From Hamadaea tsunoensis DSM 44101 (GTDB taxonomy: Bacteria; Actinomycetota; Actinomycetes; Mycobacteriales; Micromonosporaceae), in assembly GCF_000428945.1 (NCBI RefSeq), contig NZ_KE386821.1, positions 245,330-309,329 of the forward strand: a stretch of DNA of 64,000 nt, written 5' to 3'. The position numbers were made by a program, and so were the translations under genes. Of the stretch, positions 1-64,000 are shown piece after piece. The first letter of the stretch is position 1, and each line of letters begins with the position of its first letter. The notes under the pieces were generated by a model. The model was not told where the DNA came from. It saw nothing but the letters and a program-made list of their open reading frames with translations, and made no database searches.

Positions 1-688
<688 letters not shown>

Positions 689-696
689 CGCCAAGA

Positions 697-2145
697 TCAG
701 GCGGGGCGTACTCCCTGGGCGATGAGTTTGGGGACCATGTAGTCCTCGACGGCCTCGGGGCCGCCGTCCGACCCGTACCCGCTCTGTTTGCGGCCGCCGA
801 AATAGGTGTCGCGGGCGCCGACGCCGAACCGGTTGACGCTCACCATTCCCGCGTCCAGCAGGGGCGGCAGCCGCAGGGCACGGTCGGCCGACCTCGTGAA
901 CAGGTACGCGGCGAGCCCGAAAGCGTTGTCGTTGGCCCGGCGTACGACGTCGTCCTCGTCGGTGAAGGTGCTCGTCACGGCGATCGGCCCGAACGGTTCC
1001 TCGTGCATGAGCAGCGCGTCCGCCGGTACGCCGGCCACGAGCGTCGGCCGCCAGTAGTAGCCGGTCGAGTCGTCTCCGGTGCCGCCCGCGACGAGCCGGC
1101 CGCCCCGCTCGAGCGCGTCGTCGACGAGCGGGCCCATCGCGGCGTACCGGCGGTGGTTGGACAGGGGGCCCATGTCGGTCGAGTCGTCCATCGGGTCGCC
1201 GACGCGGGCGCCGTCGAGGGCCGCGGCGTAGCGGGCGACGAACTCGTCGTGGATCTGTTCGTGGACGAAGAACCGGATCGGCGACCCGCACGACTGGCCG
1301 GTGTTGTGCAGCTTCGCGCCGGTCGCGTCGGGGATGAGGGCGTCGAGGTCGGCGTCGTCGAACACGAGGACGGGCGCGTGGCCGCCGAGTTCGAGGGTGA
1401 TCGGCTTGACCTCGTCGGCGGCCTGCCGGGCGAGGATCTTCCCGACCGCGGTCGAGCCGGTGAAGGAGATCTTCCGGATGACCGGCGAGGCGATCAGCCG
1501 CCGTGAGATCGCGTCCGGGTCACCGAACACCATGCTCAGTACGCCGGCCGGCAAGCCCGCGTCGTGCAGCGCCCGGGCGAGGGCGATCGCGCTGGCCGGC
1601 GTCTCCTCGGCCGGTTTGATCACGACCGGGCAGCCGGCGGCCAGGGCGGCGGCGACCTTGCGGCCGGGCACCGTCAGCGGGTAGTTCCACGGCGTGAACG
1701 CGGCGACCGGCCCGACCGGCTCGTGGACCAGCATCGTCCGGCCGTCGCCGGCCGCGGTCGGCAGCACCGCGCCGAACCGGCGGGGCCCGTCGGTGGCCAT
1801 CGATTCGATGATGTCGGCGGTGTAGTCGGCTTCTCCCATGGCGTCGCGCAGGGGTTTGCCGTTCTCCATCGTCATGGCGGTGCCGATCTCCCGGCGCCGT
1901 TCGCGCAGCAGGCCCGCCGCCCGCAGGAGGACGGCGGCCCGCTCGTGCGGCGACCGCGCCCGCCAGGCTGGGAACTCGCGGGCGGCCCCGGCGAGGGCCT
2001 GGTCCACATCCGACTCCGTCGCCACGGGCACGGTGCCGATGACCTTGCGGGTGGCCGGGTTCTCCACCTCGATCGCGGCGCGGCCGTCGGCGATCCATTC
2101 GCCGTCGATGTAGAGGGCTGCTTCGGGGTACTCGGATGCGCTCAT
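697..2145 (-). CDS. NAD(P)-dependent aldehyde dehydrogenase (succinate-semialdehyde dehydrogenase-like)
   Basis: Oxidises an aldehyde to the acid with NAD(P)+. The protein (482 aa from this start) has the full ALDH fold signature: FTPWNYPLT in the cofactor region, KPAEETPASA, FTGSTAVGK, the general-base Glu in LELGGHAPVLVFDDADLD, the nucleophilic Cys in NTGQSCGSPIRFF, and EEPFGPIAV near the end. The layout most resembles GabD-type semialdehyde dehydrogenases, but substrate is inference. The frame stays open to 2265, yet the ATG at 2145 is chosen because GAAGGAAAG lies just upstream in mRNA sense and family similarity begins there (YIDGEWI). Divergent from the secreted glucanase-like gene; an inverted repeat at 2254-2273 may control it. 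Confidence 0.9.
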   Translation of the reverse strand: MSASEYPEAALYIDGEWIADGRAAIEVENPATRKVIGTVPVATESDVDQALAGAAREFPAWRARSPHERAAVLLRAAGLLRERRREIGTAMTMENGKPLRDAMGEADYTADIIESMATDGPRRFGAVLPTAAGDGRTMLVHEPVGPVAAFTPWNYPLTVPGRKVAAALAAGCPVVIKPAEETPASAIALARALHDAGLPAGVLSMVFGDPDAISRRLIASPVIRKISFTGSTAVGKILARQAADEVKPITLELGGHAPVLVFDDADLDALIPDATGAKLHNTGQSCGSPIRFFVHEQIHDEFVARYAAALDGARVGDPMDDSTDMGPLSNHRRYAAMGPLVDDALERGGRLVAGGTGDDSTGYYWRPTLVAGVPADALLMHEEPFGPIAVTSTFTDEDDVVRRANDNAFGLAAYLFTRSADRALRLPPLLDAGMVSVNRFGVGARDTYFGGRKQSGYGSDGGPEAVEDYMVPKLIAQGVRPA

Positions 2146-2253
2146 GACCGGCTTTCCTTCGACGTGAGGACCCCTACCCTGACAGACTTCGCCGTTCGGC
2201 GGAACCCCGGTCGGTGGGAACCCGCAGGTGGGCCGTTCCGAAAACAAATAACG

Positions 2254-2273
2254 AACATCGATCATTCGATGTT
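2254..2273. promoter_or_regulatory. Inverted repeat, possible operator for the aldehyde dehydrogenase
   Basis: AACATCGA-TCAT-TCGATGTT, a perfect 8-bp inverted repeat with a 4-bp centre, beside an AT-rich run (AAAACAAATAA at 2240-2250). It lies about 110 bases upstream of the dehydrogenase start and about 105 bases before the divergent gene. The form suits a dimeric repressor; which one is unknown. Confidence 0.45.
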
Positions 2274-2325
2274 TCTGTCGTGTGACCCTTCCGTTGCGGG
2301 GTGTTGCCAGCTTAGTGTCTCCGCA

Positions 2326-2345
2326 TCGAGAGAGCGCTCTCTCGA
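2326..2345. promoter_or_regulatory. 20-bp perfect palindrome, LacI-type operator
   Basis: TCGAGAGAGCGCTCTCTCGA is a perfect palindrome centred on CpG, like known LacI-family operators in actinobacteria such as the CebR site TGGGAGCGCTCCCA, with which it shares GAGCGCTC. It ends 33 bases before the start of the glucanase-like gene, where a repressor would block transcription or the promoter. Candidate regulators are the LacI protein at 5047-6048 or one outside the window. Confidence 0.65.
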
Positions 2346-2378
2346 CACCCGCCCGGGATGCTTTGGAGGCGTTGCCCG

Positions 2379-4955
2379 ATGAACCGAAGCTCGCACCAAC
2401 CCGCCCGCTCCCGCCCGCGTACCGGTCTGATCCGGTGGGCCGCCGTCGCGTCCGCCGTGATCCTGATGGCCGTCGGCAGCGCCACCTCCGCCGCCGCGGC
2501 AGCCGACTACACGCAGAGCGTCACGCAGATCGACGCGTCGCAGGCACAGATCAACTTCACGCCGACCACCCCCGCCCTCTACGTCGACGTCCACTACCTG
2601 TCGCCCAACGCCGGCCAGCAGAACTTCCGCATGACCAACAACGCCGGGACCTGGCAGAAGACCGTCGGCTCGCTGACCGCCGGCTTCGTCCTCGAATACT
2701 GGTTCACCTACGAGAAGAGCGGCCCGCAGTTCGACACGCCGCATTTCTTCTACACGCAGGGCGGCGCCGCGACGGTGGCGACGCCGACGTTCAGCCCGCC
2801 CGGCGGTTCCTACAGCAGTACGCAGTCGGTGACGTTGTCGACGACGACCGCTGGTGCGAGCATCCGGTACACCGTGGACGGTTCGACGCCGACCGCGAGT
2901 TCGACCCTGTACAGCGGGCCGATCAGCGTCGCGGCCACGACCACGATCAAGGCGATCGGCATCGCCTCCGGCCAGACCAACTCCGCCGTCGCGTCCGCGA
3001 CCTACACGATCAACACCTCGACGGTGGCCACGCCGACGTTCAACCCGCCCGGCGGTTCCTACAGCAGTACGCAGTCGGTGACCCTGTCGACGACGACCGC
3101 GGGTGCGAGCATCCGGTACACGCTGGACGGTTCCACGCCGACCGCGAGTTCGACCCTGTACACCGGGGCGATCAGCGTCGCGGCCACGACGACGATCAAG
3201 GCGATCGGCATCGCGTCCGGCCTGGCCAACTCGGCGGTCGCCACGGCCGTGTACACGATCGGCGCGGCGACGTGCCCGGTGCAGTCCGACACCCCGAATT
3301 TCGGCCCGAACACGCGGATCTTCGACCCGGGCATGTCCGCCGCGACGATCCAGGCCCAGCTGGACGCCGACTTCGCCGCGCAGAAGGACACCCAGACCGC
3401 CCAGATGGCCTCGGGGCGGGTGGCCCACCTGTTCAAGCCGGGCACCTACAACGTCCACGACGACGTCGGCTTCTACACCTCGGTCGCGGGCCTGGGCCAG
3501 AATCCGGACGACGTGACCATCAACGGCGACGTGACGGTCGACGCGTTCAACGCCTCGGACGCGGGCAACGCGACGCAGAACTTCTGGAGGTCCGCGGAGA
3601 ACCTGGCCATCACGCCGAGCAGCGGCAGCGACCGCTGGGCGGTGGCCCAGGCCGCCCCGTTCCGCCGGATCGACGTGCACGGCGGCCTGCAGCTCTACCC
3701 GGCGAGCTACGGCTGGGCCAGCGGCGGCTACATCGCCGACACCAAGGTGTCGGGGCAGGCGGCCTCCGTCTCGCAGCAGCAGTGGTACACCCGGGACAGC
3801 AGCCTCGGCAGCTGGGCCGGCGGCGTGTGGAACATGGTGTTCTCCGGCACCACCGGCGCACCCGCCACCACCTTCCCGAGCCCGCCCGAGACCACCCTGG
3901 CCACCACGCCGGTCTCCCGCGACGTGCCGTACCTGTACATCGACGGCACCGGCAAGTACCGGGTGTTCCTGCCGTCGTTGCGTACCAACGCCTCGGGGCC
4001 GAGCTGGGCGAGTGGCAGCACGCCCGGGACGTCGCTGCCGATGAGCCAGTTCTACGTGGTCAAGGCCGGTGACACCGCCGCGACGATCAACGGCGCACTG
4101 GCGTCGGGCTGCAACCTGTTCTTCACCCCCGGCGTCTACCACGTCAACCAGACGCTCAACGTGACCAAGGCCAACGCGGTCGTGCTGGGCATCGGCTACC
4201 CGACGATCATCCCCGACAACGGCGTGAACGCCATGCAGGTCGCCGACGTCGACGGCGTACGGATCAAGGGCCTGCTGTTCGACGCGGGCACGACCAACTC
4301 GGCGGCCCTGCTGACGGTCGGCACGTCCGGCTCGACCGCGAACCACGCGGCCAACCCGACGACGCTGCAGGACGTGTTCTACCGCATCGGCGGCGCGACC
4401 GCCGGCAAGGCGACCACGAGCCTGATCGTCAACAGCAACAACGTGATCATCGACCACACCTGGGCCTGGCGGGCCGACCACGGCAACGCGGGCACGGTCG
4501 GCTGGACGGTCAACACGGCGGACACCGGCGTACTGATCAACGGCAACAACGTCCTGGCGACCGGCCTGTTCGTCGAGCACTACCAGAAGTACGAGGTCGT
4601 GTGGAACGGCCAGGGCGGCAAGACCGTCTTCTTCCAGAACGAGATGCCGTACGACGTGCCGAACCAGGCGTCCTGGAACAGCCCGGCCGGGGTCAACGGC
4701 TACGCCGCGTACAAGGTCGGAGCCGGGGTCACCACCCATGAGGCGTGGGGGCTCGGCAGCTACTGCTACTTCAACGTCAACCCTGCGGTGAACTCGTACC
4801 ACGCCTTCGAAGTGCCGAACACTCCGAACGTGAAGTTCCACAGCATCCTGACCGTCTCGCTCAACTACCAGGGCACCATCACCCACGTCATCAACGACAC
4901 GGGTGCCGTCACGCCGTCGGGTACCACACCGTCGAACGTGGTCAGCTTCCCGTAA
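2379..4955 (+). CDS. Secreted CBM56 / beta-helix protein, putative beta-1,3-glucanase (GH55-like)
   Basis: Secreted protein (858 aa) probably acting on an extracellular beta-glucan. ATG 2379 is preferred over ATG 2358 because GGAGG sits 9 bases before it. Layout: Arg-rich Sec signal peptide (1 to about 40); a CBM56-like module (about 43-125; VDVHYLSPNAGQQNFRMTNN, EYWFTYEKSG, DTPHFFYT) as in beta-1,3-glucan-binding proteins; two almost identical chitobiase-C-terminal/FN3-like modules (about 132-295; SIRYTVDGSTPTASSTLYSG and SIRYTLDGSTPTASSTLYTG); then a long right-handed beta-helix region (about 300-858) with FFTPGVYHVNQTLNV and LLFDAGTTNSAALL, which recalls GH55-like proteins. Catalytic residues were not identified, so the enzyme call is inference from module content. 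A strong terminator follows. Confidence 0.72.
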   Translation: MNRSSHQPARSRPRTGLIRWAAVASAVILMAVGSATSAAAAADYTQSVTQIDASQAQINFTPTTPALYVDVHYLSPNAGQQNFRMTNNAGTWQKTVGSLTAGFVLEYWFTYEKSGPQFDTPHFFYTQGGAATVATPTFSPPGGSYSSTQSVTLSTTTAGASIRYTVDGSTPTASSTLYSGPISVAATTTIKAIGIASGQTNSAVASATYTINTSTVATPTFNPPGGSYSSTQSVTLSTTTAGASIRYTLDGSTPTASSTLYTGAISVAATTTIKAIGIASGLANSAVATAVYTIGAATCPVQSDTPNFGPNTRIFDPGMSAATIQAQLDADFAAQKDTQTAQMASGRVAHLFKPGTYNVHDDVGFYTSVAGLGQNPDDVTINGDVTVDAFNASDAGNATQNFWRSAENLAITPSSGSDRWAVAQAAPFRRIDVHGGLQLYPASYGWASGGYIADTKVSGQAASVSQQQWYTRDSSLGSWAGGVWNMVFSGTTGAPATTFPSPPETTLATTPVSRDVPYLYIDGTGKYRVFLPSLRTNASGPSWASGSTPGTSLPMSQFYVVKAGDTAATINGALASGCNLFFTPGVYHVNQTLNVTKANAVVLGIGYPTIIPDNGVNAMQVADVDGVRIKGLLFDAGTTNSAALLTVGTSGSTANHAANPTTLQDVFYRIGGATAGKATTSLIVNSNNVIIDHTWAWRADHGNAGTVGWTVNTADTGVLINGNNVLATGLFVEHYQKYEVVWNGQGGKTVFFQNEMPYDVPNQASWNSPAGVNGYAAYKVGAGVTTHEAWGLGSYCYFNVNPAVNSYHAFEVPNTPNVKFHSILTVSLNYQGTITHVINDTGAVTPSGTTPSNVVSFP
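2771..3262 (+). repeat. Two tandem 249-bp in-frame repeats
   Basis: Copies 2771-3019 and 3020-3262 encode successive chitobiase-C-terminal-like modules. They are nearly identical at the DNA level, including synonymous positions (for example CCCGGCGGTTCCTACAGCAG in both), which points to recent duplication or gene conversion. Confidence 0.85.
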
Positions 4956-4965
4956 CTCCCCGCAC

Positions 4966-5004
4966 CCCAGGGGCGGGCCGGCACTGCGTCGGCCCGCCCC
5001 TGGG
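4966..5004. terminator. Bidirectional terminator between convergent genes
   Basis: Perfect 15-bp stem: CCCAGGGGCGGGCCG pairs with CGGCCCGCCCCTGGG around a 9-base loop. It lies between the stop codons of the glucanase-like gene and the LacI gene. There is no U-tract, as is common in actinobacteria. Confidence 0.8.
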
Positions 5005-5046
5005 CAGTTCGGGCGGGCGTCGCGTACGCCGGAAAGGGCCGTCCGG

Positions 5047-6048
5047 TCAGCGGGCGGGACCGGAGCTGGCGCGGACCACGAGCGTCGGGCGCAGCAGTTG
5101 CAGCGCGTTGACCGGCGGGCGCTCGTCCTCGACGGACCGCAGGAGGAGCTCGACGGCCTGGCGGGCCATGTCGCGGGCGGGAATGGCGACCGTGGTCAGG
5201 GTGGGCCGGGTGTGGCGGGTCTCGGCGACGTCGTCGTGGCCGACGATCGACAGGTCGCCGGGGACGGAACGGCCTTCCGCGCGGGCGGCCTCCAGCGCGC
5301 CGAGGGCAAGGATGTCGTGCGTGGCGAAGATCGCCGTGACCTCGGGCATCCGGGCGAGCGCGCGGACCGCGGCGTCGAAGCCGCCGACGGCCGAGGCGTC
5401 GGTCGCGACGTGCACCGCGGAGTCGGGTACGGCTATGCCGTCGCGGGCGAACGCCTTGCGGAAGCCGTCGAGGCGGTCCTGGTGCGACGGCAGGCTGGCG
5501 AGGACCGCGACCCGTTCGTGGCCGAGCTCCCGCAGGTGGCGGCCGGCGAGGTAGCCGGCCTGCTCGTAGTCGATGGTCACCACCGGGTGGGTGACCGGGG
5601 CGTCGGTCTCCCAGGCGCACAGGACGATCGGGAACCGGGCGTCGGCCAGGAGCGGGAGATGGTCGGCCAGGTCCTGGTCGCCGGCGATCAGCAGGGCGTC
5701 CACGTTGCGGCTGGACAGGCCGGCCATGTGCCGGCGGGCGCGTTCGCCGTCCTGCCGGGTGGTGCACAGCAGCAGGTGGTAGCCGCGCTGTTCGAGGACG
5801 TTCTCGACCTCCTCCACCACCTCGGAGTAGAAGGAGCTGGCGACGGTCGGGACGAAGAGCCCGACCGTGCGGGTCGCCCCGGTGGCCAGCGACCGCGCGA
5901 CGAGGTTGGGCGTGTAGCCGAGCGCCTCGATGGCCGCCCGGACCTTCGCCTCGGTCTCCGGTCGTACGCGTACCCGGCCGGTGACGACGTTGGAGACCGT
6001 CTGCTTGGTGACTCCCGCGCGTTCGGCCACGTCCCGCATCGTGACCAA
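5047..6048 (-). CDS. LacI-family transcriptional regulator
   Basis: Sugar-responsive DNA-binding repressor of about 333 aa. The N-terminal helix-turn-helix and hinge are clear (MRDVAERAGVTKQTVSNV, then PNLVARSLATG), followed by a periplasmic-binding-protein-like effector domain (GLFVPTVASSFYSEV, IVGHDDVAETRHTRPTLTTV). The longest frame begins at ATG 6063, but that ATG has no SD, whereas GGAGGTGA lies 8 bases before TTG 6048, just ahead of VTMRDVAERAG, so TTG 6048 is preferred. Divergent from the sugar-transporter operon at 6313. Two copies of TTTACCGGTC in the shared intergenic region are its likely operators, implying autoregulation and control of the transporter; the effector is probably the transported sugar. 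Confidence 0.92.
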   Translation of the reverse strand: MVTMRDVAERAGVTKQTVSNVVTGRVRVRPETEAKVRAAIEALGYTPNLVARSLATGATRTVGLFVPTVASSFYSEVVEEVENVLEQRGYHLLLCTTRQDGERARRHMAGLSSRNVDALLIAGDQDLADHLPLLADARFPIVLCAWETDAPVTHPVVTIDYEQAGYLAGRHLRELGHERVAVLASLPSHQDRLDGFRKAFARDGIAVPDSAVHVATDASAVGGFDAAVRALARMPEVTAIFATHDILALGALEAARAEGRSVPGDLSIVGHDDVAETRHTRPTLTTVAIPARDMARQAVELLLRSVEDERPPVNALQLLRPTLVVRASSGPAR

Positions 6049-6062
6049 TCCGGTCACCTCCA

Positions 6063-6073
6063 TTTACCGGTCC
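6063..6073. promoter_or_regulatory. Possible LacI operator, copy 1
   Basis: TTTACCGGTCC, centred on CCGG, at the 5' end of the LacI gene. It shares TTTACCGGTC with 6206-6215. LacI-family sites have a central CpG as here. Placement suggests autoregulation. Confidence 0.45.
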
Positions 6074-6204
6074 AATATCGGAAGCGACGTTAGCCCGTCC
6101 CGCGCGGCGCGGTCAAGGCGCATGGCAGCGCGGTTTTCCGCTCCAGGCGAGCCGCGCGTGCAACGCGGAATGTTCGTTTCTGGGGATCATGAAAGCCGGT
6201 CTTG

Positions 6205-6220
6205 TTTTACCGGTCAATTG
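6205..6220. promoter_or_regulatory. Possible LacI operator, copy 2, before the sugar-transporter operon
   Basis: TTTTACCGGTCAATTG, an imperfect palindrome (TTxACCGGTxAA) about 95 bases upstream of the binding-protein start. It repeats the core of 6063-6073. The local AT-rich bases suggest overlap with the operon promoter. Confidence 0.5.
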
Positions 6221-6312
6221 CGCCCTAGAGTCCTGACCCATCACTTCGCAACGGCGGCGTGCTCCCGGCGCCGCCCGCGTAGGGCGAGTCCTGATCTCGG
6301 AAGGAATCCCAG

Positions 6313-7611
6313 ATGGGCAATACTGCGAAGAAGACCGGACGGCTGGTGGCCCTGGCCGCCGCGGCGTGCGTCGCGATGACGCTGACCGCGTGCGGCGGCA
6401 CCTCGGCCGACGACGCCAAGGATGGCGGCGGTTTCACCTACTGGTCGATGTGGCGCGAGGAGGAGCCGCAGGCCAAGGTGCTTAAGGCCGCCCTCGACCA
6501 GTTCCAGAAGGACACCGGCATCACGGTCACCGTGCAATGGACCGGTCGTGACGTATCGAAGAAGATCGGCCCGGCCATCGCCGCGAACCAGTCCCCGGAC
6601 CTGTGGGACCAGGCCAACGACGCGATCTTCGGCGCCACCGCCCAGGCGGGCCAGGCGCTCGACCTGAGCCCCGTGCTGGCGATGGCGATCCCGGGGGAGT
6701 CGGGCACCGTCGGCGACGTCATCCCGGCCAAGTACTTCGACATGATGCCGAAGGACCCGGCCGGCTCCAACCATTACGTCATCCCCTACGAGGTCGCCTC
6801 GGCCGGCGTCTTCTACAACGCCGCCGACGCCGACCTCGGCACCGCGATGCCCTCGGCACCGTCCACGTGGGACGCGTTCCTCGCGGTCTGCGAGGCGCTC
6901 AAGGCGAAGAGCAAGCCGTGCGTCGCCTCCGACGGCGGCGAGACCTGGCTGAACGAGCTGTACTTCGACGGCCTGCTCAACGCCGGCGGGGTCGACGTGG
7001 CGAAGCTGTCGGCCGACAAGTCCGGCGCGGCGTGGGACGACCCGGCCGTGCTGAAGGCCGCCCAGCAGGTCGAGCAGCTGGTCAAGGGCGGCTACATCCT
7101 GCCCGGCTACGACGCCACCAAGTACCCGGCGCAGGAGACCAACTGGGCGCTCGGCAAGGCCGCCTTCTACAACAACGGCAGCTGGGTGACGGCCGAGGTG
7201 GCCAAGCAGGTGCCGGCCGGCTGGAAGTTCGGCTCGTTCTCCGTGCCGGGCGCCCGCGCCGCCGACGCCGCGCTGTTCGGCTTCGCGATCCCCAAGCGGG
7301 CCAAGAACCCCGGCCCGGCGCAGAAGTTCATCGCGTACTTCCTGCAGAAGTCGATGCTGTCGGGCATCTCGACCACCGCCGGCAACATCACCCCGCGGGC
7401 GGACATCCCGGCCCCGGCGGAACTGGAAGCCGTGCAGAAGACCCTCAGTGCCGGCCAGGTACGCATGGTCTTCGACGGTGTCGCCGGCGACTGGCAGCCG
7501 AAGGTCCTCGACCCCGGATACCTGAAGCTGTGGCACGGCAAGACCACCGCGGCCGACTTCGTCGCGACGGCCAAGCAGGCGCAGATCTCCTTCTGGAAGA
7601 CGCAGAGCTGA
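6313..7611 (+). CDS. Sugar ABC transporter substrate-binding lipoprotein (CUT1)
   Basis: Extracellular lipoprotein that captures a sugar or oligosaccharide for import. It is 432 aa with a basic N-terminus, a hydrophobic segment and lipobox LTAC (acylated Cys about residue 27), followed by a family-1 solute-binding fold (FTYWSMWREEEPQAK, FQKDTGITVTVQW, SPDLWDQ, KAAFYNNGSWV). GAAGGAAT lies about 7 bases before the ATG. The gene heads an operon with two permeases and a DUF5107 protein; 2 bases separate its stop from the first permease start. Probably repressed by the divergent LacI protein. The ligand cannot be deduced; nearby glucanase-like and lectin genes hint at a plant or fungal glycan fragment. 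Confidence 0.92.
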   Translation: MGNTAKKTGRLVALAAAACVAMTLTACGGTSADDAKDGGGFTYWSMWREEEPQAKVLKAALDQFQKDTGITVTVQWTGRDVSKKIGPAIAANQSPDLWDQANDAIFGATAQAGQALDLSPVLAMAIPGESGTVGDVIPAKYFDMMPKDPAGSNHYVIPYEVASAGVFYNAADADLGTAMPSAPSTWDAFLAVCEALKAKSKPCVASDGGETWLNELYFDGLLNAGGVDVAKLSADKSGAAWDDPAVLKAAQQVEQLVKGGYILPGYDATKYPAQETNWALGKAAFYNNGSWVTAEVAKQVPAGWKFGSFSVPGARAADAALFGFAIPKRAKNPGPAQKFIAYFLQKSMLSGISTTAGNITPRADIPAPAELEAVQKTLSAGQVRMVFDGVAGDWQPKVLDPGYLKLWHGKTTAADFVATAKQAQISFWKTQS

Positions 7612-7613
7612 CC

Positions 7614-8573
7614 GTGGCTCTCCTCAGTGCACCGAGCTCTCCCCGGACCACCCGGTTCCGGGGAGAGCCCCCGGCCTCCGAGCCGGCTGCGCCCGCGTAC
7701 CGGCGGGGTGGCGTGTTCTGGCTGTTCACCAGCCCGGCGCTGCTGGCTTACCTGGTGCTTTTCGTCGCCCCGGTCGCGTACGCCTTCTGGACCAGCTTCT
7801 ACAAGTGGGACGGGATGGGCGACAAGCAGTGGCGGGGGCTGCGCAACTACCAGGTGCTGTTCGAGGACCCGTACTTCCGGGGCGCCCTCGTCAACACGTT
7901 GAAGATCACCTTCGTCGGCGGGTCGATCACGTTCGTCCTGAGCCTGCTGCTCACCCTGGTGCTGCGCGAGATGCGCGGCCGGCTGTTCGCCCGGTCGGCG
8001 CTGTTCTTCCCGAGCCTCGTCAACGGCATGGTGTTCGGCATCGCCGCGGGTTTCCTGTTCTCGCCGAGCGGGCCGGTGAACCAGGCCCTCGGCCTGCTCG
8101 GCATCGACACCCCGCCGAAGTGGCTGGCCACCGAGAACCTGTTCCCGATGATCCTCGGCACGCTGGTGTGGACGGCGACCGGCTACTACACGTCCATCAT
8201 CATGGCCGCCGTCGACCAGATCCCGCCCTACCTGTACGAGGCGGCCGAGCTCGACGGTGCCAACGCGTTCCAGCGGTTCCGCGTGGTGACCCTGCCGATG
8301 GCCTGGGACGTCATCGCGACCTGCGCGGTGCTGTGGACGGTCAGCTCCGTGAAGATCTTCGAGCTGATCCTGCTGTTCGGCGGCTCCAGCTCGGCGACGC
8401 CGCCGGCCGACACCTGGAACACCGCGCTGTACGTCTACGTCCAGGCCTTCCCGCAGGCGACCGTGCCCCGGCTGGGCATGGCCACCGCGGCGGCGATCAC
8501 CAGCCTCCTCATGATCACCGTGATCACGGTCGTCCTGCGGCGGCTGCTGCGCCGCGAGCCCGTCGAGAACTGA
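7614..8573 (+). CDS. Sugar ABC transporter permease (MalF-like)
   Basis: Inner-membrane permease of a CUT1 sugar importer (319 aa). It starts at GTG 7614, two bases after the upstream stop, which implies translational coupling. After a Pro/Arg-rich cytoplasmic N-terminus come about six hydrophobic segments, the first being VFWLFTSPALLAYLVLFVAP. The EAA loop that contacts the ATPase is well conserved (YEAAELDGANAFQRFRVVTL). Neighbouring genes supply the binding protein and second permease. No ATP-binding subunit is encoded nearby, so a shared MsiK-type ATPase elsewhere is likely, as is usual for CUT1 systems in actinobacteria. Confidence 0.92.
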   Translation: MALLSAPSSPRTTRFRGEPPASEPAAPAYRRGGVFWLFTSPALLAYLVLFVAPVAYAFWTSFYKWDGMGDKQWRGLRNYQVLFEDPYFRGALVNTLKITFVGGSITFVLSLLLTLVLREMRGRLFARSALFFPSLVNGMVFGIAAGFLFSPSGPVNQALGLLGIDTPPKWLATENLFPMILGTLVWTATGYYTSIIMAAVDQIPPYLYEAAELDGANAFQRFRVVTLPMAWDVIATCAVLWTVSSVKIFELILLFGGSSSATPPADTWNTALYVYVQAFPQATVPRLGMATAAAITSLLMITVITVVLRRLLRREPVEN

Positions 8574-8616
8574 GCCGAGCATGCAGAGAGTTTCGTTGCG
8601 GAGAGAGGTGAGCGGG

Positions 8617-9459
8617 ATGCGCGGGCGTACCGGGGTGGGGGCCGCCGTCCGGATCGGCTGGCTGGTGGTGTGGATCGTCGTCGCCGCCAACCTGGCGCTG
8701 ATCCTCTGGGCCGTTCTCACGTCGCTGCGGGACGGCCCGGACATCCTGCGGCACACCGTCGGCCTGCCGCACGACCCCAAGTTCGCCAACTACGTACGCG
8801 CGTTCCGCGAGGGCGGCTTCGCCCAGGCGACGCTCAACAGCGTTCTCGCCGGCGGGATGTCGTCGCTCCTGGCGATCGTGCTCGCCGCCCCGGCCGCGTA
8901 CGCGCTGGCGCGGCACCGCACCCGGATGTCGTCGGCGATCACGATGCTGTTCGCGCTCGGGCTCGGCGTACCGGGGCAGGTGCTCGTGGTGCCGCTGTTC
9001 GTCGGGCTGGCCCAGGTGGACCTCGTCGACAGCCGGCTCGGCCTGACGATGGTCTACGTAGGACTCGCCATGCCGTTCACGGTGTTCCTGCTCACCGGGT
9101 TCTTCGCCGGCATACCCACGGCACTGGAGGAGGCCGCGTCGATCGACGGCGCCGGCCCGGTACGCACCTTCGTCAGCGTCGTCGCGCCGGTCGCCCGCGG
9201 CGGCCTGGTCACGGCGTTCCTGCTGCAGTTCATCGCCTCGTGGAACGAGACCCTGTTCGCCCTGGTCCTGACGCACAGCCAGGACAAGGTCACGCTGCCG
9301 GTCGCGCTGGCCGAGTTCGTCGCCAGCGCCCAGTTCAGCGGCCTCGACTACGGCACCATGTTCGCCGGCGTCTGCATCATCCTCGTCCCCATGCTGGCCC
9401 TCTTCTCCTGGATGGGCGCTCGCATCATCCAGGGCATGACGTTGGGAATCGGAAAATGA
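8617..9459 (+). CDS. Sugar ABC transporter permease (MalG-like)
   Basis: Second inner-membrane permease of the CUT1 importer (280 aa from this start). ATG 8617 is chosen because AGAGG lies 8 bases before it; an in-frame ATG at 8581 would add 12 residues but has little SD. Hydrophobic segments begin with IGWLVVWIVVAANLALILWA. MalG-type features are present: NSVLAG, AAPAAYALAR, GVPGQVLVVPLF and the EAA loop EEAASIDGAGPVRTFVSVVA. Its stop overlaps the next start (ATGA at 9456-9459). It forms the transmembrane channel with the upstream permease. Confidence 0.91.
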   Translation: MRGRTGVGAAVRIGWLVVWIVVAANLALILWAVLTSLRDGPDILRHTVGLPHDPKFANYVRAFREGGFAQATLNSVLAGGMSSLLAIVLAAPAAYALARHRTRMSSAITMLFALGLGVPGQVLVVPLFVGLAQVDLVDSRLGLTMVYVGLAMPFTVFLLTGFFAGIPTALEEAASIDGAGPVRTFVSVVAPVARGGLVTAFLLQFIASWNETLFALVLTHSQDKVTLPVALAEFVASAQFSGLDYGTMFAGVCIILVPMLALFSWMGARIIQGMTLGIGK

Positions 9460-11348
9460 CGTCCACTCTGCGCACGGGAACCCTGCGGATCGAAGCGGCC
9501 GCGGATCCCGTGCCGGGCCTGCCCGTCCTGTCCGGCCTGAGCGGCGGTGTCGATCCCGCCGCCGGGGTCGATGCCGAGATGCGCCGCAACCTCGCGTACG
9601 GGCGTCCGCCGACGCTGCTGCCCTACACCCGCCTCGGCGGCTACGACCGGCACCGCGCCGAACGCGACCTCGACGTGGTCGTGCTGGAGAACGAACTGCT
9701 CACGGCCACCTTCCTGCCGGGACTCGGCGGCCGGCTGTGGTCGCTGGTCCACCGCCCGACCGGCCGGGAACTGCTCTTCCGCAACCCCGTGCTGCAGCCC
9801 GCCAATCTGGCCCTGCGGGACGCGTGGCTCGCCGGGGGAGTGGAGTGGAACCTGGGCATGACCGGGCACTGGCCGCTGACCGGCGAGCCCCTGCACGCCG
9901 CCCGGGTCACCGCCGCCGACGGGACGCCGGTCCTGCGGATGTTCGAGTACGAGCGCCTGCGCGGGGTGGTGCTGCGCATCGACGCCTGGCTCCCGGCGGG
10001 ATCGCCCGTCCTGCTCGTCACGATCACCCTCCACAATCCGTCCGCACAGGAGACGCCCGTCTACTGGTGGTCGAACATCGCCGTGCCGGAGAACGCCGGT
10101 ACGCGCGTACTGGCGCCGGCGGGACACGCGTTCCACTTCGACTACGTCAGCGAGCTGCGGCACATCCCGTTCCCCGAACGCGACGGCACCGACGCCAGCT
10201 ACCCCGGACGCGCGCCACGGGCCGCCGACTACTTCCTCGATCTGCCCATCGGCGTACGCCCCTGGATCGCCGCGCTCGACGCGGACGGAACCGGCCTCGT
10301 GCAACTGTCCACGCGCCGGCTGCGGGGCCGGAAGCTGTTCTGCTGGGGCACCGGCACCGGCGGGCGGCGCTGGCAGGAATGGCTGTCCGGGCCCGGATCG
10401 GCGTACCTGGAGATCCAGGCCGGCCTCGCGCGTACGCAGATGGAACACCTGCCGATGCCGGCCGGTGCCACGTGGAGCTGGACCGAGGCGTACGGGATGC
10501 TCGAGACGGCGGCGGCGGAGGTGCACGGGCCGTGGCCGCAGGCCTGGCCGGCGGCCGGCCGTGCGGTCGACGCCCTCGTGCCCGAACCGGTCCTGGCCGC
10601 CGCCGAAGCCTTCGCGGCTGCCCTGCCCGCGCCGGAAGCGCTGCTGTACAACGGTTCCGGCTGGGGTGGCCTGGAGATCGCGGCCGGCGCGCTGCCGGCG
10701 TCGGCGGCCGTCCCGTTCCCCGCACCCGGCCCGGAACAGGAACCGTGGCGGCAGCTGCTGGCCCGCGGAGTGCTGCCCGTCTGCGACCCGCCCGCCACCC
10801 CCGTCACCGGTACGCACTGGCGCGAACGGCTCGAAGCGTCCGCCGGGGACTGGCACGCCCTCTACCACCTCGGCCTTCTACGCCTCGCCGACGACGACGA
10901 CGAAGGTGCCCGGGACGCGTGCAAGCGATCGCTCGGCGAGGCCGCGACACCGTGGCCGCTGCGCGTACTCGCGCATCTGGCGGCGACGGCGGACGAGGCG
11001 GCCGACCTCATGGCGCAGGCCCACCGGCTGCGGCCCGGCCGGCGCGACCTGACGGTCGAGGCGCTGGCGGCGCTGTTGCGGGCGGGCCGGGCCGCGGCGG
11101 CCCTGGACCTCATCGAGCGACTGTCCACCAGCGACCGCGCCCACGGCCGGATCCGGCTGGCCGAAGCTCAGGCGGCCCACGCCCTCGGCGACGACGACCG
11201 GGTGCGGCGGCTGCTCGACGAGGGCATCCGGGTCGACGACATGCGCGAGGGCGAGGTCTCGCTCGACACGCTCTGGCTGGCGGTCCGGCCCGGTACCGCG
11301 GTGCCGCCGCACTACGACTTCCGGATGACGGAAAGGCCTTCCGCATAA
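9456..11348 (+). CDS. DUF5107 domain protein with C-terminal TPR-like region
   Basis: Cytoplasmic 630-aa protein, start overlapping the permease stop. The N-terminal two-thirds match the DUF5107 pattern as I remember it (RNLAYGRPPTLLPYTRLGGY, TATFLPGLGGRLWSLVHRPT, LAGGVEWNLGMTGHWPLTGE, VYWWSNIAVPE). The fold is expected to resemble galactose-mutarotase-like beta-sandwiches, but no activity is established. The C-terminal part (from about 450) is helical and TPR-like (WHALYHLGLLRLADDDDEGA). DUF5107 genes commonly sit beside sugar transporters and glycosidases, so processing of the imported sugar is a reasonable guess. A 14-bp tandem duplication spans its stop codon. Confidence 0.83.
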   Translation: MTSTLRTGTLRIEAAADPVPGLPVLSGLSGGVDPAAGVDAEMRRNLAYGRPPTLLPYTRLGGYDRHRAERDLDVVVLENELLTATFLPGLGGRLWSLVHRPTGRELLFRNPVLQPANLALRDAWLAGGVEWNLGMTGHWPLTGEPLHAARVTAADGTPVLRMFEYERLRGVVLRIDAWLPAGSPVLLVTITLHNPSAQETPVYWWSNIAVPENAGTRVLAPAGHAFHFDYVSELRHIPFPERDGTDASYPGRAPRAADYFLDLPIGVRPWIAALDADGTGLVQLSTRRLRGRKLFCWGTGTGGRRWQEWLSGPGSAYLEIQAGLARTQMEHLPMPAGATWSWTEAYGMLETAAAEVHGPWPQAWPAAGRAVDALVPEPVLAAAEAFAAALPAPEALLYNGSGWGGLEIAAGALPASAAVPFPAPGPEQEPWRQLLARGVLPVCDPPATPVTGTHWRERLEASAGDWHALYHLGLLRLADDDDEGARDACKRSLGEAATPWPLRVLAHLAATADEAADLMAQAHRLRPGRRDLTVEALAALLRAGRAAAALDLIERLSTSDRAHGRIRLAEAQAAHALGDDDRVRRLLDEGIRVDDMREGEVSLDTLWLAVRPGTAVPPHYDFRMTERPSA

Positions 11349-11360
11349 GGCCTTCCGCAT
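11333..11360 (+). repeat. 14-bp perfect tandem duplication at a stop codon
   Basis: AAGGCCTTCCGCAT occurs twice back to back (11333-11346 and 11347-11360). The TAA stop of the DUF5107 gene (11346-11348) forms at the junction, so the second copy is non-coding. Confidence 0.9.
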
Positions 11361-11373
11361 CACGTAGCGACTT

Positions 11374-11411
11374 CCGCGTCACGGCGGCTCCAGGCGGCGG
11401 CCGTGACGCGG
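11374..11411 (+). terminator. Terminator after the sugar-transporter operon
   Basis: CCGCGTCACGGC pairs with GCCGTGACGCGG (12 bp, 14-base loop), 25 bases after the DUF5107 stop and before the lectin gene SD. Confidence 0.7.
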
Positions 11412-11512
11412 GACCGAGCCCACGGGGGACGGCCGGCGCCGCCCGGCGCCGGACCACGCATGACCCACCCGGGCAGGGCCGTCGTGGCCTGCCCGCGAGC
11501 AAAGGAGCATCC

Positions 11513-13969
11513 GTGTCACGTCCACGCAGAGCGCTCTACGCCACCGCCGCCGTCACGGCGCTGGCGCTCGGTTCGACCGGGGCGGCCGCCCAGGCGACAC
11601 CGCCGGCCGCCACCTACACGATCACGATCGGCTCGACCGGTGGGTACGCGTACCCGACCGACACACCGGCGGGCACGTACATCGACAAGGACGGCACCTT
11701 CTACTTCCAGCAGTCGGCCGCGCTGTACGGCGCGACCGACCCGCGCTACTGGGCGTTCTACAGTGGAACGAACCTGGAGACCGCCACCCGCAACGCCGCC
11801 ATCAGCGACGCGGTCAACCCCGCCAACGCCTCGGACAAGAACAACGACACCACGTGGCGGTGCGACAACAGTCCCACCGGGCTGACCGCCACCGCCGCGA
11901 CCGGCTCCGGGTACGCGCACAAGAACTACTGCGACCTCGTCGGCGTCTGGGTCGATCCGGACACCGGCGACTGGTACGGCCTGGTGCACAACGAGTTCAC
12001 GCCGCAGCCGTTCGGCGACGGACTGCACTACGACTCGATCGACTACGCCGTCTCGACCAACCAGGGCCGGGTGTGGACCATTCAGGGCCACGCCATCACC
12101 TCGCCCTACAGCACCACCCGCAACGACACGACCGCCTTCCCCAACCAGACCTACGACTACGGCGACGGCGACCAGCGCCTGTTCGTCGACGCCGCCTCGG
12201 GCTACTTCTACGTCTACTACGGTTCCCGGATCATCCCGAAGGGCGGTGTCGGCGGGAGCAACGGCGGCCTGGCCCACGTCGCCCGCGCGCCGATGTCGGG
12301 CAAGATGGCCACCGGGACGTGGAGCAAGTGGTACAACGGCACCTGGACCCAGCCGGGCGTCGGCGGGCTGGAGAGCAACATGGTCCCGGTGACGGCCGCC
12401 GCGACGACCGGCTACACGCCGGTCGCCGGCGACTACAAGCCGAGCACCACCGGCACCGTCGACCAGCAGATCGCCGCCGGCACGCTGCCCGCGAAGTCCG
12501 ACCTGTTCATCATGAACATCGCGTACGACGCGTACCTGGGGCTGTACATCGGCGAACCCGAGGTGGTCACCGGCACCGCGCCGCAACGCTTCTACGTCAC
12601 CGACGACCTGTCCACCCAGAAGTGGTACCTCATCGGCGACAGCGGCGGCTACACCTCCGGCTCCTGGTACCGCTGGTTCCTCGACAGCGCCAACAGGACC
12701 AGCTCCACCGTCGTGGGCAAGTCGTTCCGCAGCTACTGCTCCATCGCCTGCGCGAGCTCCTCCGGCGAGTACGCGAACATCACCGTCGCGTCGACGTCAC
12801 CCGCTCCGGCGCCGGTGGACACCGCCAGGACGTACACGATCGGCGTTGGCGGCGGCCGCGTCCTCGCCCAGGTCTCCGGTGGGAGTTCGACCACCTCGGT
12901 CGCGGCGCCGACAGGCTCCGCACTGGAATCGTGGGCGTTCGCACCCACCGGCGACGGCGCGTACGCGATCACCAACGCCTCGACCGGCCAGGCGCTCGGC
13001 GTCGACGCCACCACCACGAGCGGCCGGGCCTGGGCGGCCAAGCCGACGGTGACCGGCCTGTCCGGCGGCCCGACCGTCGGCCAGCAGTGGTTCGTGCTGC
13101 CCAACAAGAGCGCGACCGGAACCTTCCGTCTCCTCAACCGCTACAGCGGACTCGTCCTCGGGCTGTCGGCCGACTCGTCCCGGCTCGCCGAGACCACGCC
13201 GGTCCGAGCCTGGACGAACACGACCGGCAACGCCGTCGGCGGTACGCGCACCGCGGCCGAGCAGACGCTGACCTTCACGGCGACCGGATCGGCGGCCGAG
13301 ACGGTCACGGTCGGATCGCCCGGCGCCCAGAACGTCATCGTCGGCCGGCCGGTGTCGGTGCAGGCGACCGCCAGCGACTCGCTCGGCAAGGCGCTCACCT
13401 TCACCGCCGCCGGGCTGCCGGCCGGCCTGTCGATCAGCGGCAGCGGACTCATCACGGGTACGCCGACCACCGCCGCCATCACCACCTCGACGATCACGGC
13501 GTCGTCCGGCACGGCGACGGGCTCGGTCTCCGTCACCTGGACGGTCAACCCGAACCTGACCGGCACGCGTACGCTGACCGCGGCCGGCAAGGCACTGGAC
13601 GATCCGAACTCGTCGACCGCCACCGGCGTACAACTGATCACGTGGACGCCGAACGGCGGCACCAACCAGCAGTGGGCCTTCACGTTGCAGGCGGACGGCT
13701 CCTACAAGATCGTCAACGGCCGGTCGAACCTGTGCGCCGACGTCAACGGCGGGTCGACGGCCGCGGGCGTCGCCATCATCCAGTGGACGTGCTCGAGCAG
13801 CAACGACAGCAACCAGCGGTGGATCGTCAAGGCGCTGCCCGGCGGGGGATACACGGTCGCCTCGCAGCGCAGCGGCCTGCTGCTCACCACGGCGTCGAGC
13901 ACTGACGGCGCGCTGGTCACCCAGCAGGCGGACACGGGCAGCGCCCTGCAGCACTGGACGATCGGATAA
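11513..13969 (+). CDS. Secreted protein with two ricin-type lectin domains
   Basis: Exported 818-aa protein. GTG 11513 follows AAAGGAG by 5 bases and is succeeded by a classic Sec signal peptide (cleavage near AAAQA, residue about 27). Residues about 30-430 form an unassigned domain rich in Tyr, Trp and Asn (TDPRYWAFYSG, VGVWVDPDTGDWYGLVHNEF, DGDQRLFVDAASGYFYVYYG), possibly a beta-propeller catalytic or binding domain. Then come a ricin-type beta-trefoil (about 437-590; NASTGQALGVD, QQW), a putative Ig-like cadherin/PIG module (about 597-678; GLPAGLSISGSGLITGTPTT) and a second ricin-type region (about 680-818; VQLITWTPNGGTNQQW). Lectin domains imply binding to polysaccharide. It lies just downstream of the sugar importer but has its own SD and a terminator on each side. 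Confidence 0.8.
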   Translation: MSRPRRALYATAAVTALALGSTGAAAQATPPAATYTITIGSTGGYAYPTDTPAGTYIDKDGTFYFQQSAALYGATDPRYWAFYSGTNLETATRNAAISDAVNPANASDKNNDTTWRCDNSPTGLTATAATGSGYAHKNYCDLVGVWVDPDTGDWYGLVHNEFTPQPFGDGLHYDSIDYAVSTNQGRVWTIQGHAITSPYSTTRNDTTAFPNQTYDYGDGDQRLFVDAASGYFYVYYGSRIIPKGGVGGSNGGLAHVARAPMSGKMATGTWSKWYNGTWTQPGVGGLESNMVPVTAAATTGYTPVAGDYKPSTTGTVDQQIAAGTLPAKSDLFIMNIAYDAYLGLYIGEPEVVTGTAPQRFYVTDDLSTQKWYLIGDSGGYTSGSWYRWFLDSANRTSSTVVGKSFRSYCSIACASSSGEYANITVASTSPAPAPVDTARTYTIGVGGGRVLAQVSGGSSTTSVAAPTGSALESWAFAPTGDGAYAITNASTGQALGVDATTTSGRAWAAKPTVTGLSGGPTVGQQWFVLPNKSATGTFRLLNRYSGLVLGLSADSSRLAETTPVRAWTNTTGNAVGGTRTAAEQTLTFTATGSAAETVTVGSPGAQNVIVGRPVSVQATASDSLGKALTFTAAGLPAGLSISGSGLITGTPTTAAITTSTITASSGTATGSVSVTWTVNPNLTGTRTLTAAGKALDDPNSSTATGVQLITWTPNGGTNQQWAFTLQADGSYKIVNGRSNLCADVNGGSTAAGVAIIQWTCSSSNDSNQRWIVKALPGGGYTVASQRSGLLLTTASSTDGALVTQQADTGSALQHWTIG

Positions 13970-13976
13970 GCGAAGT

Positions 13977-14013
13977 CCGGTGCCCGGCGCGGTTTCATGA
14001 CGCCGGGCACCGG
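13977..14013 (+). terminator. Terminator after the ricin-lectin gene
   Basis: CCGGTGCCCGGCG pairs with CGCCGGGCACCGG (13 bp perfect, 11-base loop), starting 7 bases after the stop. Confidence 0.8.
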
Positions 14014-14064
14014 TGCCAGGCTGGTCTTCGCCGCCGGGGGCGGTCGCGGTTTGCGCCGCTGGCT

Positions 14065-14070
14065 TACCGT
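14065..14070 (+). promoter_or_regulatory. -10 box of a probable leaderless promoter
   Basis: TACCGT ends 6 bases before ATG 14077 and no SD is present, so transcription should start at or next to the start codon. Confidence 0.5.
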
Positions 14071-14076
14071 CACGGC

Positions 14077-14619
14077 ATGGATCTGCGCGCCCCCTACGCC
14101 GGTGTTCTCTACCTGCCGGACAAGGACTTCATGAACCCGAACACCCCCGTGATGCTCCCGGACGGTCAGGTCGTCGCCGGCGTCGGGTGGCACACGTGGA
14201 GCCAGCGCTTCGAGGTCCTCGACGCGGCCGGCGGCCTGGTCGCGGAGTGCCGCCCGACTGGCTTCTTCCGCAAGCGGTTCACCGTACGCACACCGGACGG
14301 GCGGCCGATCGTCGACGTGCTCCCGGGCAGCTGGCGGGCCATCAACGGCGCGGCGATCACCTTGGCCAACGGGCAGCCGCTCGGCGTACGGCAGGCGAGC
14401 ATGTGGTCGGACCGGCGCTTCGAGTTCTCGACGGCGCAGGGCCTGGTCGGCCGGATCAATCCGACGACCGGCACCTTCACGTTCCACCCGGACTCGTACG
14501 CCTTCGAGCTGTTCCAGCCGGTGATGTCCGCGCTGGAGGCGATCTGCCTGGCTCAGGCGCTCCGGTTGGTGGTGCGCGGCATGCGCCAGGCCCGCAACAG
14601 CGCGAGCGCGTCGACGTAG
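14077..14619 (+). CDS. LURP-one/scramblase-like small protein, function unknown
   Basis: Cytoplasmic protein of 180 aa without signal peptide or membrane segment. It resembles the LURP-one-related/Tubby-C2-like fold in length and rhythm: alternating short beta-strands (FEVLDAAGGLVAECRPTGFF, RKRFTVRTPDGRPIVDVLPG, RFEFSTAQGLVGRINPTTGT) and a hydrophobic C-terminal helix (FELFQPVMSALEAICLAQAL). This family assignment is from memory of the pattern. A TACCGT box 6 bases before the ATG and no SD suggest a leaderless mRNA. It converges on the helveticin-like gene and shares a terminator. Confidence 0.7.
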   Translation: MDLRAPYAGVLYLPDKDFMNPNTPVMLPDGQVVAGVGWHTWSQRFEVLDAAGGLVAECRPTGFFRKRFTVRTPDGRPIVDVLPGSWRAINGAAITLANGQPLGVRQASMWSDRRFEFSTAQGLVGRINPTTGTFTFHPDSYAFELFQPVMSALEAICLAQALRLVVRGMRQARNSASAST

Positions 14620-14635
14620 CCGACGAGTCCACCGG

Positions 14636-14671
14636 GTCCCGCCGCGCCTCGTCACCGAGCCGCGGCGGGAC
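14636..14671. terminator. Terminator between convergent genes
   Basis: GTCCCGCCGCG pairs with CGCGGCGGGAC (11 bp, 14-base loop), 16 bases after the LURP-like stop and 13 bases before the convergent stop. Confidence 0.75.
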
Positions 14672-14683
14672 CTGTCACCGGGG

Positions 14684-15625
14684 TCAGGCTACGTAGCCGT
14701 TGAAGACGTGTACGCCGTCGTAGGAGCCGCTGGAGTTGGCGCGGTTGGTGTTGAAGTACAGCTTGCCGTCGCTGACCCCGACGCCTTCGATCTCGAACAG
14801 CGTCGAGTACGCCGAGGACGTGATCCGGAAGGAGAGGTCGGTGGCCGCGGGCGCGGTGCCGGTCGTCGCCGTCGTGATGTTGCGGTAGACGAGGACGATG
14901 CTGCGGTTGTCCTTGGTGAGCGGGTAGTACAGGACGTCCTTGGCCGCGTCGTAGTAGAAGCCCTGGTTGGCGAAGGTTCCCAGGTCCGCGACCGTGGCTC
15001 CGTTGACGAGGGCGCCGTCGACCTGCAGGTCGAACGCCTTGGTCAGGTCGATGGTCCCGGAGGAGGCCCGCAGCGGCAGGCTGCCGTTGTAGACCGTCCG
15101 GCCGGACTTGAACATGAAGGAGATCGTGGTGCTGGTGACCGCGACCCGGCTGATCCCGGAGGGCGTCGACACGGCGCCGTTGAGCCGGACCTGGTAGGAG
15201 CCCGCGTAGTAGTAGGTCGTGCCGTCGTAGCGCAGCCGCACGACCTGGGCGCCGGTGGCCTCCATGGTGACGATGAACATGTGGTGCTGGCCGTCGATGT
15301 CGACGATGGTCATGTCGTTGGCGTGCCCGAGCCAGGTGTTGGTCGTCCCGCCGTTGGTGCCGTTGGTCATCAGCACCCGGTCACCGGTGGTCTTGTTGAC
15401 ACGGTAGATCACGGCGAGATCGTCGTAGTCGGTGTGGTTCTTGATCGAGTACAGGTACGTGGATCCGGCGGCGAATCCCTGCGCCCCGGTGCAGCAGCTG
15501 GTGTTCGGCGTGCTGGCGATGTCGGTGTACGTGTTGTAGTAGGCGGCTTGGGCCGCCTGTCCGGGCACGACCAGTAGACCGACGATCATCACGATCGCCA
15601 ACGTCAGTCGTCTGCCGAATCGCAT
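14684..15625 (-). CDS. Secreted protein resembling helveticin J-type class III bacteriocins
   Basis: Exported 313-aa protein with signal peptide (LAIVMIVGLLVVPGQAAQA, cleavage about residue 27). GGGGAGG lies 5 bases before the ATG. The mature part looks like a beta-propeller: repeated strand pairs such as STYLYSIKNHTDYDDLAVIY, NTWLGHANDMTIVDIDGQHH, ISRVAVTSTTISFMFKSG, QGFYYDAAKDVLYYPLTKDN and LFEIEGVGVSDGKLYFNTNR. The GHANDM segment and overall plan recall helveticin J-family proteins, annotated in lactobacilli as large heat-labile bacteriocins; activity in actinobacteria is not established to my knowledge. A Cys-Cys pair follows the signal peptide (NTSCCTGAQG). No immunity gene is evident beside it. 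Confidence 0.65.
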   Translation of the reverse strand: MRFGRRLTLAIVMIVGLLVVPGQAAQAAYYNTYTDIASTPNTSCCTGAQGFAAGSTYLYSIKNHTDYDDLAVIYRVNKTTGDRVLMTNGTNGGTTNTWLGHANDMTIVDIDGQHHMFIVTMEATGAQVVRLRYDGTTYYYAGSYQVRLNGAVSTPSGISRVAVTSTTISFMFKSGRTVYNGSLPLRASSGTIDLTKAFDLQVDGALVNGATVADLGTFANQGFYYDAAKDVLYYPLTKDNRSIVLVYRNITTATTGTAPAATDLSFRITSSAYSTLFEIEGVGVSDGKLYFNTNRANSSGSYDGVHVFNGYVA

Positions 15626-15928
15626 GCTGTCCTCCCCAGAGTGTGACGGCCCGGGACGCGGGCGCCCCGAAGATCATCGACCGAGACTATCCCATCAGGA
15701 CGGTCGTTCGGCTGGCTGCTGTCGATCGCTCTGATCCCGGCGATCACGCGTACGCTCAGCCAGGCGGATCGGTAGGAGACACCGGCCGGGACCGCTTTTC
15801 GACCCATGGGCGGTCGGCTGGCCGGTGGACAGGGTCGCACGCGACGCCGTTCCGGGCGCGCGTACCGGCGTTGTATCTTCGCTCCCAACGCGGCCGACCC
15901 ACCGGCTGTGCCGGAGGGATGACGCGCG
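15626..15928. other. 303-bp divergent intergenic region
   Basis: Separates the helveticin-like gene (minus) from the SARP regulator (plus). It must hold two divergent promoters. A possible -10 for the regulator is TATCTT (15874-15879), and GGAGGG (15912-15917) is its SD. No repeat, hairpin or small gene is convincing. Confidence 0.5.
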
Positions 15929-18900
15929 GTGCCAGGTGGCGAAGACGGGCTGAAGCTGTCGATCCTGGGCGACGTCACCGCGTCGAACGGCGGGCGGCTG
16001 ATCGATCTCGGCGGGCGCCGGCAGCGGGCCGTTCTGGCGCTGCTGCTGCTCGGCCGGGGCGATGTGATCGCCGCTGATCATCTGATCGACTCGCTGTGGG
16101 GTGAGGATGTCCCGCCGAGCGCCAGTGGTGCGCTGCAGGCGTACATCTCGCATCTGCGCCGCAGGCTGGAGCCGGAGGGGACGGCGCGGGCCCGCGGCAA
16201 CATCATCGCCAGCAAGGGCGGCGGTTACGCCTTGGCCCTCGACGAGGACGCGGTGGACGCGTGGCGGTTCGAAAGCCTCGTCCGCACGGCCGGGACGGTT
16301 GATCCACAGGCCGCGACGGCGGCGCTGACGGCGGCGCTGGCGTTGTGGCGCGGCCCGGCGCTGGCCGAGTACGCCGACCGGCCGTGGGCGCAGCCCGAAG
16401 CGATCCGCCTCGCGGGGCTGCGCGGGGTGGCCCGCGAACAGCTGGTGGCGGCCCGGTTGGCGACCGGTGAGAGTGCCGTGCTGGTTCCCGGGCTCGAAGC
16501 GCTGGTCGCGGAGGAGCCGCTGCGCGAGGAGCGGTGGCGGCTGCTGGTGCTGGCGCTGTACCGGGCGCACCGGCAGGGTGACGCGCTGGCCGCGTTGCGC
16601 CGGGCTCGGCAGACGCTCGCCGACGAGCTGGGCGTGGACCCGGGGCCCGCGCTGCGCGCGCTGGAGGCCGAGGTGCTCGCGCAGTCGCCGGCCCTCGACC
16701 TCGCACCGCCGACGGTGACGGTGACGGTGGGGGAACCTGTCCCGGTGCCACCGGCCGGGCGGGCCGGCGGCGACGACGTCCTGTTCGACCGCGAGCTTGA
16801 ACTCGCGGAGATCCGCGCCTGTCTCGGCGACGCGCTGTCGGGCCAGGCCCGGCTGCTGCTCGTCGAGGGGCGGGCCGGGATCGGCAAGACCCGGCTGCTG
16901 ATCGAGGCCCGCCGGCTGGCCGCCGAACGCGGACTGTCCAGCCTGGCCGCGCGCGGCAGCCAGATCGAGAAGGAGTACGGCTTCGGCGCGGTACGCCAGC
17001 TCTTCGAACCCCTGCTCGCCGATCCCGGCCGCCGCGACGGGCTGCTGCTCGGGTCGGCCCTGTCCGCGGCGGCCGTCTTCGACGTGGCGGGCATGGGTGG
17101 CGGGGCTGAGCCGCAGCAGCGTACCGACAACCTGCTGGCGACCCTGCACGGCTTGTACCGGCTGACGGCCAACCTGTGCGCCGACGGGCCGCTCGTGCTC
17201 AGCATCGACGACCTCCAGTGGTGCGACAGCGGCTCGCTGCGCTTCCTCGCGTACCTGGTGCGGCGGCTGGAAGGGCTGCCGATCCTCATCGTGGCGACGC
17301 TGCGTACCGGGGAGCCGCACGACGACGAGGCGCTGCTGGCCGAGCTGATGCACGACCCTTCGACTGTCCGCGTCCAGCCCTCCGCGCTCACCGAGCACGG
17401 CGTCGCCGGGCTCGTCGACCGCGTCCTGGGCCGGGCCGAGCCCGCGTTCGTCACCACCTGCCACCGTGTCACCATGGGCAACCCGCTGCTGCTGCGCCAG
17501 TTGCTGCGCGCGCTGCAGGCGGAAGGCGTACGCCCGGACGCGGCCCACGCCGACACCGTCATCGCGATCGGGTCGCGGGCGGTGTCCAGCATGGTCCTGA
17601 TGCGACTGGCCCGGCTGCCCGAGGCGACGACGGCCACCGCGCGGGCGGTCGCCGTCCTCGGCAACGGGGCCGCGCTGCCCGCCGTCGCCGCGCTGAGCGG
17701 GCTCGCCGAGACCGACGCCGTCAACGCGATCGCGGTCCTGGCCCGGGCCGAGGTGCTGCGCGACGAGTACCCGCTGAGTTTCGTGCATCCGCTGGTCGCC
17801 GACGCCGTCTACCGGGACCTGCCGCCCGGTGAGCGGCAGCTGCACCACGAGCGGGCGGCCCGCGTACTCGCGGCCGCGGGCGCGCAGGCCGAGCAGGTCG
17901 CCGCGCACCTGCTGCAGGTGCCGCACCGCCGGGACCCGTGGACGGTCGGGATCCTGCGGGCCGCCGCGGCGCGGGCCGCCGGACGCGGCGCGGCCGACGC
18001 GGCGGTGACCTACCTGCTGCGGGCGCTCGCCGAACCGCCGACGCCCGAGGAACGGCCCGACGTCCTGCTGGAACTGGGCCTCATCGAAGCGACGATGGAC
18101 GGCCTGGCCGCGGTCGGCCACCTGCGCGAGGCCTACGAGATCCTGACCGACCCGGTACGCCGGGCCGACGTCGCGCTGACCCTCGTCCGGGCGCTGGTGT
18201 TCGCCGGAGCGCGCGGGGAGGGTACGGCGGTGGCCCGGCGGATCATGGCCGAGCTGCCCGACGACCTGGTCGACGCCCGGCAGGGGCTGACCGGCCTGGC
18301 CCGGCTGTGCGGATACATGCACGGTCTGGAGGAGTCCGAGTGGCGGTCGGGTCCGGTACCGGAGATTGTCGGTACCGGACCGGGTGCCCGGATGCTGGCC
18401 TCGGCGCTGGCCTGGGAAGGTGTCGTCGACGGGGTGGACCGGCACCGGGCGGTCGAACTGGCGCGGTTCGCGGTCGCCGACGGGGTTCTGCTACGCGTCG
18501 ACACCGGTCTGCTGTGGATCGTCGCGACCGTCGTCCTGCAGGCCGCCGACGAGGACGCCGACGCGCTCTGGGCGCAGGGATCGGTCTTCTCCTACGAGCA
18601 GGGATCGCTGTTCGGCCTGCTGTCCGTGCACCTGTGGGAGGCGTGGGGGAAGCTGTGCCACGGCAACCTGCAGGAGGCGTTCGAGGGCCTGCTGACCTCC
18701 AAGGAGCAGCAGACGATGTGGGGATCGCTGATCGGGCAGGCGTACAACGACGCTTACCTCGTGCTCGCCCAGCTGGAACTCGGCGACGTGGCCGGCGCGC
18801 GCGATTTCGCGGACTCCGTGCGCGACCGGGGCAGCTTCGGCGACGGCGCCCGGCTCAACTACGAGGCGCAGGCGTGCGTGGAGCTGGCCGAGGGCCGTCC

Positions 18901-19510
18901 CGCGGCCGCACTGTCCAGTCTGGACGAAGCGCGTCGCTGTCAGCCCGAGCACGACAACCCCGCGTGGTGGCCCGGCCGCTCGCTGCGGGCGACGGCGCTG
19001 GCCGCGCTCGGGCGGCCCGCCGAGGCGCTGGCGCTGGCCGAGCAGGAGGTCGAGCACGCGCGCCGGTGGGGGGCGCCCCGCGTCCTCGGCCGCAGCCTGC
19101 GCATCCTCGGCGAACTACGCGGAGCCGACGGACGCGCGGACCTGGAGGAGGCGCTGGCGCTGCTGTCGGCCGGCCGGGCGCGGCTGGAACATGCCCGGGT
19201 CCTGGCGGCACTGGCCCGCATCGGCCCCGAGCGGGAAACGATTCCGCTGCTGGAGCAGGCGTACGCGCTGGCCCAACGGTGCGGCGCGGCGGGTCTGGCC
19301 CGGGACGTGGCGGCCGAGTTCGAGCGGCGGGGCGCGGCGGTTCCTCCGGTCGAAGGCACGGCCGCGCTGACCGCGGTCGAGCGGCGGATGCTCGCCATGG
19401 CCGCGGAGGGCGCGGGTGCCCGGGAGATCGCCCAGGCGCTGTTCATCACGCCGCGCCTGGTCCAGACGATGCTCGCGGCGGTCCGGCAGCGCCGCGACGG
19501 CCGCGGGTAG
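15929..19510 (+). CDS. SARP-family regulator with AAA ATPase and C-terminal LuxR-type helix-turn-helix
   Basis: Large (1193 aa) cytoplasmic transcription activator. Domains: winged-helix DNA-binding domain (about 8-100; LSILGDVTASNGG, GRRQRAVLALLLL, LIDSLWGEDVPPSASGALQA), bacterial transcriptional activator (BTAD) domain (about 110-255), ATPase with Walker A GRAGIGKT (about 313-320) and Walker B LVLSIDDLQW (about 421-430), a long TPR-like helical middle, and a LuxR-like C-terminal helix-turn-helix (about 1145-1193; LTAVERRMLAMAAEGAGARE). GTG 15929 follows GGAGGG by 11 bases. SARPs bind direct repeats with 11-bp period ahead of a -10 box; exactly such repeats precede the two transcription units immediately downstream (19529 and 20958), so it likely activates the FAD oxidoreductase and the five-gene cassette. 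The signal is unknown. Confidence 0.9.
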   Translation: MPGGEDGLKLSILGDVTASNGGRLIDLGGRRQRAVLALLLLGRGDVIAADHLIDSLWGEDVPPSASGALQAYISHLRRRLEPEGTARARGNIIASKGGGYALALDEDAVDAWRFESLVRTAGTVDPQAATAALTAALALWRGPALAEYADRPWAQPEAIRLAGLRGVAREQLVAARLATGESAVLVPGLEALVAEEPLREERWRLLVLALYRAHRQGDALAALRRARQTLADELGVDPGPALRALEAEVLAQSPALDLAPPTVTVTVGEPVPVPPAGRAGGDDVLFDRELELAEIRACLGDALSGQARLLLVEGRAGIGKTRLLIEARRLAAERGLSSLAARGSQIEKEYGFGAVRQLFEPLLADPGRRDGLLLGSALSAAAVFDVAGMGGGAEPQQRTDNLLATLHGLYRLTANLCADGPLVLSIDDLQWCDSGSLRFLAYLVRRLEGLPILIVATLRTGEPHDDEALLAELMHDPSTVRVQPSALTEHGVAGLVDRVLGRAEPAFVTTCHRVTMGNPLLLRQLLRALQAEGVRPDAAHADTVIAIGSRAVSSMVLMRLARLPEATTATARAVAVLGNGAALPAVAALSGLAETDAVNAIAVLARAEVLRDEYPLSFVHPLVADAVYRDLPPGERQLHHERAARVLAAAGAQAEQVAAHLLQVPHRRDPWTVGILRAAAARAAGRGAADAAVTYLLRALAEPPTPEERPDVLLELGLIEATMDGLAAVGHLREAYEILTDPVRRADVALTLVRALVFAGARGEGTAVARRIMAELPDDLVDARQGLTGLARLCGYMHGLEESEWRSGPVPEIVGTGPGARMLASALAWEGVVDGVDRHRAVELARFAVADGVLLRVDTGLLWIVATVVLQAADEDADALWAQGSVFSYEQGSLFGLLSVHLWEAWGKLCHGNLQEAFEGLLTSKEQQTMWGSLIGQAYNDAYLVLAQLELGDVAGARDFADSVRDRGSFGDGARLNYEAQACVELAEGRPAAALSSLDEARRCQPEHDNPAWWPGRSLRATALAALGRPAEALALAEQEVEHARRWGAPRVLGRSLRILGELRGADGRADLEEALALLSAGRARLEHARVLAALARIGPERETIPLLEQAYALAQRCGAAGLARDVAAEFERRGAAVPPVEGTAALTAVERRMLAMAAEGAGAREIAQALFITPRLVQTMLAAVRQRRDGRG

Positions 19511-19528
19511 CCGCCTTCGCTAGCCGGC

Positions 19529-19558
19529 TGCAAGTCTTTCTCAAGCGGCTCGCAACAT
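19529..19558 (+). promoter_or_regulatory. SARP-type direct repeats and -10 before the FAD oxidoreductase
   Basis: TGCAAGT (19529-19535) and CTCAAGC (19540-19546) are 11 bp apart; a third CAA falls 11 bp later inside CAACAT (19553-19558), which is placed as a -10 box 6 bases beyond the second repeat. The start codon lies 8 bases after that box with no SD, suggesting a nearly leaderless mRNA. The layout matches known SARP operators. Confidence 0.6.
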
Positions 19559-19566
19559 CGTGGTTC

Positions 19567-20940
19567 GTGACCAACCATCCGGCCCGCCGACCGGCTGACG
19601 CCTCGGCATTGGCCGGGCTGTGCGGCGGTGCCGTGCTGCTGCCCGACGACCACCGCTACGACCGGGCCCGGGCCGCCTGGAACCTCGCCGTCGACCAGCG
19701 GCCGGCGGCCATCGCGTACCCGGCCGACGCGGGCGAGGCGGCCGAGGTCGTCCGCGCCGCGGCCGCCGCGGGTCTGCGGATCGCGCCGCAGGCCACCGGG
19801 CACAACGCCGGCCCGCTGGGCCCGCTGGGCGAAGCCGTGCTCGTCCGCACGTCCGGCATGATCGGCACCACGGTCGACCCGGTCGCCCGGCGGGCCCGCG
19901 TACGCGCGGGTGTGCGCTGGCTCGACGTCACCGAAGCCGCGGCCCGGCACGGACTGGCGGCCCGGCACGGCAGCTCCCCGACCGTCGGAGTGCTCGGCTA
20001 CTCCCTCGGTGGCGGCCTCGGCTGGTACGCGCGGGCCCTCGGGCAGCAGGCGGATGCCATCACCGCCGCCGAACTGGTGACCGCCGGCGGCGAACTCGTC
20101 CGCGCCGACGCCGCCCACGAGACCGGTCTGCTGTGGGCGCTGCGCGGCGGCGGCGGCAACTTCGGCCTCGTGACCGCCCTGGAGTTCGAGCTCTTCCCGG
20201 CCCCCGAGGTGTACGCCGGCACGCTCCTCTGGGACGTCCGGCACACCGAAGCGGTGCTGCGCCGGTGGATCGACTGGGCGGCCGGCGCGCCCGACGAGGT
20301 CACCACGACACTGCGCGTCCTGCGCCTGCCGGACTCGCTGGGCGGCGCCTGGGCCGGCCGGTCGCTCGTGACCGTCGACGGGGCCGTCCTCGGCGCCGCC
20401 GAGCGGGCCGCGAAGCTGCTGCGGCCGCTGCGGGAACTCGCCCCCGCCGTCGACACCTTCACGGCGGGCCCGGCCCGGACGCTGGTCCACCGGCCGGCGT
20501 ACCCGGGTGGACCGGTGGAACTGGCCGCCGACAGCGCGGTGCTGGGCGACCTGCCACCGGCTGCGGTCGACGCGCTGCTGGCCGTGGCCGGACCCGGCGC
20601 GACCGCCGCGGTGCCGTTGGTGGAGCTGCGCCAGCTCGGCGGCGCGCTGTCCCGGCCGGATCCCGCCCGCGGACCGCTGTCCATGATGGACGGCCGCTTC
20701 CTGCTGTCGGCCGCGACGATCCTGGGCGGGCCGCCACTGGCGTACGAGCGGGGGCCGGCCGCCTGCCGCCGCGTCGTCGACGCCGTGGCCGCGTACGCCA
20801 CCGGGCGGCCCTGCCTCAACTTCACCACCCGGGCCGTCGACACGCGCACGGCGTACCCGGAAGGGGTGTGGGAGCGGCTGAAGGTGATCCGGGCGGCCGT
20901 CGACCCGGACGGCCTGTGGCTCGCCAACCATCCGATCTGA
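19567..20940 (+). CDS. FAD-binding oxidoreductase, berberine-bridge-enzyme (BBE) type
   Basis: Cytoplasmic flavoprotein oxidase or dehydrogenase (457 aa). The N-terminal half is the FAD-binding PCMH fold (RPAAIAYPADAGEAAEVV, APQATGHNAGPLGPLG with a His at the usual covalent-flavin position, GVLGYSLGGGLGWYARALG, ALRGGGGNFGLVTALEFELF). The C-terminal BBE motif is present (CLNFTTRAV, WERLKVIRAAVDPDGLWLAN). The usual second flavin-linking Cys is absent from the GYSLGGGLG loop, so attachment is probably through the His only. No signal peptide. GTG 19567 lacks an SD but follows SARP-type repeats and a possible -10. Such enzymes often act in secondary metabolism; the substrate is unknown. Confidence 0.88.
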   Translation: MTNHPARRPADASALAGLCGGAVLLPDDHRYDRARAAWNLAVDQRPAAIAYPADAGEAAEVVRAAAAAGLRIAPQATGHNAGPLGPLGEAVLVRTSGMIGTTVDPVARRARVRAGVRWLDVTEAAARHGLAARHGSSPTVGVLGYSLGGGLGWYARALGQQADAITAAELVTAGGELVRADAAHETGLLWALRGGGGNFGLVTALEFELFPAPEVYAGTLLWDVRHTEAVLRRWIDWAAGAPDEVTTTLRVLRLPDSLGGAWAGRSLVTVDGAVLGAAERAAKLLRPLRELAPAVDTFTAGPARTLVHRPAYPGGPVELAADSAVLGDLPPAAVDALLAVAGPGATAAVPLVELRQLGGALSRPDPARGPLSMMDGRFLLSAATILGGPPLAYERGPAACRRVVDAVAAYATGRPCLNFTTRAVDTRTAYPEGVWERLKVIRAAVDPDGLWLANHPI

Positions 20941-20957
20941 ACCGCCGCCCGACCCCG

Positions 20958-21001
20958 TTCAACTGCGTTCCAAGTCGCCCCCAAGTACGCCGGGTGAAGC
21001 T
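20958..21001 (+). promoter_or_regulatory. Three 11-bp-spaced SARP-type repeats and -10 before the five-gene cassette
   Basis: TTCAACT (20958-20964), TCCAAGT (20969-20975) and CCCAAGT (20980-20986) repeat with exact 11-bp period. GAAGCT (20996-21001), 9 bases further, is a plausible -10 box. The spacing is that of SARP operators, and a SARP gene lies 1.4 kb upstream. The cassette SD GGGGGAG and ATG 21037 follow. Confidence 0.65.
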
Positions 21002-21036
21002 TCCGGCACAGGGAATCCGAACTGGGGGAGTACACC

Positions 21037-23484
21037 ATGTCGACGCCGGAGACGGCCGCGGCGGCCAGCGGCTGGCGGCTCGCGGATCGTCTGAAGACGA
21101 TGCCGTCGGTGCTGGCCGGCCCGATCCTGCGGCACACCAGCGACACCACCGTGACCGTCTGGCTGGCCTTGCAGGAGGCCACCGCGGTGAGCCTGACCGT
21201 CTACGACAACCCGGACGGGACGGGAGCGCCGGTCGCCGCCACCGCGGTACCGGCGCCCACCGTGGCCCTGGGCAGGAGCCTGCACGTCGTGGCGGTCACC
21301 GCGAACGTCATGCCGCCGCTGCCGAGGCTAGGGGAAGGCGTCACCTACTACTACGACGTCCAGTTCACCGGGGGCAAGCTCACCGGGGGCAAGCGGCTCA
21401 AGGACGAGGGCGTCCTGGCGTTCGGCGGCACGGACGCCGGCCGGATCCAGACGATCACCTTCGGCGGCGACAGGCTGCCGAGCTTCGCGGTGCCGCCGGC
21501 GGACCTCGGCCGGCTGCGGATCCTGCACGGCTCGTGCCGCAAGCCGCACGCCGACGAGTACGACGGGCTCGGCGCCGTCCACCATCTCATCGAGGCGTCG
21601 CGCTGGTCGGCGACCGACGCCGACCCGTGGCCGCTGATCCGCCCGCATCTGCTGATGCTCACCGGCGACCAGATCTACGCCGACGACGTCGCCGACTGCG
21701 TGCTCGCGATGTGCACCGACTTCGGCGACGAGCTGCTGGGCTGGACCGGCGGGGAACCGTTGCCGGTCCTGGGCAAGACCCCGGCCGCGTACGCGCCGGG
21801 CAATCGGGCGGCCCTCGTCACCGACTACGGCGGCTTCACCGGCTCGATGGTCGACGCGCCGGAACTGGCGAAGAGCCAGCTGATGGGCTTCGGCGAGTAC
21901 GTCGCGATGTACCTGCTGGTCTGGTCGCCGGTGCTGTGGCCGGCCCAGTTGCCCGCGACGTCCGCCGAGTACGACGCCGGCGAGCGCGAACGGGTCGAGA
22001 AGATGCGCTCGACCCTGCCCCAGGTACGCCGGGCGCTGGCCAACGTCATCACCTACATGTCCTGGGACGACCACGAGGTCACCGACGACTGGAACCTCAA
22101 CCGCGAATGGTGCCGGCGGGTCTGGGGCGAGGCCGGCCAGACCGAGGGCCGCCCGGTCGGCCGGCGGATCGTCACCAACGGCATGCTCGCCCACGCCGTC
22201 TTCCAGGCCTGGGGCAGCCTGCCGGAACAGTTCACCGGCAACACCCCGGGCGCCCGGCTGCTGGCGCTGCTGCCCCAGTGGGACGGCGCCCCGGCCCATC
22301 AGCCGACGCTCGACCGGATCGCGGACCTGCTCGGCGTACCGACGGGGAAGCTGCCGTCGGGCGGCGTCGACCGGTTGCCGCGCGCCGGCGACTCGCTGCG
22401 CTACCACTACAAGCTCACCTGGCTGGGGCGTCCCTACGAGATCCTGGTCACCGACTCGCGTACGGACCGGGCCTTCGACCCCAAACCGATGGTCCCGCCC
22501 GCGGTCATGTCCGACGAGGCGATCGCCGAGCAGCTGCCGGCCGTCGCCGACCCGCCCTACCTCACCATCGCCGTCGTCCCCGGCCCGGTCCTGGGCGTGC
22601 CGTGGATCGAGGAGAAGCAGGAGGAGCCCACGCCGGAGATGATCTGGGGCCACGACGCGGAGGCCTGGGGGCTGCGGCAGAAGACCCTGCACCGGCTGCT
22701 GGGGCAGCTGGCGCACCGGCCGCGGGTGGTGCTGCTGTCCGGCGACGTCCACTATGGATTCACCATCCACGCCAGCGTGTGGAACCAGCAGCCCTACGGC
22801 ACGACCGCGCCGCTGGCCACCCCGCTGCGCAGCGAGATCGCGCAGTTCACCGCGAGCGCCTTCAAGAACGAGACCAATTCCTACCTCGGCCTGACCACCG
22901 ACAAGCTGCACCTCGTCGGCTGGAACGCCCTGCCCGGCTTCGCCTGGGTGCCGAAGAACCCGGCCGACGAGGCCGGCTGGGCCGAGCCGCTGGACTACTG
23001 GACCGAATGGCGCCCGAGCGGCTCGACGACGCTGCAGCTGCACTTCGACAAGGTCCCCGCCCGCCTCGACGTCAGCGTGCCCGGAGAGTTCCCGCACTAC
23101 TACGTCCCCGAGCACTGGCGGCACCGCATCCGCTACGGCACCGGCGTGCGCAGCGACAAGCAGCCGCCGGCGACGCCGGTGACCCGGCCCGCGCCGGGCT
23201 CGGACAAGTCAGCCTTCGCCGCGTGGTACAGCGGCCTGTCCACCTCGTTCGCCTCGGCGAAGCGGACCGGGTCCGGCACCCAGCTGATCGGCAAGAACAA
23301 CCTCGGCGAGATCCGGTTCGCCCCGGACAGCTCGCCGAGCCGGCCGGCCCTGGCCGCCAAGCACGTCCTCTGGTGGCAGATGACCGCGTCCGGGCAGCCG
23401 GACTACGCCACCGCCTTCGACGTGATCCTCAACCCCGCGGACGCCAGTGCCGTCCCGCCGAGCCATGTGGAGCGCCCGCAATGA
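21037..23484 (+). CDS. PhoD-like metallophosphatase without signal peptide (cassette gene 1)
   Basis: Predicted metal-dependent phosphomonoesterase or phosphodiesterase of 815 aa. PhoD-type motifs appear in order: HGSCRKP (about 164), LTGDQIYADD (about 207, metal-binding Asp), MSWDDHEVTDDW (about 342) and LLSGDVHYGF (about 566). An N-terminal beta-sandwich (about 24-150) matches the usual PhoD N-domain. Unlike classical PhoD it has no Tat or Sec signal, so it probably acts in the cytoplasm or within a complex. GGGGGAG lies 6 bases before the ATG. It heads a chain of five genes joined by 4-bp overlaps, behind SARP-type repeats. Its partners in the cassette are of unknown function, so the substrate is open. 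Confidence 0.85.
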   Translation: MSTPETAAAASGWRLADRLKTMPSVLAGPILRHTSDTTVTVWLALQEATAVSLTVYDNPDGTGAPVAATAVPAPTVALGRSLHVVAVTANVMPPLPRLGEGVTYYYDVQFTGGKLTGGKRLKDEGVLAFGGTDAGRIQTITFGGDRLPSFAVPPADLGRLRILHGSCRKPHADEYDGLGAVHHLIEASRWSATDADPWPLIRPHLLMLTGDQIYADDVADCVLAMCTDFGDELLGWTGGEPLPVLGKTPAAYAPGNRAALVTDYGGFTGSMVDAPELAKSQLMGFGEYVAMYLLVWSPVLWPAQLPATSAEYDAGERERVEKMRSTLPQVRRALANVITYMSWDDHEVTDDWNLNREWCRRVWGEAGQTEGRPVGRRIVTNGMLAHAVFQAWGSLPEQFTGNTPGARLLALLPQWDGAPAHQPTLDRIADLLGVPTGKLPSGGVDRLPRAGDSLRYHYKLTWLGRPYEILVTDSRTDRAFDPKPMVPPAVMSDEAIAEQLPAVADPPYLTIAVVPGPVLGVPWIEEKQEEPTPEMIWGHDAEAWGLRQKTLHRLLGQLAHRPRVVLLSGDVHYGFTIHASVWNQQPYGTTAPLATPLRSEIAQFTASAFKNETNSYLGLTTDKLHLVGWNALPGFAWVPKNPADEAGWAEPLDYWTEWRPSGSTTLQLHFDKVPARLDVSVPGEFPHYYVPEHWRHRIRYGTGVRSDKQPPATPVTRPAPGSDKSAFAAWYSGLSTSFASAKRTGSGTQLIGKNNLGEIRFAPDSSPSRPALAAKHVLWWQMTASGQPDYATAFDVILNPADASAVPPSHVERPQ

Positions 23485-26400
23485 CGTCACCCGTCGTTCC
23501 CGCCACCGCGCCCGCGCCGCCCGCGGGCCCGGCCGACGCGCGTACCGTGTTGCTGCGCGAGGTCACCCTGCTGCTGGCCCCGCTGCGCGCGGCCGTCGAC
23601 GACCCCGCCTGGCGTACCGACCTGTTCGCCGCGATCGGCTGGAACCTTGACGCGATCGCCGGTTTCCCCACCGCCAGGCTCGAAACCCTCCTCGCCGCGG
23701 TCCGTGACGCCGTGGACCGCCTCCAGCCGCTCGTCGACCAGCCGACCGCCGACCTGCAGGCCTACAAGCCGGCCCTCGCGGCCCTCAAGAAATGCTTCGA
23801 CGCCGTACGCGCGCTCAAGACGGCCTTCGACGGCTGGACCGGGATCGCCCTGCCGGACGCCCCGGCGATCGGCACCGACCTGGTGAACTACCTCGTCGCG
23901 ACCTACCTGCGGCGGCACCGGCCGACCCTCGGCGCCGTCCTGTGGGCACTGTCGCTGATGGACGGTCCGCCGCCGCCCGTCGCGCCGGTGATCGACCCGG
24001 CCACCGGCAAGGTCGCCCGCTTCTCCTCGACGACCCCGCGCGTACGCCTCGACCGGCTGCCCGCGCTCGTCGGCGACCCGGTCGGTCAGCTGCGGGCGCA
24101 CTACTTCACCAAGGCCGGGCTGTCGGACCGGGCGGCCACCGACGCCGTCGCCGATCTGCTCCTGCCGGCGATCGGCGGCCTGCTCAACCGCCTCGGTACG
24201 CCGATCACCGCCCTCTACGGCGACGACGGGGCCGACCCCGCCGACGCGGGCCGGCATCTGCTGCACGTGTTCGTGCGTACCGGCGACGGCTCGTTCGAGG
24301 ACGGCGAGGCCGGCTTCGAAGTCGTCCTCGGCCTCGCCGGGGACGAGGACGGCCGGCTCGGCCTGGTGATCGCGCCGAGAGGCGCGGTCGCGTTCCCCGA
24401 CACGTTCGGCGACTGGGCCGCCACCCTCACCGCGACGCTGCAGACCGCCTCGGTCATCGCGATCGGCCCCGACGGGCTGACCACCGACCTGCCCGACGCG
24501 ACCGCCCTCAACCTGCGTGCGGACCTCGGGCTCGTGCGTACCGGCGCGACGATCCGGATCGGCGGCAAGACCGGCACCCGGCTGGAGATCGACGGCCCGG
24601 TCCAGGTCACCGGCTTCGCCCAGCTGACCCGCGACTACCAGGACTTCGGCGTCGAGTTCAGCTGCGGCAAGGCCCGGCTGGTCGTGTCCGGCGCCGACGG
24701 GGACGGCTTCCTCGGCAAGGTCCTGCCGGAGAACGCCACCCTCGAATTCGAGCTCGGCATCGGCTGGTCCCGGCGGCGCGGCCTGTTCCTGACCGGCGGC
24801 GCCGCGCTCGCCGCCCACTTCGACGTCGGCGCGGTCCTCGGCGACGTGGCCCGGCTGGACTCCCTCGACGTCGAACTGCTCCCGGCCGGTCCGCAGGACC
24901 CGGTGAAGGCGCTGACCCTCAGGGCGACCGCGTCCGGCCAGGTACGCCTCGGCCCGGTAGGCGTGACGGTCCAGGGCGTCGGGATGAGCGCCCGGCTGTC
25001 GTTCCCCGACGGCGGCGGCAACCTGGGCCCGGCCGACCTCGACCTCGGCTTCCAGCCCCCGCACGGGGTGGCGCTGCGTATCGACGGCGGGGCCGTCACC
25101 GGAGCCGGGTTCCTCGCCTACGACGCCGACGCGGCCAAGTACGCCGGCGGCATCGACCTGGAATTCGCCAAGCTGCGGCTGTCGGCGCTGGGCCTGCTCG
25201 CCACCCGGATGCCGGACGGGCGGCCCGGGTTCTCCTTGCTGGTCGTCATCAACGCCCAGTTCCCCAAGCCGATCCCGCTCGGCTTCGGCTTCAACCTCGC
25301 GGCCGTCGGCGGCATCGTCGGCGTCAACCGGGCCGCCGACGTCGACCGGATCCGGGCCGGACTGCGGGCGGGGTCCCTCGCCGCGATCCTCGCCCCCGGC
25401 GACGTCCTCGGCAACGAGCGCCGCCTGCTCGACGACCTCGACGCGCTGTTCCCGGTGACCCCCGGCCGGCACCTGTTCGGGCCGACGGCGCGGCTGACGT
25501 GGGGCGTACCGACGGCGGTGACGATCGACCTGGCCCTCGCCCTCGAACTGCCGAAACCGTTGCGGTTCATCGCCGCCGGCCGCGTACGCACGCTGCTGCC
25601 GGACGAACGCAAGGCCGTCGCCGTGATCAACATGGACGCCCTCGGAGTCCTCGACACCGGCGAGGGAACCCTTTCTCTCGACGCCACCCTCTACGACTCG
25701 CAACTGGCCGGCTGGCGGCTGTCGGGCGACATGGCGCTGCGGGCCCGCTGGACCGGCAGGAGCGAGTTCGTGATGAGCGCCGGGGGCTTCCACCCCCGGT
25801 TCACGCCGCCGATCGGGTTCCCGCAGCTGCGCCGCATGACGATGGAGATCGGCGAGGACAGGTTCTGGCTGCGGCTGCAGGCGTACCTGGCGCTGACGTC
25901 GAACACGCTGCAGTTCGGCTCCCGCGTCGAGTTCCACGCCGAGTCCGGCGACTTCACCGCCGACGGGCACTTCACCTTCGACGCGCTGATCCGGTTCGCG
26001 CCGTTCGGGTTCGAGTTCGACCTGTCCCTCGGGGTCGCCATCCGCTGGAAGGGCCGGCTGCTGCTGGGCGTCACCGCCGACCTCTACGTGTCCGGCCCCG
26101 GCCGGTGGCAGGTCCGCGGCCACGCCGAGATCAAGCTGCTGGGGCTCAGCGCCACCGTCCGGTTCAAGGCCGCCTTCGGCACCGAGACCGCACTGCCGCC
26201 CGCACCACCGCAGGACGTCGCCGCCCTGGTCCGCGCCGCGCTCGCCGAAGCAGGCGCCTGGCACGTGGAGGAGCGCGCCGCCCTGCCGGCCCTCACCATG
26301 CGGTCCGGCATCACCCTGTCCGACCTGCTCGTGTCGCCGTCGGCGCGGGTCAGCGTACGGCAGAAGATCGCACCGGTCGGCGGCACGCACCTCGACCACT

Positions 26401-27029
26401 TCGGCCAGGCGCCCATCGACGGAGCCGCCGAGCTGCGCATCGACTCCGCGACCCTCGGCAGCGCCCTCGCGCAGCTCGCCGACGTCAAGGACGAGTTCGC
26501 GCCCGCCCAGTTCTTCGAGCTGTCCGACGAGCAGAAACTCGCCGCCGACGGGTTCGACCAGCTGCCGTCCGGCGTCACCTTCACCGCCACCGACGCCGTC
26601 GCGTACGACCATGCGGGGCCGGCGGCCGTCGTCATCGCGTACCAGACGAAGGTGATCGACGAGCTGGACGCGGGCCCGGGCAAGAGCGTCGCCGGCGGCC
26701 TGCCGAAGCCGACCCCCACCTGGGTGCTCGGCGGCGCGCACCTGGACCGGCTGGCCCACAGCGGCGCCGCCGGCCGGGCCGCGACCCGGTCGACGGGACT
26801 GGCCCGGTTCCAGGCCCCCGGCCTGCCGCTGGCCGTCCGCGACCCCGCGTTCGTGATCGTCGACAAGGCGACCCTGCGCCCGGCCGGACCCGCACCGGCG
26901 GTCAAGGAGCGCTGGAGCCGCAGCGAGGCCGCCGACCGGCTGCGCCGCTGGGCCGCCGGCCACCCCGACCACGACCTGATGATCGTCCCGGCCCACGAGG
27001 CCGCCACCGGAAGCGCGGTGCCCGCATGA
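23481..27029 (+). CDS. DUF6603-like 1182-aa protein (cassette gene 2)
   Basis: Large protein of unknown function. Start overlaps the upstream stop (ATGA). Residues 1 to about 170 are mostly helical (LLREVTLLLAPLRAAVDDPA, FDAVRALKTAFDGW). From about 200 to 900 it is dominated by alternating hydrophobic/polar strands ending in Gly turns, with PIPLGFGFNLAAVGGIVGVN (about 596-615) and LFGPTARLTWGVPTAVTIDL; I recall this pattern in proteins annotated DUF6603, an assignment I could not check. The strand-rich core could form a long sheet or groove; this is inference. The last 280 residues form a separate domain (IDGAAELRIDSATLGSALAQ). No signal peptide or transmembrane helix is evident, so it is probably cytosolic or released with a complex. 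Confidence 0.75.
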   Translation: MTSPVVPATAPAPPAGPADARTVLLREVTLLLAPLRAAVDDPAWRTDLFAAIGWNLDAIAGFPTARLETLLAAVRDAVDRLQPLVDQPTADLQAYKPALAALKKCFDAVRALKTAFDGWTGIALPDAPAIGTDLVNYLVATYLRRHRPTLGAVLWALSLMDGPPPPVAPVIDPATGKVARFSSTTPRVRLDRLPALVGDPVGQLRAHYFTKAGLSDRAATDAVADLLLPAIGGLLNRLGTPITALYGDDGADPADAGRHLLHVFVRTGDGSFEDGEAGFEVVLGLAGDEDGRLGLVIAPRGAVAFPDTFGDWAATLTATLQTASVIAIGPDGLTTDLPDATALNLRADLGLVRTGATIRIGGKTGTRLEIDGPVQVTGFAQLTRDYQDFGVEFSCGKARLVVSGADGDGFLGKVLPENATLEFELGIGWSRRRGLFLTGGAALAAHFDVGAVLGDVARLDSLDVELLPAGPQDPVKALTLRATASGQVRLGPVGVTVQGVGMSARLSFPDGGGNLGPADLDLGFQPPHGVALRIDGGAVTGAGFLAYDADAAKYAGGIDLEFAKLRLSALGLLATRMPDGRPGFSLLVVINAQFPKPIPLGFGFNLAAVGGIVGVNRAADVDRIRAGLRAGSLAAILAPGDVLGNERRLLDDLDALFPVTPGRHLFGPTARLTWGVPTAVTIDLALALELPKPLRFIAAGRVRTLLPDERKAVAVINMDALGVLDTGEGTLSLDATLYDSQLAGWRLSGDMALRARWTGRSEFVMSAGGFHPRFTPPIGFPQLRRMTMEIGEDRFWLRLQAYLALTSNTLQFGSRVEFHAESGDFTADGHFTFDALIRFAPFGFEFDLSLGVAIRWKGRLLLGVTADLYVSGPGRWQVRGHAEIKLLGLSATVRFKAAFGTETALPPAPPQDVAALVRAALAEAGAWHVEERAALPALTMRSGITLSDLLVSPSARVSVRQKIAPVGGTHLDHFGQAPIDGAAELRIDSATLGSALAQLADVKDEFAPAQFFELSDEQKLAADGFDQLPSGVTFTATDAVAYDHAGPAAVVIAYQTKVIDELDAGPGKSVAGGLPKPTPTWVLGGAHLDRLAHSGAAGRAATRSTGLARFQAPGLPLAVRDPAFVIVDKATLRPAGPAPAVKERWSRSEAADRLRRWAAGHPDHDLMIVPAHEAATGSAVPA

Positions 27030-30000
27030 CCACCCCCACCGAACTCGCCGCGGCCACCCCGGCCGCCCAGCGCCACCTGCTGTCCTGGGTACGCGACGGA
27101 CTCGCCGGCCGGCTCACCGAGGTCGACCCCGGCAGCGGACCGGTCCCCGCGCGGGCCACGCTCGCCACGGGCCTGACCGTCAACGGTGCCGCCGTCACCG
27201 GCCCGCGGCTCGCCCTGCACGGACCCGGCGACGTGACCGGTGTCGACCCGCGGCAGGTCGTGCGGACCGATCCGGCGCCGGGGGCGAAGAACTTCGAGGC
27301 GACGCATTACGCGCTCGTCGAGTTCGACGATCCCGGGCTGCCGTGGCGGCTCACCCCGGCCGCCGCCCACCCGGACAAGGGGCTGCGGCCCTGGCTGGTC
27401 CTGATCGTCGTCGACACCGCCACCCCCGGCGTACGCCTGTCCACCGACCCTCGCCGTCCGCTGCCGGTCCTCGACACGCCGCTCGCCGAACTGCCGGACC
27501 TGGCCCGGTCGGCCGCCTGGGCGCACGCCGAAGTCGTCGCCGCCGACGGCGAGGACATCGCGAAGCTGCTCGCCGACCGTCCCGAACGGACGGTCTCCCG
27601 GCTGATCGCCGAACGGAAACTGGCCGACGGGCGCGCCTACCTCGCCTGCGTCGTTCCGGCGTTCGAGCACGGGCGGCTGGCCGGACTCGGCGAACCCGTC
27701 CCCGCGACCGACACCACCCCGCCCGCGTGGACCGGCACCACCGGCACCGTCCGCCTGCCCGTCTACCACCACTGGACCTTCTCGACCGGCGTCGACGGCG
27801 ACTTCCCGGCGCTCGCCGGGCGGCTGCGGCCGGCGGTCCTCGGCGACGGCGGCAAGCAGCTGTACTACCGCGACGCCGACCCGGAGGTGACCAAGGCGCT
27901 CGGCACCGACCCCGGCATCACCGCCGTCCTGCCCGCGCTCACCGCGCCCGGCTCGGCCATGACCGCCCCGGTGCACCCCGGGTTCGCGACCGCCCTGACC
28001 GGCATTCTCGCGCGTACCAGCACGGTGACGGCGCCGCTGTACCTCGGTGTCCACACCGGACACGGGTCCGGCTGGACCGGCGCCGAACCGCCGTGGCTGC
28101 GCCAGCTCAACACCGACCCCCGGCTGCGCGCCGCCGCCGGCCTCGGCGCCGAGGTCGTGCGCATCCACCAGGAACCCCTGATGGCCGCCGCCTGGGAGCA
28201 GGCCGCCGAACTCGCCGGCGTCAACCGCGAACTCCAGCAGGGACAGGTCGGGCGCGCGGTCAGCGACAGCCTGCACCGCCGCTACTTCACCACAGCCGCA
28301 AACGCTGCCGCGACCGCGGCCGGGCTCGCCGATACGCGTACCCTGGCCGCCGCGGCCGACCGGGACGACACCGTGATCGCGCGTACCGCACGGGCGTTCG
28401 GGCGGCTTCCCGGACCCGACGGCACGGTCGCGGCGCAACTCGCCACGCACGAGGCGACCGCCGCTATCGCCTCCGCCGACGTGCAGCGCGCCGCCCGGCC
28501 CACCGGCCCCGCCGCGCGGGCCGGCGGTGCCACCCCCTTCTCGCCGCTGGCCTCCGGGCTGAGCCCCACCGCCGCCGGCACCCTCGTGCCCGCCCCGCCG
28601 ATCCAGGCCGGCTCCGACACGGGTGTCCTCGACCGCTACACCGGTGGTGCCGCCCGCTACCGCGACATCACCAGCGACGTCGCGGCCGCCGCCACGGACT
28701 GGTGGAGCCGGCCGTACGCCGCGGGACTGCCCCTGGTCACCCCCGGCCCGCTCGGCTACCTGACCGACCTGACGGTGTTCCAGGAGAATCCGGCGCGTAC
28801 GCAGCTGACGGCGACCCTGCTGCGGACGGTCGACTTCGACGGCCGGCCCCGCGAGCAGAGCAGCCCGATCCCGCTGGCCACCGACCCCGCCGCCCCGACC
28901 GTCCGGCTCGTCGGCGGCCTCGTGCACCGCGTCGACCCCGGACAGCCGACGACCCTGCTGGCCGGCGTACGACCGGGCTTGTTCGTGGACAGCTGGGAGC
29001 CGTGCACCCGCAGCCTGCCGCGCGCCGCCGACGGCACCTATGGCACCACTCCGTACGCGCCGCTGCCGACCTTCCGCTGCGGCACCCTGCACGGCGCGGA
29101 CGTGACCCTGCGCCGCCGGGCCGGGCAGCCGGACGCCGCGGCCGAGCTGGTCATGCTGTGGAGCGGCGCGGACCCGGACGGGGCCGGCGCGATCAGCACC
29201 TGCAGCTACCAGCTCGACACCCGCACGGTGCTGCACCCGCAGCGCAACATCCGCGTCTTCCTCGGCTACGCCCCGGCCGACTTCGCCGCCGACCTCGTGC
29301 CGATCACCGCCCGGGCCGGGCAGTCGATCACCGAGCCGACGGACCTGGCCGCGGCGTTTCTCAACCCCACGTTCGTCACCGAGTCCGGGCCGGGCGGCAT
29401 CGTCGTGCACCCCGTCTGGCAGCTCGACTGGACCGTCGGCCGCGCCTTCGGTACGCCGCAGGAGAGCTGGACCGCCGTGCACACGATCACGCTGGGCCAG
29501 CGGGTCTGGGACGACACCACGAGCGGCCGGCTGAGCCTGTCGGTGTCCGATCTGGACGGGGACGGCGACCCGGAACTGGTCGTGCACCTCACCTTCGACG
29601 AGCGGCGGGAGACCGGCCCGGCCCGGCGGGTGACCCGCCAGCGCATCGGCTTCGGCCTGCACCCCGACGGCTCGATCGAACACTGGGAGGCCCCGGTCGA
29701 CCTGCCGATCGAGGCGCTGACCCCGGACGCCGCGACGATCGCGTTCCTCGGCGACCTCGACAACCAGCGGCTCGGCCGCGTCGCCGGGATCGGCCACAAC
29801 TTCCAGTCCATCGCGGTCGCCCACCAGGCCTTGCTGATCCGCGACGCGACCCGTGGGCAGGACCCGCCGATGCGGGCGGCGTACGAGATCGGCAGCGTGG
29901 CCACCTGGGTCAGCGACTCCCTCGATCCGGCCACCACGATCCCGGCCGCCGTCGCCGACCGGATCAGCCCGCTGCCCGCGTCCAGGACGCTCGCCGCCGC

Positions 30001-30757
30001 GCCCCCGGCCGACCCGCTGCGCCCCCGGCTGTACGAGCCGTCGTTCCCGCAGGCGATGGCCGAGCCGCTGCGCGAGCTCTTCCCCGATCTCGTCTTCCCC
30101 GGCGCCGACGCGCTGCCCGACGACAGCGTCGCGCTGATGGCCGGCAACGGCCCGCTCATCGCCGCGTACCTGGCCGGGCTGAACCACGAATTCGGGCGGG
30201 AGATGCTGTGGCGCGGCTTCCCGTCCAGCGGCCGCGCGACCTGGTTCCGCCGGTTCTTCGACGCCCGCAGCGCCGACCCGGCCGGTCCCGCCGGCGACAT
30301 CGCCGACATCGCCACCTGGGGCCGGACCGGCAACCTCGCCGACAAGGTGACCGGCCCGGCCGCGAACGGCAGCGTCATCCTGCTCGTCCGCGGCGAACTG
30401 CTGCGCCGCTACCCCGACCTGGTCGTGCAGGCCGCGCCCGCGGTGAGCACCGCCACCGGCCGCCGGCCCGACGACACCGCCGTCCAGCTGCCCGTCTTCA
30501 CCGGCCGGGCCGGGGCCGACGTGCTGCTGTTCAGCTTCGACATCCCGGCCACCGGCGTACGCGGTGACGGCACCCAGCCCGGCTGGTTCTTCATCTTCGC
30601 CGAACCGCCGACCGAGCCCCGCTTCGCCGGAACGCCCGACTGGACCGGGGCCGGCGCGTACGCGGCCGCGGCGCTGCTGAGCATGCCGTTCCGGGTCGCC
30701 GTGCACGCCTCCGACCTGATCGCCCCCGCGTCACTCACCTCCGGAGCCGAGAAATGA
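27026..30757 (+). CDS. Large conserved protein of unknown function, 1243 aa (cassette gene 3)
   Basis: Start overlaps the upstream stop by 4 bp. No catalytic motif is recognised. Notable segments: ALVEFDDPGLPWRLTPAAAH and LRPWLVLIVVD near the N-terminus, a Ca-binding-like loop DLDGDGDPELVVHL (about 842), LIAAYLAGLNHEFGREMLWR (about 1044-1063) and GWFFIFAEPPTEPRF (about 1186-1200). I remember the GLNHE..RE.LWR and F.E.PTEPRF strings from long hypothetical proteins of other phyla, which suggests a widespread family, but no function is known to me. There is no signal peptide or transmembrane helix. The tight coupling suggests equimolar production with the neighbours, as for subunits of one assembly. 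Confidence 0.72.
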   Translation: MTTPTELAAATPAAQRHLLSWVRDGLAGRLTEVDPGSGPVPARATLATGLTVNGAAVTGPRLALHGPGDVTGVDPRQVVRTDPAPGAKNFEATHYALVEFDDPGLPWRLTPAAAHPDKGLRPWLVLIVVDTATPGVRLSTDPRRPLPVLDTPLAELPDLARSAAWAHAEVVAADGEDIAKLLADRPERTVSRLIAERKLADGRAYLACVVPAFEHGRLAGLGEPVPATDTTPPAWTGTTGTVRLPVYHHWTFSTGVDGDFPALAGRLRPAVLGDGGKQLYYRDADPEVTKALGTDPGITAVLPALTAPGSAMTAPVHPGFATALTGILARTSTVTAPLYLGVHTGHGSGWTGAEPPWLRQLNTDPRLRAAAGLGAEVVRIHQEPLMAAAWEQAAELAGVNRELQQGQVGRAVSDSLHRRYFTTAANAAATAAGLADTRTLAAAADRDDTVIARTARAFGRLPGPDGTVAAQLATHEATAAIASADVQRAARPTGPAARAGGATPFSPLASGLSPTAAGTLVPAPPIQAGSDTGVLDRYTGGAARYRDITSDVAAAATDWWSRPYAAGLPLVTPGPLGYLTDLTVFQENPARTQLTATLLRTVDFDGRPREQSSPIPLATDPAAPTVRLVGGLVHRVDPGQPTTLLAGVRPGLFVDSWEPCTRSLPRAADGTYGTTPYAPLPTFRCGTLHGADVTLRRRAGQPDAAAELVMLWSGADPDGAGAISTCSYQLDTRTVLHPQRNIRVFLGYAPADFAADLVPITARAGQSITEPTDLAAAFLNPTFVTESGPGGIVVHPVWQLDWTVGRAFGTPQESWTAVHTITLGQRVWDDTTSGRLSLSVSDLDGDGDPELVVHLTFDERRETGPARRVTRQRIGFGLHPDGSIEHWEAPVDLPIEALTPDAATIAFLGDLDNQRLGRVAGIGHNFQSIAVAHQALLIRDATRGQDPPMRAAYEIGSVATWVSDSLDPATTIPAAVADRISPLPASRTLAAAPPADPLRPRLYEPSFPQAMAEPLRELFPDLVFPGADALPDDSVALMAGNGPLIAAYLAGLNHEFGREMLWRGFPSSGRATWFRRFFDARSADPAGPAGDIADIATWGRTGNLADKVTGPAANGSVILLVRGELLRRYPDLVVQAAPAVSTATGRRPDDTAVQLPVFTGRAGADVLLFSFDIPATGVRGDGTQPGWFFIFAEPPTEPRFAGTPDWTGAGAYAAAALLSMPFRVAVHASDLIAPASLTSGAEK

Positions 30758-33700
30758 CCGCCCCCGCAGCCCCGCCCGCCACCGAGACCGCGGCGGCGAC
30801 CCCGTCCGTGGCCCCCGCTCAGCCGCTGCCGCTGCCCGCCGACGTCCCGATCGCCCTGCTGCCGGTACGCCTGGAGACCCGCTACCACGACGGCAACCTG
30901 CTGATCCGAATCTATCCCGACGTGCTGCACGTGGACGCACACGAGACGGTCCTGACGGCGGCCGAGGCCGGCCACGGTGTCCGCTACTGGGCACAGGTCG
31001 CCGCGGCCGGCACCGACCCCGACCAGCTGCTCGGGGCGTGGCGGGCCCTGACCGCCGAGCACGGCATCGAACGCGCCGCCTGGATCGCCCGGCGTACGCG
31101 TGACGGCGCACCGGCGGAGACACCGGCGACGAGCACCTGGACCCGGGCCCCGATGGCGAGGCTGCTGCCGACCCGGTGGCGGGTCGCCGGCTACCGCGAA
31201 TGGGGTCCGGGCAATCCGCCGACGCTGCACTTCGACGTGGCCGGCAAGGAGATCACCGGCGATCTCGCGGTCGGACCCGACCCCGCCGCGACCGGCCTGC
31301 CACCGGAGTCCGATGAGGACACCCTGATCACCCCCGGCATGCGGTGGATGGTCGACTACCAGGCGGCCCTGGACGCGGGCATGGCGGTCACCGTCACGAA
31401 GGCCGACGACGCCAACCTCGGACTACCGCTCACCTGGCTGATCGCGTACGGAGTGGACGAGAAGGGCGACCCGGTCACCGGCGCCGCCCGCCTGGCCGGG
31501 CTCCTCGAAGCCCACCACTACACCGACGGTCTCGGGTACGCCGACCCCGGCACCCCCACCAACAACACCGAACTGGGCCGGTCCGGGCTCGACCCGCTCG
31601 GCGACAAGATCAGCGAGCGCTACCGGATCGCCGACGGTACGCGTACCGGCGCGGCCGCGACCCCCGCGGCGTCGATCGCGGCCCAGCTGGCCGCCGCGCT
31701 GGGCTTCGACCCGGCCGCCGCGACCGTGCTGCAGCGCGATCCCGCCGGCCGCCGACCGGACGCGCAGGCCGACGTCAACGCCGTCCTGTGGCCGTCCACC
31801 TGGGGCTACTTCCTGCTGCACGTGCTCGACGGCATCGACCTGCCGAGTATCCGCCAGGTCCGCCGCCATTTCATCGACCACGTCCGGGCCGGCGGTGCCC
31901 TGCCCACCCTGCGGGTCGGCGACCAGCCGTACGGCGTACTGCCGGTGATGTCCTTGAAGCACTGGGCCGACCGCGAAGGCGGCACCGGCGTGCACACGGC
32001 CATGGTCCGGCTGCTGCGCCAGCTGCAGCCCGCCTTCGGCGAGGCCAGCTGGAAGGCGACCGTCGGCAAGCGGTGGGCCGGCCAGCCCGGCGTCGACGCC
32101 ACCGAGCGCTACCACCGGCTGCTGGCCACCCAGGCGCAGGCCGTCGACTACGTCGGCCGCAGCGCCCTGGGCCCGGAGTACGTCGGCGACCTGTGGCGGT
32201 TCCTGCGCCTCGACTTCGACTCCGCGTGGCGGCAGGCACCCCGCCGGCAGGCCAACGCCGTCCTGTCCGCGGTCGGCCTGCCGGTCGACCAGCGGCACAC
32301 CGGCACCGTCTTCGCCGGCGAGGCGTACCCGGTGCTGCACACCCTGACCGGCGCCGACGCGGCGGCTTATCTGACCGAACTGGCCGCGCTGGCCCCGGCG
32401 GCGCTCGCGGCCGCGACCGAGCGCGGGCAGACGCCGCTGTTCTACCGCCTCGCGCGGCACTCGGCCCTGCAGGAATGGTGGACGGCGGTCATCGCGACCC
32501 GCGGCGACCGGGCGCTGCGCGAGAAGGAACTGATCGATGCGGACCCGCTCGCCCCGCCGACCGCGACGCTGTGGCGCGGCCTGGACGCGGCCGCGCCCGG
32601 CCAGCCCGGGCTGACCGTCGAGCAGTACCTCACCCGCGCCGCCGCGGGCGACCCGAACGTCACCGACCTGCGCGAGTTCGGCGATCGCAGCCGCAGCCTC
32701 GCGGCGGCGATCCGCCGGGAGGACGTCACCCCCGACCTGCTCGACGGGCTCGTCCGCGGCGGGCTCGACCTGGCCGCCCACCGCATCGACGCGTGGATCG
32801 GCTCGTTCGCCACCCGGCGGCTGGCCCACGTGCGCGGGCGGCAGCCGCAGCTGCTGGCCGTCGGCGGCTTCGGCTGGCTGGCCAACGTCGGCCCGGCCCC
32901 GCTGAGCTCGGTGGACACGTTGCCGCCCAAGGAATCCGCGCCCCTGTACACCGACGCGGCCAACGCCGGGCACGTCCTCGCCCCGTCGCTGCAGCACGCC
33001 ACCACCGCCGCCATCCTGCACGCCGGCTACGTGGCCCGCGGCGGCCGCGCGGGAAAGCCCGGCGCCGTCGCGGTCAACCTCAACGCCGATCGCGTACGCC
33101 TCGTCCAGCACCTCACCGAAGGCATCAGCGCCGGACAGCCGCTCGCCGCCCTCGTCGGCTACCGGTTCGAACGCGCGCTGTCCGAAGGGGGAGTGGACGG
33201 CGTACCGGCGATGATCCTGCCCTTCCGCATCCTCGCCCCGTACACCGCGCAGGTGCTCACCCCGGACGGCGGCGCGACCGACGTCACCCGGCCGGCGAGC
33301 CTCGCGGGATCCGTCGCGGACGGCGTGGAACTCGTGCGCCGCCTGCACGCGGGAACCATCCCGTGGGGCAGCGCCCCCGACCCGGCGCAGCCGACGGTCA
33401 CGCTTCCCGCACCGGGCAGCCACGCCTACGACGCGTGCCTCGCGGCGCTGCGATCCGCCGCCGACGCGCTGGACGCACTGGCCGACGCCACGCTGGCCGA
33501 AGGCGTACACCACCTCGCGGCCGGGAACCCGACCCGCGCGGGGGCCGTCCTCGACGCGCTCGCCAAGGGGGAGGCTCCGCCACCGGAGCTCGACGTCGTG
33601 CGTACCCCGCGCAGCGGCGCCGTGCACACCCACCGGCTGATGTTCCTCGGCACCGTCGACGCCGGCGCCGACTACCGGATCTGGCCCGCCGACGGCCGCC

Positions 33701-35142
33701 AGATCCGCGCCGACATCGAACCCACCGTCAACGGCTGGGCGGGCCGGCTGCTCGGCGACCCGTCCCGCGTACGCTGCAAGGGCGTCTGGACCGGCGCCGA
33801 CGGCACGGTGCTCGCGACCGGTGAGACGACTCTCGACCAGCTCGCCGTCTCGCCGCTGGACATGATCGCGCTGGCCGGCGACGACCGCTCCGGCGGCCGG
33901 TACGAGCTGCGCCAGCGCTTCATCGACCGGCTACGGCTGCTGCGCCCGCCGACGGTACCCGACGAGATCATGCCCGTGCCCGACTTCGGCCGCCAGCCCG
34001 GCTGGTCCGCGCAGACCCTCAGCGTCGAGGAGTTCCTCCAGCTCGTGGCGGCCGTCCGAGCGACCCTGGCCGGAGCCCGCCCGGTACGCGCCGAAGACCT
34101 CGCCGGCCCCGGCGGTACGCGTACCGTCCAATGGGGAATCGCCGACCTCGCGGGCCGGGTGACCGTCGTGCTCAACAGCTTCACGCAGACCCGCGCGCTG
34201 CTGTCGGCGGCCGTGGACGCCGGAGACATCGGCGGGATGGGCGGGCACCTGGTCACCTTCGCCGCCCGGGGACTGCCGGGCGCGTACCCGCAGACCGGGC
34301 ATCCGTGGAACGACGCCTGGCGGGACGAGTTGCGGGTGAGGGCGCGCGGCGTACTGTCCGAAGTGGATCGGAGGATGGCCGAGGAGGCGCGGTTGCGCGG
34401 CGCCTTCGACGACGCGGCCGCGACCGACGACCAGCGGGTCGCCCACCACATCGCCCGGCTGCGCAGCCTGCTCGGCGAGGACTTCCCGGTCGCGCCCACC
34501 TTCCAGGTGACCGACCGGGCCGCGCTCGCCGACCTGTTCGCCCACTCGAACACGCTGACCGGCGGCGACCCCCTCGCCACCGGCACCTGGCTCGACCGGC
34601 TCGCCCGCGTCCGCAAGGCACCCGCCCGACTGCAGTCCGCGTTCCGGTACGCCGAAGCGACCGGTGCCGCGATCTCGACCGACCTGACCATCGCCCAGCT
34701 GCCCCACCGCGACGGCGACGCCTGGGCGGCACTGCCCGGGGCGCCGAAGACGGGGCGGACGGCGTTGGCGGTGCACACGGTCCGGCCGATCAACCCGGCC
34801 GCCTCCCTCGCCGGACTCGTCTTCGACGAGTGGACCGAGACGGTGCCGGGCGACTCCGAGGTCGCCGGGCTCACCTTCCATTACGACGCGCCGAACTCCC
34901 GCGCCCCGCAGGCCGTCCTGCTCGCCGTCCCGCCGGGCGCCGACGGCACCTGGACCACCGAACAGCTGCGCGACACCGTGGCCGAGGCCCTCGACGTGGC
35001 CCGGTCGCGGGCGGTGACGCTGCCGACCCTTGACGAGTACGGCCACTTCCTGCCCGCGATCTACCTCGGGCTCAACGACGCGGGCGCGACCGTCTCGACC
35101 GACCTGACCGGCGGGGCCGGTCTCGAAGGAGCGATCCGATGA
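30754..35142 (+). CDS. Large conserved protein of unknown function, 1462 aa (cassette gene 4)
   Basis: Largest cassette protein; start overlaps the upstream stop by 4 bp. An Ala/Pro-rich N-terminus (1-30) leads into IALLPVRLETRYHDGNLLIR and IYPDVLHVD (about 33-61). Further landmarks are WGYFLLHVLDGIDLPS and LRVGDQPYGVLP (about 386-397). The middle is helical (RIDAWIGSFATRRLAHVRGR), and the end contains FDEWTETVPGDSEVAGLTFH and FHYDAPNSRAPQAVLLAVPP. No enzyme signature, signal peptide or membrane segment was found. I recall LLPVRLETRF and GDQPYGVLP as recurring strings in uncharacterised giant proteins that travel with relatives of the flanking genes. Function unknown; a structural or scaffold role is a guess. 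Confidence 0.72.
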   Translation: MTAPAAPPATETAAATPSVAPAQPLPLPADVPIALLPVRLETRYHDGNLLIRIYPDVLHVDAHETVLTAAEAGHGVRYWAQVAAAGTDPDQLLGAWRALTAEHGIERAAWIARRTRDGAPAETPATSTWTRAPMARLLPTRWRVAGYREWGPGNPPTLHFDVAGKEITGDLAVGPDPAATGLPPESDEDTLITPGMRWMVDYQAALDAGMAVTVTKADDANLGLPLTWLIAYGVDEKGDPVTGAARLAGLLEAHHYTDGLGYADPGTPTNNTELGRSGLDPLGDKISERYRIADGTRTGAAATPAASIAAQLAAALGFDPAAATVLQRDPAGRRPDAQADVNAVLWPSTWGYFLLHVLDGIDLPSIRQVRRHFIDHVRAGGALPTLRVGDQPYGVLPVMSLKHWADREGGTGVHTAMVRLLRQLQPAFGEASWKATVGKRWAGQPGVDATERYHRLLATQAQAVDYVGRSALGPEYVGDLWRFLRLDFDSAWRQAPRRQANAVLSAVGLPVDQRHTGTVFAGEAYPVLHTLTGADAAAYLTELAALAPAALAAATERGQTPLFYRLARHSALQEWWTAVIATRGDRALREKELIDADPLAPPTATLWRGLDAAAPGQPGLTVEQYLTRAAAGDPNVTDLREFGDRSRSLAAAIRREDVTPDLLDGLVRGGLDLAAHRIDAWIGSFATRRLAHVRGRQPQLLAVGGFGWLANVGPAPLSSVDTLPPKESAPLYTDAANAGHVLAPSLQHATTAAILHAGYVARGGRAGKPGAVAVNLNADRVRLVQHLTEGISAGQPLAALVGYRFERALSEGGVDGVPAMILPFRILAPYTAQVLTPDGGATDVTRPASLAGSVADGVELVRRLHAGTIPWGSAPDPAQPTVTLPAPGSHAYDACLAALRSAADALDALADATLAEGVHHLAAGNPTRAGAVLDALAKGEAPPPELDVVRTPRSGAVHTHRLMFLGTVDAGADYRIWPADGRQIRADIEPTVNGWAGRLLGDPSRVRCKGVWTGADGTVLATGETTLDQLAVSPLDMIALAGDDRSGGRYELRQRFIDRLRLLRPPTVPDEIMPVPDFGRQPGWSAQTLSVEEFLQLVAAVRATLAGARPVRAEDLAGPGGTRTVQWGIADLAGRVTVVLNSFTQTRALLSAAVDAGDIGGMGGHLVTFAARGLPGAYPQTGHPWNDAWRDELRVRARGVLSEVDRRMAEEARLRGAFDDAAATDDQRVAHHIARLRSLLGEDFPVAPTFQVTDRAALADLFAHSNTLTGGDPLATGTWLDRLARVRKAPARLQSAFRYAEATGAAISTDLTIAQLPHRDGDAWAALPGAPKTGRTALAVHTVRPINPAASLAGLVFDEWTETVPGDSEVAGLTFHYDAPNSRAPQAVLLAVPPGADGTWTTEQLRDTVAEALDVARSRAVTLPTLDEYGHFLPAIYLGLNDAGATVSTDLTGGAGLEGAIR

Positions 35143-36848
35143 CCACCTCCGACGAGCGGACTCCCTCGGCGACCACCTGGACCCGGCTGGAGCCGCAGCA
35201 CGCCTCGCCCGACGAGCGCATCGGCGCGGCGGCGGCGATCGCCGATCCCGCCTGGCTGCTGGCCCGGCAGTGGCAGTTCGGCGAATTCCACGGCAGCGAC
35301 GGCGGCTCGCCGGCGTCGGCCCGGATGCGGATGCACGCCGGCACGTTCTCCGGCTACCGCGGCCGTGGGATCGGCGGCGACCTCGACCGCTTCGACCCGT
35401 ACGCCCAGCACACGATGCCGCTGGAGGTACTCGTCGAGCGGGAGCCGGCCGACCCGGTCGACCTCACCCTGCGCGCGGACGGCGGCCGGCGGTTCGCCCG
35501 GCTGCTCGACCGCCACGGGGCCGGCGCCTACCGGCAGGCGTTCGTCGACCGGTACCCGCTGCCCGCGACCGCACCCGGCGCGCCCGCGCACGCCGACAGC
35601 GCAGCCCTGCTGGCCGTTCTCGCCGGCCGGCTGGCCGACGGTCAGGCCCTGGCCGCCGCGTGCACCTCGGCTTCGGGGCAGCCCGTCGTACCGGCCGTGC
35701 CCGCCGTCGCGGCGGCCGACCGCGCCGCGGTGCTGGCCGCCGTCACCGAGTTCCTGGCGTGGTGGTCGTCCTTCGTGGACCATCCCGGCGCCGGCGGGCA
35801 GGCCTGGGTGCCGACGCGGATGGAGCACGCGTTCGGTGTCGGCGCGCTGCTCGGCCCCGACAACACGCAGGTCAACCTGGTCGCCACCGAGTATCCCGGC
35901 GGCACCCTGGACTGGTACGACCTCGACGTGGCCACCGACGGCACCTGGGTTCCGGCCGACGCCCCCGGCCGCGAGATCGTCCGGACCGGCCTGCCGACCC
36001 CGGTACGCTATCCCGGCATGCCGGCCGCCCGTTTCTGGGAGTTCGAGGACGCCCGCGTCTACCTCGGCGGTGTCGAGGCGGGCCGCGACGACCTCGGCCG
36101 GATGCTCCTGGCGGAGTTCGCGATCCTCTACTCCGACGACTGGTTCGTCATCCCGGTCGAACTGCCGGTCGGCACCGTCGCCCGGGTCGTGTCCCTCGTC
36201 GTCGCGGACACGTTCGGCGTGCGTACGCTGATCCAGCCGGCCGCCCACGGTGACTGGGACATGTACCGGCTGACCGGTGCCGGGGCGGACCAGGCCCTCT
36301 TCGTCCTGCCGCCGACCCTCGCGGGCAGCCTCGACGGCGACCCGGTCGAGGAGGTCGTGCTCCTGCGCGACGAAGCCGCCAACGTGGCCTGGGCGGTGGA
36401 GACGCGCGTACAGAGCGCGGCCGGACGCCCCGCCGACCGGCACGAGCAGTACCTCGCCCAGCTGCGCGCCGCCGGCGACCCGGTCGCGCCGGCGGTACCC
36501 GGCGGCGTCGACTTCGACTACCGGCTGCGTACCGGGCAGCCGCCCGAACACTGGATCCCGCTCATCCCCGAGGCGCACTCCGACGGGCTGCGGCTGCGCC
36601 GGGACGCGCTGGCCAAGCCCGGCACGGACATCCCGATCCCACCACTCGGCGAGCTGCTCACCGCCGCGGAGTGGATCGCGGCCGAGGAGGTGCCCCGCGA
36701 AGGCGCCCGGATCACGCGCAGCTGGCAGCTGGCCCGGTGGGGCGACGGGTCGACGCATCTCTGGCTGTCACGCCGCAAGGTGACCGGGCGCGGCGAGGCG
36801 TCGAGCGGGCTGCGATTCGACGTCCTCCAGCGAGCCGACGCCGGATAA
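35139..36848 (+). CDS. Conserved protein of unknown function, 569 aa (cassette gene 5)
   Basis: Last gene of the overlapping run (start overlaps the upstream stop by 4 bp). The N-terminus carries a very characteristic block, DPAWLLARQWQFGEFHGSDG (about 36-55). Later come PAARFWEFEDARVYLGGVEA, LAEFAILYSDDWFVIPVELP, VEEVVLLRDEAANVAWAVET and the near-terminal WQLARWGDGSTHLWLSRRK. Trp-rich, soluble, no signal peptide. The WLLARQWQFGEF and FA..YS.DWF..P strings recur, as far as I remember, in hypothetical proteins of cyanobacteria, myxobacteria and actinobacteria beside relatives of the two upstream genes. Function unknown. Followed only by a weak hairpin. Confidence 0.73.
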   Translation: MTTSDERTPSATTWTRLEPQHASPDERIGAAAAIADPAWLLARQWQFGEFHGSDGGSPASARMRMHAGTFSGYRGRGIGGDLDRFDPYAQHTMPLEVLVEREPADPVDLTLRADGGRRFARLLDRHGAGAYRQAFVDRYPLPATAPGAPAHADSAALLAVLAGRLADGQALAAACTSASGQPVVPAVPAVAAADRAAVLAAVTEFLAWWSSFVDHPGAGGQAWVPTRMEHAFGVGALLGPDNTQVNLVATEYPGGTLDWYDLDVATDGTWVPADAPGREIVRTGLPTPVRYPGMPAARFWEFEDARVYLGGVEAGRDDLGRMLLAEFAILYSDDWFVIPVELPVGTVARVVSLVVADTFGVRTLIQPAAHGDWDMYRLTGAGADQALFVLPPTLAGSLDGDPVEEVVLLRDEAANVAWAVETRVQSAAGRPADRHEQYLAQLRAAGDPVAPAVPGGVDFDYRLRTGQPPEHWIPLIPEAHSDGLRLRRDALAKPGTDIPIPPLGELLTAAEWIAAEEVPREGARITRSWQLARWGDGSTHLWLSRRKVTGRGEASSGLRFDVLQRADAG

Positions 36849-36914
36849 CGGACGGCGGCGCGGGTCCGGGCGGGCGGCGCGAGGTCAGGGCGGTGGCACC
36901 TCCCGCGGACGGAG

Positions 36915-36940
36915 CTGACATGACGATCGCCGCATGTCAG
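36915..36940. terminator. Weak hairpin between cassette end and desaturase
   Basis: CTGACATG pairs with CATGTCAG (8 bp, 10-base loop). It overlaps the desaturase stop and may serve both convergent units. Confidence 0.4.
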
Positions 36941-38004
36941 GGCGTCTGCGGGTGCGGTGGCCGCCCGGCCACGCGGCCGATCCGCCGGACGTAGCCCAGG
37001 GCCTGGCGGTAGGAGGCGAACAGGGTCGTCTCGGCGTACGGCAGGCCGATTTCGGCGCAGTACGCGCGCACGATCGGACGGGCCCGCCGCAACGCCGTGC
37101 GCGGCATGCTGGGAAACAGGTGGTGTTCGATCTGGTAGTTGAGCCCGCCGAGCAGGAGCCCGATCACGGGTCCGCCGCTGACGTTGCGCGCGGTGAGAAC
37201 CTGACGCCGCAGGAAGTCGGACGCGTCGTCACGGGCGAGGATGGGCATCCCCTTGTGGTTCGGCGCGAAGGAGCAGCCGAGGTACAACCCGAACAGGCCC
37301 TGGTGCACGGCCATGAACACCAAGGCCTTCCCCGGTGACAGTACGACGAAGACGACGGCCAGGTACGCGGCGAGGTGCAGGAACAGCAACGACGCCTCGC
37401 GGCCACGGCGCGGGCAGCCCGGCCGCACGAGCGCCCTGGCGCTGGCCACGTGCAGATTGATCCCTTCGAGCAGCATCAGCGGGATGAGGAACACCGCTTG
37501 ATGGTGCGCGAGGAACGCCCCGACCCGCTGCCGCGCACGTGCCTGCGTCGAGGTGAAGACGATCACCTCGCCGGAGATGTCGGGGTCCAGTCCTTCCTGG
37601 TTCGGGTGGGCGTGATGACGTCGATGCTTGTCCACCCACCAGCCGTAGCCCAGCCCGATGGCGAGGTTGCCGTGCACCAGCCCGACCAGGTCGTTGGCCC
37701 GCCGGGTGCGGAAGATCTGCTGGTGACCGGCATCGTGACCGAGGAAGCCGAGCTGGGTGAAGCTCACGGCGAGGAAGACCGCCGTCAGCAGCTGCCACCA
37801 TGAGTCGCCGACGAGAGCGAAGACCGCCCAACCGGCGGCCAGGGCGATCCCGTTGACCGCGATGCGCAAGGAGGAGGAGAGCGGCCGGCGGCGCAGCAGG
37901 CCCGCCCGGCGTACGCGGTCGAGCAGGACGGCGTACTCGCTGCCACGCGTACGGGCCTCGACGGCCGGCTGGTACTCGCCGGCCTGTGGGAAGGGGTGAA
38001 TCAT
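36937..38004 (-). CDS. Membrane fatty-acid desaturase
   Basis: Di-iron acyl-lipid or acyl-CoA desaturase (355 aa) that introduces a double bond into membrane fatty acids with O2 and an electron donor. All three His boxes are present: HDAGHQQ, HRRHHAH and QIEHHLFP; the QxxHH form of the third box is typical of front-end or acyl-CoA desaturases. Hydrophobic segments flank them (AVNGIALAAGWAVFALVG, LLFLHLAAYLAVVFVVLSPG). The frame is open to 38130, but ATG 38004 has GGAG 6 bases upstream and family similarity starts there. No cytochrome b5 domain is fused, so a separate ferredoxin or reductase is needed. Monocistronic, divergent from the glycosyltransferase. Confidence 0.9.
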   Translation of the reverse strand: MIHPFPQAGEYQPAVEARTRGSEYAVLLDRVRRAGLLRRRPLSSSLRIAVNGIALAAGWAVFALVGDSWWQLLTAVFLAVSFTQLGFLGHDAGHQQIFRTRRANDLVGLVHGNLAIGLGYGWWVDKHRRHHAHPNQEGLDPDISGEVIVFTSTQARARQRVGAFLAHHQAVFLIPLMLLEGINLHVASARALVRPGCPRRGREASLLFLHLAAYLAVVFVVLSPGKALVFMAVHQGLFGLYLGCSFAPNHKGMPILARDDASDFLRRQVLTARNVSGGPVIGLLLGGLNYQIEHHLFPSMPRTALRRARPIVRAYCAEIGLPYAETTLFASYRQALGYVRRIGRVAGRPPHPQTP

Positions 38005-38261
38005 ATGGCTCTCCACGGGAGTTGTCGGCTGAAAGGCGCCGCCAGGGTCCAGAGCCACGTCTCTTTCAGCGTACCCCCGGCCAGGGTGATTCGAGCTCGG
38101 AAGGGCCTCCCTTTCACGTGTTAGGCTCAAGGTCAGTCCCGGAGGTCGCCGCCCAGATGGAGACAGGCGCTGATCCGGGTTCCGTCGGGGCGACGGTCAG
38201 TGAGCGGTAGCGGATCGCGTACTCCTTCCCGCCATCTCGGACGAAGTATCGGAGATGAGTG

Positions 38262-39485
38262 ATGGCTTCCGTGAAGAACGCGCCGCGACCGTCGTACTAC
38301 AAAGGACGGGCGACCTTGGACCGAAGACTGGCGAGCATGTTCTCCCCGCGTTCGGTCAACGCTCCCGCCACGGTGTCCCGGCTGTGTCTGGTGGGCAGCT
38401 ACGCGGCCGCCGAGGCCGGGGTTTCCACGTTCATCACCGACATGCGCAACGCGCTGCTCGCCGACCGTGCGGAGACGGTCGTCGACGTGGTGCGCACCGG
38501 CGCGCACGGCGAGCGTGACGCCCGATCGGAGACGGTGCGCAGCGTGGGATCCTCCGATGAGGACAGTCGCAGCGCCGCCACGCTGATGAACGAGTACGAC
38601 GTGGTCGTCATCCACTACGCGGCCGATGCCTACGCGGATGACGAGGGCGGCCAGGTTCTCGACATCCTCGAACGGGTCACCGTCCCGGTCGTGTGCGTCA
38701 TGCACGACGTCCACCTCGAACCCACCGCGCGGCAACGCTTCATCATCGAAATGCTGACCTCGTCCGCGGACGCCGTCGTGGCCCTGACCGAGACCAGCCG
38801 CCGGGCGCTGCTGGACGACTATCACGTCGAGCCGCGCAAGCTCGTGGTCATCCGGTACGGCCGGCTCCCGGCTCCCACCGCGCATCCGGCTGCGGCGGCC
38901 GGGCGTACGCCCACGGTGCTGACCTGGGGGCGGCTGTACGCGGGCATGGGTCTCGAGCTGGGCATCGACGCGATGGCCCGGCTGGACGCGGGGCCGCTCG
39001 CGCCGCGCTACGTACTCGCCGGACCGATCGACGACGCGTACGCGCAGGATCTGACGCGCCGGGCGGAAGCGCTCGGGATCGCCGATCGGGTCGAGCTCCT
39101 GCCCGGGTACATGCGGCCGGGCCGCCTCGCCGAGATGGTCAGTGGCGCCGACATGGTCCTGCTTCCGTACACGGAGAACGACCGGACCTCGTCGGCGATC
39201 CTGGCGGAGGCCGTCGGCGCGCACAAGCCGGTCGTGTCGACGCCGTTTCCGCACGCCTGTGAGCTGCTCGAGGACGGCCGCTCGGGAACGCTGACCCCGT
39301 ACGCCGACGTCCAGGCGATGGCCGACGCCGTCGGCGATCTGCTGGCCGACGCGGATCGGGCGCACGGCGACGTCGTGTCGGACGGCCTGCCGGAGGCGGG
39401 CGCGCAGAGCTGGGCGGACGCGGCGAGCCAGTACCGTCAGCTGATCAACGTGGTGTTCCGGAGTTCCTCGACCGCGAGTCGATGA
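38262..39485 (+). CDS. Glycosyltransferase family 4-like protein
   Basis: GT-B-fold glycosyltransferase (407 aa), cytoplasmic or membrane-associated, transferring sugar from a nucleotide donor. N-terminal acceptor domain: LCLVGSYAAAEAGVSTFITD, VVVIHYAADAY, VVCVMHDVHLEPTARQRF. C-terminal donor domain: TVLTWGRLYAGMGLELGIDA, VELLPGYMRPGRLAEMVSGA, and SSAILAEAVGAHKPVVSTPF carrying the donor-site Glu. GGAG lies 7 bases before ATG 38262; GTG 38259 is an alternative. The product is unknown (cell-envelope glycan or glycolipid). No partner glycan genes are adjacent; neighbours are a desaturase and a surface protein. Confidence 0.85.
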   Translation: MASVKNAPRPSYYKGRATLDRRLASMFSPRSVNAPATVSRLCLVGSYAAAEAGVSTFITDMRNALLADRAETVVDVVRTGAHGERDARSETVRSVGSSDEDSRSAATLMNEYDVVVIHYAADAYADDEGGQVLDILERVTVPVVCVMHDVHLEPTARQRFIIEMLTSSADAVVALTETSRRALLDDYHVEPRKLVVIRYGRLPAPTAHPAAAAGRTPTVLTWGRLYAGMGLELGIDAMARLDAGPLAPRYVLAGPIDDAYAQDLTRRAEALGIADRVELLPGYMRPGRLAEMVSGADMVLLPYTENDRTSSAILAEAVGAHKPVVSTPFPHACELLEDGRSGTLTPYADVQAMADAVGDLLADADRAHGDVVSDGLPEAGAQSWADAASQYRQLINVVFRSSSTASR

Positions 39486-39639
39486 CGCTCGGCGCCGTTC
39501 GCGCGCCCTGATGCGGGTGCGCGGATGGCGGGTTTCGCAATAATTTGCATAATGTGACCGTGTCGTCACGGTATGTAGTCGTATCTACGGAATAATCCGC
39601 AAAAGGTGCATTCCCGGTTCGACTGCTTGAGGAGCCTCC
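39486..39639 (+). promoter_or_regulatory. AT-rich promoter region of the LPXTG protein gene
   Basis: This gap is far richer in A/T than its surroundings (AATAATTTGCATAATG at 39539-39554; GGAATAATCCGC at 39589-39600). It contains the inverted repeat ACCGTG-TCGT-CACGGT (39557-39572), a candidate operator. SD-like GAGGAG (39629-39634) precedes GTG 39640. Confidence 0.5.
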
Positions 39640-42600
39640 GTGGCGCGAGCGTCCACTCGACCCCGCCGTTGGGCGGCCGCCCTCGCGGCGCTGACCCTGG
39701 CCGCCGGCGGCGTACTCCTGCCGGCCGTGCCCGCGTACGCCGCCGTGGTCGGGATCGACAAGTCGACGGTCGGCGTACCCGCGGACGGCGTCGTGCCCGG
39801 CGGTTCGTTCACGTACGTGATCAGGGTGGACTGCACCTCGCTGGCGGAGGACTGCCAGAACGTGACGGTGACCGACACGCTGCCGGCGGAGTTCGACGCG
39901 AACATCGTGCCAGGCGCCTTCGCCTGGACCGGCGGCCCGGACACGACGCCGGCTGGCGGCACGGTCTTCCCGGGTATCCCGCAGTACACCTACACCTATG
40001 ACGCCACCACGCGGGCGCTGAGCGTCACGGTGCCGTCGGTTCCGGCGGGCACGTCGGCGTCGGTGCAGATCGGTATGACGTTGCCGGCCGACACGACCGT
40101 GGCGGACGGCACCCTGGTACCCAACACCGCGAACGTGACCGCCGACAACGCGAGCCCGGCGAGCGACAGCGTCGACGTGAAGGTGCACGTACCCGTCGTC
40201 GTGAACGTGCAGGCGACCAAGGACTGGGCGGACGGTTCGGCGCTGGCCGGGTCGGGGGAGGCCAGCACGGTCACCCTCGGCGTCGCCAACACCTCGTCCG
40301 GTGCCGCGGGCGTCACCAGCCTGACCCTGACCGACCAGACCACCGGTACGCCCGCCGGCGACCCCTGGAACTACTTCGACCTGACCGGTTTCGGCGCGGT
40401 GACCTACCCGGCCGGCGCCGACCAGGTGCAGATCCAGTACTGCGAGCTGCCGTACGCGCAGCAGTGCGGCGCCTGGACCGCCGGCGCGATCCAGACCGGC
40501 TCGCCGATCTCGGCGGACGCGGGCGTCGACCTGGCGAACGTGACCGGCGTGCGATTCGTGTTCTCCAGCTCCACCGGCGATCCGATCCCGAACGACGCTT
40601 CGGGCAACGTCGCGTTCACCCTGAAGCTGCGCGACACCGAGCGGGTCGACGGCACCACGCCGATCGAGCCGACGCGGACACAGACCGTCACCGACTCCGC
40701 CACGCCGTCGGCCACGAACGCGGACGGGACGACCGACGGCAGCCCCGCGTCGGACACGTACCAGATCGTGCCGAACATCGCCTCGATCGACATGTCGAAG
40801 AGCTGGTTCGCCGACGCCGACGGCGACTACACCGCCGACAACCCGCCCAGCGCGCCCGCGCAGCGCCGGTGGCCGGTGTCCGCGGTCGTGACGGCGACCA
40901 ACACCTCCCCGTTCCCGGTCGAGACGATGACCGTACGCGAGCCGTCCGCCACCGACCCGAGCAGCGGCCTGAGCGTGGTCGACGTGACCCAGATCCGCGC
41001 GCGCTTCCCCGACGGAGCCACGACCGCCCAGGTGACGATCACCTGCGCCGACGGCTCGACGTCGACCAAGAGCCTGACCAGCCCGCCGGCGACGCAGGAG
41101 CTGAACCGCCCGGCGGACTTCACCTGCCCGGCCGCCGGTCCGGACGATCCGCGGATGCTGCTCACCTCGATCGAGATCACGTACGCGAGCCCGGCCGGCA
41201 CCGCCGCCATCGACCCGAACGCCCAGGCGGGCCTGGACTTCCACGGCACGCTGACCGGCAACGCGGTGCCGGGGGACTCGCCGTTCACCAACTGCGCCGA
41301 CGCCACCGCGGTCAACACCGGCAACGGCTCGACCTCGGCCACCGCGACCGCGTGCGGGCAGCTGACCGTGACCACCGGCGGCGGCCCGAGCGGCCCCGGC
41401 ACCAAGACCGTCAGCCAGCAGGAGCTACCGGACGACACCCCGATCCAGTACACGATCGACTTCCACAACGACGGCAACGACCTCAACGACTTCGCCCTGG
41501 TCGACCCGCCGAACGTGGAGGACCTGACCGACGACACCCAGCCGTTCAACGTCGCGAAGATCGACTCCATCACCGCGTCCTGCCCGACCAGCCCGGCCGA
41601 CATCGTCCTGCTCATCCCGGACGCGCCGAACCCGCCCCGCCAGGTGGCCTACGCGACGGCGACGGCCGCCGACCTGGACGCGGCCCGCGGCTTCTTCATC
41701 CGCGCCGATCCGCTGCCCGCGGGCGCCGACTGCAAGGCGACCATCGAGGTCGAGCGGCGCGACGGCGTCGAGGACAGCGTCACCATCACCAACTGCTACC
41801 TGGTCCTCGCCGGCGGCGGCCCCGCGATCAACGGCAGCATCCAGGACTCCAGCGCCTGCGCGCCGAACGTCGTCACCAGCCCGCCCAAGAGCGCCGCCAG
41901 CCTGCAGAAGTTCATCGAACCCGGCGACGTCGCCCGGCCCACACCCGGCCTCGACCCGCAACTGGCCACCGTCAAACTCCGCATCGCCAACACCGGCAAC
42001 ACCCATCTGAAGTCGCTGCAGATCGTCGACTTCGACGACGACGGCGCGGGCTCCGACTTCTTCCGCTCCTACGACTTCGTCGCCCTGCAGGGCGTCTCCT
42101 TCCCGCCCGGCGCAGACCTCGTGCAGTTCGACGTCTGCACCACCGGCTGCGCTGCCGGAACCTGGATCTCCGGTACGCCGACCGCCGCGAACCCGCCCCC
42201 GCTACCGGGCGGCGTCGCGGCAGGGGACGTCCAGGGCGTCCGGATCACGTTCACGTCCTCCGATCCGGCGCACAACGGCTACAACCTGACCCCGGGCGAG
42301 AACTTCCCGGCGAGCGGGCCCTGCGTACAGGCGTCGGTGTGCTTCACGGTGACGCCCCGGGCCACCGACCGGCAGACCGGCGAGCCCGTGCTCGGCACTT
42401 ACACCGACACGGCGGACGGGCATGGTGAGGCGCTGACCAGCCTCGGTGGACAGTTCGACATCCCGCCGGTCACCGCCGACCTCGCCGTCACCGAGGGCCG
42501 GCCCGCGATCGACGTGAACAAGGCCGTGGTCGGACCGTCCAGCATCGCGCCCGGCCAGACCGGCGTCTTCGACCTCACGGTGAAGAGCACGGGTACGGCG

Positions 42601-44178
42601 CCGCTGCCCGACCTGGAGGTGTCCGACCCGGTCCCGGCCGAGCTGGAGTTCGACGAGACCGGTGTCGGCGGCCAGCCGTACGCCATCCAGCAGTTCGACG
42701 TCCCCGCGGGGACCACCCCGCCGGGACCGGTGCAGTTCACCGCCGAGAGCGACAGCTCCGGCCGGGTGACCCGGCTCGTCTGGAAGTTCCCCGGGAACTT
42801 CGCTCCCACCAGCGTCCTCGTCATCCGGGTCGGCATGCGCATGGCCCCGGGTGTCAGCGCCGACAAGACCGTCACCAACGTGATGGGCGCCGGCTCGTCG
42901 AGCACGGACGACTTCGACTGCAGCGACAGCCCGCCCGACGGCATCGTCGACGGCGACCCGTTCCTCGCCGGCCGTAACTGCACCTCCCCGGCGCAGCTGA
43001 CCACCCTCGCGGGCGCGGCCTTCACCGCCCGCAAGTGGTCGGCCGGCAACCCGGACCTCGGGCTCTACAACTCCGCCACCGACAAGTTCGTCGCCCTCGA
43101 CGACGCGTCCTGCCCGCACCTGACCCGCGACGGCGTGCAGTTCACCCGGTTCCCGTGCGTACCGCTGGTGTATCCCGGCGAGAACTTCACCTTCCTGGCC
43201 CGCATGACCAACAGCGGCACCTTCAACGCCCTGGACGCCCGCGTGATCGACGTCCTGCCCCGGCCCGGCGACACCGGCGTCATCGACCCGTCCGACCGCG
43301 GCACCATGTGGGACGTCGCACCCACGCTGGTCGCCCCGCCCACCGTCACCCCCGCGCCGTCCGCCGCCACCGACGCCGAACTCACCTACACCACCGACAT
43401 TCCGCCGTGCACCGACGACCTCCACCCGCCGTCGACCTGCCCGGCCGGAGACTGGACCACCGGCTTCGTTCCCGACGCCTCCGGCTTCCAGGCGTACGCG
43501 ACGTTCGCCGCGCCCGGCCTCGTTCCCGGTGCCACCTTCGACATCACCTGGCAGATGACTTCGCCGGCCGACCTGAAACAGCCGGTGAACCCGTCGATCG
43601 CCTGGAACTCCTTCGGGCACACCGAACTCATCGACACTCCCGGTACGCCCACCCAGCTCGGCGCGGTCGAACCGCAGAAGGCCGGCATCGGACTCGTCTT
43701 CGGCGGCGTACGCGTCACCAAGACCGTCGATGCGGAACCCGGAGCCGTCGTGCCGTCGGGACCGTACACACTCGCGTACACGTGCACGGTCACCCCGGAC
43801 ACCGGCGATCCCGTGGTGGTACGCGACGGCACGGCCGAGTTCGGGCCGGACGCGCCCTGGCAGCTGGACGGCGTACCCGCCCACGCCACGTGCACGATCC
43901 ACGAGACGGATGCCCAGGGCGGCACCACCGACCACGGCACCGACAAGCCGATCAGCGTCGTCATCCCGTGGAACGCCGACGCCACCCCGGTGACCGCCGC
44001 GGTCGTCAACACGTTCGTGGCTCCGCCGCCCTCACCGACACCGAGCGTCAGCCCGACCGGGGGCGGCACCCTGCCGACCACCGGTACGCCGCTGCTGCCC
44101 GTGGCGCTCACCGGTCTGGTCACCGTCCTGGTGGGACTGATGCTCAGGCTCGGCGCCGCCATCCGTCGCCGAGCCTGA
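39640..44178 (+). CDS. LPXTG-anchored giant surface protein with DUF11-like repeats
   Basis: Cell-wall adhesin-like protein of 1512 aa. Sec signal peptide (1 to about 34, ending VPAYAA). Then a series of Ig-like beta-sandwich repeats of DUF11 type (VTVTDTLPAEFDANIVPGAF, YTIDFHNDGNDLNDFALVDP, LRIANTGNTHLKSLQIVDFD, LTVKSTGTAPLPDLEVSDPV). A DUF5979-like module lies near the end (VTKTVDAEPGAVVPSGPYTL), followed by a Pro/Ser linker, sortase motif LPTTG, a hydrophobic helix and the tail RLGAAIRRRA. Sortase should attach it to peptidoglycan. Repeats of this type often carry isopeptide cross-links; not checked. GTG 39640 has a GAGGAG SD. No sortase gene or pilin partner is in the window. A hairpin follows. 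Confidence 0.88.
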   Translation: MARASTRPRRWAAALAALTLAAGGVLLPAVPAYAAVVGIDKSTVGVPADGVVPGGSFTYVIRVDCTSLAEDCQNVTVTDTLPAEFDANIVPGAFAWTGGPDTTPAGGTVFPGIPQYTYTYDATTRALSVTVPSVPAGTSASVQIGMTLPADTTVADGTLVPNTANVTADNASPASDSVDVKVHVPVVVNVQATKDWADGSALAGSGEASTVTLGVANTSSGAAGVTSLTLTDQTTGTPAGDPWNYFDLTGFGAVTYPAGADQVQIQYCELPYAQQCGAWTAGAIQTGSPISADAGVDLANVTGVRFVFSSSTGDPIPNDASGNVAFTLKLRDTERVDGTTPIEPTRTQTVTDSATPSATNADGTTDGSPASDTYQIVPNIASIDMSKSWFADADGDYTADNPPSAPAQRRWPVSAVVTATNTSPFPVETMTVREPSATDPSSGLSVVDVTQIRARFPDGATTAQVTITCADGSTSTKSLTSPPATQELNRPADFTCPAAGPDDPRMLLTSIEITYASPAGTAAIDPNAQAGLDFHGTLTGNAVPGDSPFTNCADATAVNTGNGSTSATATACGQLTVTTGGGPSGPGTKTVSQQELPDDTPIQYTIDFHNDGNDLNDFALVDPPNVEDLTDDTQPFNVAKIDSITASCPTSPADIVLLIPDAPNPPRQVAYATATAADLDAARGFFIRADPLPAGADCKATIEVERRDGVEDSVTITNCYLVLAGGGPAINGSIQDSSACAPNVVTSPPKSAASLQKFIEPGDVARPTPGLDPQLATVKLRIANTGNTHLKSLQIVDFDDDGAGSDFFRSYDFVALQGVSFPPGADLVQFDVCTTGCAAGTWISGTPTAANPPPLPGGVAAGDVQGVRITFTSSDPAHNGYNLTPGENFPASGPCVQASVCFTVTPRATDRQTGEPVLGTYTDTADGHGEALTSLGGQFDIPPVTADLAVTEGRPAIDVNKAVVGPSSIAPGQTGVFDLTVKSTGTAPLPDLEVSDPVPAELEFDETGVGGQPYAIQQFDVPAGTTPPGPVQFTAESDSSGRVTRLVWKFPGNFAPTSVLVIRVGMRMAPGVSADKTVTNVMGAGSSSTDDFDCSDSPPDGIVDGDPFLAGRNCTSPAQLTTLAGAAFTARKWSAGNPDLGLYNSATDKFVALDDASCPHLTRDGVQFTRFPCVPLVYPGENFTFLARMTNSGTFNALDARVIDVLPRPGDTGVIDPSDRGTMWDVAPTLVAPPTVTPAPSAATDAELTYTTDIPPCTDDLHPPSTCPAGDWTTGFVPDASGFQAYATFAAPGLVPGATFDITWQMTSPADLKQPVNPSIAWNSFGHTELIDTPGTPTQLGAVEPQKAGIGLVFGGVRVTKTVDAEPGAVVPSGPYTLAYTCTVTPDTGDPVVVRDGTAEFGPDAPWQLDGVPAHATCTIHETDAQGGTTDHGTDKPISVVIPWNADATPVTAAVVNTFVAPPPSPTPSVSPTGGGTLPTTGTPLLPVALTGLVTVLVGLMLRLGAAIRRRA

Positions 44179-44195
44179 CCGGAGTGCCCTTTCCC

Positions 44196-44231
44196 CGCCG
44201 CGCCTTCGTCTTTCCGGGCGAGGGCGCGGCG
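44196..44231 (+). terminator. Terminator after the LPXTG protein gene
   Basis: CGCCGCGCC pairs with GGCGCGGCG (9 bp, 18-base loop), 18 bases after the stop. Confidence 0.5.
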
Positions 44232-44245
44232 TTGCCCATCCCCGA

Positions 44246-44251
44246 CACAAT
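44246..44251 (+). promoter_or_regulatory. -10 box of a probable leaderless promoter
   Basis: CACAAT (4/6 to TATAAT) ends 6 bases before ATG 44258, which has no SD. Confidence 0.4.
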
Positions 44252-44257
44252 GTCCTC

Positions 44258-45628
44258 ATGGCACAGTGGGCCAATCTCGCCGCCCGGGTCACCCGCGCCG
44301 ACCTGACGCTGCTCGGCTTGCGCTGCTACGGCGGCTTCGCGGTCGAGGTACCCGCCGAACTGCCGGAGCTGCTGCGCCTGCCCGGCGAGTTCAGGCTCGA
44401 CCTGTCGCAGATCCGCATCGAGCACGCCCAGGTGACCCGGCGTCGCCTGCGTTCCTACGCCGCCGACGATCGGAGCTTCGCCAACCTGTACCCCGCCGAC
44501 ATCCGGCCCGGCGACGTACTCCTGTCACCGGAGGTCACCGGCACACTCGGCAACCCAACACGCCGGCGGGTCGTCGTCGCGGCGGTGTTTCGCAACTTCG
44601 GAGCCGAAGGTGCTCCCTTCTACATCGGCTGCTCCGACGGCAGTGCCGTTGCCCTTGACGCCGGTCAGCGCTACAAGATCCGACGGCAGCGGCTGCCCGC
44701 CGACGACGGCCCGTCCGACGAGGGCGCCGCGCTGTTCGGCGTACTCCAGGCCTTGTGGCAGCTGGACGACACGGCTGCCGCACGGCCCACGATCGACGAC
44801 GTCGCCGCAAAGATCACTGGCGCGTATGCGGATGAGCATGCCCTGACCGCGGGTGTGGCTGCCGGCTTCGCGTGGAATCTCGTCCGGCTCGGCGACCTGT
44901 CAGGGCGCAGCCAGGGCTGGGAAAAGTTGGTCATGTGGCCGAGACTCCCCGCGGTGCTGCGCGTCGGGGAAGCATCGGGCCGAGTAAAGCCTGATGGGCG
45001 GCGGGACGGGTTGATGCTCATCGGCCAGTTGGCCATGCAGAGTTATATCGGTGGCTACATCGCGCCCGTGCACCTCCTGGGTACAGGGGCGGAGTACCTT
45101 CCGCGCGGGATGATGGCCCGGGCCAAAGACTCGAACGGCCAGTCGCGCTGGACCATCGCCGACCGCCGCACCCAGATCTCGATCACTCCGGCGGGCCGAA
45201 TCTGGCTGCTCGCCGATTGCCGGCTGTCCGGAGTGGAACTGCTGGAGGATGCCCTGCCGACGCAACCGACCCCGCCCCCGAGCCAGTACACGGTGAACTT
45301 CCACGAGCAGGTCCACGGCTCGGCCTTCGCGGTCGGCGACCAGGCCAGCCAGGTCGTGCACATCGAGAACGACAGTGGTGCGCGCGCCACAGCCGCCGCG
45401 CTCCTGGAATACCTGCTGCTTCGCCGTGCGGACCTCGACCTGCCCGCCGCGGACGGCGCCGAACTGGACGAGTCCTTGACCGTCCTGGGCGAGGGGGCGG
45501 AGGGGAAGCAGCCGGTCTCGGCGCTTCGGCTGGCTGGAAGGACGGTCTACCGGCTGGCGGGGGAGTTGCTCGTCGGAGCCGCCGGCAACGCCCTCTGGGA
45601 AGCGTTCAAGGCCGCGGTCGGGCTGTAG
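44258..45628 (+). CDS. Orphan 456-aa protein, function unknown
   Basis: I do not recognise this protein. It has no signal peptide or strong membrane segment. The N-terminal 130 residues form one domain (LLGLRCYGGFAVEVPAELPE, RVVVAAVFRNFGAEGAPFYI); a helical middle follows (TAGVAAGFAWNLVRLGDLSG); then SRWTIADRRTQISITPAGRI. Near 345-375 there is a beta-rich linker, YTVNFHEQVHGSAFAVGDQ, followed by VVHIEND, which resembles the His/Gly/Asn linkers seen in some multidomain conflict or signalling proteins; a helical C-terminus ends in a hydrophobic stretch. Codon choice has more A/T-ending codons (AGTTATATCGGT about 45042; AAAAGTTGG about 44921) than its neighbours, a possible sign of transfer. A CACAAT box 6 bases before the ATG suggests leaderless translation. 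Confidence 0.7.
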   Translation: MAQWANLAARVTRADLTLLGLRCYGGFAVEVPAELPELLRLPGEFRLDLSQIRIEHAQVTRRRLRSYAADDRSFANLYPADIRPGDVLLSPEVTGTLGNPTRRRVVVAAVFRNFGAEGAPFYIGCSDGSAVALDAGQRYKIRRQRLPADDGPSDEGAALFGVLQALWQLDDTAAARPTIDDVAAKITGAYADEHALTAGVAAGFAWNLVRLGDLSGRSQGWEKLVMWPRLPAVLRVGEASGRVKPDGRRDGLMLIGQLAMQSYIGGYIAPVHLLGTGAEYLPRGMMARAKDSNGQSRWTIADRRTQISITPAGRIWLLADCRLSGVELLEDALPTQPTPPPSQYTVNFHEQVHGSAFAVGDQASQVVHIENDSGARATAAALLEYLLLRRADLDLPAADGAELDESLTVLGEGAEGKQPVSALRLAGRTVYRLAGELLVGAAGNALWEAFKAAVGL

Positions 45629-45780
45629 CGCTGGGGGCCCGGGTGTTGTCGCATCGCAGGAGCGCTTTCTGATGACCGTCTCGGATCATCCCACTGTCCC
45701 GTGGCCTCGACCGTCCGGGCAGAGCCGCTGGTCCGCGCGGGCCGGGACGTTGGTTCCGGATCGGACATCACGGTGGTTGT

Positions 45781-46644
45781 TCATGGCCGCAGCACGTAGT
45801 TGAACGATCGCGTGGATTCGCTGAAACCCATTCCCCCGTACAGGCCGCGCGGGACCGGGTAGCCGTCGTCGCCTCGGGCGCACACGACCGCCTGTCGGCC
45901 GCCGGCCCGGGCGAACGCGTGCAGGGTCGCGATGCACACCGCCCGGCCGAATCCCTGGCGGCGGTGCGTACTCGCGGTGCCGACCGGCTCGAACTGGCCG
46001 ATCCCGGTCACCGGGTCGAACCAGCCCTGGCAGTACGCGACGAACGCGCCGTCCGGTGCCTCGACGACCAGATCGAATGCGGACTGGTACGGCCAGCGGG
46101 TCGTCATCTCGATCTGCCGCTGCGGCGTGAACCAGGTGGAGCCCCAGGCGGCGCAGTGCACCTCGGCCCGGCGTTCGCTGTCGGCGCCGACCGGGCGGAT
46201 GACGAAACCGGGCGGCAGCTCGGGTACCGGCGGCAGGTCCGTCAGCGGCCGGGCGAGGCAGTTCATCCAGGTGTCGTCGAGGCGGGCGAAACCCGCGCGC
46301 AGCAACGCTTCGCGCAGGACGGGTTCGTCGTCGGCGCAGCCTACGGTGGGCGGCTCCGGCGAATTGCCGGCCACCCAGGCGACGACCTCGTCGGCCAGGT
46401 CCGGGAAGGCCGGGTCGACCTGCGCCATTGCGTCGGCGGGCGGTTCCAGCCAGGCCCAGGCGCGGACGGTGCCGGTCTCGTCCCGCCAGGTCGCGGTCGG
46501 GCACTGCTCGTCCCGGTAGTGGTACATGGTCCAGTTCCAGGCCAGGTCGCCGACCTGCCGACTGCCGGTACCCGGGCCGACCCGCTGCGCCAGGCTCTGC
46601 ATGTCCTCGATGTCCACTGGCCCGGAGAACTCGGTACGCCGCAT
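45781..46644 (-). CDS. GNAT-family N-acetyltransferase, probably tandem domains
   Basis: Acetyl-CoA-dependent N-acetyltransferase (287 aa), about twice a single GNAT domain. The C-terminal half holds the acetyl-CoA loop (VGTASTHRRQGFGRAVCIAT) and the following strand/helix GLYGGMGFSESTRSFNYVL. The N-terminal half (MYHYRDEQCPTATWRDETGT, AWAWLEPPADA) looks like a degenerate second GNAT fold. The frame is open far upstream, but ATG 46644 is where sensible sequence begins; no SD is seen there. Substrate unknown. Lies downstream of the isochorismatase gene but is separated by a strong terminator. Confidence 0.85.
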   Translation of the reverse strand: MRRTEFSGPVDIEDMQSLAQRVGPGTGSRQVGDLAWNWTMYHYRDEQCPTATWRDETGTVRAWAWLEPPADAMAQVDPAFPDLADEVVAWVAGNSPEPPTVGCADDEPVLREALLRAGFARLDDTWMNCLARPLTDLPPVPELPPGFVIRPVGADSERRAEVHCAAWGSTWFTPQRQIEMTTRWPYQSAFDLVVEAPDGAFVAYCQGWFDPVTGIGQFEPVGTASTHRRQGFGRAVCIATLHAFARAGGRQAVVCARGDDGYPVPRGLYGGMGFSESTRSFNYVLRP

Positions 46645-46690
46645 GGGCCGCAGTCTGGTCCGCGCACCCCTGACGGGCAACCGGATTCGG

Positions 46691-46723
46691 GCGTGCCCGG
46701 GCCGATGTCCGGCCCGGGCACGC
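46691..46723 (-). terminator. Terminator after the isochorismatase-like gene
   Basis: GCGTGCCCGGGCCG pairs with CGGCCCGGGCACGC (14 bp perfect, 5-base loop), 14 bases beyond the hydrolase stop on the minus strand. Confidence 0.8.
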
Positions 46724-46736
46724 TCACGTGCGCCAC

Positions 46737-47291
46737 TCAGGCGGCGAAGTCCACCTCGGCCGTCGTGACGGTGCCGCCGGTACGTCCCGGCGCCTCCTGG
46801 TACTTCCAGTACAGGTTGGTGTGCGCGATGACGAGGTCCGGCGTCGGCGCACCGTACTGGCTCAGGTCTCCGGTGGTGTGGGCGTCGCCGACCAGGGTCG
46901 CGTCGTAGCCGCGGGTGAACGCGCCGTGCAGCGTCGAGCGGATGCACGCGTCGGTCTGCGCGCCCGTCACGAACAGCCGGCCGACGCCCCGCTCGGCGAG
47001 CACCTGCTCCAGCTCGGTGTCCTCGAACGAGTCGCCGTAGTTCTTGTGGATCAGCGGCTCGTCGTCGCGGCGGACCAGTTCAGGAACGTACTGCCAGCCC
47101 TCTGTGTCCCGCTGGAGGTGCTCGTCGTTGTGCTGCACCCAGACCACCGGCACGGCCGCGGCGCGGGCCTTGTCCACCAGCGTGTTGATGTTGGCGACGA
47201 CCTGGTCGCGGTCGTGACCGTCGGCCACGACGTTGTTCTGGACGTCGATGATCACCAGGGCGGTGTTCGGACGCTCGGGCAGGGTCGTCAT
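46737..47291 (-). CDS. Isochorismatase-like cysteine hydrolase
   Basis: Cytoplasmic hydrolase of 184 aa, the normal family size. The catalytic triad is visible: Asp in ALVIIDVQNNVV, Lys in PLIHKNYGDSF and Cys in FVTGAQTDACIRSTLHGAF with the preceding cis-peptide-type turn. Members cleave amides or vinyl ethers (nicotinamide, isochorismate, N-carbamoyl compounds); the substrate cannot be assigned. AGGT lies a few bases before the ATG in mRNA sense. A 12-bp triple repeat lies about 30 bases upstream. Probably monocistronic. Confidence 0.9.
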   Translation of the reverse strand: MTTLPERPNTALVIIDVQNNVVADGHDRDQVVANINTLVDKARAAAVPVVWVQHNDEHLQRDTEGWQYVPELVRRDDEPLIHKNYGDSFEDTELEQVLAERGVGRLFVTGAQTDACIRSTLHGAFTRGYDATLVGDAHTTGDLSQYGAPTPDLVIAHTNLYWKYQEAPGRTGGTVTTAEVDFAA

Positions 47292-47321
47292 GGTTACCTC
47301 ACATCTCGGGCAATTGCGTGC

Positions 47322-47357
47322 GATGAAGCTGTGGATGAAGCTGTAGATGAAGCTGTC
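47322..47357. repeat. Three tandem 12-bp repeats upstream of the hydrolase gene
   Basis: GATGAAGCTGTG, GATGAAGCTGTA, GATGAAGCTGTC in direct succession, between the divergent hydrolase and DUF1152 genes. Could be a slippage-prone element in the 5' region of the hydrolase mRNA or a repeated binding site. Confidence 0.85.
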
Positions 47358-47449
47358 GATCTTGTCTCACCGGCAGCCTAAACGCGACCCCCGACATTTC
47401 CGCCGCGAGGCGTCGCCCCAAATGGGTCGCCGCCCGCACCCGTCGTCGC

Positions 47450-47455
47450 TACCGT
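47450..47455 (+). promoter_or_regulatory. -10 box of a probable leaderless promoter
   Basis: TACCGT ends 6 bases before GTG 47462, which has no SD. Identical in sequence and spacing to the box before 14077. Confidence 0.55.
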
Positions 47456-47461
47456 GGCCGC

Positions 47462-48400
47462 GTGCCACTCCTCGCCCTGCCCGTCGCCGACCGCCTGCGG
47501 TCCGCGCGCCACGTCCTCATCGCCGGAGCCGGCGGCGGCTTCGACGTCTATGCCGGCCTCCCGCTGGCTCTGGCGCTGCGCGCGGCGGGCGTACGCGTGT
47601 CGCTGGCCAGCTTCGCGCTCAGCGAGCTCGGCATGCTCAAGCCCGAGGCGTGGCTGCGTACCGGGGTGGCCGCCGTCGGACCGGAGTCGCCCGGCAACGA
47701 CCGGTACTTCCCCGAGCGGGCGCTCGCGCGCTGGCTGCACGTCCAGGGCCACGAACCCGTCGTGTACGCGTTCGAGCGCACCGGCGTACGCCCGCTGCGG
47801 GCCGCGTACAGGAAACTGGTGGAGGTGCTGGACGTCGACGCGGTCGTGCTCGCGGACGGCGGCACCGACATCCTGCTGCGCGGCGACGAGGCCGGCCTCG
47901 GTACGCCGGAGGAGGACATGACCAGCCTGGTCGCGGTCGCGGGCCTGGACGTGCCGACGAAGCTGGTGGTGAGCCTGGGGTTCGGCATCGACGCGCATCA
48001 TGGCGTGTGCCATGCGCACGTGCTGGAGAATCTCGCCGAGCTGCAGCGGGCCGGCGGCTTTCACGGCGCGTGCACCGTCGCGCCGGACGGCTACCTGGAC
48101 GCGGTGGCGCACGCCGCGCGCGAGCATCCGGCGACGGCGAGCATCGTGCACGGCCAGGTCGCGGCGGCGCTGCGGGGCGAGTTCGGCGACGTGCCGGTGA
48201 CCGCCCGGACCGGTGGCACAGAGTTGTTCGTCAACCCGCTGATGGCGCTGTACTTCGTCGTCGGCCTGGACGCGCTCGCCGCCCAGTTGCGCTACCGCGA
48301 CCTGATCGAGCACTCCCGTACGCCGGGCGAGGTGGCCCTGGCCATCGAGGAGTACCGGGAGGGGATCGAGGTCCGGCCGCGGCGCCTTATCCCGCACTGA
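47462..48400 (+). CDS. DUF1152 family protein
   Basis: Cytoplasmic 312-aa protein of the DUF1152 family, whose function is unknown to me. Signature segments: HVLIAGAGGGFDVYAGLPLA, a Gly-rich nucleotide-binding-like turn; VVLADGGTDILLRGDEAGLG; LVVSLGFGIDAHHGVCHAHV; and GTELFVNPLMALYFVVGLDA near the end. The fold suggests a Rossmann-like enzyme. GTG 47462 has no SD, but a TACCGT box sits 6 bases ahead, implying a leaderless mRNA. Followed by the metallophosphatase after 29 bases; that gene seems to have its own promoter. Confidence 0.85.
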   Translation: MPLLALPVADRLRSARHVLIAGAGGGFDVYAGLPLALALRAAGVRVSLASFALSELGMLKPEAWLRTGVAAVGPESPGNDRYFPERALARWLHVQGHEPVVYAFERTGVRPLRAAYRKLVEVLDVDAVVLADGGTDILLRGDEAGLGTPEEDMTSLVAVAGLDVPTKLVVSLGFGIDAHHGVCHAHVLENLAELQRAGGFHGACTVAPDGYLDAVAHAAREHPATASIVHGQVAAALRGEFGDVPVTARTGGTELFVNPLMALYFVVGLDALAAQLRYRDLIEHSRTPGEVALAIEEYREGIEVRPRRLIPH

Positions 48401-48417
48401 ATTTCGGGGGCATGGGG

Positions 48418-48423
48418 CAGGAT
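48418..48423 (+). promoter_or_regulatory. -10 box of a possible leaderless promoter
   Basis: CAGGAT ends 6 bases before ATG 48430. Confidence 0.35.
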
Positions 48424-48429
48424 GGTGCG

Positions 48430-49221
48430 ATGCCCCTCGACCGTATCGCGCTGATCTCCGACGTCCATGGCAACCTGACCGCGCTCGAAGCCGTCCTCGC
48501 GGACATCGACGGCCGCGGCATCGAACGGATCTTCAATCTCGGCGACTACGTGGGCAAGGGTCCGCGGGGGCAGGCGGTCGTCGACCGGTGCCGCGAGCGG
48601 TGCGAGGTCAACATTCTGGGCAACTGGGACGACTTCCTGCCCGACCTGAGCCGCACCTTCGACTCCGAGGCGCTGCGGTGGTGGCAGGCCGAGCTGCGCG
48701 AGGACCAGGCGGAATGGTTGCGGGCGCTGCCGTTCTGCCATGACTTCCTGATCAGCGGCCGCCGCGTACGCCTCTTCCACGCCTCGGCGACGTCGGTGCA
48801 CCGGCGGGTCCGGTTCGATCACGACGAGGAGGAGTTCCTCGGCATGTTCGCCAACACCCCGGCCACCGGCGACGGCCCGCTGCCGACCGTCGTCGGGTAC
48901 GGCGACACGCACGATCCGTTCTACGAGGTGGACCGGCAGCGGCGTACGTTGTTCAACACGGGCAGCGTCGGCAACAGCATGGACGATCCGACCCCGGTGT
49001 ACGTCATCCTCGAAGGCGTGTTCGGCTCCGAGCAGGACGCGCCGTTCTCGATCCAGTTCGTCCGCGTCCCCTACGACTGGGCCGCCGAACTGGCCGCCGC
49101 CGAGCGGCTGGGCATGCCGGAGCTGGACGCGTACACGTCGGAGATCCGCGACGGGATCTATCGCGGGGAGATGGGCCGGCCGGGCGGCCCGGAGTACCAC
49201 CGCCGGCCCCGGGCCGTCTGA
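48430..49221 (+). CDS. Calcineurin-like metallophosphoesterase
   Basis: Cytoplasmic two-metal phosphoesterase of 263 aa (YfcE/PrpE-like class). Motifs: ALISDVHGNLTALEAVLADI (first metal-binding Asp and His), IFNLGDYVGKGP (bridging Asp), ILGNWDDF where most relatives have GNHD or GNHE, LFHASATS, and GYGDTHDPFYE where relatives have GHTH. The Trp and Asp changes alter two usual metal or phosphate ligands, so substrate or metal use may differ. ATG 48430 is preferred because a CAGGAT box lies 6 bases ahead; ATG 48412 is possible. Converges with the MaoC gene. Confidence 0.87.
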   Translation: MPLDRIALISDVHGNLTALEAVLADIDGRGIERIFNLGDYVGKGPRGQAVVDRCRERCEVNILGNWDDFLPDLSRTFDSEALRWWQAELREDQAEWLRALPFCHDFLISGRRVRLFHASATSVHRRVRFDHDEEEFLGMFANTPATGDGPLPTVVGYGDTHDPFYEVDRQRRTLFNTGSVGNSMDDPTPVYVILEGVFGSEQDAPFSIQFVRVPYDWAAELAAAERLGMPELDAYTSEIRDGIYRGEMGRPGGPEYHRRPRAV

Positions 49222-49245
49222 GCGCGAGCGGGACACCCGCCTGGA

Positions 49246-49719
49246 TCAGGCCGCTTCGGGCTCGTGGACCAGTAGCACGATCTCGCCGGTGGCGGCCTTC
49301 TGCACCTTCTCGCCGGTCTCCACTTCGAACACCAGGCCCAGAGCCAGCTCGGTGAAGCCACGCGGCCGCGGGCGGTGCCCGGTGAGGGTGGCCGTCAGGC
49401 GTACGCGCGACCCGACCGGCACCGGCGCCCGCAGCTTCAGCTCCCGCAGGCCCTGGTTGACCATCATGTCGATGCCGGTGATCTCGAAGATCTCGCCCAT
49501 CAGGGCGGGGGTGAGCGAGATCGTGAGGAAGCCGTGCGCGATCGTGCCGCCGTAGGGTCCGGCCGCCGCGCGCGCCTCGTCGACGTGGATCCACTGGTGG
49601 TCCCAGGTCGCGTCGGCGAACATGTCGACCTGCTTCTGCGTGATCTCGTGCCAGGCGCTGCTGCCCAGGGACTCGCCGAGGTGACCCGCGATGTCCTGCA
49701 CCGGTATCGACATCGTCAT
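49246..49719 (-). CDS. MaoC-like (R)-specific enoyl-CoA hydratase
   Basis: Hot-dog-fold hydratase of 157 aa acting on 2-enoyl-CoA or related thioesters. The hydratase-2 motif is complete: FADATWDHQWIHVDEARAAA, with catalytic Asp and His, then PYGGTIAHGFLTISL. The C-terminal part (GLRELKLRAPVPVGSRVRLT) is typical. ATG 49719 follows GAGGAGACGAACG in mRNA sense. It stands alone rather than in a fatty-acid operon, so its pathway (beta-oxidation, acyl supply) is not defined here. Confidence 0.9.
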   Translation of the reverse strand: MTMSIPVQDIAGHLGESLGSSAWHEITQKQVDMFADATWDHQWIHVDEARAAAGPYGGTIAHGFLTISLTPALMGEIFEITGIDMMVNQGLRELKLRAPVPVGSRVRLTATLTGHRPRPRGFTELALGLVFEVETGEKVQKAATGEIVLLVHEPEAA

Positions 49720-49783
49720 CGTTCGTCTCCTCGCTGGGCCTTCTCGGCGGTACGGGACCGGGCGGCCACGTGTCCCGAGGCTA

Positions 49784-50536
49784 TCAAGCCGGCCGGTCAC
49801 CGCCCGTGACCGGCGTGGCGTCGTCCGGCCGGACCGGGGCGCGTACGGTCCCGGTGAAGTAGTCGCAGTGCCGTCGGAAGGCGGCTCGCAGGAGGTCCGC
49901 GCCCAGGTTCTGCCCGGCCGGTTCCTGGCTGACGACCACGGCCGCGCAGCCGAGACCGGCCGCCCGTTCGACGGCTGCGGGCAGTGCGCGCCGCGGGTCG
50001 GTGACCGCGGTGAGGAACAGGACCGGCCCCGGCGGCGCGTACACCGGCGGGGCCGCGACGGTCCGCGCCATGGCACCCGGCAGGTCGATCTCGACGCCGG
50101 CAGTCCCGCCCGCCGACCCCTCGATCTCCCGCAGCCACCACGACTCCGCCCGGTTCAGCCCGGCGGTCCGCGCGAACCCGGCCCGCCGCCGCTCGTGCGT
50201 CGGGCACACGAACCGGACCCGCGTACCGGCGGCGTCGGCGGCCAGCGCGGCCCACAGCAGCCGGCCGTCGCCCGCCCAGTCCTCTTCCTCGGCGTACGCG
50301 TCGTCGACCAGCACGCCGTCCCCTCGTGCGGCGGCGATCAGGACGGACCGGTCGGTGCGGTAACCCCGGCCGCCCGCCACCCCCAGGACGTACGCGAGAT
50401 GGTCGCGATGGCGTTCGGCGGCGTCGGGGGCCGGCCGCCAGAACAGGGGAGCGTGTCGCACGAGGGGTTCGCGGCGGCGGCGGAGGACCTCGACCGCCCA
50501 GTCCACGTCGTCGAGGGTCATGAGCCGGGCGGTCAT
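49784..50536 (-). CDS. GNAT-like acetyltransferase-related protein
   Basis: Cytoplasmic 250-aa protein. The first part (TARLMTLDDVDWAVEVLRRR, LVDDAYAEEEDWAGDGRLLW) resembles a divergent GNAT fold lacking a clear acetyl-CoA loop; the second half (PGPVLFLTAVTDPRRALPAA, CAAVVVSQEPAGQNLGADLL, AFRRHCDYFTGTVR) looks like another alpha/beta domain. Actinobacteria contain many such proteins and function is unclear. TAGGGT lies 6 bases before the ATG and there is no SD, suggesting a leaderless mRNA. Confidence 0.7.
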   Translation of the reverse strand: MTARLMTLDDVDWAVEVLRRRREPLVRHAPLFWRPAPDAAERHRDHLAYVLGVAGGRGYRTDRSVLIAAARGDGVLVDDAYAEEEDWAGDGRLLWAALAADAAGTRVRFVCPTHERRRAGFARTAGLNRAESWWLREIEGSAGGTAGVEIDLPGAMARTVAAPPVYAPPGPVLFLTAVTDPRRALPAAVERAAGLGCAAVVVSQEPAGQNLGADLLRAAFRRHCDYFTGTVRAPVRPDDATPVTGGDRPA

Positions 50537-50542
50537 CCGCCG

Positions 50543-50548
50543 ACCCTA
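50543..50548 (-). promoter_or_regulatory. -10 box of a probable leaderless promoter
   Basis: TAGGGT (minus strand) ends 6 bases before ATG 50536; no SD present. Confidence 0.45.
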
Positions 50549-50579
50549 GCGAACGGACGGGCACGGTGGACGCGGCGAG

Positions 50580-50609
50580 CGCCGGCCCGGCGGGGGATCC
50601 GGGCCGGCG
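50580..50609 (-). terminator. Terminator after the sigma/anti-sigma operon
   Basis: CGCCGGCCCGG pairs with CCGGGCCGGCG (11 bp, 8-base loop); flanking GACGCG/CGCGTC extend the stem past a small bulge. It lies 12 bases beyond the anti-sigma stop on the minus strand. Confidence 0.75.
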
Positions 50610-50620
50610 TCGCGTCCTCG

Positions 50621-51655
50621 TCAGTCCGGCGGACCGACGGTCAGCGGTCCCCGTCCTCCGCCGAGCCGCAGGGACAGCTCCTGGAACACCTTCCCGTCCG
50701 GCGTCAGCTCGATCACCCGGTTGCCGGTCGTCGCCAGGAGCTGGTCGTCGGTCGCCCAGACCGCGTCGTACGGGAAGGACCTGGCCGTGCCGGTCGCCAC
50801 CTCGATGAGCTGGAACCTGCTCTTGGTCAGGTCGGCGTTCGCGATCACGTAGCGGCCGTCCGGCGACCATGAGTACGCGCTGGCCGGCGTGGCGCGTACC
50901 GGCAGGGAGCGGGTGGGGCGGCCGGTGGCCGCGTCGAACAGTTGCAGGCGCTGGACGAGTTCGGCGCCTTCGCCGCCCGAGCGGTCGGCGATCGCCAGCA
51001 CGACCTCCTTACCGTCGCGGGTCCACGTGTACAGGCATTCGCTGCAGTCGTACGTCGTGTGGTCGATCCAATGTGTACTGACATGGCCGGTACGCGTGTC
51101 GATGACCGCGAAGCCGATGCGGAACGGCTCCTTCTGGCTGATGCCGCTGACGACCCGGGTCCCGTCGGGCGACCAGCGGTAGTCGCCCCGCATACCGGCG
51201 ATCGGTACGCTCACCGCCCCGGTGCCGTCGACGTCGACGAAGCGCAGGCCGTCGGGCGTGCCGTCGAGCATGACGCGGCCGCCGGCAGGGGCCGGTAGGA
51301 CGGCTTCGCCCGGGTTGTGCCGCACCGCCCGGTACCGGTCGGCGGTGCGGTCCAGCACGGCGTCGCCGGCGCCGACCACCAGCCAGCCGCCCGACAGCAC
51401 GACCGGGCCGTCGAAGCCGGCGGCACCGGTCGACCCCGGCTGCGCTGACGGTCCCGCGTGCGAGCGCAGGACCGCGAAGGGCACGGCGATCGCCGCGACG
51501 GCCACGACCGCGAGCGCGGCGACCGCCAGCCGGTTGCGGCGGCGCAGCCGGTGACCGCGGGCGACGGCGGCGTCGGCCAGGGCGTCGGTGGGGCCGGGCA
51601 TCTCGCCGGCCAGGTCGCTGATCGTCGTGCGGAGCAGCCGGTCCACCCCGGTCAT
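50621..51655 (-). CDS. Putative membrane anti-sigma factor / WD40-like sensor
   Basis: Partner of the upstream SigE-type sigma factor; start overlaps its stop (ATGA at 51652-51655). It has 344 aa. The short N-terminal cytoplasmic part (about 1-38; RTTISDLAGEMPGPTDALAD) would bind sigma, one transmembrane helix follows (about 43-60; LAVAALAVVAVAAIAVPFAV), and the extracytoplasmic part carries beta-propeller-like repeats (GDYRWSPDGTRVVSGISQ, ASAYSWSPDGRYVIANAD, LLATTGNRVIELTPDGKVFQ). No zinc HxxxCxxC motif is visible, so binding must differ from ZAS anti-sigmas. The role as anti-sigma is inferred from gene order and topology. A terminator follows. Confidence 0.78.
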   Translation of the reverse strand: MTGVDRLLRTTISDLAGEMPGPTDALADAAVARGHRLRRRNRLAVAALAVVAVAAIAVPFAVLRSHAGPSAQPGSTGAAGFDGPVVLSGGWLVVGAGDAVLDRTADRYRAVRHNPGEAVLPAPAGGRVMLDGTPDGLRFVDVDGTGAVSVPIAGMRGDYRWSPDGTRVVSGISQKEPFRIGFAVIDTRTGHVSTHWIDHTTYDCSECLYTWTRDGKEVVLAIADRSGGEGAELVQRLQLFDAATGRPTRSLPVRATPASAYSWSPDGRYVIANADLTKSRFQLIEVATGTARSFPYDAVWATDDQLLATTGNRVIELTPDGKVFQELSLRLGGGRGPLTVGPPD

Positions 51656-52167
51656 CGCTCGCCTCCTGTCATGGCGGCCGGCCACAGGTCCGGCACGAGT
51701 TCCCGAAGTTTGGCCAGGGCGCGGGAGGCCTGGCTGGCGACCGTCCCCTCCCGGCAGGACAGCGCCGCCGCGGTCTCGGCGAGGCTGAGGTCCTCGAAGT
51801 AGCGCAGGACCAGCACGGCGCGTTGCCGCGGCGGCAGGGCCAGCAGCGCGTCGCGCATGAGCAGCCGCAGGGCGGCCTCGGACTCCAGCCCGGCGAAGTC
51901 GGACCGCTCCGGTGGTTCGGCGACCACCACCTCCGGCCGCCGCTTGCGGCTACGCCGGTCGGACACGAAATCGTGGTAGATCATTCTGCGGATGTAGGGC
52001 TCGGGTTCGCTGATACGCCGCCACCGCGCGAACGTCTTGGCCAGCGCCGACTGCACGAGGTCCTCGGCCGCGTGCCGGTCGCCGGTCAGCGCGTACGCGG
52101 CTTTGAGCAGCGTGTGCGCCCGGCCGGCGACGAAGTCGCGGAACTCCTCCTCGGGGGATGCTCCCAC
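51652..52167 (-). CDS. RNA polymerase sigma factor, SigE family (ECF)
   Basis: Extracytoplasmic-function sigma factor of 171 aa. Region 2: FRDFVAGRAHTLLKAAYALT, AAEDLVQSALAKTFARW and YIRRMIYHDFVSDRRS. Region 4: LPPRQRAVLVLRYFEDLSLA and AAALSCREGTVASQASRAL, a helix-turn-helix for the -35 box. This is the SigE/SigM-like group common in actinobacteria. GTG 52167 is certain: AAGGAGG lies 7 bases before it. The next gene, overlapping by 4 bp, encodes a membrane protein that probably sequesters it. Target promoters are unknown. Confidence 0.92.
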   Translation of the reverse strand: MGASPEEEFRDFVAGRAHTLLKAAYALTGDRHAAEDLVQSALAKTFARWRRISEPEPYIRRMIYHDFVSDRRSRKRRPEVVVAEPPERSDFAGLESEAALRLLMRDALLALPPRQRAVLVLRYFEDLSLAETAAALSCREGTVASQASRALAKLRELVPDLWPAAMTGGER

Positions 52168-52250
52168 AGCGTTACCTCCTTCACCGGGTATGACGCCGGG
52201 GAGGCTCGTGGCCTTGCACGCGTACGCCGGAATCTCGGAGGCGCGGACTC

Positions 52251-52847
52251 TCAGAGGGGATCGGCGAGCCAGCGGCAGCGGCGCCGGGCCAGCAGGTCGC
52301 GGTGGACCCACCAGCGCGCCTCGATCGTGCGGCCGTTGTCGAGCTCGTGCGTTGCCGGGCCGGGGGCCGGCACGAAGCCGCCGGAGCTCAGCCAGCGGCT
52401 GCTCGCGCCGTTGGCGACCTCGCAGCCGGCCCGCACCTCGCGGATGCCGAAGTGCCGGTGGGCGAGGTCGAGCACCGCGGCCAGCGCCTCGCCGCCGTAG
52501 CCGCGGCCGCGGAACGCGGCGCCCACCGTGCCGCCGAGGTGCAGGTAGCCGTCCGGCTGCCGGACGAGCGACAGGCCGGCCACCGCGAGGTCGCTGCCGT
52601 GCTCGACGGCGGTGAACGCCAGCCGTCGCGGCGACGGTCGCAGGACCGCGCCGGAGCGCAGCGGGCGCTCGACGCGCGCGGGCAGGGCGGCCCGGATGTC
52701 GGTGGTACGCCAGCCGAGCCAGTGCTGGGCCGCCGGGTCCGAGCCCAGGGCGTCGTGGTGCGCGAGGTCGCTGAGCCGGGCGCTGATGATCCACAAGCGG
52801 GGCGTACGCACCAGGTGGAGGCCGGTACGCCGGCAGGAGCGCAGCAC
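52251..52847 (-). CDS. GNAT-family N-acetyltransferase (RimJ/RimL-like)
   Basis: N-acetyltransferase of 198 aa. N-terminal LVRTPRLWIISARLSDLA is typical of RimJ/RimL relatives; the acetyl-CoA loop is VGAAFRGRGYGGEALAAVLD; the end of the fold is CEVANGASSRWLSSGGFVPA. Targets may be ribosomal proteins, antibiotics or small molecules. GTG 52847 has no SD; TACGAT lies 7 bases upstream, so the mRNA may be leaderless. Separated from the response-regulator gene by 33 bases. Confidence 0.86.
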   Translation of the reverse strand: MLRSCRRTGLHLVRTPRLWIISARLSDLAHHDALGSDPAAQHWLGWRTTDIRAALPARVERPLRSGAVLRPSPRRLAFTAVEHGSDLAVAGLSLVRQPDGYLHLGGTVGAAFRGRGYGGEALAAVLDLAHRHFGIREVRAGCEVANGASSRWLSSGGFVPAPGPATHELDNGRTIEARWWVHRDLLARRRCRWLADPL

Positions 52848-52880
52848 ATCCGGGATCGTAGTCGGTGGATCGGGCCCACG

Positions 52881-53576
52881 TCAGGCGTAGGGATGCCGGC
52901 CCGGACCGGTGCCGCCCGCCCGGACCAGTCCCGTCTCGTACGCGACCACGACCGCCTGGGCGCGGCTGGCCAGTCCCAGCTTCGACATGAGCCGGTTGAC
53001 GTGCGTCTTCACGGTGCCCTCGGCGACACCGAGCGAGCCGGCGATGTCCGTATTGGACAGTCCGCGGGCGATCAGGGTCAGCACGTCGATCTCCCGGGCG
53101 GTGAGGCGGCCCAGGTCCGGGACGGCCACCACCAGCGGGGTGTGCCGCCGGACGTACGCCTCGACGAGCCGGCGTACCGCGCCGGGAGCGAACGGCAGGT
53201 CGCCTTCGGCCACCGCCGCGATCGCCGCGAGCAGGCGCTGCGGCGGGGTGTCCATGGGCAGGAAGCCGCACGCGCCCGCGCGCAGCGCCGCGTACAGGTA
53301 CTCGTCGAGATCGTGGGTCGTCAGGATCAGGACGCGCGGAGCCGGGCCTTCCCGGTGCCCGGCCACGATCCGCGCGGTCGCGGCGATGCCGTCCAGGCCG
53401 GGCAGCCGGACGCCCATCAGGATCACGTCGGGGCGGTGCCGCGCGGCGGACTCGACGGCGGCGGGCCCCGAGGCGGCCTCGTCCACGACGCCGATACCCG
53501 CCGCGACCCGCAGGATCGCGGCGACTCCCGTCCGGAACGGCTCCTGGTCATCGGCCACGAGGACGCGCGTGGTCAT
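52881..53576 (-). CDS. NarL/LuxR-type response regulator with degenerate receiver
   Basis: DNA-binding regulator of 231 aa. The receiver domain keeps the acidic pair (VLVADDQ, Asp9/Asp10) and a Thr (LILTTHD), but the phospho-acceptor Asp is replaced by Gly at residue 55 (ILMGVRLPGLDG; codon GGC at 53412-53414 where GAC is expected), and the conserved Lys of the GFLLKD motif is missing (GFLPMDTP). A LuxR-type helix-turn-helix is intact (LTAREIDVLTLIARGLSNTD, VAEGTVKTHVNRLMSKLGL). It should bind DNA but cannot be phosphorylated in the usual way. Its start overlaps the stop of the truncated kinase gene. Confidence 0.9.
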   Translation of the reverse strand: MTTRVLVADDQEPFRTGVAAILRVAAGIGVVDEAASGPAAVESAARHRPDVILMGVRLPGLDGIAATARIVAGHREGPAPRVLILTTHDLDEYLYAALRAGACGFLPMDTPPQRLLAAIAAVAEGDLPFAPGAVRRLVEAYVRRHTPLVVAVPDLGRLTAREIDVLTLIARGLSNTDIAGSLGVAEGTVKTHVNRLMSKLGLASRAQAVVVAYETGLVRAGGTGPGRHPYA

Positions 53577-54091
53577 CGTCGCCCGGACCGGCCGTCCGGC
53601 CCGTCGCGCAGCAGCGGCCGCATCCGGCGCAGCTCGTCCAGCGCCTCGTGACTCGTCGCCGCGATGGTGTCGACCGCCGCGCGGGCGGTGTCCGGATCGG
53701 TGGCGAAGACGTACTGCGCGAGCCCGGCCTGCACCGAGATCACCGCCAGCTGGCGGCTGACGGCCTCATGCGACTCCCGCGCGCGCGTGCCGGTGACCGC
53801 CCGTCGATCGCAGTCGGCGTCGGCCGCGCGCAGCCGTTCGACCAGCATCCCCAGCCGCGCGTGCCGCCCGGCCAGCCGCCAGACCATCGCCCCGGCGGAC
53901 GCCAGGACCACCCCGGCCGCCGCCCACTGCACGACCGTGGGCACGACCCCGGGAACCAGGCCGTAGGCGGACAGCAGCCCGCTGGCCAGGACCGCGCCGA
54001 AAGCAGCGACCGGCCAGACCACGAGCACGAGATCGATGCCGAGCGCGCCGGGCCAGGCCGGCCGCCGCAACCCCCGCCGCCGTGCCCGCAT
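53573..54091 (-). CDS. Truncated sensor kinase: membrane and DHp domains only
   Basis: Protein of 172 aa with two hydrophobic segments (about 18-40; 47-70) and a HisKA_3-type dimerisation helix pair (TRARESHEAVSRQLAVISVQ, phospho-acceptor His about 108; DTIAATSHEALDELRRMRPL). It stops right after this region; relatives have about 380-430 aa and continue into a HATPase_c domain with N and G boxes. There is no room for that domain, because the response regulator begins at the stop codon (ATGA overlap), so this is a deletion rather than a frameshift. It cannot autophosphorylate alone but could dimerise with another kinase. TACCCT lies 6 bases before the ATG, a leaderless arrangement. Confidence 0.8.
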   Translation of the reverse strand: MRARRRGLRRPAWPGALGIDLVLVVWPVAAFGAVLASGLLSAYGLVPGVVPTVVQWAAAGVVLASAGAMVWRLAGRHARLGMLVERLRAADADCDRRAVTGTRARESHEAVSRQLAVISVQAGLAQYVFATDPDTARAAVDTIAATSHEALDELRRMRPLLRDGPDGRSGRR

Positions 54092-54097
54092 CGGGCA

Positions 54098-54103
54098 AGG
54101 GTA
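54098..54103 (-). promoter_or_regulatory. -10 box of a probable leaderless promoter
   Basis: TACCCT (minus strand) ends 6 bases before ATG 54091 of the truncated kinase. Confidence 0.45.
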
Positions 54104-54160
54104 TTCCCGGCGGCGGGTGCGTCCATCAACCCAGGGATATACACCGCAGGTTGTACGCGC

Positions 54161-54181
54161 CGCGGCGTAGCCGTAGCCGCG
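54161..54181 (-). terminator. Weak terminator-like hairpin after the rhamnose LacI gene
   Basis: CGCGGC pairs with GCCGCG (6 bp, 9-base loop) just beyond the LacI stop on the minus strand. Confidence 0.35.
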
Positions 54182-54189
54182 ACTGCCGC

Positions 54190-55197
54190 TCAGGTACGCG
54201 TACTGGATTCGCGGACGACCAGTTCCGGTTGGAAGACGACGTGGCGGTGCTCGTGGCGGCCGTCGGCCTCCGTCTCCTCCAGCAGCAGCTGCGCGGCCGT
54301 ACGCCCGAGCTGCTCGCGCGGTTGGCGTACCGAGGACAGGGGGACGGCGGCAGCGGCGGCGAAATCGATGTCGTCGTAGCCGACGATCGCCACGTCGTCC
54401 GGTACGCGTACACCCCGCTTGGTGGCTTCCTGGAGGACGCCGAGGGCGAGCAGGTCGTTGGCGCAGAAGAGCGCGGTGGGGCGGCGGGCCGCGGGCAGGT
54501 CGGCGAGCTCGGCGACCGCGGCGCGACCGGCGGCGACGGTGAGGCTGGGGGTGGCGATGGTCGACAGGCGCGCGGTGCCCTTCGTGGCGAGGGTGACGCC
54601 GCGGTGGCGGTCGGCGACCTGCTGGATGCTCATCGGGCCGCCGACGAAGGCGATGTGCTCGTGGCCGGTCGCGACCAGGTGCTCGCCGGCCAGGCGGCCG
54701 CCGAGGACGTCGTCGACGGCGACCGAGCAGCGGTCGCGGCCGCCGGAGCCGCGGTCGACGAGCACGACCGGGGTGCCGCGCTGGATCAGCTGTTCCAGGC
54801 GGGAGTTGCGGGTGTCGTCGACGGGCGTGATGAGCAGGCCGCGGATCCGCTGCTCCTCCAGCAGGTCGAGGTGGCGTCGCTCGCGGTCGGAGTCCTCGCT
54901 GCTGTTGCAGACGACCACCATGACGCCGTGCTTCTCGGCCTCGACCTCGGCGCCGCGGACGACGTCGGTGAAGAAGGGGTTGGCGACGTCGAGGACGACG
55001 ATCGCGATCTGGCGGCTGCTGCCGGCGCGCAGCTGGCGGGCGGAGTCGTTGCGGACGTAGCCCAGCTGCGCGATCGCGTCCAGCACCCGCCGGCGGGTGT
55101 GCTCGGCGACGCGTTCGGGCTGGTTCAGCACGTTGCTGACGGTGCCGAGGGAGACGCCCGCGAGTTTGGCGACCTCTTTGATGCTCGTGGTGCTCAC
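54190..55197 (-). CDS. LacI-family repressor of the rhamnose operon
   Basis: Sugar-responsive repressor of 335 aa, divergent from the L-rhamnose operon and so its likely regulator. N-terminal helix-turn-helix and hinge: TSIKEVAKLAGVSLGTVSNV, SARQLRAGSSRQ. Effector domain: VVLDVANPFFTDVVRGAEVE, GLLITPVDDTRN, ALFCANDLLALGVLQEA, VAIVGYDDIDFAAAAAVPLS. The frame is open to 55344, but GTG 55197 is where the conserved N-terminus starts. A perfect TGAAACGTTTCA palindrome at 55371-55382 is the probable operator; a rhamnose-derived compound is the probable inducer. Confidence 0.92.
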   Translation of the reverse strand: MSTTSIKEVAKLAGVSLGTVSNVLNQPERVAEHTRRRVLDAIAQLGYVRNDSARQLRAGSSRQIAIVVLDVANPFFTDVVRGAEVEAEKHGVMVVVCNSSEDSDRERRHLDLLEEQRIRGLLITPVDDTRNSRLEQLIQRGTPVVLVDRGSGGRDRCSVAVDDVLGGRLAGEHLVATGHEHIAFVGGPMSIQQVADRHRGVTLATKGTARLSTIATPSLTVAAGRAAVAELADLPAARRPTALFCANDLLALGVLQEATKRGVRVPDDVAIVGYDDIDFAAAAAVPLSSVRQPREQLGRTAAQLLLEETEADGRHEHRHVVFQPELVVRESSTRT

Positions 55198-55324
55198 GTC
55201 GGCTCGTCGGTCCCTTCGCGGCCGGGGGAACGGGAATTGGAACGTCTCAACGATTATGGGCCCGTGCGCCCCGGCGGGGAGGTTCCGGCGTCCGCATAAC
55301 AACTCGGTAACCCGCTGGAAACTC

Positions 55325-55354
55325 TTGACTGTGGCGCAGCCCACATCCTACCGT
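55325..55354 (+). promoter_or_regulatory. Sigma-70-type promoter of the rhamnose operon
   Basis: TTGACT (55325-55330) and TACCGT (55349-55354), 18 bases apart. The start site should fall about 55361, a few bases before the operator palindrome. Confidence 0.55.
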
Positions 55355-55370
55355 CACTGTAGCGAGTCGC

Positions 55371-55382
55371 TGAAACGTTTCA
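55371..55382. promoter_or_regulatory. LacI-family operator before the rhamnose operon
   Basis: TGAAACGTTTCA, a perfect 12-bp palindrome centred on CpG, typical of LacI-family sites. It lies just downstream of the predicted transcription start, where a bound repressor would block elongation, and 46 bases before the ATPase start. Confidence 0.7.
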
Positions 55383-55427
55383 CAACCCCCGTGTTTCCCG
55401 AGCCCCCTTCGGAAACGAGGTCCCGAG

Positions 55428-56927
55428 GTGCCCCCACCTCTTCTCGCGCTGAGCGGCGTGAGCAAGTCCTTCGGAGCGGTCGCCGCGCTGCGCGACGTGC
55501 GCCTGGAGCTGTACGCCGGCGAGGCGCACGCGCTGATCGGGGAGAACGGCGCGGGCAAGTCCACCCTGGTCAAGATCCTGGCCGGCGTGCACGCGCCGGA
55601 CGAGGGAACGGTCACGCTGGACGGCCGTCCGCTGGTGCTGCGCGGACCGGCCGACGCCCGGGACGCCGGCATCGCCGTCATCTACCAGGAGCCGACGCTG
55701 TTCCCGGACCTGTCGGTCGCGGAGAACATCTTCATGGGCCGCCAGCCGCTGCGCGGGCTGCGCCGGGTCGACCGGGCGCGGATGCGGGCGATGGCGGCCG
55801 AGCTGTTCGAGCGGCTCGGCGTACGGCTGGACCCGGACCGGCCGGCCCGCGGACTGTCCATCGCCGACCAGCAGCTGGTCGAGATCGCCAAGGCCATCTC
55901 GCTCGACGCCCGCGTGCTCGTGATGGACGAGCCGACGGCCGCACTGTCCGGAGTGGAGGTCGACCGGCTGTTCGCGGTCGCCCGGTCGGTACGCGACGCC
56001 GGCGCCGCCGTGCTGTTCATCTCGCACCGGTTCGACGAGGTGTTCGCGCTCTGCGAGCGGATCACCGTGATGCGGGACGGGCAGTGGATCTCCACCGACC
56101 CCGCCGCCGAGCTGACCGTCGACCAGGCCGTGCGCCGCATGGTGGGCCGCGAGGTGTCGACCCTGTTCCCCAAGCAGCAGACCACCGTCGGCGACCCCCG
56201 CCTGGAGGTACGCGGACTCACCCGGCACGGCGTCTTCGCCGACGTCGGCTTCACCGTCCGGGCCGGCGAGATCGTCGCCCTGGCCGGACTGGTGGGCGCC
56301 GGCCGCAGCGAGGTGAGCCGGGCGGTCTTCGGCGTCGACCGGTACGACGCCGGCGAGGTCCTCGTCGACGGCCGTCGGCTGCCCAACGGCGACACCGGTG
56401 CCGCGATCCGGGCCGGGCTGGCGCTGGTCCCCGAGGACCGCCGCCAGCAGGGACTGGTGATGGAGCTGTCGGTCGAGCGCAACGCGACGCTGCCGCGGCG
56501 GTGGTCCCTGTCCTGGGGCGGCCTGCTGCTCGGCGGCGCCGAACGCCGCTCGGCGGCCACCTGGACACAGGCCCTGCGGGTCAAGGCCGCGCGCCTGGCC
56601 GATCCGGTGTCCACCCTGTCCGGTGGCAACCAGCAGAAGGTCGTGCTGGCCAAGTGGCTCGCCACCAGCCCGCGGGTGCTCATCGTCGACGAGCCCACCC
56701 GCGGCATCGACATCGGCACCAAGGCCGAGGTGCACCGGCTGCTGTCGCAGCTGGCCGCCGACGGGGTCGCGGTGCTCATGGTCTCCAGCGAACTCCCGGA
56801 GGTACTGGGCATGGCGGACCGCGTGCTGGTGATGCACGAAGGCCGGCTGGCCGCCGACATCCCCCGCGACCGCGCCGACGAGGAGTCGGTCATGCTCGCG
56901 GCCACCGGTCAGGCGGGACGGGCATGA
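55428..56927 (+). CDS. Rhamnose ABC transporter ATP-binding protein (CUT2, RbsA-like)
   Basis: Cytoplasmic ATPase of 499 aa with two fused nucleotide-binding domains. Domain 1 has Walker [10 protein letters not shown], signature [14 protein letters not shown] and Walker [12 protein letters not shown]. Domain 2 has the degenerate P-loop [10 protein letters not shown], signature [16 protein letters not shown] and [14 protein letters not shown]. Fused double domains with a weak second P-loop are usual in CUT2 importers. GTG 55428 follows GAGG by 7 bases. First gene of the rhamnose operon; its stop overlaps the first permease start by 4 bp. Rhamnose specificity is inferred from the downstream catabolic genes. 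Confidence 0.92.
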
Positions 56928-57955
56928 CCGTGACGCAGAACCGTCCCGGCGTACAGGCCGAGCGCGGCACCCGGCTCGTCCGGCGTACGTTCGCGGTGCG
57001 GGAACTGGGCATCCTGCTCGCCCTCGTCGTGCTGGTCGCGGCCACCACGATCGCCAACCCCCGGTTCCTGTCCGCGCAGAACGTCAAGGACCTGCTGCTC
57101 GGCTCGACGATCCTGGCGATCCTCGCGGTCGGGCAGGCGGTCGTCGTCATCACCCGCAACGTCGACCTGTCCGTCGGCTCGATCCTCGGCCTGTCCGCGT
57201 TCGCGACCGGCAGCGTCTTCCTCGCCGCCCCCGGCCTGCCGATCCCCGTCATGCTGGTCATCGGCACGGCGCTGGGCGCCGTCCTGGGCGCGGTCAACGG
57301 GGGACTGATCGCGGCGGCCCGCGTACCGGCGCTCGTGGTCACGCTCGGCACGCTGTACGTGTTCCGCGGGCTCGACTACATGTGGGCCACCGGACGGCAG
57401 ATCAACGCGGCCGACATGCCGGCCGGTTTCCTGAAGATGGGCACGGCCACGGTGCTCGGCGTACCGGTGCTGGCGCTGTTCGCGGTCGTCGTGCTGGTGG
57501 TCGTCGGCTACTACACGGCCAACTACCGCAGCGGCCGGGAGCTGTACGCGCTCGGCTCCGACCCGGCCGCCGCCCGGCTGTCCGGCATCCCGACCGGCCG
57601 CCGCATCCTGTACGCCTTCGTCACCAGCGGCGCGCTCGCCGGTCTCGCCGGGGTCCTCTACTCGGCCCGGTTCGGCACCGTCGACGCGAACGCGGGCCAG
57701 GGCATGGAACTCAACGTGGTCGCGGCCGTGGTCGTCGGCGGTGTGGCCATCTTCGGCGGCAGCGGCTCGGTCTACGGTGCGGCGCTCGGCGCGGTCCTGC
57801 TCACCACGATCCGCGCCGCGCTGCCCGTCCTCGGCATCAACGTGTTCTGGCAGGACGCCGCGGTCGGCGCGCTGATCCTGGCCGCGATCGGGCTCGACCG
57901 GGCGCTGTCCGCCCGGGTGGGCCGCAGCCTGCGAGAGAGGAAGGCCCATGTCTGA
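56924..57955 (+). CDS. Rhamnose ABC transporter permease 1 (CUT2)
   Basis: Inner-membrane permease of 343 aa (RbsC family). Many hydrophobic helices: [38 protein letters not shown], then the RbsC-type motif [20 protein letters not shown] and later [20 protein letters not shown] and [20 protein letters not shown]. Start overlaps the ATPase stop by 4 bp; its end overlaps the next permease by 8 bases. Works with permease 2, the double ATPase and the lipoprotein to import sugar. Confidence 0.92.
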
Positions 57956-58988
57956 AGCTCCTCGACCGAGCCGGATGCGGGCACAGGGCGCCCGGGTACG
58001 CGGTGTCCTCGGCTCCTGGGACGTCATCGTGCTGCTGGCCGTGGTGGCCGTCGCGGTCGTCGGGTCGCTCAGCATCGACGGCGTCTCCAGTCCCCGGTTC
58101 TGGCGCTTCGTCACCCTCGAAGCGGTTCCGATCCTGCTGATCGCGCTGCCGATGACCCTGGTCGTCATCACCGGCGAGATCGACCTGTCGGTGGCCAGCG
58201 TGCTCGGGCTGTCCTGCACGGTGCTGGGCAAGCTGTGGGCGTCCGGCGTGACCTCGCTGCCGCTGCTGATCGCGGCCTGCCTCGTGCTCGGCGGCCTGCT
58301 CGGCGCGGTCAACGGGCTGTTCATCACCGGCTTCGGCCTGCCGTCGCTGGCGGTCACCATCGGCACGCTGGCGATGTACCGCGGGCTCGCGTACGTGGTG
58401 CTGGGCGACAAGGCGGTGGCGGACTATCCGGCGTCGTGGACGACCTCGGCCATCAAACCGATCCACGGCACCACGATCCCGTGGGTCATCCTCGTGGTCG
58501 CCGCGCTCGCGATCGTCTTCGGCGTGGTGCTGCACGCCACCCCGGTCGGCCGCGGCCTGTACGCGATCGGCAACAACGCCGAGGCGGCCCGGTTCGCCGG
58601 GATCAGCGTACGGCTGACGAAGTTCTGGCTGTTCGTGGCGACCGGGGCGATGTCGGCGCTGGCCGGTGTCTTCTGGACGCTGCGGTTCGCCAGCGCCCGT
58701 GCCGACAACGGCACCGGCATCGAGCTGGCCGTCGTCGCGGCGGTCCTGCTCGGCGGCGTCTCCATCTTCGGCGGGCGCGGCGGGCTGCTCGGCGTCCTCG
58801 CCGCCGTGGCCCTGCTCGGCGTGCTGCGCAACGCCCTGCAACTGGCCGACGTTCCGGCGAACACCCTGACCATCATCACCGGTTCGCTGCTGATCGCCTC
58901 GGTCGTCGGACCCAACGTCGCCGGCCGGCTGCGCGAGCGGCTACGACGGCGGCGGCCCATCGCACCAACCCTTTCGCACACCACCTGA
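57948..58988 (+). CDS. Rhamnose ABC transporter permease 2 (CUT2)
   Basis: Second inner-membrane permease (346 aa, RbsC family). Hydrophobic helices include WDVIVLLAVVAVAVVGSL and ILLIALPMTLVVITGEIDLS; the conserved cytoplasmic loop is YAIGNNAEAARFAGISVRLT and the end motif is VVAAVLLGGVSIFGGRGGLL. ATG 57948 overlaps permease 1 by 8 bases; GAGAGAGGAAGG lies just upstream as SD. Two non-identical permeases in one system are usual for rhamnose-type CUT2 importers. Confidence 0.92.
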   Translation: MSEAPRPSRMRAQGARVRGVLGSWDVIVLLAVVAVAVVGSLSIDGVSSPRFWRFVTLEAVPILLIALPMTLVVITGEIDLSVASVLGLSCTVLGKLWASGVTSLPLLIAACLVLGGLLGAVNGLFITGFGLPSLAVTIGTLAMYRGLAYVVLGDKAVADYPASWTTSAIKPIHGTTIPWVILVVAALAIVFGVVLHATPVGRGLYAIGNNAEAARFAGISVRLTKFWLFVATGAMSALAGVFWTLRFASARADNGTGIELAVVAAVLLGGVSIFGGRGGLLGVLAAVALLGVLRNALQLADVPANTLTIITGSLLIASVVGPNVAGRLRERLRRRRPIAPTLSHTT

Positions 58989-59051
58989 CGCCGCTCCCCG
59001 CAGCTCCTTCCCCCGCGGACCGAGGGGCGGCCATCGATGAAGGGAACCGAC

Positions 59052-60113
59052 ATGAGAGCAGGCACCGGCCGGGTACGCCTCGTGGCGATCACGGCTCTGG
59101 CGGCGCTCGCGCTGGCGACAGCGGCGTGCGCGGACGATTCGACCGACGGCACGAGCGCCTCGCCCGCGGCGTCCGGCGGCGGCAGCATGAAGAACGGTCT
59201 CAAGATCGCCTTCTTGCCCAAGCAGGTGAACAACCCGTACTTCACCACTTCCGACAACGGCGGCAAGACGGCGGTCGAGGAGATCAAGGGCACCTACAGC
59301 GAGACGGGGCCGTCCGAGGCCAGCCCGTCGGCGCAGGTGTCCTACATCAACACGCTGTCGCAGCAGAACACCGACGTCATCGTGGTCTCCGCCAACGACA
59401 AGGACGCCATCTGCGGCGCCCTCAACGAGGCCCGCCAGGGCGGCGCGAAGGTCGTCACGTTCGACTCCGACACCAACCCGACCTGCCGCGACCTGTTCAT
59501 CAACCAGGCCACGGCCGAGGGCATCGCCAAGAACCAGGTGAAGCTGATCTCCGACGCGGTCGGCCCCGACGGCGGCGAGATCGCCATCCTGTCGGCCACG
59601 GCCAACGCGACGAACCAGAACACCTGGATCGAGATGATGAAGACGGAGCTGGCCAAGCCCGAGTACGCGAAGCTCAAGCTGGTCGACACCGTCTACGGCG
59701 ACGACCAGGACCAGAAGTCGTTCACCGAGACCCAGGCGCTGCTGGCCAAGCACCCGAACCTCAAGGGCATCATCTCGCCGACCACGGTCGGTGTCGCCGC
59801 CGCGGCCCGGTACCTGTCCGGCTCCAGCTACAAGGGCAAGGTCCAGCTGACCGGCCTCGGTACGCCCAACCAGATGCGCGCGTTCGTCAAGGACGGCACG
59901 GTCAAGGCGTTCGCCCTGTGGAACCCGGCCGACCTCGGCTACCTGGCCGCGTACGCGGGCGGGGCGCTGGCCTCCGGGCTGATCACCGGCAAGGAGGGCG
60001 ACAAGTTCACGGCCGGCAAGCTCGGCGAGTTCACCGTCGGCAAGGACGCGACCGTGCTGCTGGGCGACCCGTTCACGTTCAACGCCTCGAACATCGACCA
60101 GTTCAACTTCTAA
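59052..60113 (+). CDS. rhaS: Rhamnose ABC transporter substrate-binding lipoprotein
   Basis: Extracellular sugar-binding lipoprotein of 353 aa. ATG 59052 is chosen because GAAGGGA lies 6 bases before it; ATG 59037 would add five residues. Signal sequence with lipobox ATAAC (acylated Cys about 26) and a Ser/Gly-rich linker, then a ribose-binding-protein fold (LKIAFLPKQVNNPYFTTSDN, DVIVVSANDKDAICGALNEA, VTFDSDTNPTCRDLFINQAT, LKGIISPTTVGVAAAARYLS, VQLTGLGTPNQMRAFVKDGT). The rhamnose assignment rests on resemblance to the RhaS group and on rhamnose enzymes in the same operon. Confidence 0.91.
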   Translation: MRAGTGRVRLVAITALAALALATAACADDSTDGTSASPAASGGGSMKNGLKIAFLPKQVNNPYFTTSDNGGKTAVEEIKGTYSETGPSEASPSAQVSYINTLSQQNTDVIVVSANDKDAICGALNEARQGGAKVVTFDSDTNPTCRDLFINQATAEGIAKNQVKLISDAVGPDGGEIAILSATANATNQNTWIEMMKTELAKPEYAKLKLVDTVYGDDQDQKSFTETQALLAKHPNLKGIISPTTVGVAAAARYLSGSSYKGKVQLTGLGTPNQMRAFVKDGTVKAFALWNPADLGYLAAYAGGALASGLITGKEGDKFTAGKLGEFTVGKDATVLLGDPFTFNASNIDQFNF

Positions 60114-60169
60114 GCGTCTTCGGATCCCCGTCGTAGCAACGTCCATACAGGACGGAAAGGAGGCATGGC

Positions 60170-60514
60170 GTGCGCCGGATCTGCTTCACCCTTCAGGTCA
60201 GACCCGATCGGCTGGAGGAGTACCGGCGCCGCCATGCCCAGGTGTGGCCGGACATGCTGGCCGCCCTGCGCGACACCGGCTGGCACGACTACAGCCTGTT
60301 CCTGCGCGGGGACGGCCTGCTGGTCGGCTACCTGCTCACCGACGACTTCGAGGCCGCCCTGGCGGCCATGGACGCCACCGACGTCAACGCCCGCTGGCAG
60401 GCGCAGATGGCCGAGTTCTTCGACACCGGCCGCCCCGACCAGCACATGCACGTGCTCACCGAAGTGTTCCACCTGGAAGACAGCCCGCAAGAAGAGCTGG
60501 GAGACCAACGATGA
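60170..60514 (+). CDS. rhaM: L-rhamnose mutarotase
   Basis: Small (114 aa) cytoplasmic enzyme that interconverts alpha and beta anomers of L-rhamnose, speeding entry into the isomerase. Family pattern: RICFTLQVRPDRLEEYRRRH, VWPDMLAALRDTGWHDYSLF, YLLTDDFEAALAAMDATDVN, RWQAQMAEFF; length is normal. The His in RRRHAQVW and the Trp/Tyr pair are expected active-site residues. GTG 60170 follows AAAGGAGG by 6 bases. Stop overlaps the isomerase start by 4 bp. Confidence 0.93.
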   Translation: MRRICFTLQVRPDRLEEYRRRHAQVWPDMLAALRDTGWHDYSLFLRGDGLLVGYLLTDDFEAALAAMDATDVNARWQAQMAEFFDTGRPDQHMHVLTEVFHLEDSPQEELGDQR

Positions 60515-61686
60515 CCGACCTCGCGCCGCGTACCGTCGCGCGGATCAAGGACGCACTGCGCGGGCAGCGCATCGAGACCGCCTCCTGGGCGTACGGCAAC
60601 TCGGGGACCCGGTTCAAGGTGTTCGCGCAGGAAGGCGTACCCCGGGACCCGTACGAGAAGATCGCCGACGCGGCCACCGTCCACCGCTACACCGGCGCCG
60701 CGCCCACCGTCGCGCTGCACATCCCCTGGGACAAGGTCGACGACTACGCCGACCTCGCCCGCCACGCCCGCGAGCACGGGATCGCCCTGGGCACCATCAA
60801 CTCCAACGTCTTCCAGGACGACGACTACAAGCTGGGCAGCGTCACCAACCCCGATCCACGCGTACGCCGGAAAGCGGTTGCCCATCTGGTCGAGTGCGTC
60901 GACATCATGGACGCGACGGGGTCGCGCGACCTGAAGCTGTGGTTCTCCGACGGCACGAACTACCCGGGCCAGGACGACGTGCGTACGCGGCAGGACCGCC
61001 TGGCGGGCGCGCTGGCCGAGACCTATGCGCGGCTGGGCGACGGGCAGCGGATGCTGTTGGAGTACAAGCTTTTCGAGCCGGCCTTCTACATGACCGACGT
61101 GCCGGACTGGGGGACCGCCTACCTGCACTGCGTGGCGCTGGGCGAGCGGGCGCAGGTGGTGATCGACACCGGTCACCACGCGCCGGGCACGAACATCGAG
61201 TTCATCGTGGCGATGCTGCTGCGGGCCGGGAAGCTCGGCGGGTTCGACTTCAACTCCCGCTTCTACGCCGACGACGACCTCATGGTCGGCAGCGCGGACC
61301 CCTTCCAGCTGTTCCGCATCATGCACGAGATCGTCCTCGCCGACGAGCTCGACAAGGACATCGCGTTCATGCTCGACCAGTGCCACAACCTGGAACCGAA
61401 GATCCAGGCGGTGATCCGCTCGGTGATGAACGTCCAGGAGGCCACCGCCAAGGCGCTGCTGGTCGACCACGCCGCGCTCCAGGCCGCCCAGGACGCCGGC
61501 GACGTGCTGGAAAGCAACGCGGTCCTGATGGACGCCTACAACACCGACGTACGCCCGCTGCTGCGCGAGGTACGCGAGGACCAGGGCCTGGACCCCGACC
61601 CGATCGGCGCCTACAAGCGTTCGGGCTACCTGGAGCGCGTCCGGGCCGAGCGCGTCGGCGGCACGCAGGCGGGGTGGGGTGCCTGA
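60511..61686 (+). CDS. rhaI: L-rhamnose isomerase (RhaI type)
   Basis: Metal-dependent aldose-ketose isomerase of 391 aa converting L-rhamnose to L-rhamnulose. It belongs to the RhaI group with a TIM barrel like xylose isomerase rather than the E. coli RhaA sequence group. Segments: ETASWAYGNSGTRFKVFAQE, HIPWDKVDDYADLARHAREH, LGTINSNVFQDDDYKLGSVT, LKLWFSDGTNYPGQDDVRTR, MLLEYKLFEPAFYMTDVPDW (metal-ligand Glu), VVIDTGHHAPGTNIEFIVAM, FDFNSRFYADDDLMVGSADP. Start overlaps rhaM; stop shares one base with the next start (TGATG). Confidence 0.94.
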   Translation: MTDLAPRTVARIKDALRGQRIETASWAYGNSGTRFKVFAQEGVPRDPYEKIADAATVHRYTGAAPTVALHIPWDKVDDYADLARHAREHGIALGTINSNVFQDDDYKLGSVTNPDPRVRRKAVAHLVECVDIMDATGSRDLKLWFSDGTNYPGQDDVRTRQDRLAGALAETYARLGDGQRMLLEYKLFEPAFYMTDVPDWGTAYLHCVALGERAQVVIDTGHHAPGTNIEFIVAMLLRAGKLGGFDFNSRFYADDDLMVGSADPFQLFRIMHEIVLADELDKDIAFMLDQCHNLEPKIQAVIRSVMNVQEATAKALLVDHAALQAAQDAGDVLESNAVLMDAYNTDVRPLLREVREDQGLDPDPIGAYKRSGYLERVRAERVGGTQAGWGA

Positions 61687-63707
61687 TGCCGGCCGACGAT
61701 CTGCTCGCCCGCTCGCGGCGGCTGGGCGCCGACCCGCGCAACACCAACTACGCCGGGGGCAACACCTCGGCCAAGGCGACCGCGACCGACCCGGTGACCG
61801 GCGAGCCGGTGGAACTGTTGTGGGTCAAGGGTTCCGGCGGCGACCTCGGTACGCTGACCGAAGCCGGACTGGCCGTCCTGCGGCTCGACCGGATGCGGGC
61901 TCTCGTGGATGTCTACCCGGGCGTCGAGCGCGAGGACGAGATGGTCGCCCTGTTCGACTACTGCCTGCACGGCCGGGGCGGGGCGGCGCCGAGCATCGAC
62001 ACCGCGATGCACGGGCTCGTCGGCGCCGAGCACGTCGACCACCTGCACCCCGACGCGGGGATCGCGTTCGCCACCGCCGCCGACGGCGAGGCCCTGACCA
62101 AGGAGTGCTTCGGCGACCGCGTCGTGTGGGTGCCGTGGCGGCGGCCGGGCTTCCAGCTCGGCCTGGACATCGCCGCCGTGAAGGCTGCCCATCCGCAGGC
62201 GATCGGCTGCATCCTCGGCGGCCACGGCATCACCGCCTGGGGTGCCACCAGCGACGAGTGCGAGCAGCGGTCCCTGGAGATCATCCGGACCGCGCAGGCG
62301 TTCCTGGACGAACGCGGCCGGCCGGAACCGTTCGGTCCCGTCATCCATCCGCCACTGTCCATCGAGGACCGTCGCGCGCGGGCGGCCCTGCTGGCACCGG
62401 TGCTGCGCGGCCTGGCGTCGACCGATCGGGCCCAGGTGGGCCATTTCACCGACGATCCGGTGGTGCTGGACTTCGTGGGCCGCGCCGAACATCCCCGGCT
62501 CGCGGCGCTCGGCACCTCGTGTCCCGACCACTTTCTGCGGACGAAGGTGCGCCCGCTCGTCCTCGACCTGCCGCCGACGGCCCCGCTCGACGAGACGGTG
62601 GCCCGGCTGCGGGAACTGCACGCCGCGTACCGCACCGAGTACGCGGCCTACTACGCCCGGCACGCCGCGCGGGACTCGCCGCCGATGCGCGGCGCGGACC
62701 CGGCGATCGTCCTCGTTCCCGGGGTCGGCATGTTCAGCTTCGGCCGGGACAAGCAGACCGCCCGGGTCGCGAGCGAGTTCTACGTCAACGCCGTCAACGT
62801 GATGCGCGGCGCCGAGGCCGTCTCCCGCTACCAGCCGATCCCCGAGTCGGAGAAGTTCCGCATCGAGTACTGGGCCCTGGAGGAGGCGAAGCTCGCCCGC
62901 ATGCCGAAACCCCGACCGCTCGCCACCCGGATCGCGTTCGTCACCGGTGGCGGCTCCGGCATCGGCCGCGCGGTCGCGCTGCGGCTGGCCGCCGAGGGAG
63001 CCTGCGTCGTCGTCGCCGACCGTGACGGGGAGGCGGCCGCGCGGGTCGCCGCGGAGATCGGCGGTCCCGACGCCGCCGTGGCGGTCACCGCCGACGTGAC
63101 CGACGAGGACGCGGTACGCGCCGCGCTGCGCGATGCCGTCCTCGCGTTCGGCGGCGTGGACCTTGTCGTCAACAACGCCGGCCTGTCGATCTCCAAACCG
63201 CTGCTCGACACGAGCCTCGCCGACTGGGACCTGCAGCACGACGTCATGGCCCGCGGCTCGTTCCTGGTCGCCCGGGAGACCGCCCGGATCATGGTGGCCC
63301 AGCGGATGGGCGGCGACGTCGTCTACATCGCCAGCAAGAACTCCGTGTTCGCCGGGCCTAACAACGTCGCGTACGGCGCGGCGAAAGCCGATCAGGCCCA
63401 CCAGGTCCGCCTCCTGGCCGCCGAACTGGGCGAGCACGGCATCCGGGTCAACGGGGTCAACCCCGACGGCGTCGTGCGCGGTTCCGGCATCTTCGCATCC
63501 GGCTGGGGCGCGCAGCGGGCGGCCGTCTACGGCGTACCGGAGGAGAAGCTGGGGGAGTTCTACGCGCAGCGGACACTGCTGAAGCGCGAGGTGCTGCCCG
63601 AGCACGTGGCCAACGCGGTGTTCGTGCTGGCGAGCGCCGACCTGTCGCACACGACCGGCCTGCACGTGCCCGTCGACGCGGGCGTCGCGGCGGCCTTCCT
63701 GCGATGA
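61686..63707 (+). CDS. Bifunctional rhamnulose-1-phosphate aldolase / short-chain dehydrogenase
   Basis: Fused enzyme of 673 aa. Residues 1 to about 400 are a class II aldolase/adducin domain splitting L-rhamnulose-1-phosphate into dihydroxyacetone phosphate and L-lactaldehyde (NTNYAGGNTSAKATATDPVT, LLWVKGSGGDLGTLTEAGLA, DTAMHGLVGAEHVDHLHPDA with metal-binding His residues, CILGGHGITAWGATSDECEQ). Residues about 415-673 are a short-chain dehydrogenase (AFVTGGGSGIGRAVALRLAA, VVNNAGLSISKPLL, active site YGAAKADQAHQVR), expected to act on lactaldehyde. This fusion is known in rhamnose operons of many bacteria. The next gene start overlaps the stop by 4 bp. Confidence 0.93.
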   Translation: MPADDLLARSRRLGADPRNTNYAGGNTSAKATATDPVTGEPVELLWVKGSGGDLGTLTEAGLAVLRLDRMRALVDVYPGVEREDEMVALFDYCLHGRGGAAPSIDTAMHGLVGAEHVDHLHPDAGIAFATAADGEALTKECFGDRVVWVPWRRPGFQLGLDIAAVKAAHPQAIGCILGGHGITAWGATSDECEQRSLEIIRTAQAFLDERGRPEPFGPVIHPPLSIEDRRARAALLAPVLRGLASTDRAQVGHFTDDPVVLDFVGRAEHPRLAALGTSCPDHFLRTKVRPLVLDLPPTAPLDETVARLRELHAAYRTEYAAYYARHAARDSPPMRGADPAIVLVPGVGMFSFGRDKQTARVASEFYVNAVNVMRGAEAVSRYQPIPESEKFRIEYWALEEAKLARMPKPRPLATRIAFVTGGGSGIGRAVALRLAAEGACVVVADRDGEAAARVAAEIGGPDAAVAVTADVTDEDAVRAALRDAVLAFGGVDLVVNNAGLSISKPLLDTSLADWDLQHDVMARGSFLVARETARIMVAQRMGGDVVYIASKNSVFAGPNNVAYGAAKADQAHQVRLLAAELGEHGIRVNGVNPDGVVRGSGIFASGWGAQRAAVYGVPEEKLGEFYAQRTLLKREVLPEHVANAVFVLASADLSHTTGLHVPVDAGVAAAFLR

Positions 63708-64000
63708 GCGATGCGGTCACCGTCGCCGCGGTGGATCTCGGCGCGTCCAGCGGGCGGGTGATCACCGCCCGGGTCGGGCCCGACCGGCTCGACCTGGGCG
63801 CGGTCACCCGGTTCCCGAACACCCCGGTCCAGGTCGGCCCGACCCTGCACTGGGACGTGCTCGCCCTGTACCGGGACGTCCTCGACGGGCTGCGGCGGGC
63901 CGGCCCGCTCGACTCGGTCGGCATCGACTCCTGGGCCGTCGACCACGGCCTGCTCGACGCGGACGGGCGGCTGCTCGGCAACCCCGTGCACTACCGGGAC
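63704..64000 (+). CDS. rhaB: Rhamnulokinase, 3' end outside window
   Basis: First 99 codons of an FGGY-family sugar kinase that phosphorylates L-rhamnulose. The N-terminal ATP-binding motif AVDLGASSGRVITARV and the later SVGIDSWAVDHGLLDADGRL and GNPVHYRD are characteristic of rhamnulokinases. ATG 63704 overlaps the upstream stop (ATGA). The window ends inside the gene, so length and C-terminal motifs cannot be checked. It supplies the step between the isomerase and the aldolase encoded upstream. Confidence 0.92.
   Translation, partial: MSDAVTVAAVDLGASSGRVITARVGPDRLDLGAVTRFPNTPVQVGPTLHWDVLALYRDVLDGLRRAGPLDSVGIDSWAVDHGLLDADGRLLGNPVHYRD

What the first reader, a model, noticed from the sequence alone, without database searches (positions are those of the whole stretch)
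21037..36848. Five-gene, fully overlapping cassette of giant proteins with a signal-less PhoD-like phosphatase: candidate undescribed system
Seen: five genes totalling 15.8 kb, each starting inside the stop of the one before (4-bp overlaps at 23481, 27026, 30754 and 35139). Products are 815, 1182, 1243, 1462 and 569 aa; only the first has a recognised fold. None has a signal peptide or membrane helix. The last three carry strong blocks (GLNHEFGREMLWR, GDQPYGVLP, WLLARQWQFGEF) that I remember from hypothetical proteins in other phyla, so this may be a mobile, widely shared module. Inference: near-equal production of very large soluble proteins plus one hydrolase suggests a multi-subunit particle or scaffold with an enzymatic component. 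No injection-system sheath, tube, baseplate or AAA gene is present in the window.
Basis: partly seen in the sequence, partly recalled or inferred. Interest (0 to 1): 0.88.

Follow-up and report, generated by a model that had tools for sequence, protein, structure and literature searches.

The report
Cross-domain operon of giant unknown proteins
A block of very large proteins of unknown function travels as one unit between soil bacteria and salt-loving archaea, often led by an exchangeable enzyme, and may be a way of attacking other cells that has not been described.

Summary
In detail: five + strand genes (815, 1182, 1243, 1462, 569 aa) at 21037-36848 with four ATGA overlaps. Gene 1 is PhoD-like; gene 2 is Pfam DUF6603; genes 3-5 match no family in the libraries searched (gene 3: only sub-threshold FG-GAP). 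Genes 2-5 form a fixed-order core: 40 of 40 neighbourhoods drawn on gene 5 within the window's bacterial family, and plasmids of Streptomyces, Nocardia, Rhizobium, Paraburkholderia, Gemmatirosa and haloarchaea. In 300 family genomes, 41 of 42 with a credible gene 5 also have DUF6603. In the nearest relative, DNA similarity covers 21061-36849 and nothing else in 54 kb: a discrete transferable unit. The leading gene differs between loci (PhoD-like, M64, S8 or trypsin-like peptidase, PLD, cell-wall-binding, unknown). A SARP-type regulator lies upstream and SARP-like repeats precede gene 1. The core does not track contractile sheaths (p = 0.73), though two loci abut injection clusters; an endolysin-like gene is linked in relatives. 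Reading: a core that assembles with an interchangeable, often hydrolytic partner, probably to attack other cells' envelopes. Conservation, linkage and swapping are shown; assembly and function are inferred. Structure prediction failed.

The parts
20970..20986 (+). two CCAAGT direct repeats, 11-bp period (SARP-type operator candidate) about 50 bp upstream of gene 1
   Evidence: 1 match in the window at up to 1 mismatch, 0.08 expected; same arrangement upstream of gene 1 in L087; four related repeats at 11-bp period in L088
21037..23484 (+). gene 1: PhoD-like protein, 815 aa, no visible signal peptide; motifs GSC, GDQIYADD, DDHEVTDDW, SGDVHYGF present (motif meaning recalled)
   Evidence: PF09423 31.4 bits, cut-off 27; alignment with relatives
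23481..27029 (+). gene 2 (P2): DUF6603 protein, 1182 aa; strand-like amphipathic alternation peaks at residues 801-900
   Evidence: PF20248 414 bits
27026..30757 (+). gene 3 (P3): 1243 aa, two conserved blocks (about 1-420 and 950-1200) around a variable middle with sub-threshold FG-GAP repeats
30754..35142 (+). gene 4 (P4): 1462 aa, no known family
35139..36848 (+). gene 5 (P5): 569 aa, no known family; W45, E100, D167, W300, F359, G537 among the residues invariant in 16 relatives
15929..19510 (+). SARP-LAL-type regulator (BTAD + AAA_16 + Trans_reg_C; LuxR-type GerE below cut-off); candidate regulator of the cassette
   Evidence: homologue (62% over 930 aa) beside the cassette in L088, weaker one (36% over 333 aa) in L102

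Best explanation
Genes 2-5 encode a four-protein core, produced from one operon with translational coupling, that assembles in the cytoplasm and carries or presents an exchangeable partner, often a hydrolase, encoded by gene 1. The DUF6603 protein is the likely membrane- or lipid-contacting part. Because no export signal was seen in the core proteins examined, the complex is probably freed by lysis or by another machine. It then acts on the envelope of competing cells: the partner, and in some relatives an endolysin-like protein and a fibre-like protein, attack wall, membrane or surface proteins. In the window it is probably switched on by the upstream SARP-type regulator, as antibiotic clusters are. 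Shown: the conserved core, its order, co-occurrence, transfer as a unit, different leading genes on one core tree, and linkage to an endolysin-like gene in relatives. Inferred: assembly, release, target and antagonism.
For: Fixed order P2-P3-P4-P5 in 40 of 40 neighbourhoods, also in haloarchaeal, Rhizobium, Paraburkholderia and Gemmatirosa plasmids. Co-occurrence of P5 and DUF6603 41/1/14/244, p=2.8e-37. Core trees agree (rho 0.55-0.85 against permuted maxima of 0.26-0.33). On the 55-row core tree the leading-gene label needs at least 14 changes with all unnamed types lumped as 'other', and 5 changes among the rows with one of four named types. Leading or adjacent genes by Pfam: PhoD, M64, S8, trypsin-like, PLD, SLT/PG-binding, LGFP + phage tail lysozyme. 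Endolysin-like gene: of 22 genomes with a strong match, 20 have DUF6603 (p=1.2e-14) and 18 have P5 (p=5e-14); within 20.2 kb of P5 in 15. A fibre-like protein follows P5 in 11 of 40 loci. SARP-LAL regulator and 11-bp repeats. P2 strand alternation 1.84 times shuffled; P3-P5 0.96-1.16.
Against: No structure, interaction or activity data. No immunity gene was looked for systematically and none was noticed. The PhoD-like active site is degenerate in L042, and all four motif patterns were found in only 2 of 19 family relatives by crude patterns, so it may be structural in many loci. The leading-gene label is clustered on the tree (14 changes against a shuffled mean of 24.3): swaps are occasional. 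The window's own genome lacks the linked endolysin. The fibre-like gene is confined to one clade of the core tree. SARP-like repeats were seen only in the window, L087 and L088, not in L086, L006 or L102; a scan of the 40 family loci found the pattern only in L087 and missed L088. In 8 of 40 family loci the leading gene has no usable Pfam match or was not recognisable.
Confidence: 0.36

Rival explanations
1. The cassette is an accessory or cargo module of contractile injection systems: the giant proteins form or load an attachment that such a machine delivers, acting in trans when no sheath is nearby.
For: Contractile clusters lie directly beside the cassette in G337 (L126, sheath about 6 kb downstream of P5; other parts named by eye) and G510 (L165, upstream, by BLAST to L126). 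The fibre-like protein after P5 in 11 loci aligns weakly with the N-terminus of Cis19 (All3314), the crown subunit of the Anabaena system (E=0.076; PMC8894136 passages). The window's genome and G193 have sheath matches.
Against: Sheath frequency is the same with and without P5: 28 of 42 against 163 of 258, p=0.73. Four P4-positive genomes outside the family (G051, G108, G288, Thermomonospora G296) and the nearest relative G557 have no PF04984 match. Adjacent clusters in 2 of 61 flanks; a rough estimate expects 0.3-0.5, so the excess is weak.
Confidence: 0.2
2. An intracellular defence system (for example anti-phage) with a conserved sensor or scaffold and exchangeable effectors.
For: Patchy distribution (46 of 300 family genomes match P5, the three congeners in the sample do not), plasmid carriage, interchangeable hydrolases, no visible export signals.
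Against: No PADLOC match for any of the five at E<=1; cell-wall hydrolases and a fibre-like gene are odd partners for an intracellular defence; SARP-type control would be unusual (inference).
Confidence: 0.13
3. A cytoplasmic enzyme megacomplex for a metabolic or storage task, such as phosphate turnover, with gene 1 as the catalyst.
For: PhoD-like active-site motifs are intact in the window, L006, L019 and L040 (in L019 the last motif lies further along and was aligned elsewhere); no visible export signals.
Against: The leading gene is not recognised as PhoD-like in 21 of 40 family loci, three of which could not be assessed, and includes peptidases and PLD; patchy and mobile.
Confidence: 0.12
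4. A set of non-classically exported surface or adhesion proteins.
For: FG-GAP-like repeats in P3 (over the cut-off in L042; below it in the window) and lamin-tail domains at the end of P5 in haloarchaea; B_lectin-like gene, below cut-off, after P5 in L097.
Against: No signal peptide or anchor was seen in the 34 core proteins looked at from several phyla.
Confidence: 0.1

Closest known systems
Pfam PF20248 (DUF6603)
   Same: Gene 2 is a full member (414 bits).
   Different: The family has no described function; here it is one part of a conserved four-gene core. Other DUF6603 genes (L015, L017, L022, L046) lie without recognisable P3-P5 nearby.
PhoD-like phosphatases (PF09423)
   Same: Gene 1 scores above the cut-off and carries the motifs.
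   Different: Best stretch covers only 36 of 343 profile positions; no visible signal peptide; 815 aa; degenerate in some relatives.
Extracellular and thylakoid-anchored contractile injection systems
   Same: Some similar accompanying genes (wall hydrolases, fibre-like protein); physically adjacent in 2 loci.
   Different: No sheath, tube or baseplate homologue found in the window; no genome-level association with sheath genes.
SARP-controlled antibiotic clusters (PimR type, PMC5930380)
   Same: SARP-LAL-type regulator nearby and CAAG-containing repeats at 11-bp period.
   Different: The cassette encodes giant proteins, not biosynthetic enzymes.

Membership tests
DUF6603 (PF20248) | score above curated cut-off over most of the profile | tested here: met
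   414 bits against cut-off 27, positions 20-501 of 502
PhoD-like phosphatase (PF09423) | score above curated cut-off | tested here: met
   31.4 bits against 27, but one stretch of 36 profile positions; the genome search scored the same place 22.2 bits, below the cut-off
PhoD-like phosphatase (PF09423) | metal-binding/catalytic motifs present | tested here: met
   all four motifs in gene 1 and in L006, L019, L040; lost in L042; motif meaning recalled
PhoD-like phosphatase (PF09423) | export (Tat) signal of secreted members | tested here: not met
   no hydrophobic N-terminus; the Tat habit of classical members is recalled
Contractile injection system | sheath, tube and baseplate genes in the cluster | tested here: not met
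   no window protein matches the L126 contractile set at E<=1e-4; no association with PF04984 across 300 genomes
Anti-phage defence system | match to a PADLOC-DB model | tested here: not met
   no match for the five proteins at E<=1
Anti-phage defence system | reduces phage infection | not testable with these tools
   needs plaque assays
Phage or prophage structure | homologues in phages | tested here: not met
   P2 absent from 50,697 phage records at E<=0.01; pattern-based scans found no relatives of P4 or P5 in viral contigs; only two chance-level PHROG matches. P3 was not searched in phage records or viral contigs (one search failed)
Tc-type toxin complex | homology to TcA/TcB/TcC chains | tested here: inconclusive
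   no such chain among PDB matches for the P2-P5 profiles at E<=5; folds could not be compared

The most novel reading that the evidence does not exclude
P2-P5 form a new, sheathless, horizontally mobile protein particle, shared by bacteria and archaea, that carries exchangeable envelope-attacking enzymes and works as a weapon class distinct from injection systems and Tc toxins.
Probability: 0.28. Interest if true: 0.92.

Novelty: categorically new. Interest (0 to 1): 0.74.

Why it matters
A block of four giant, co-inherited proteins present in both bacteria and archaea, three without any family model in the libraries searched, suggests a multi-protein system that annotation has missed. Its exchangeable leading gene, transfer as a unit and antibiotic-type regulation make function directly testable in culturable actinomycetes. 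If it is an antagonism complex it would add a kind of delivery or attack machine; if it serves contractile systems it would reveal a large accessory part.

Tried and rejected
Structure: AlphaFold2 of gene 5 and gene 2, each with one homologue (L006), gave mean pLDDT 30.6, so no fold search was run. Profiles of P2-P5 against the PDB gave only coiled-coil, lamin-tail or chance matches. hhalign of P3, P4, P5 against each other gave no relation (P4-P5 E=0.013 at 3.4% probability). Viral-contig scans for P4 and P5 found no relatives. An association with contractile sheaths was tested and not found. DUF6603 and PF20248 occur in no paper of the library; other keyword searches listed nothing relevant (two papers listed in 85, seen as listing only); six terms looked for in the eCIS survey PMC8213781 gave no passage; the papers were otherwise seen as a listing. 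In Paenibacillus (L046) only DUF6603 is homologous by tblastn; I dropped L046 from the profiles built (it remains in alignments A5-A8, so). Four of 46 gene-5 matches (G352, G358, G385, G498; E 5e-6 to 3e-4) were dropped as short and weak for the 42-genome count; with all 46 the tables are 41/5/14/240 for DUF6603 and 32/14/159/95 for the sheath. The endolysin cut at E<=1e-100 (22 of 27 genomes) was chosen after seeing the list; the other five are partial matches and none has a credible P5 or DUF6603. The type-2 DUF6603 neighbours and several leading genes gave no Pfam or only weak PHROG matches.
Full report
Observation. The five genes are as described: 21037-23484, 23481-27029, 27026-30757, 30754-35142 and 35139-36848 on the + strand, 815, 1182, 1243, 1462 and 569 aa, each starting inside the stop of the one before by an ATGA overlap. 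The assembly holding the window has 9.48 Mb. The highest mean hydropathy of any 19-residue stretch in the five proteins is 1.81, and by eye no signal peptide is visible. Gene 1 reaches the Pfam PhoD cut-off through a short stretch; gene 2 is a full DUF6603 member; gene 3 has only sub-threshold FG-GAP matches; genes 4 and 5 match nothing in Pfam; none of the five matches NCBIfam or PADLOC at E<=1, and PHROGs gives only two chance-level matches.

Conservation. DUF6603 occurs in 9 of 296 genomes of the phylum and P4 in 5 of 296, all five being among the nine. Tblastn in fetched neighbourhoods shows P2-P3-P4-P5 in order in Thermomonospora (L006), G051, G108 and G193; in G288 P2-P4 lie in the first stretch and P5 in the next one; G206 shows P2-P3 up to its contig end; three DUF6603 loci (L015, L017, L022) show no P3-P5. 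Plasmid records extend this to Streptomyces, Nocardia, Rhizobium, Paraburkholderia, Gemmatirosa and the haloarchaea Salinigranum, Halalkalicoccus, Halobellus and Natrinema. In the Halobellus stretch fetched, P5 lies past its end, but a P5 match is listed in that record. In Rhizobium and Gemmatirosa P3 is found in more than one reading frame or gene. Paenibacillus (L046) shows DUF6603 only.

Within the window's family, P5 is found in 46 of 300 genomes, 42 of them by credible matches; the three congeners in the sample lack it. All 40 neighbourhoods fetched on P5 (37 genomes) hold the four core genes on one strand in the same order; in six of them (L088, L102, L104, L109, L118, L121) one core gene is called in pieces or fused. 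Because they were drawn on P5, this tests order and linkage, not frequency. P5 and DUF6603 co-occur: 41 genomes with both, 1 with P5 alone (its match lies at a contig edge), 14 with DUF6603 alone, 244 with neither, Fisher p=2.8e-37.

Transfer as a unit. Against the nearest relative (L086, G557, another genus) DNA similarity at 85.7% runs from 21061 to 36849; against L087 (G419) it runs from 20967 to 36844 at 81.8%. With the stretches on either side added (G557: L128, L167; G419: L129, L168) nothing else in the window matches at E<=1e-10. Trees of P2-P5 (54 shared rows) correlate at rho 0.55-0.85 against permuted maxima of 0.26-0.33 and share 24-32 of 51 splits. Shared organism history alone would also give agreement, so this excludes wholesale shuffling of parts, no more. 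On a FastTree of 55 core rows the leading-gene label needs at least 14 changes when 22 rows are lumped as 'other' (the least possible is 4, the shuffled mean 24.3), and 5 changes among the rows of the four named types; so the leading gene is mostly inherited and sometimes replaced. One 'other' row (L117) is only a contig end. Three haloarchaeal rows group together among bacterial ones; the root is not known.

Leading gene. In the 40 family loci the gene before P2 is PhoD-like in 19; in an M64 cluster in 4 (Pfam run on one, L096; the others by BLAST); S8 in 2; PLD in 1; weakly PG-binding, below cut-off, in 1; on the opposite strand in 2; without a usable Pfam match in 8; and not assessable in 3 (P2 opens the fetched stretch or is fused). 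In other loci it is an M64 peptidase (L018), WD40 (L020), an unmatched gene preceded by PG-binding/SLT genes (L021), or PhoD-like (L006, L019, L040, L042). Trypsin-like matches lie one gene further up in L051 (above cut-off) and in L050 (below cut-off). In L044 the gene has no Pfam match and a hydrophobic stretch. An S8 peptidase follows P5 in L048. Genes after P5 include PG-binding (L092), LGFP with a phage tail lysozyme (L103) and a B_lectin-like gene (L097, below cut-off). PhoD motifs are intact in the window, L006, L019 and L040 but lost in L042; in the 19 family members only two show all four patterns by crude search, and L087 three.

No export signal. In 34 core proteins looked at from 14 loci and several phyla no N-terminus looks like a signal peptide; three P2 proteins have a single window just over 1.9 (1.91-1.97). 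This is hydropathy and eye, not a trained predictor.

Links to envelope attack. An endolysin-like gene (two PG_binding_1 domains; partial matches in 693 phage records, none covering 80% of it) is found strongly (E<=1e-100) in 22 of 300 family genomes; 20 of these have DUF6603 (p=1.2e-14) and 18 have P5 (p=5e-14); in 15 it lies within 20.2 kb of P5, and in G588, G594 and a second, partial place of G531 about 10-11 kb from a DUF6603 gene without P5. The window's genome lacks it. A protein that I call fibre-like follows P5 in 11 of 40 loci, all one clade of the core tree; no Pfam or PHROG family or phage record matches it, and its N-terminus aligns weakly (E=0.076) with All3314, which PMC8894136 labels Cis19, the crown of the Anabaena contractile system, possibly involved in target binding (passages read).

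Contractile systems. Among 42 P5 genomes 28 have a PF04984 sheath, against 163 of 258 others (p=0.73). Contractile clusters adjoin the cassette in G337 and G510; of 61 flanks of 12-20 kb fetched (36 downstream, 25 upstream; fetches), these are the only two by BLAST with the G337 proteins, against a rough expectation of 0.3-0.5 (chance of two or more 0.04-0.08). The core is thus not a part of such systems in general, but some link is not excluded.

Regulation. 20970-20986 holds CCAAGT-N5-CCAAGT, found once in the window with 0.08 expected by shuffling. L087 has the same arrangement and L088 four related repeats at 11-bp period. A regulator with BTAD, AAA_16 and a sub-threshold GerE domain lies at 15929-19510, with an FAD oxidase gene between it and the cassette, and a homologue adjoins the cassette in L088. 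PMC5930380 (abstract and passages read) describes SARP-LAL boxes as CGGCAAG heptamers with 4-bp spacers, 11 bp per unit. A scan of the 40 family loci found the repeat pattern only in L087 (L088's first gene was called too short there, so its repeats were missed), and L086, L006 and L102 lack them. This control is therefore at most a feature of the window's own clade.

P2. Windows with strand-like alternation of hydrophobic residues are 1.84 times as frequent as in shuffled P2 sequences (56 rows), against 0.96-1.16 for P3-P5, and reach 57% of windows at residues 801-900 of the window's protein. This fits long amphipathic strands, as in a barrel, groove or sheet; which one is not known.

Conclusion. 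Real, conserved and not described in the papers I could search. The best reading is a core complex with an exchangeable partner used against other cells; confidence is moderate because every step after conservation and linkage is inferred.

Noticed in passing
L015 5511-18378; L017 1805-13293; L022 2247-11309: A second type of DUF6603 locus without recognisable P3-P5 but with other large proteins lacking Pfam matches; in L017 an Hcp-family gene (PF05638) lies about 3.4 kb away.
   Followed up: partly
L089 12616-19824 and L111 12133-19899 (minus strand): P2 extended by more than 1,000 N-terminal residues; the stretch contains what looks like an alpha/beta-hydrolase segment (AHSTAG / AGHGPAG), recognised by eye only.
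   Followed up: no
L126 1033-5868: Between the cassette and the contractile cluster of G337 lies what looks by eye like a lanthipeptide precursor with LanC- and LanB-like genes.
   Followed up: no
L043 993-4232 and L020 4819-6099: DUF2235 genes, and in L043 a PLD-like gene, lie beside the core on the opposite strand (L043 as annotated in the record; L020 by eye).
   Followed up: no
L040 and L044, P5 C-terminus: Haloarchaeal P5 proteins carry C-terminal lamin tail domains (L040 by Pfam; L044 as annotated); not found in the three other P5 proteins scanned against Pfam (window, L041, L048).
   Followed up: partly
G000 contigs C13:229111-229518 and C22:112377-112901: The window's genome has two phage-sheath-type loci on contigs other than the cassette's.
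   Followed up: no
window 39640-44178: A 1512-aa protein with a signal-like N-terminus, DUF11-like repeats and an LPxTG-type end (by eye).
   Followed up: no
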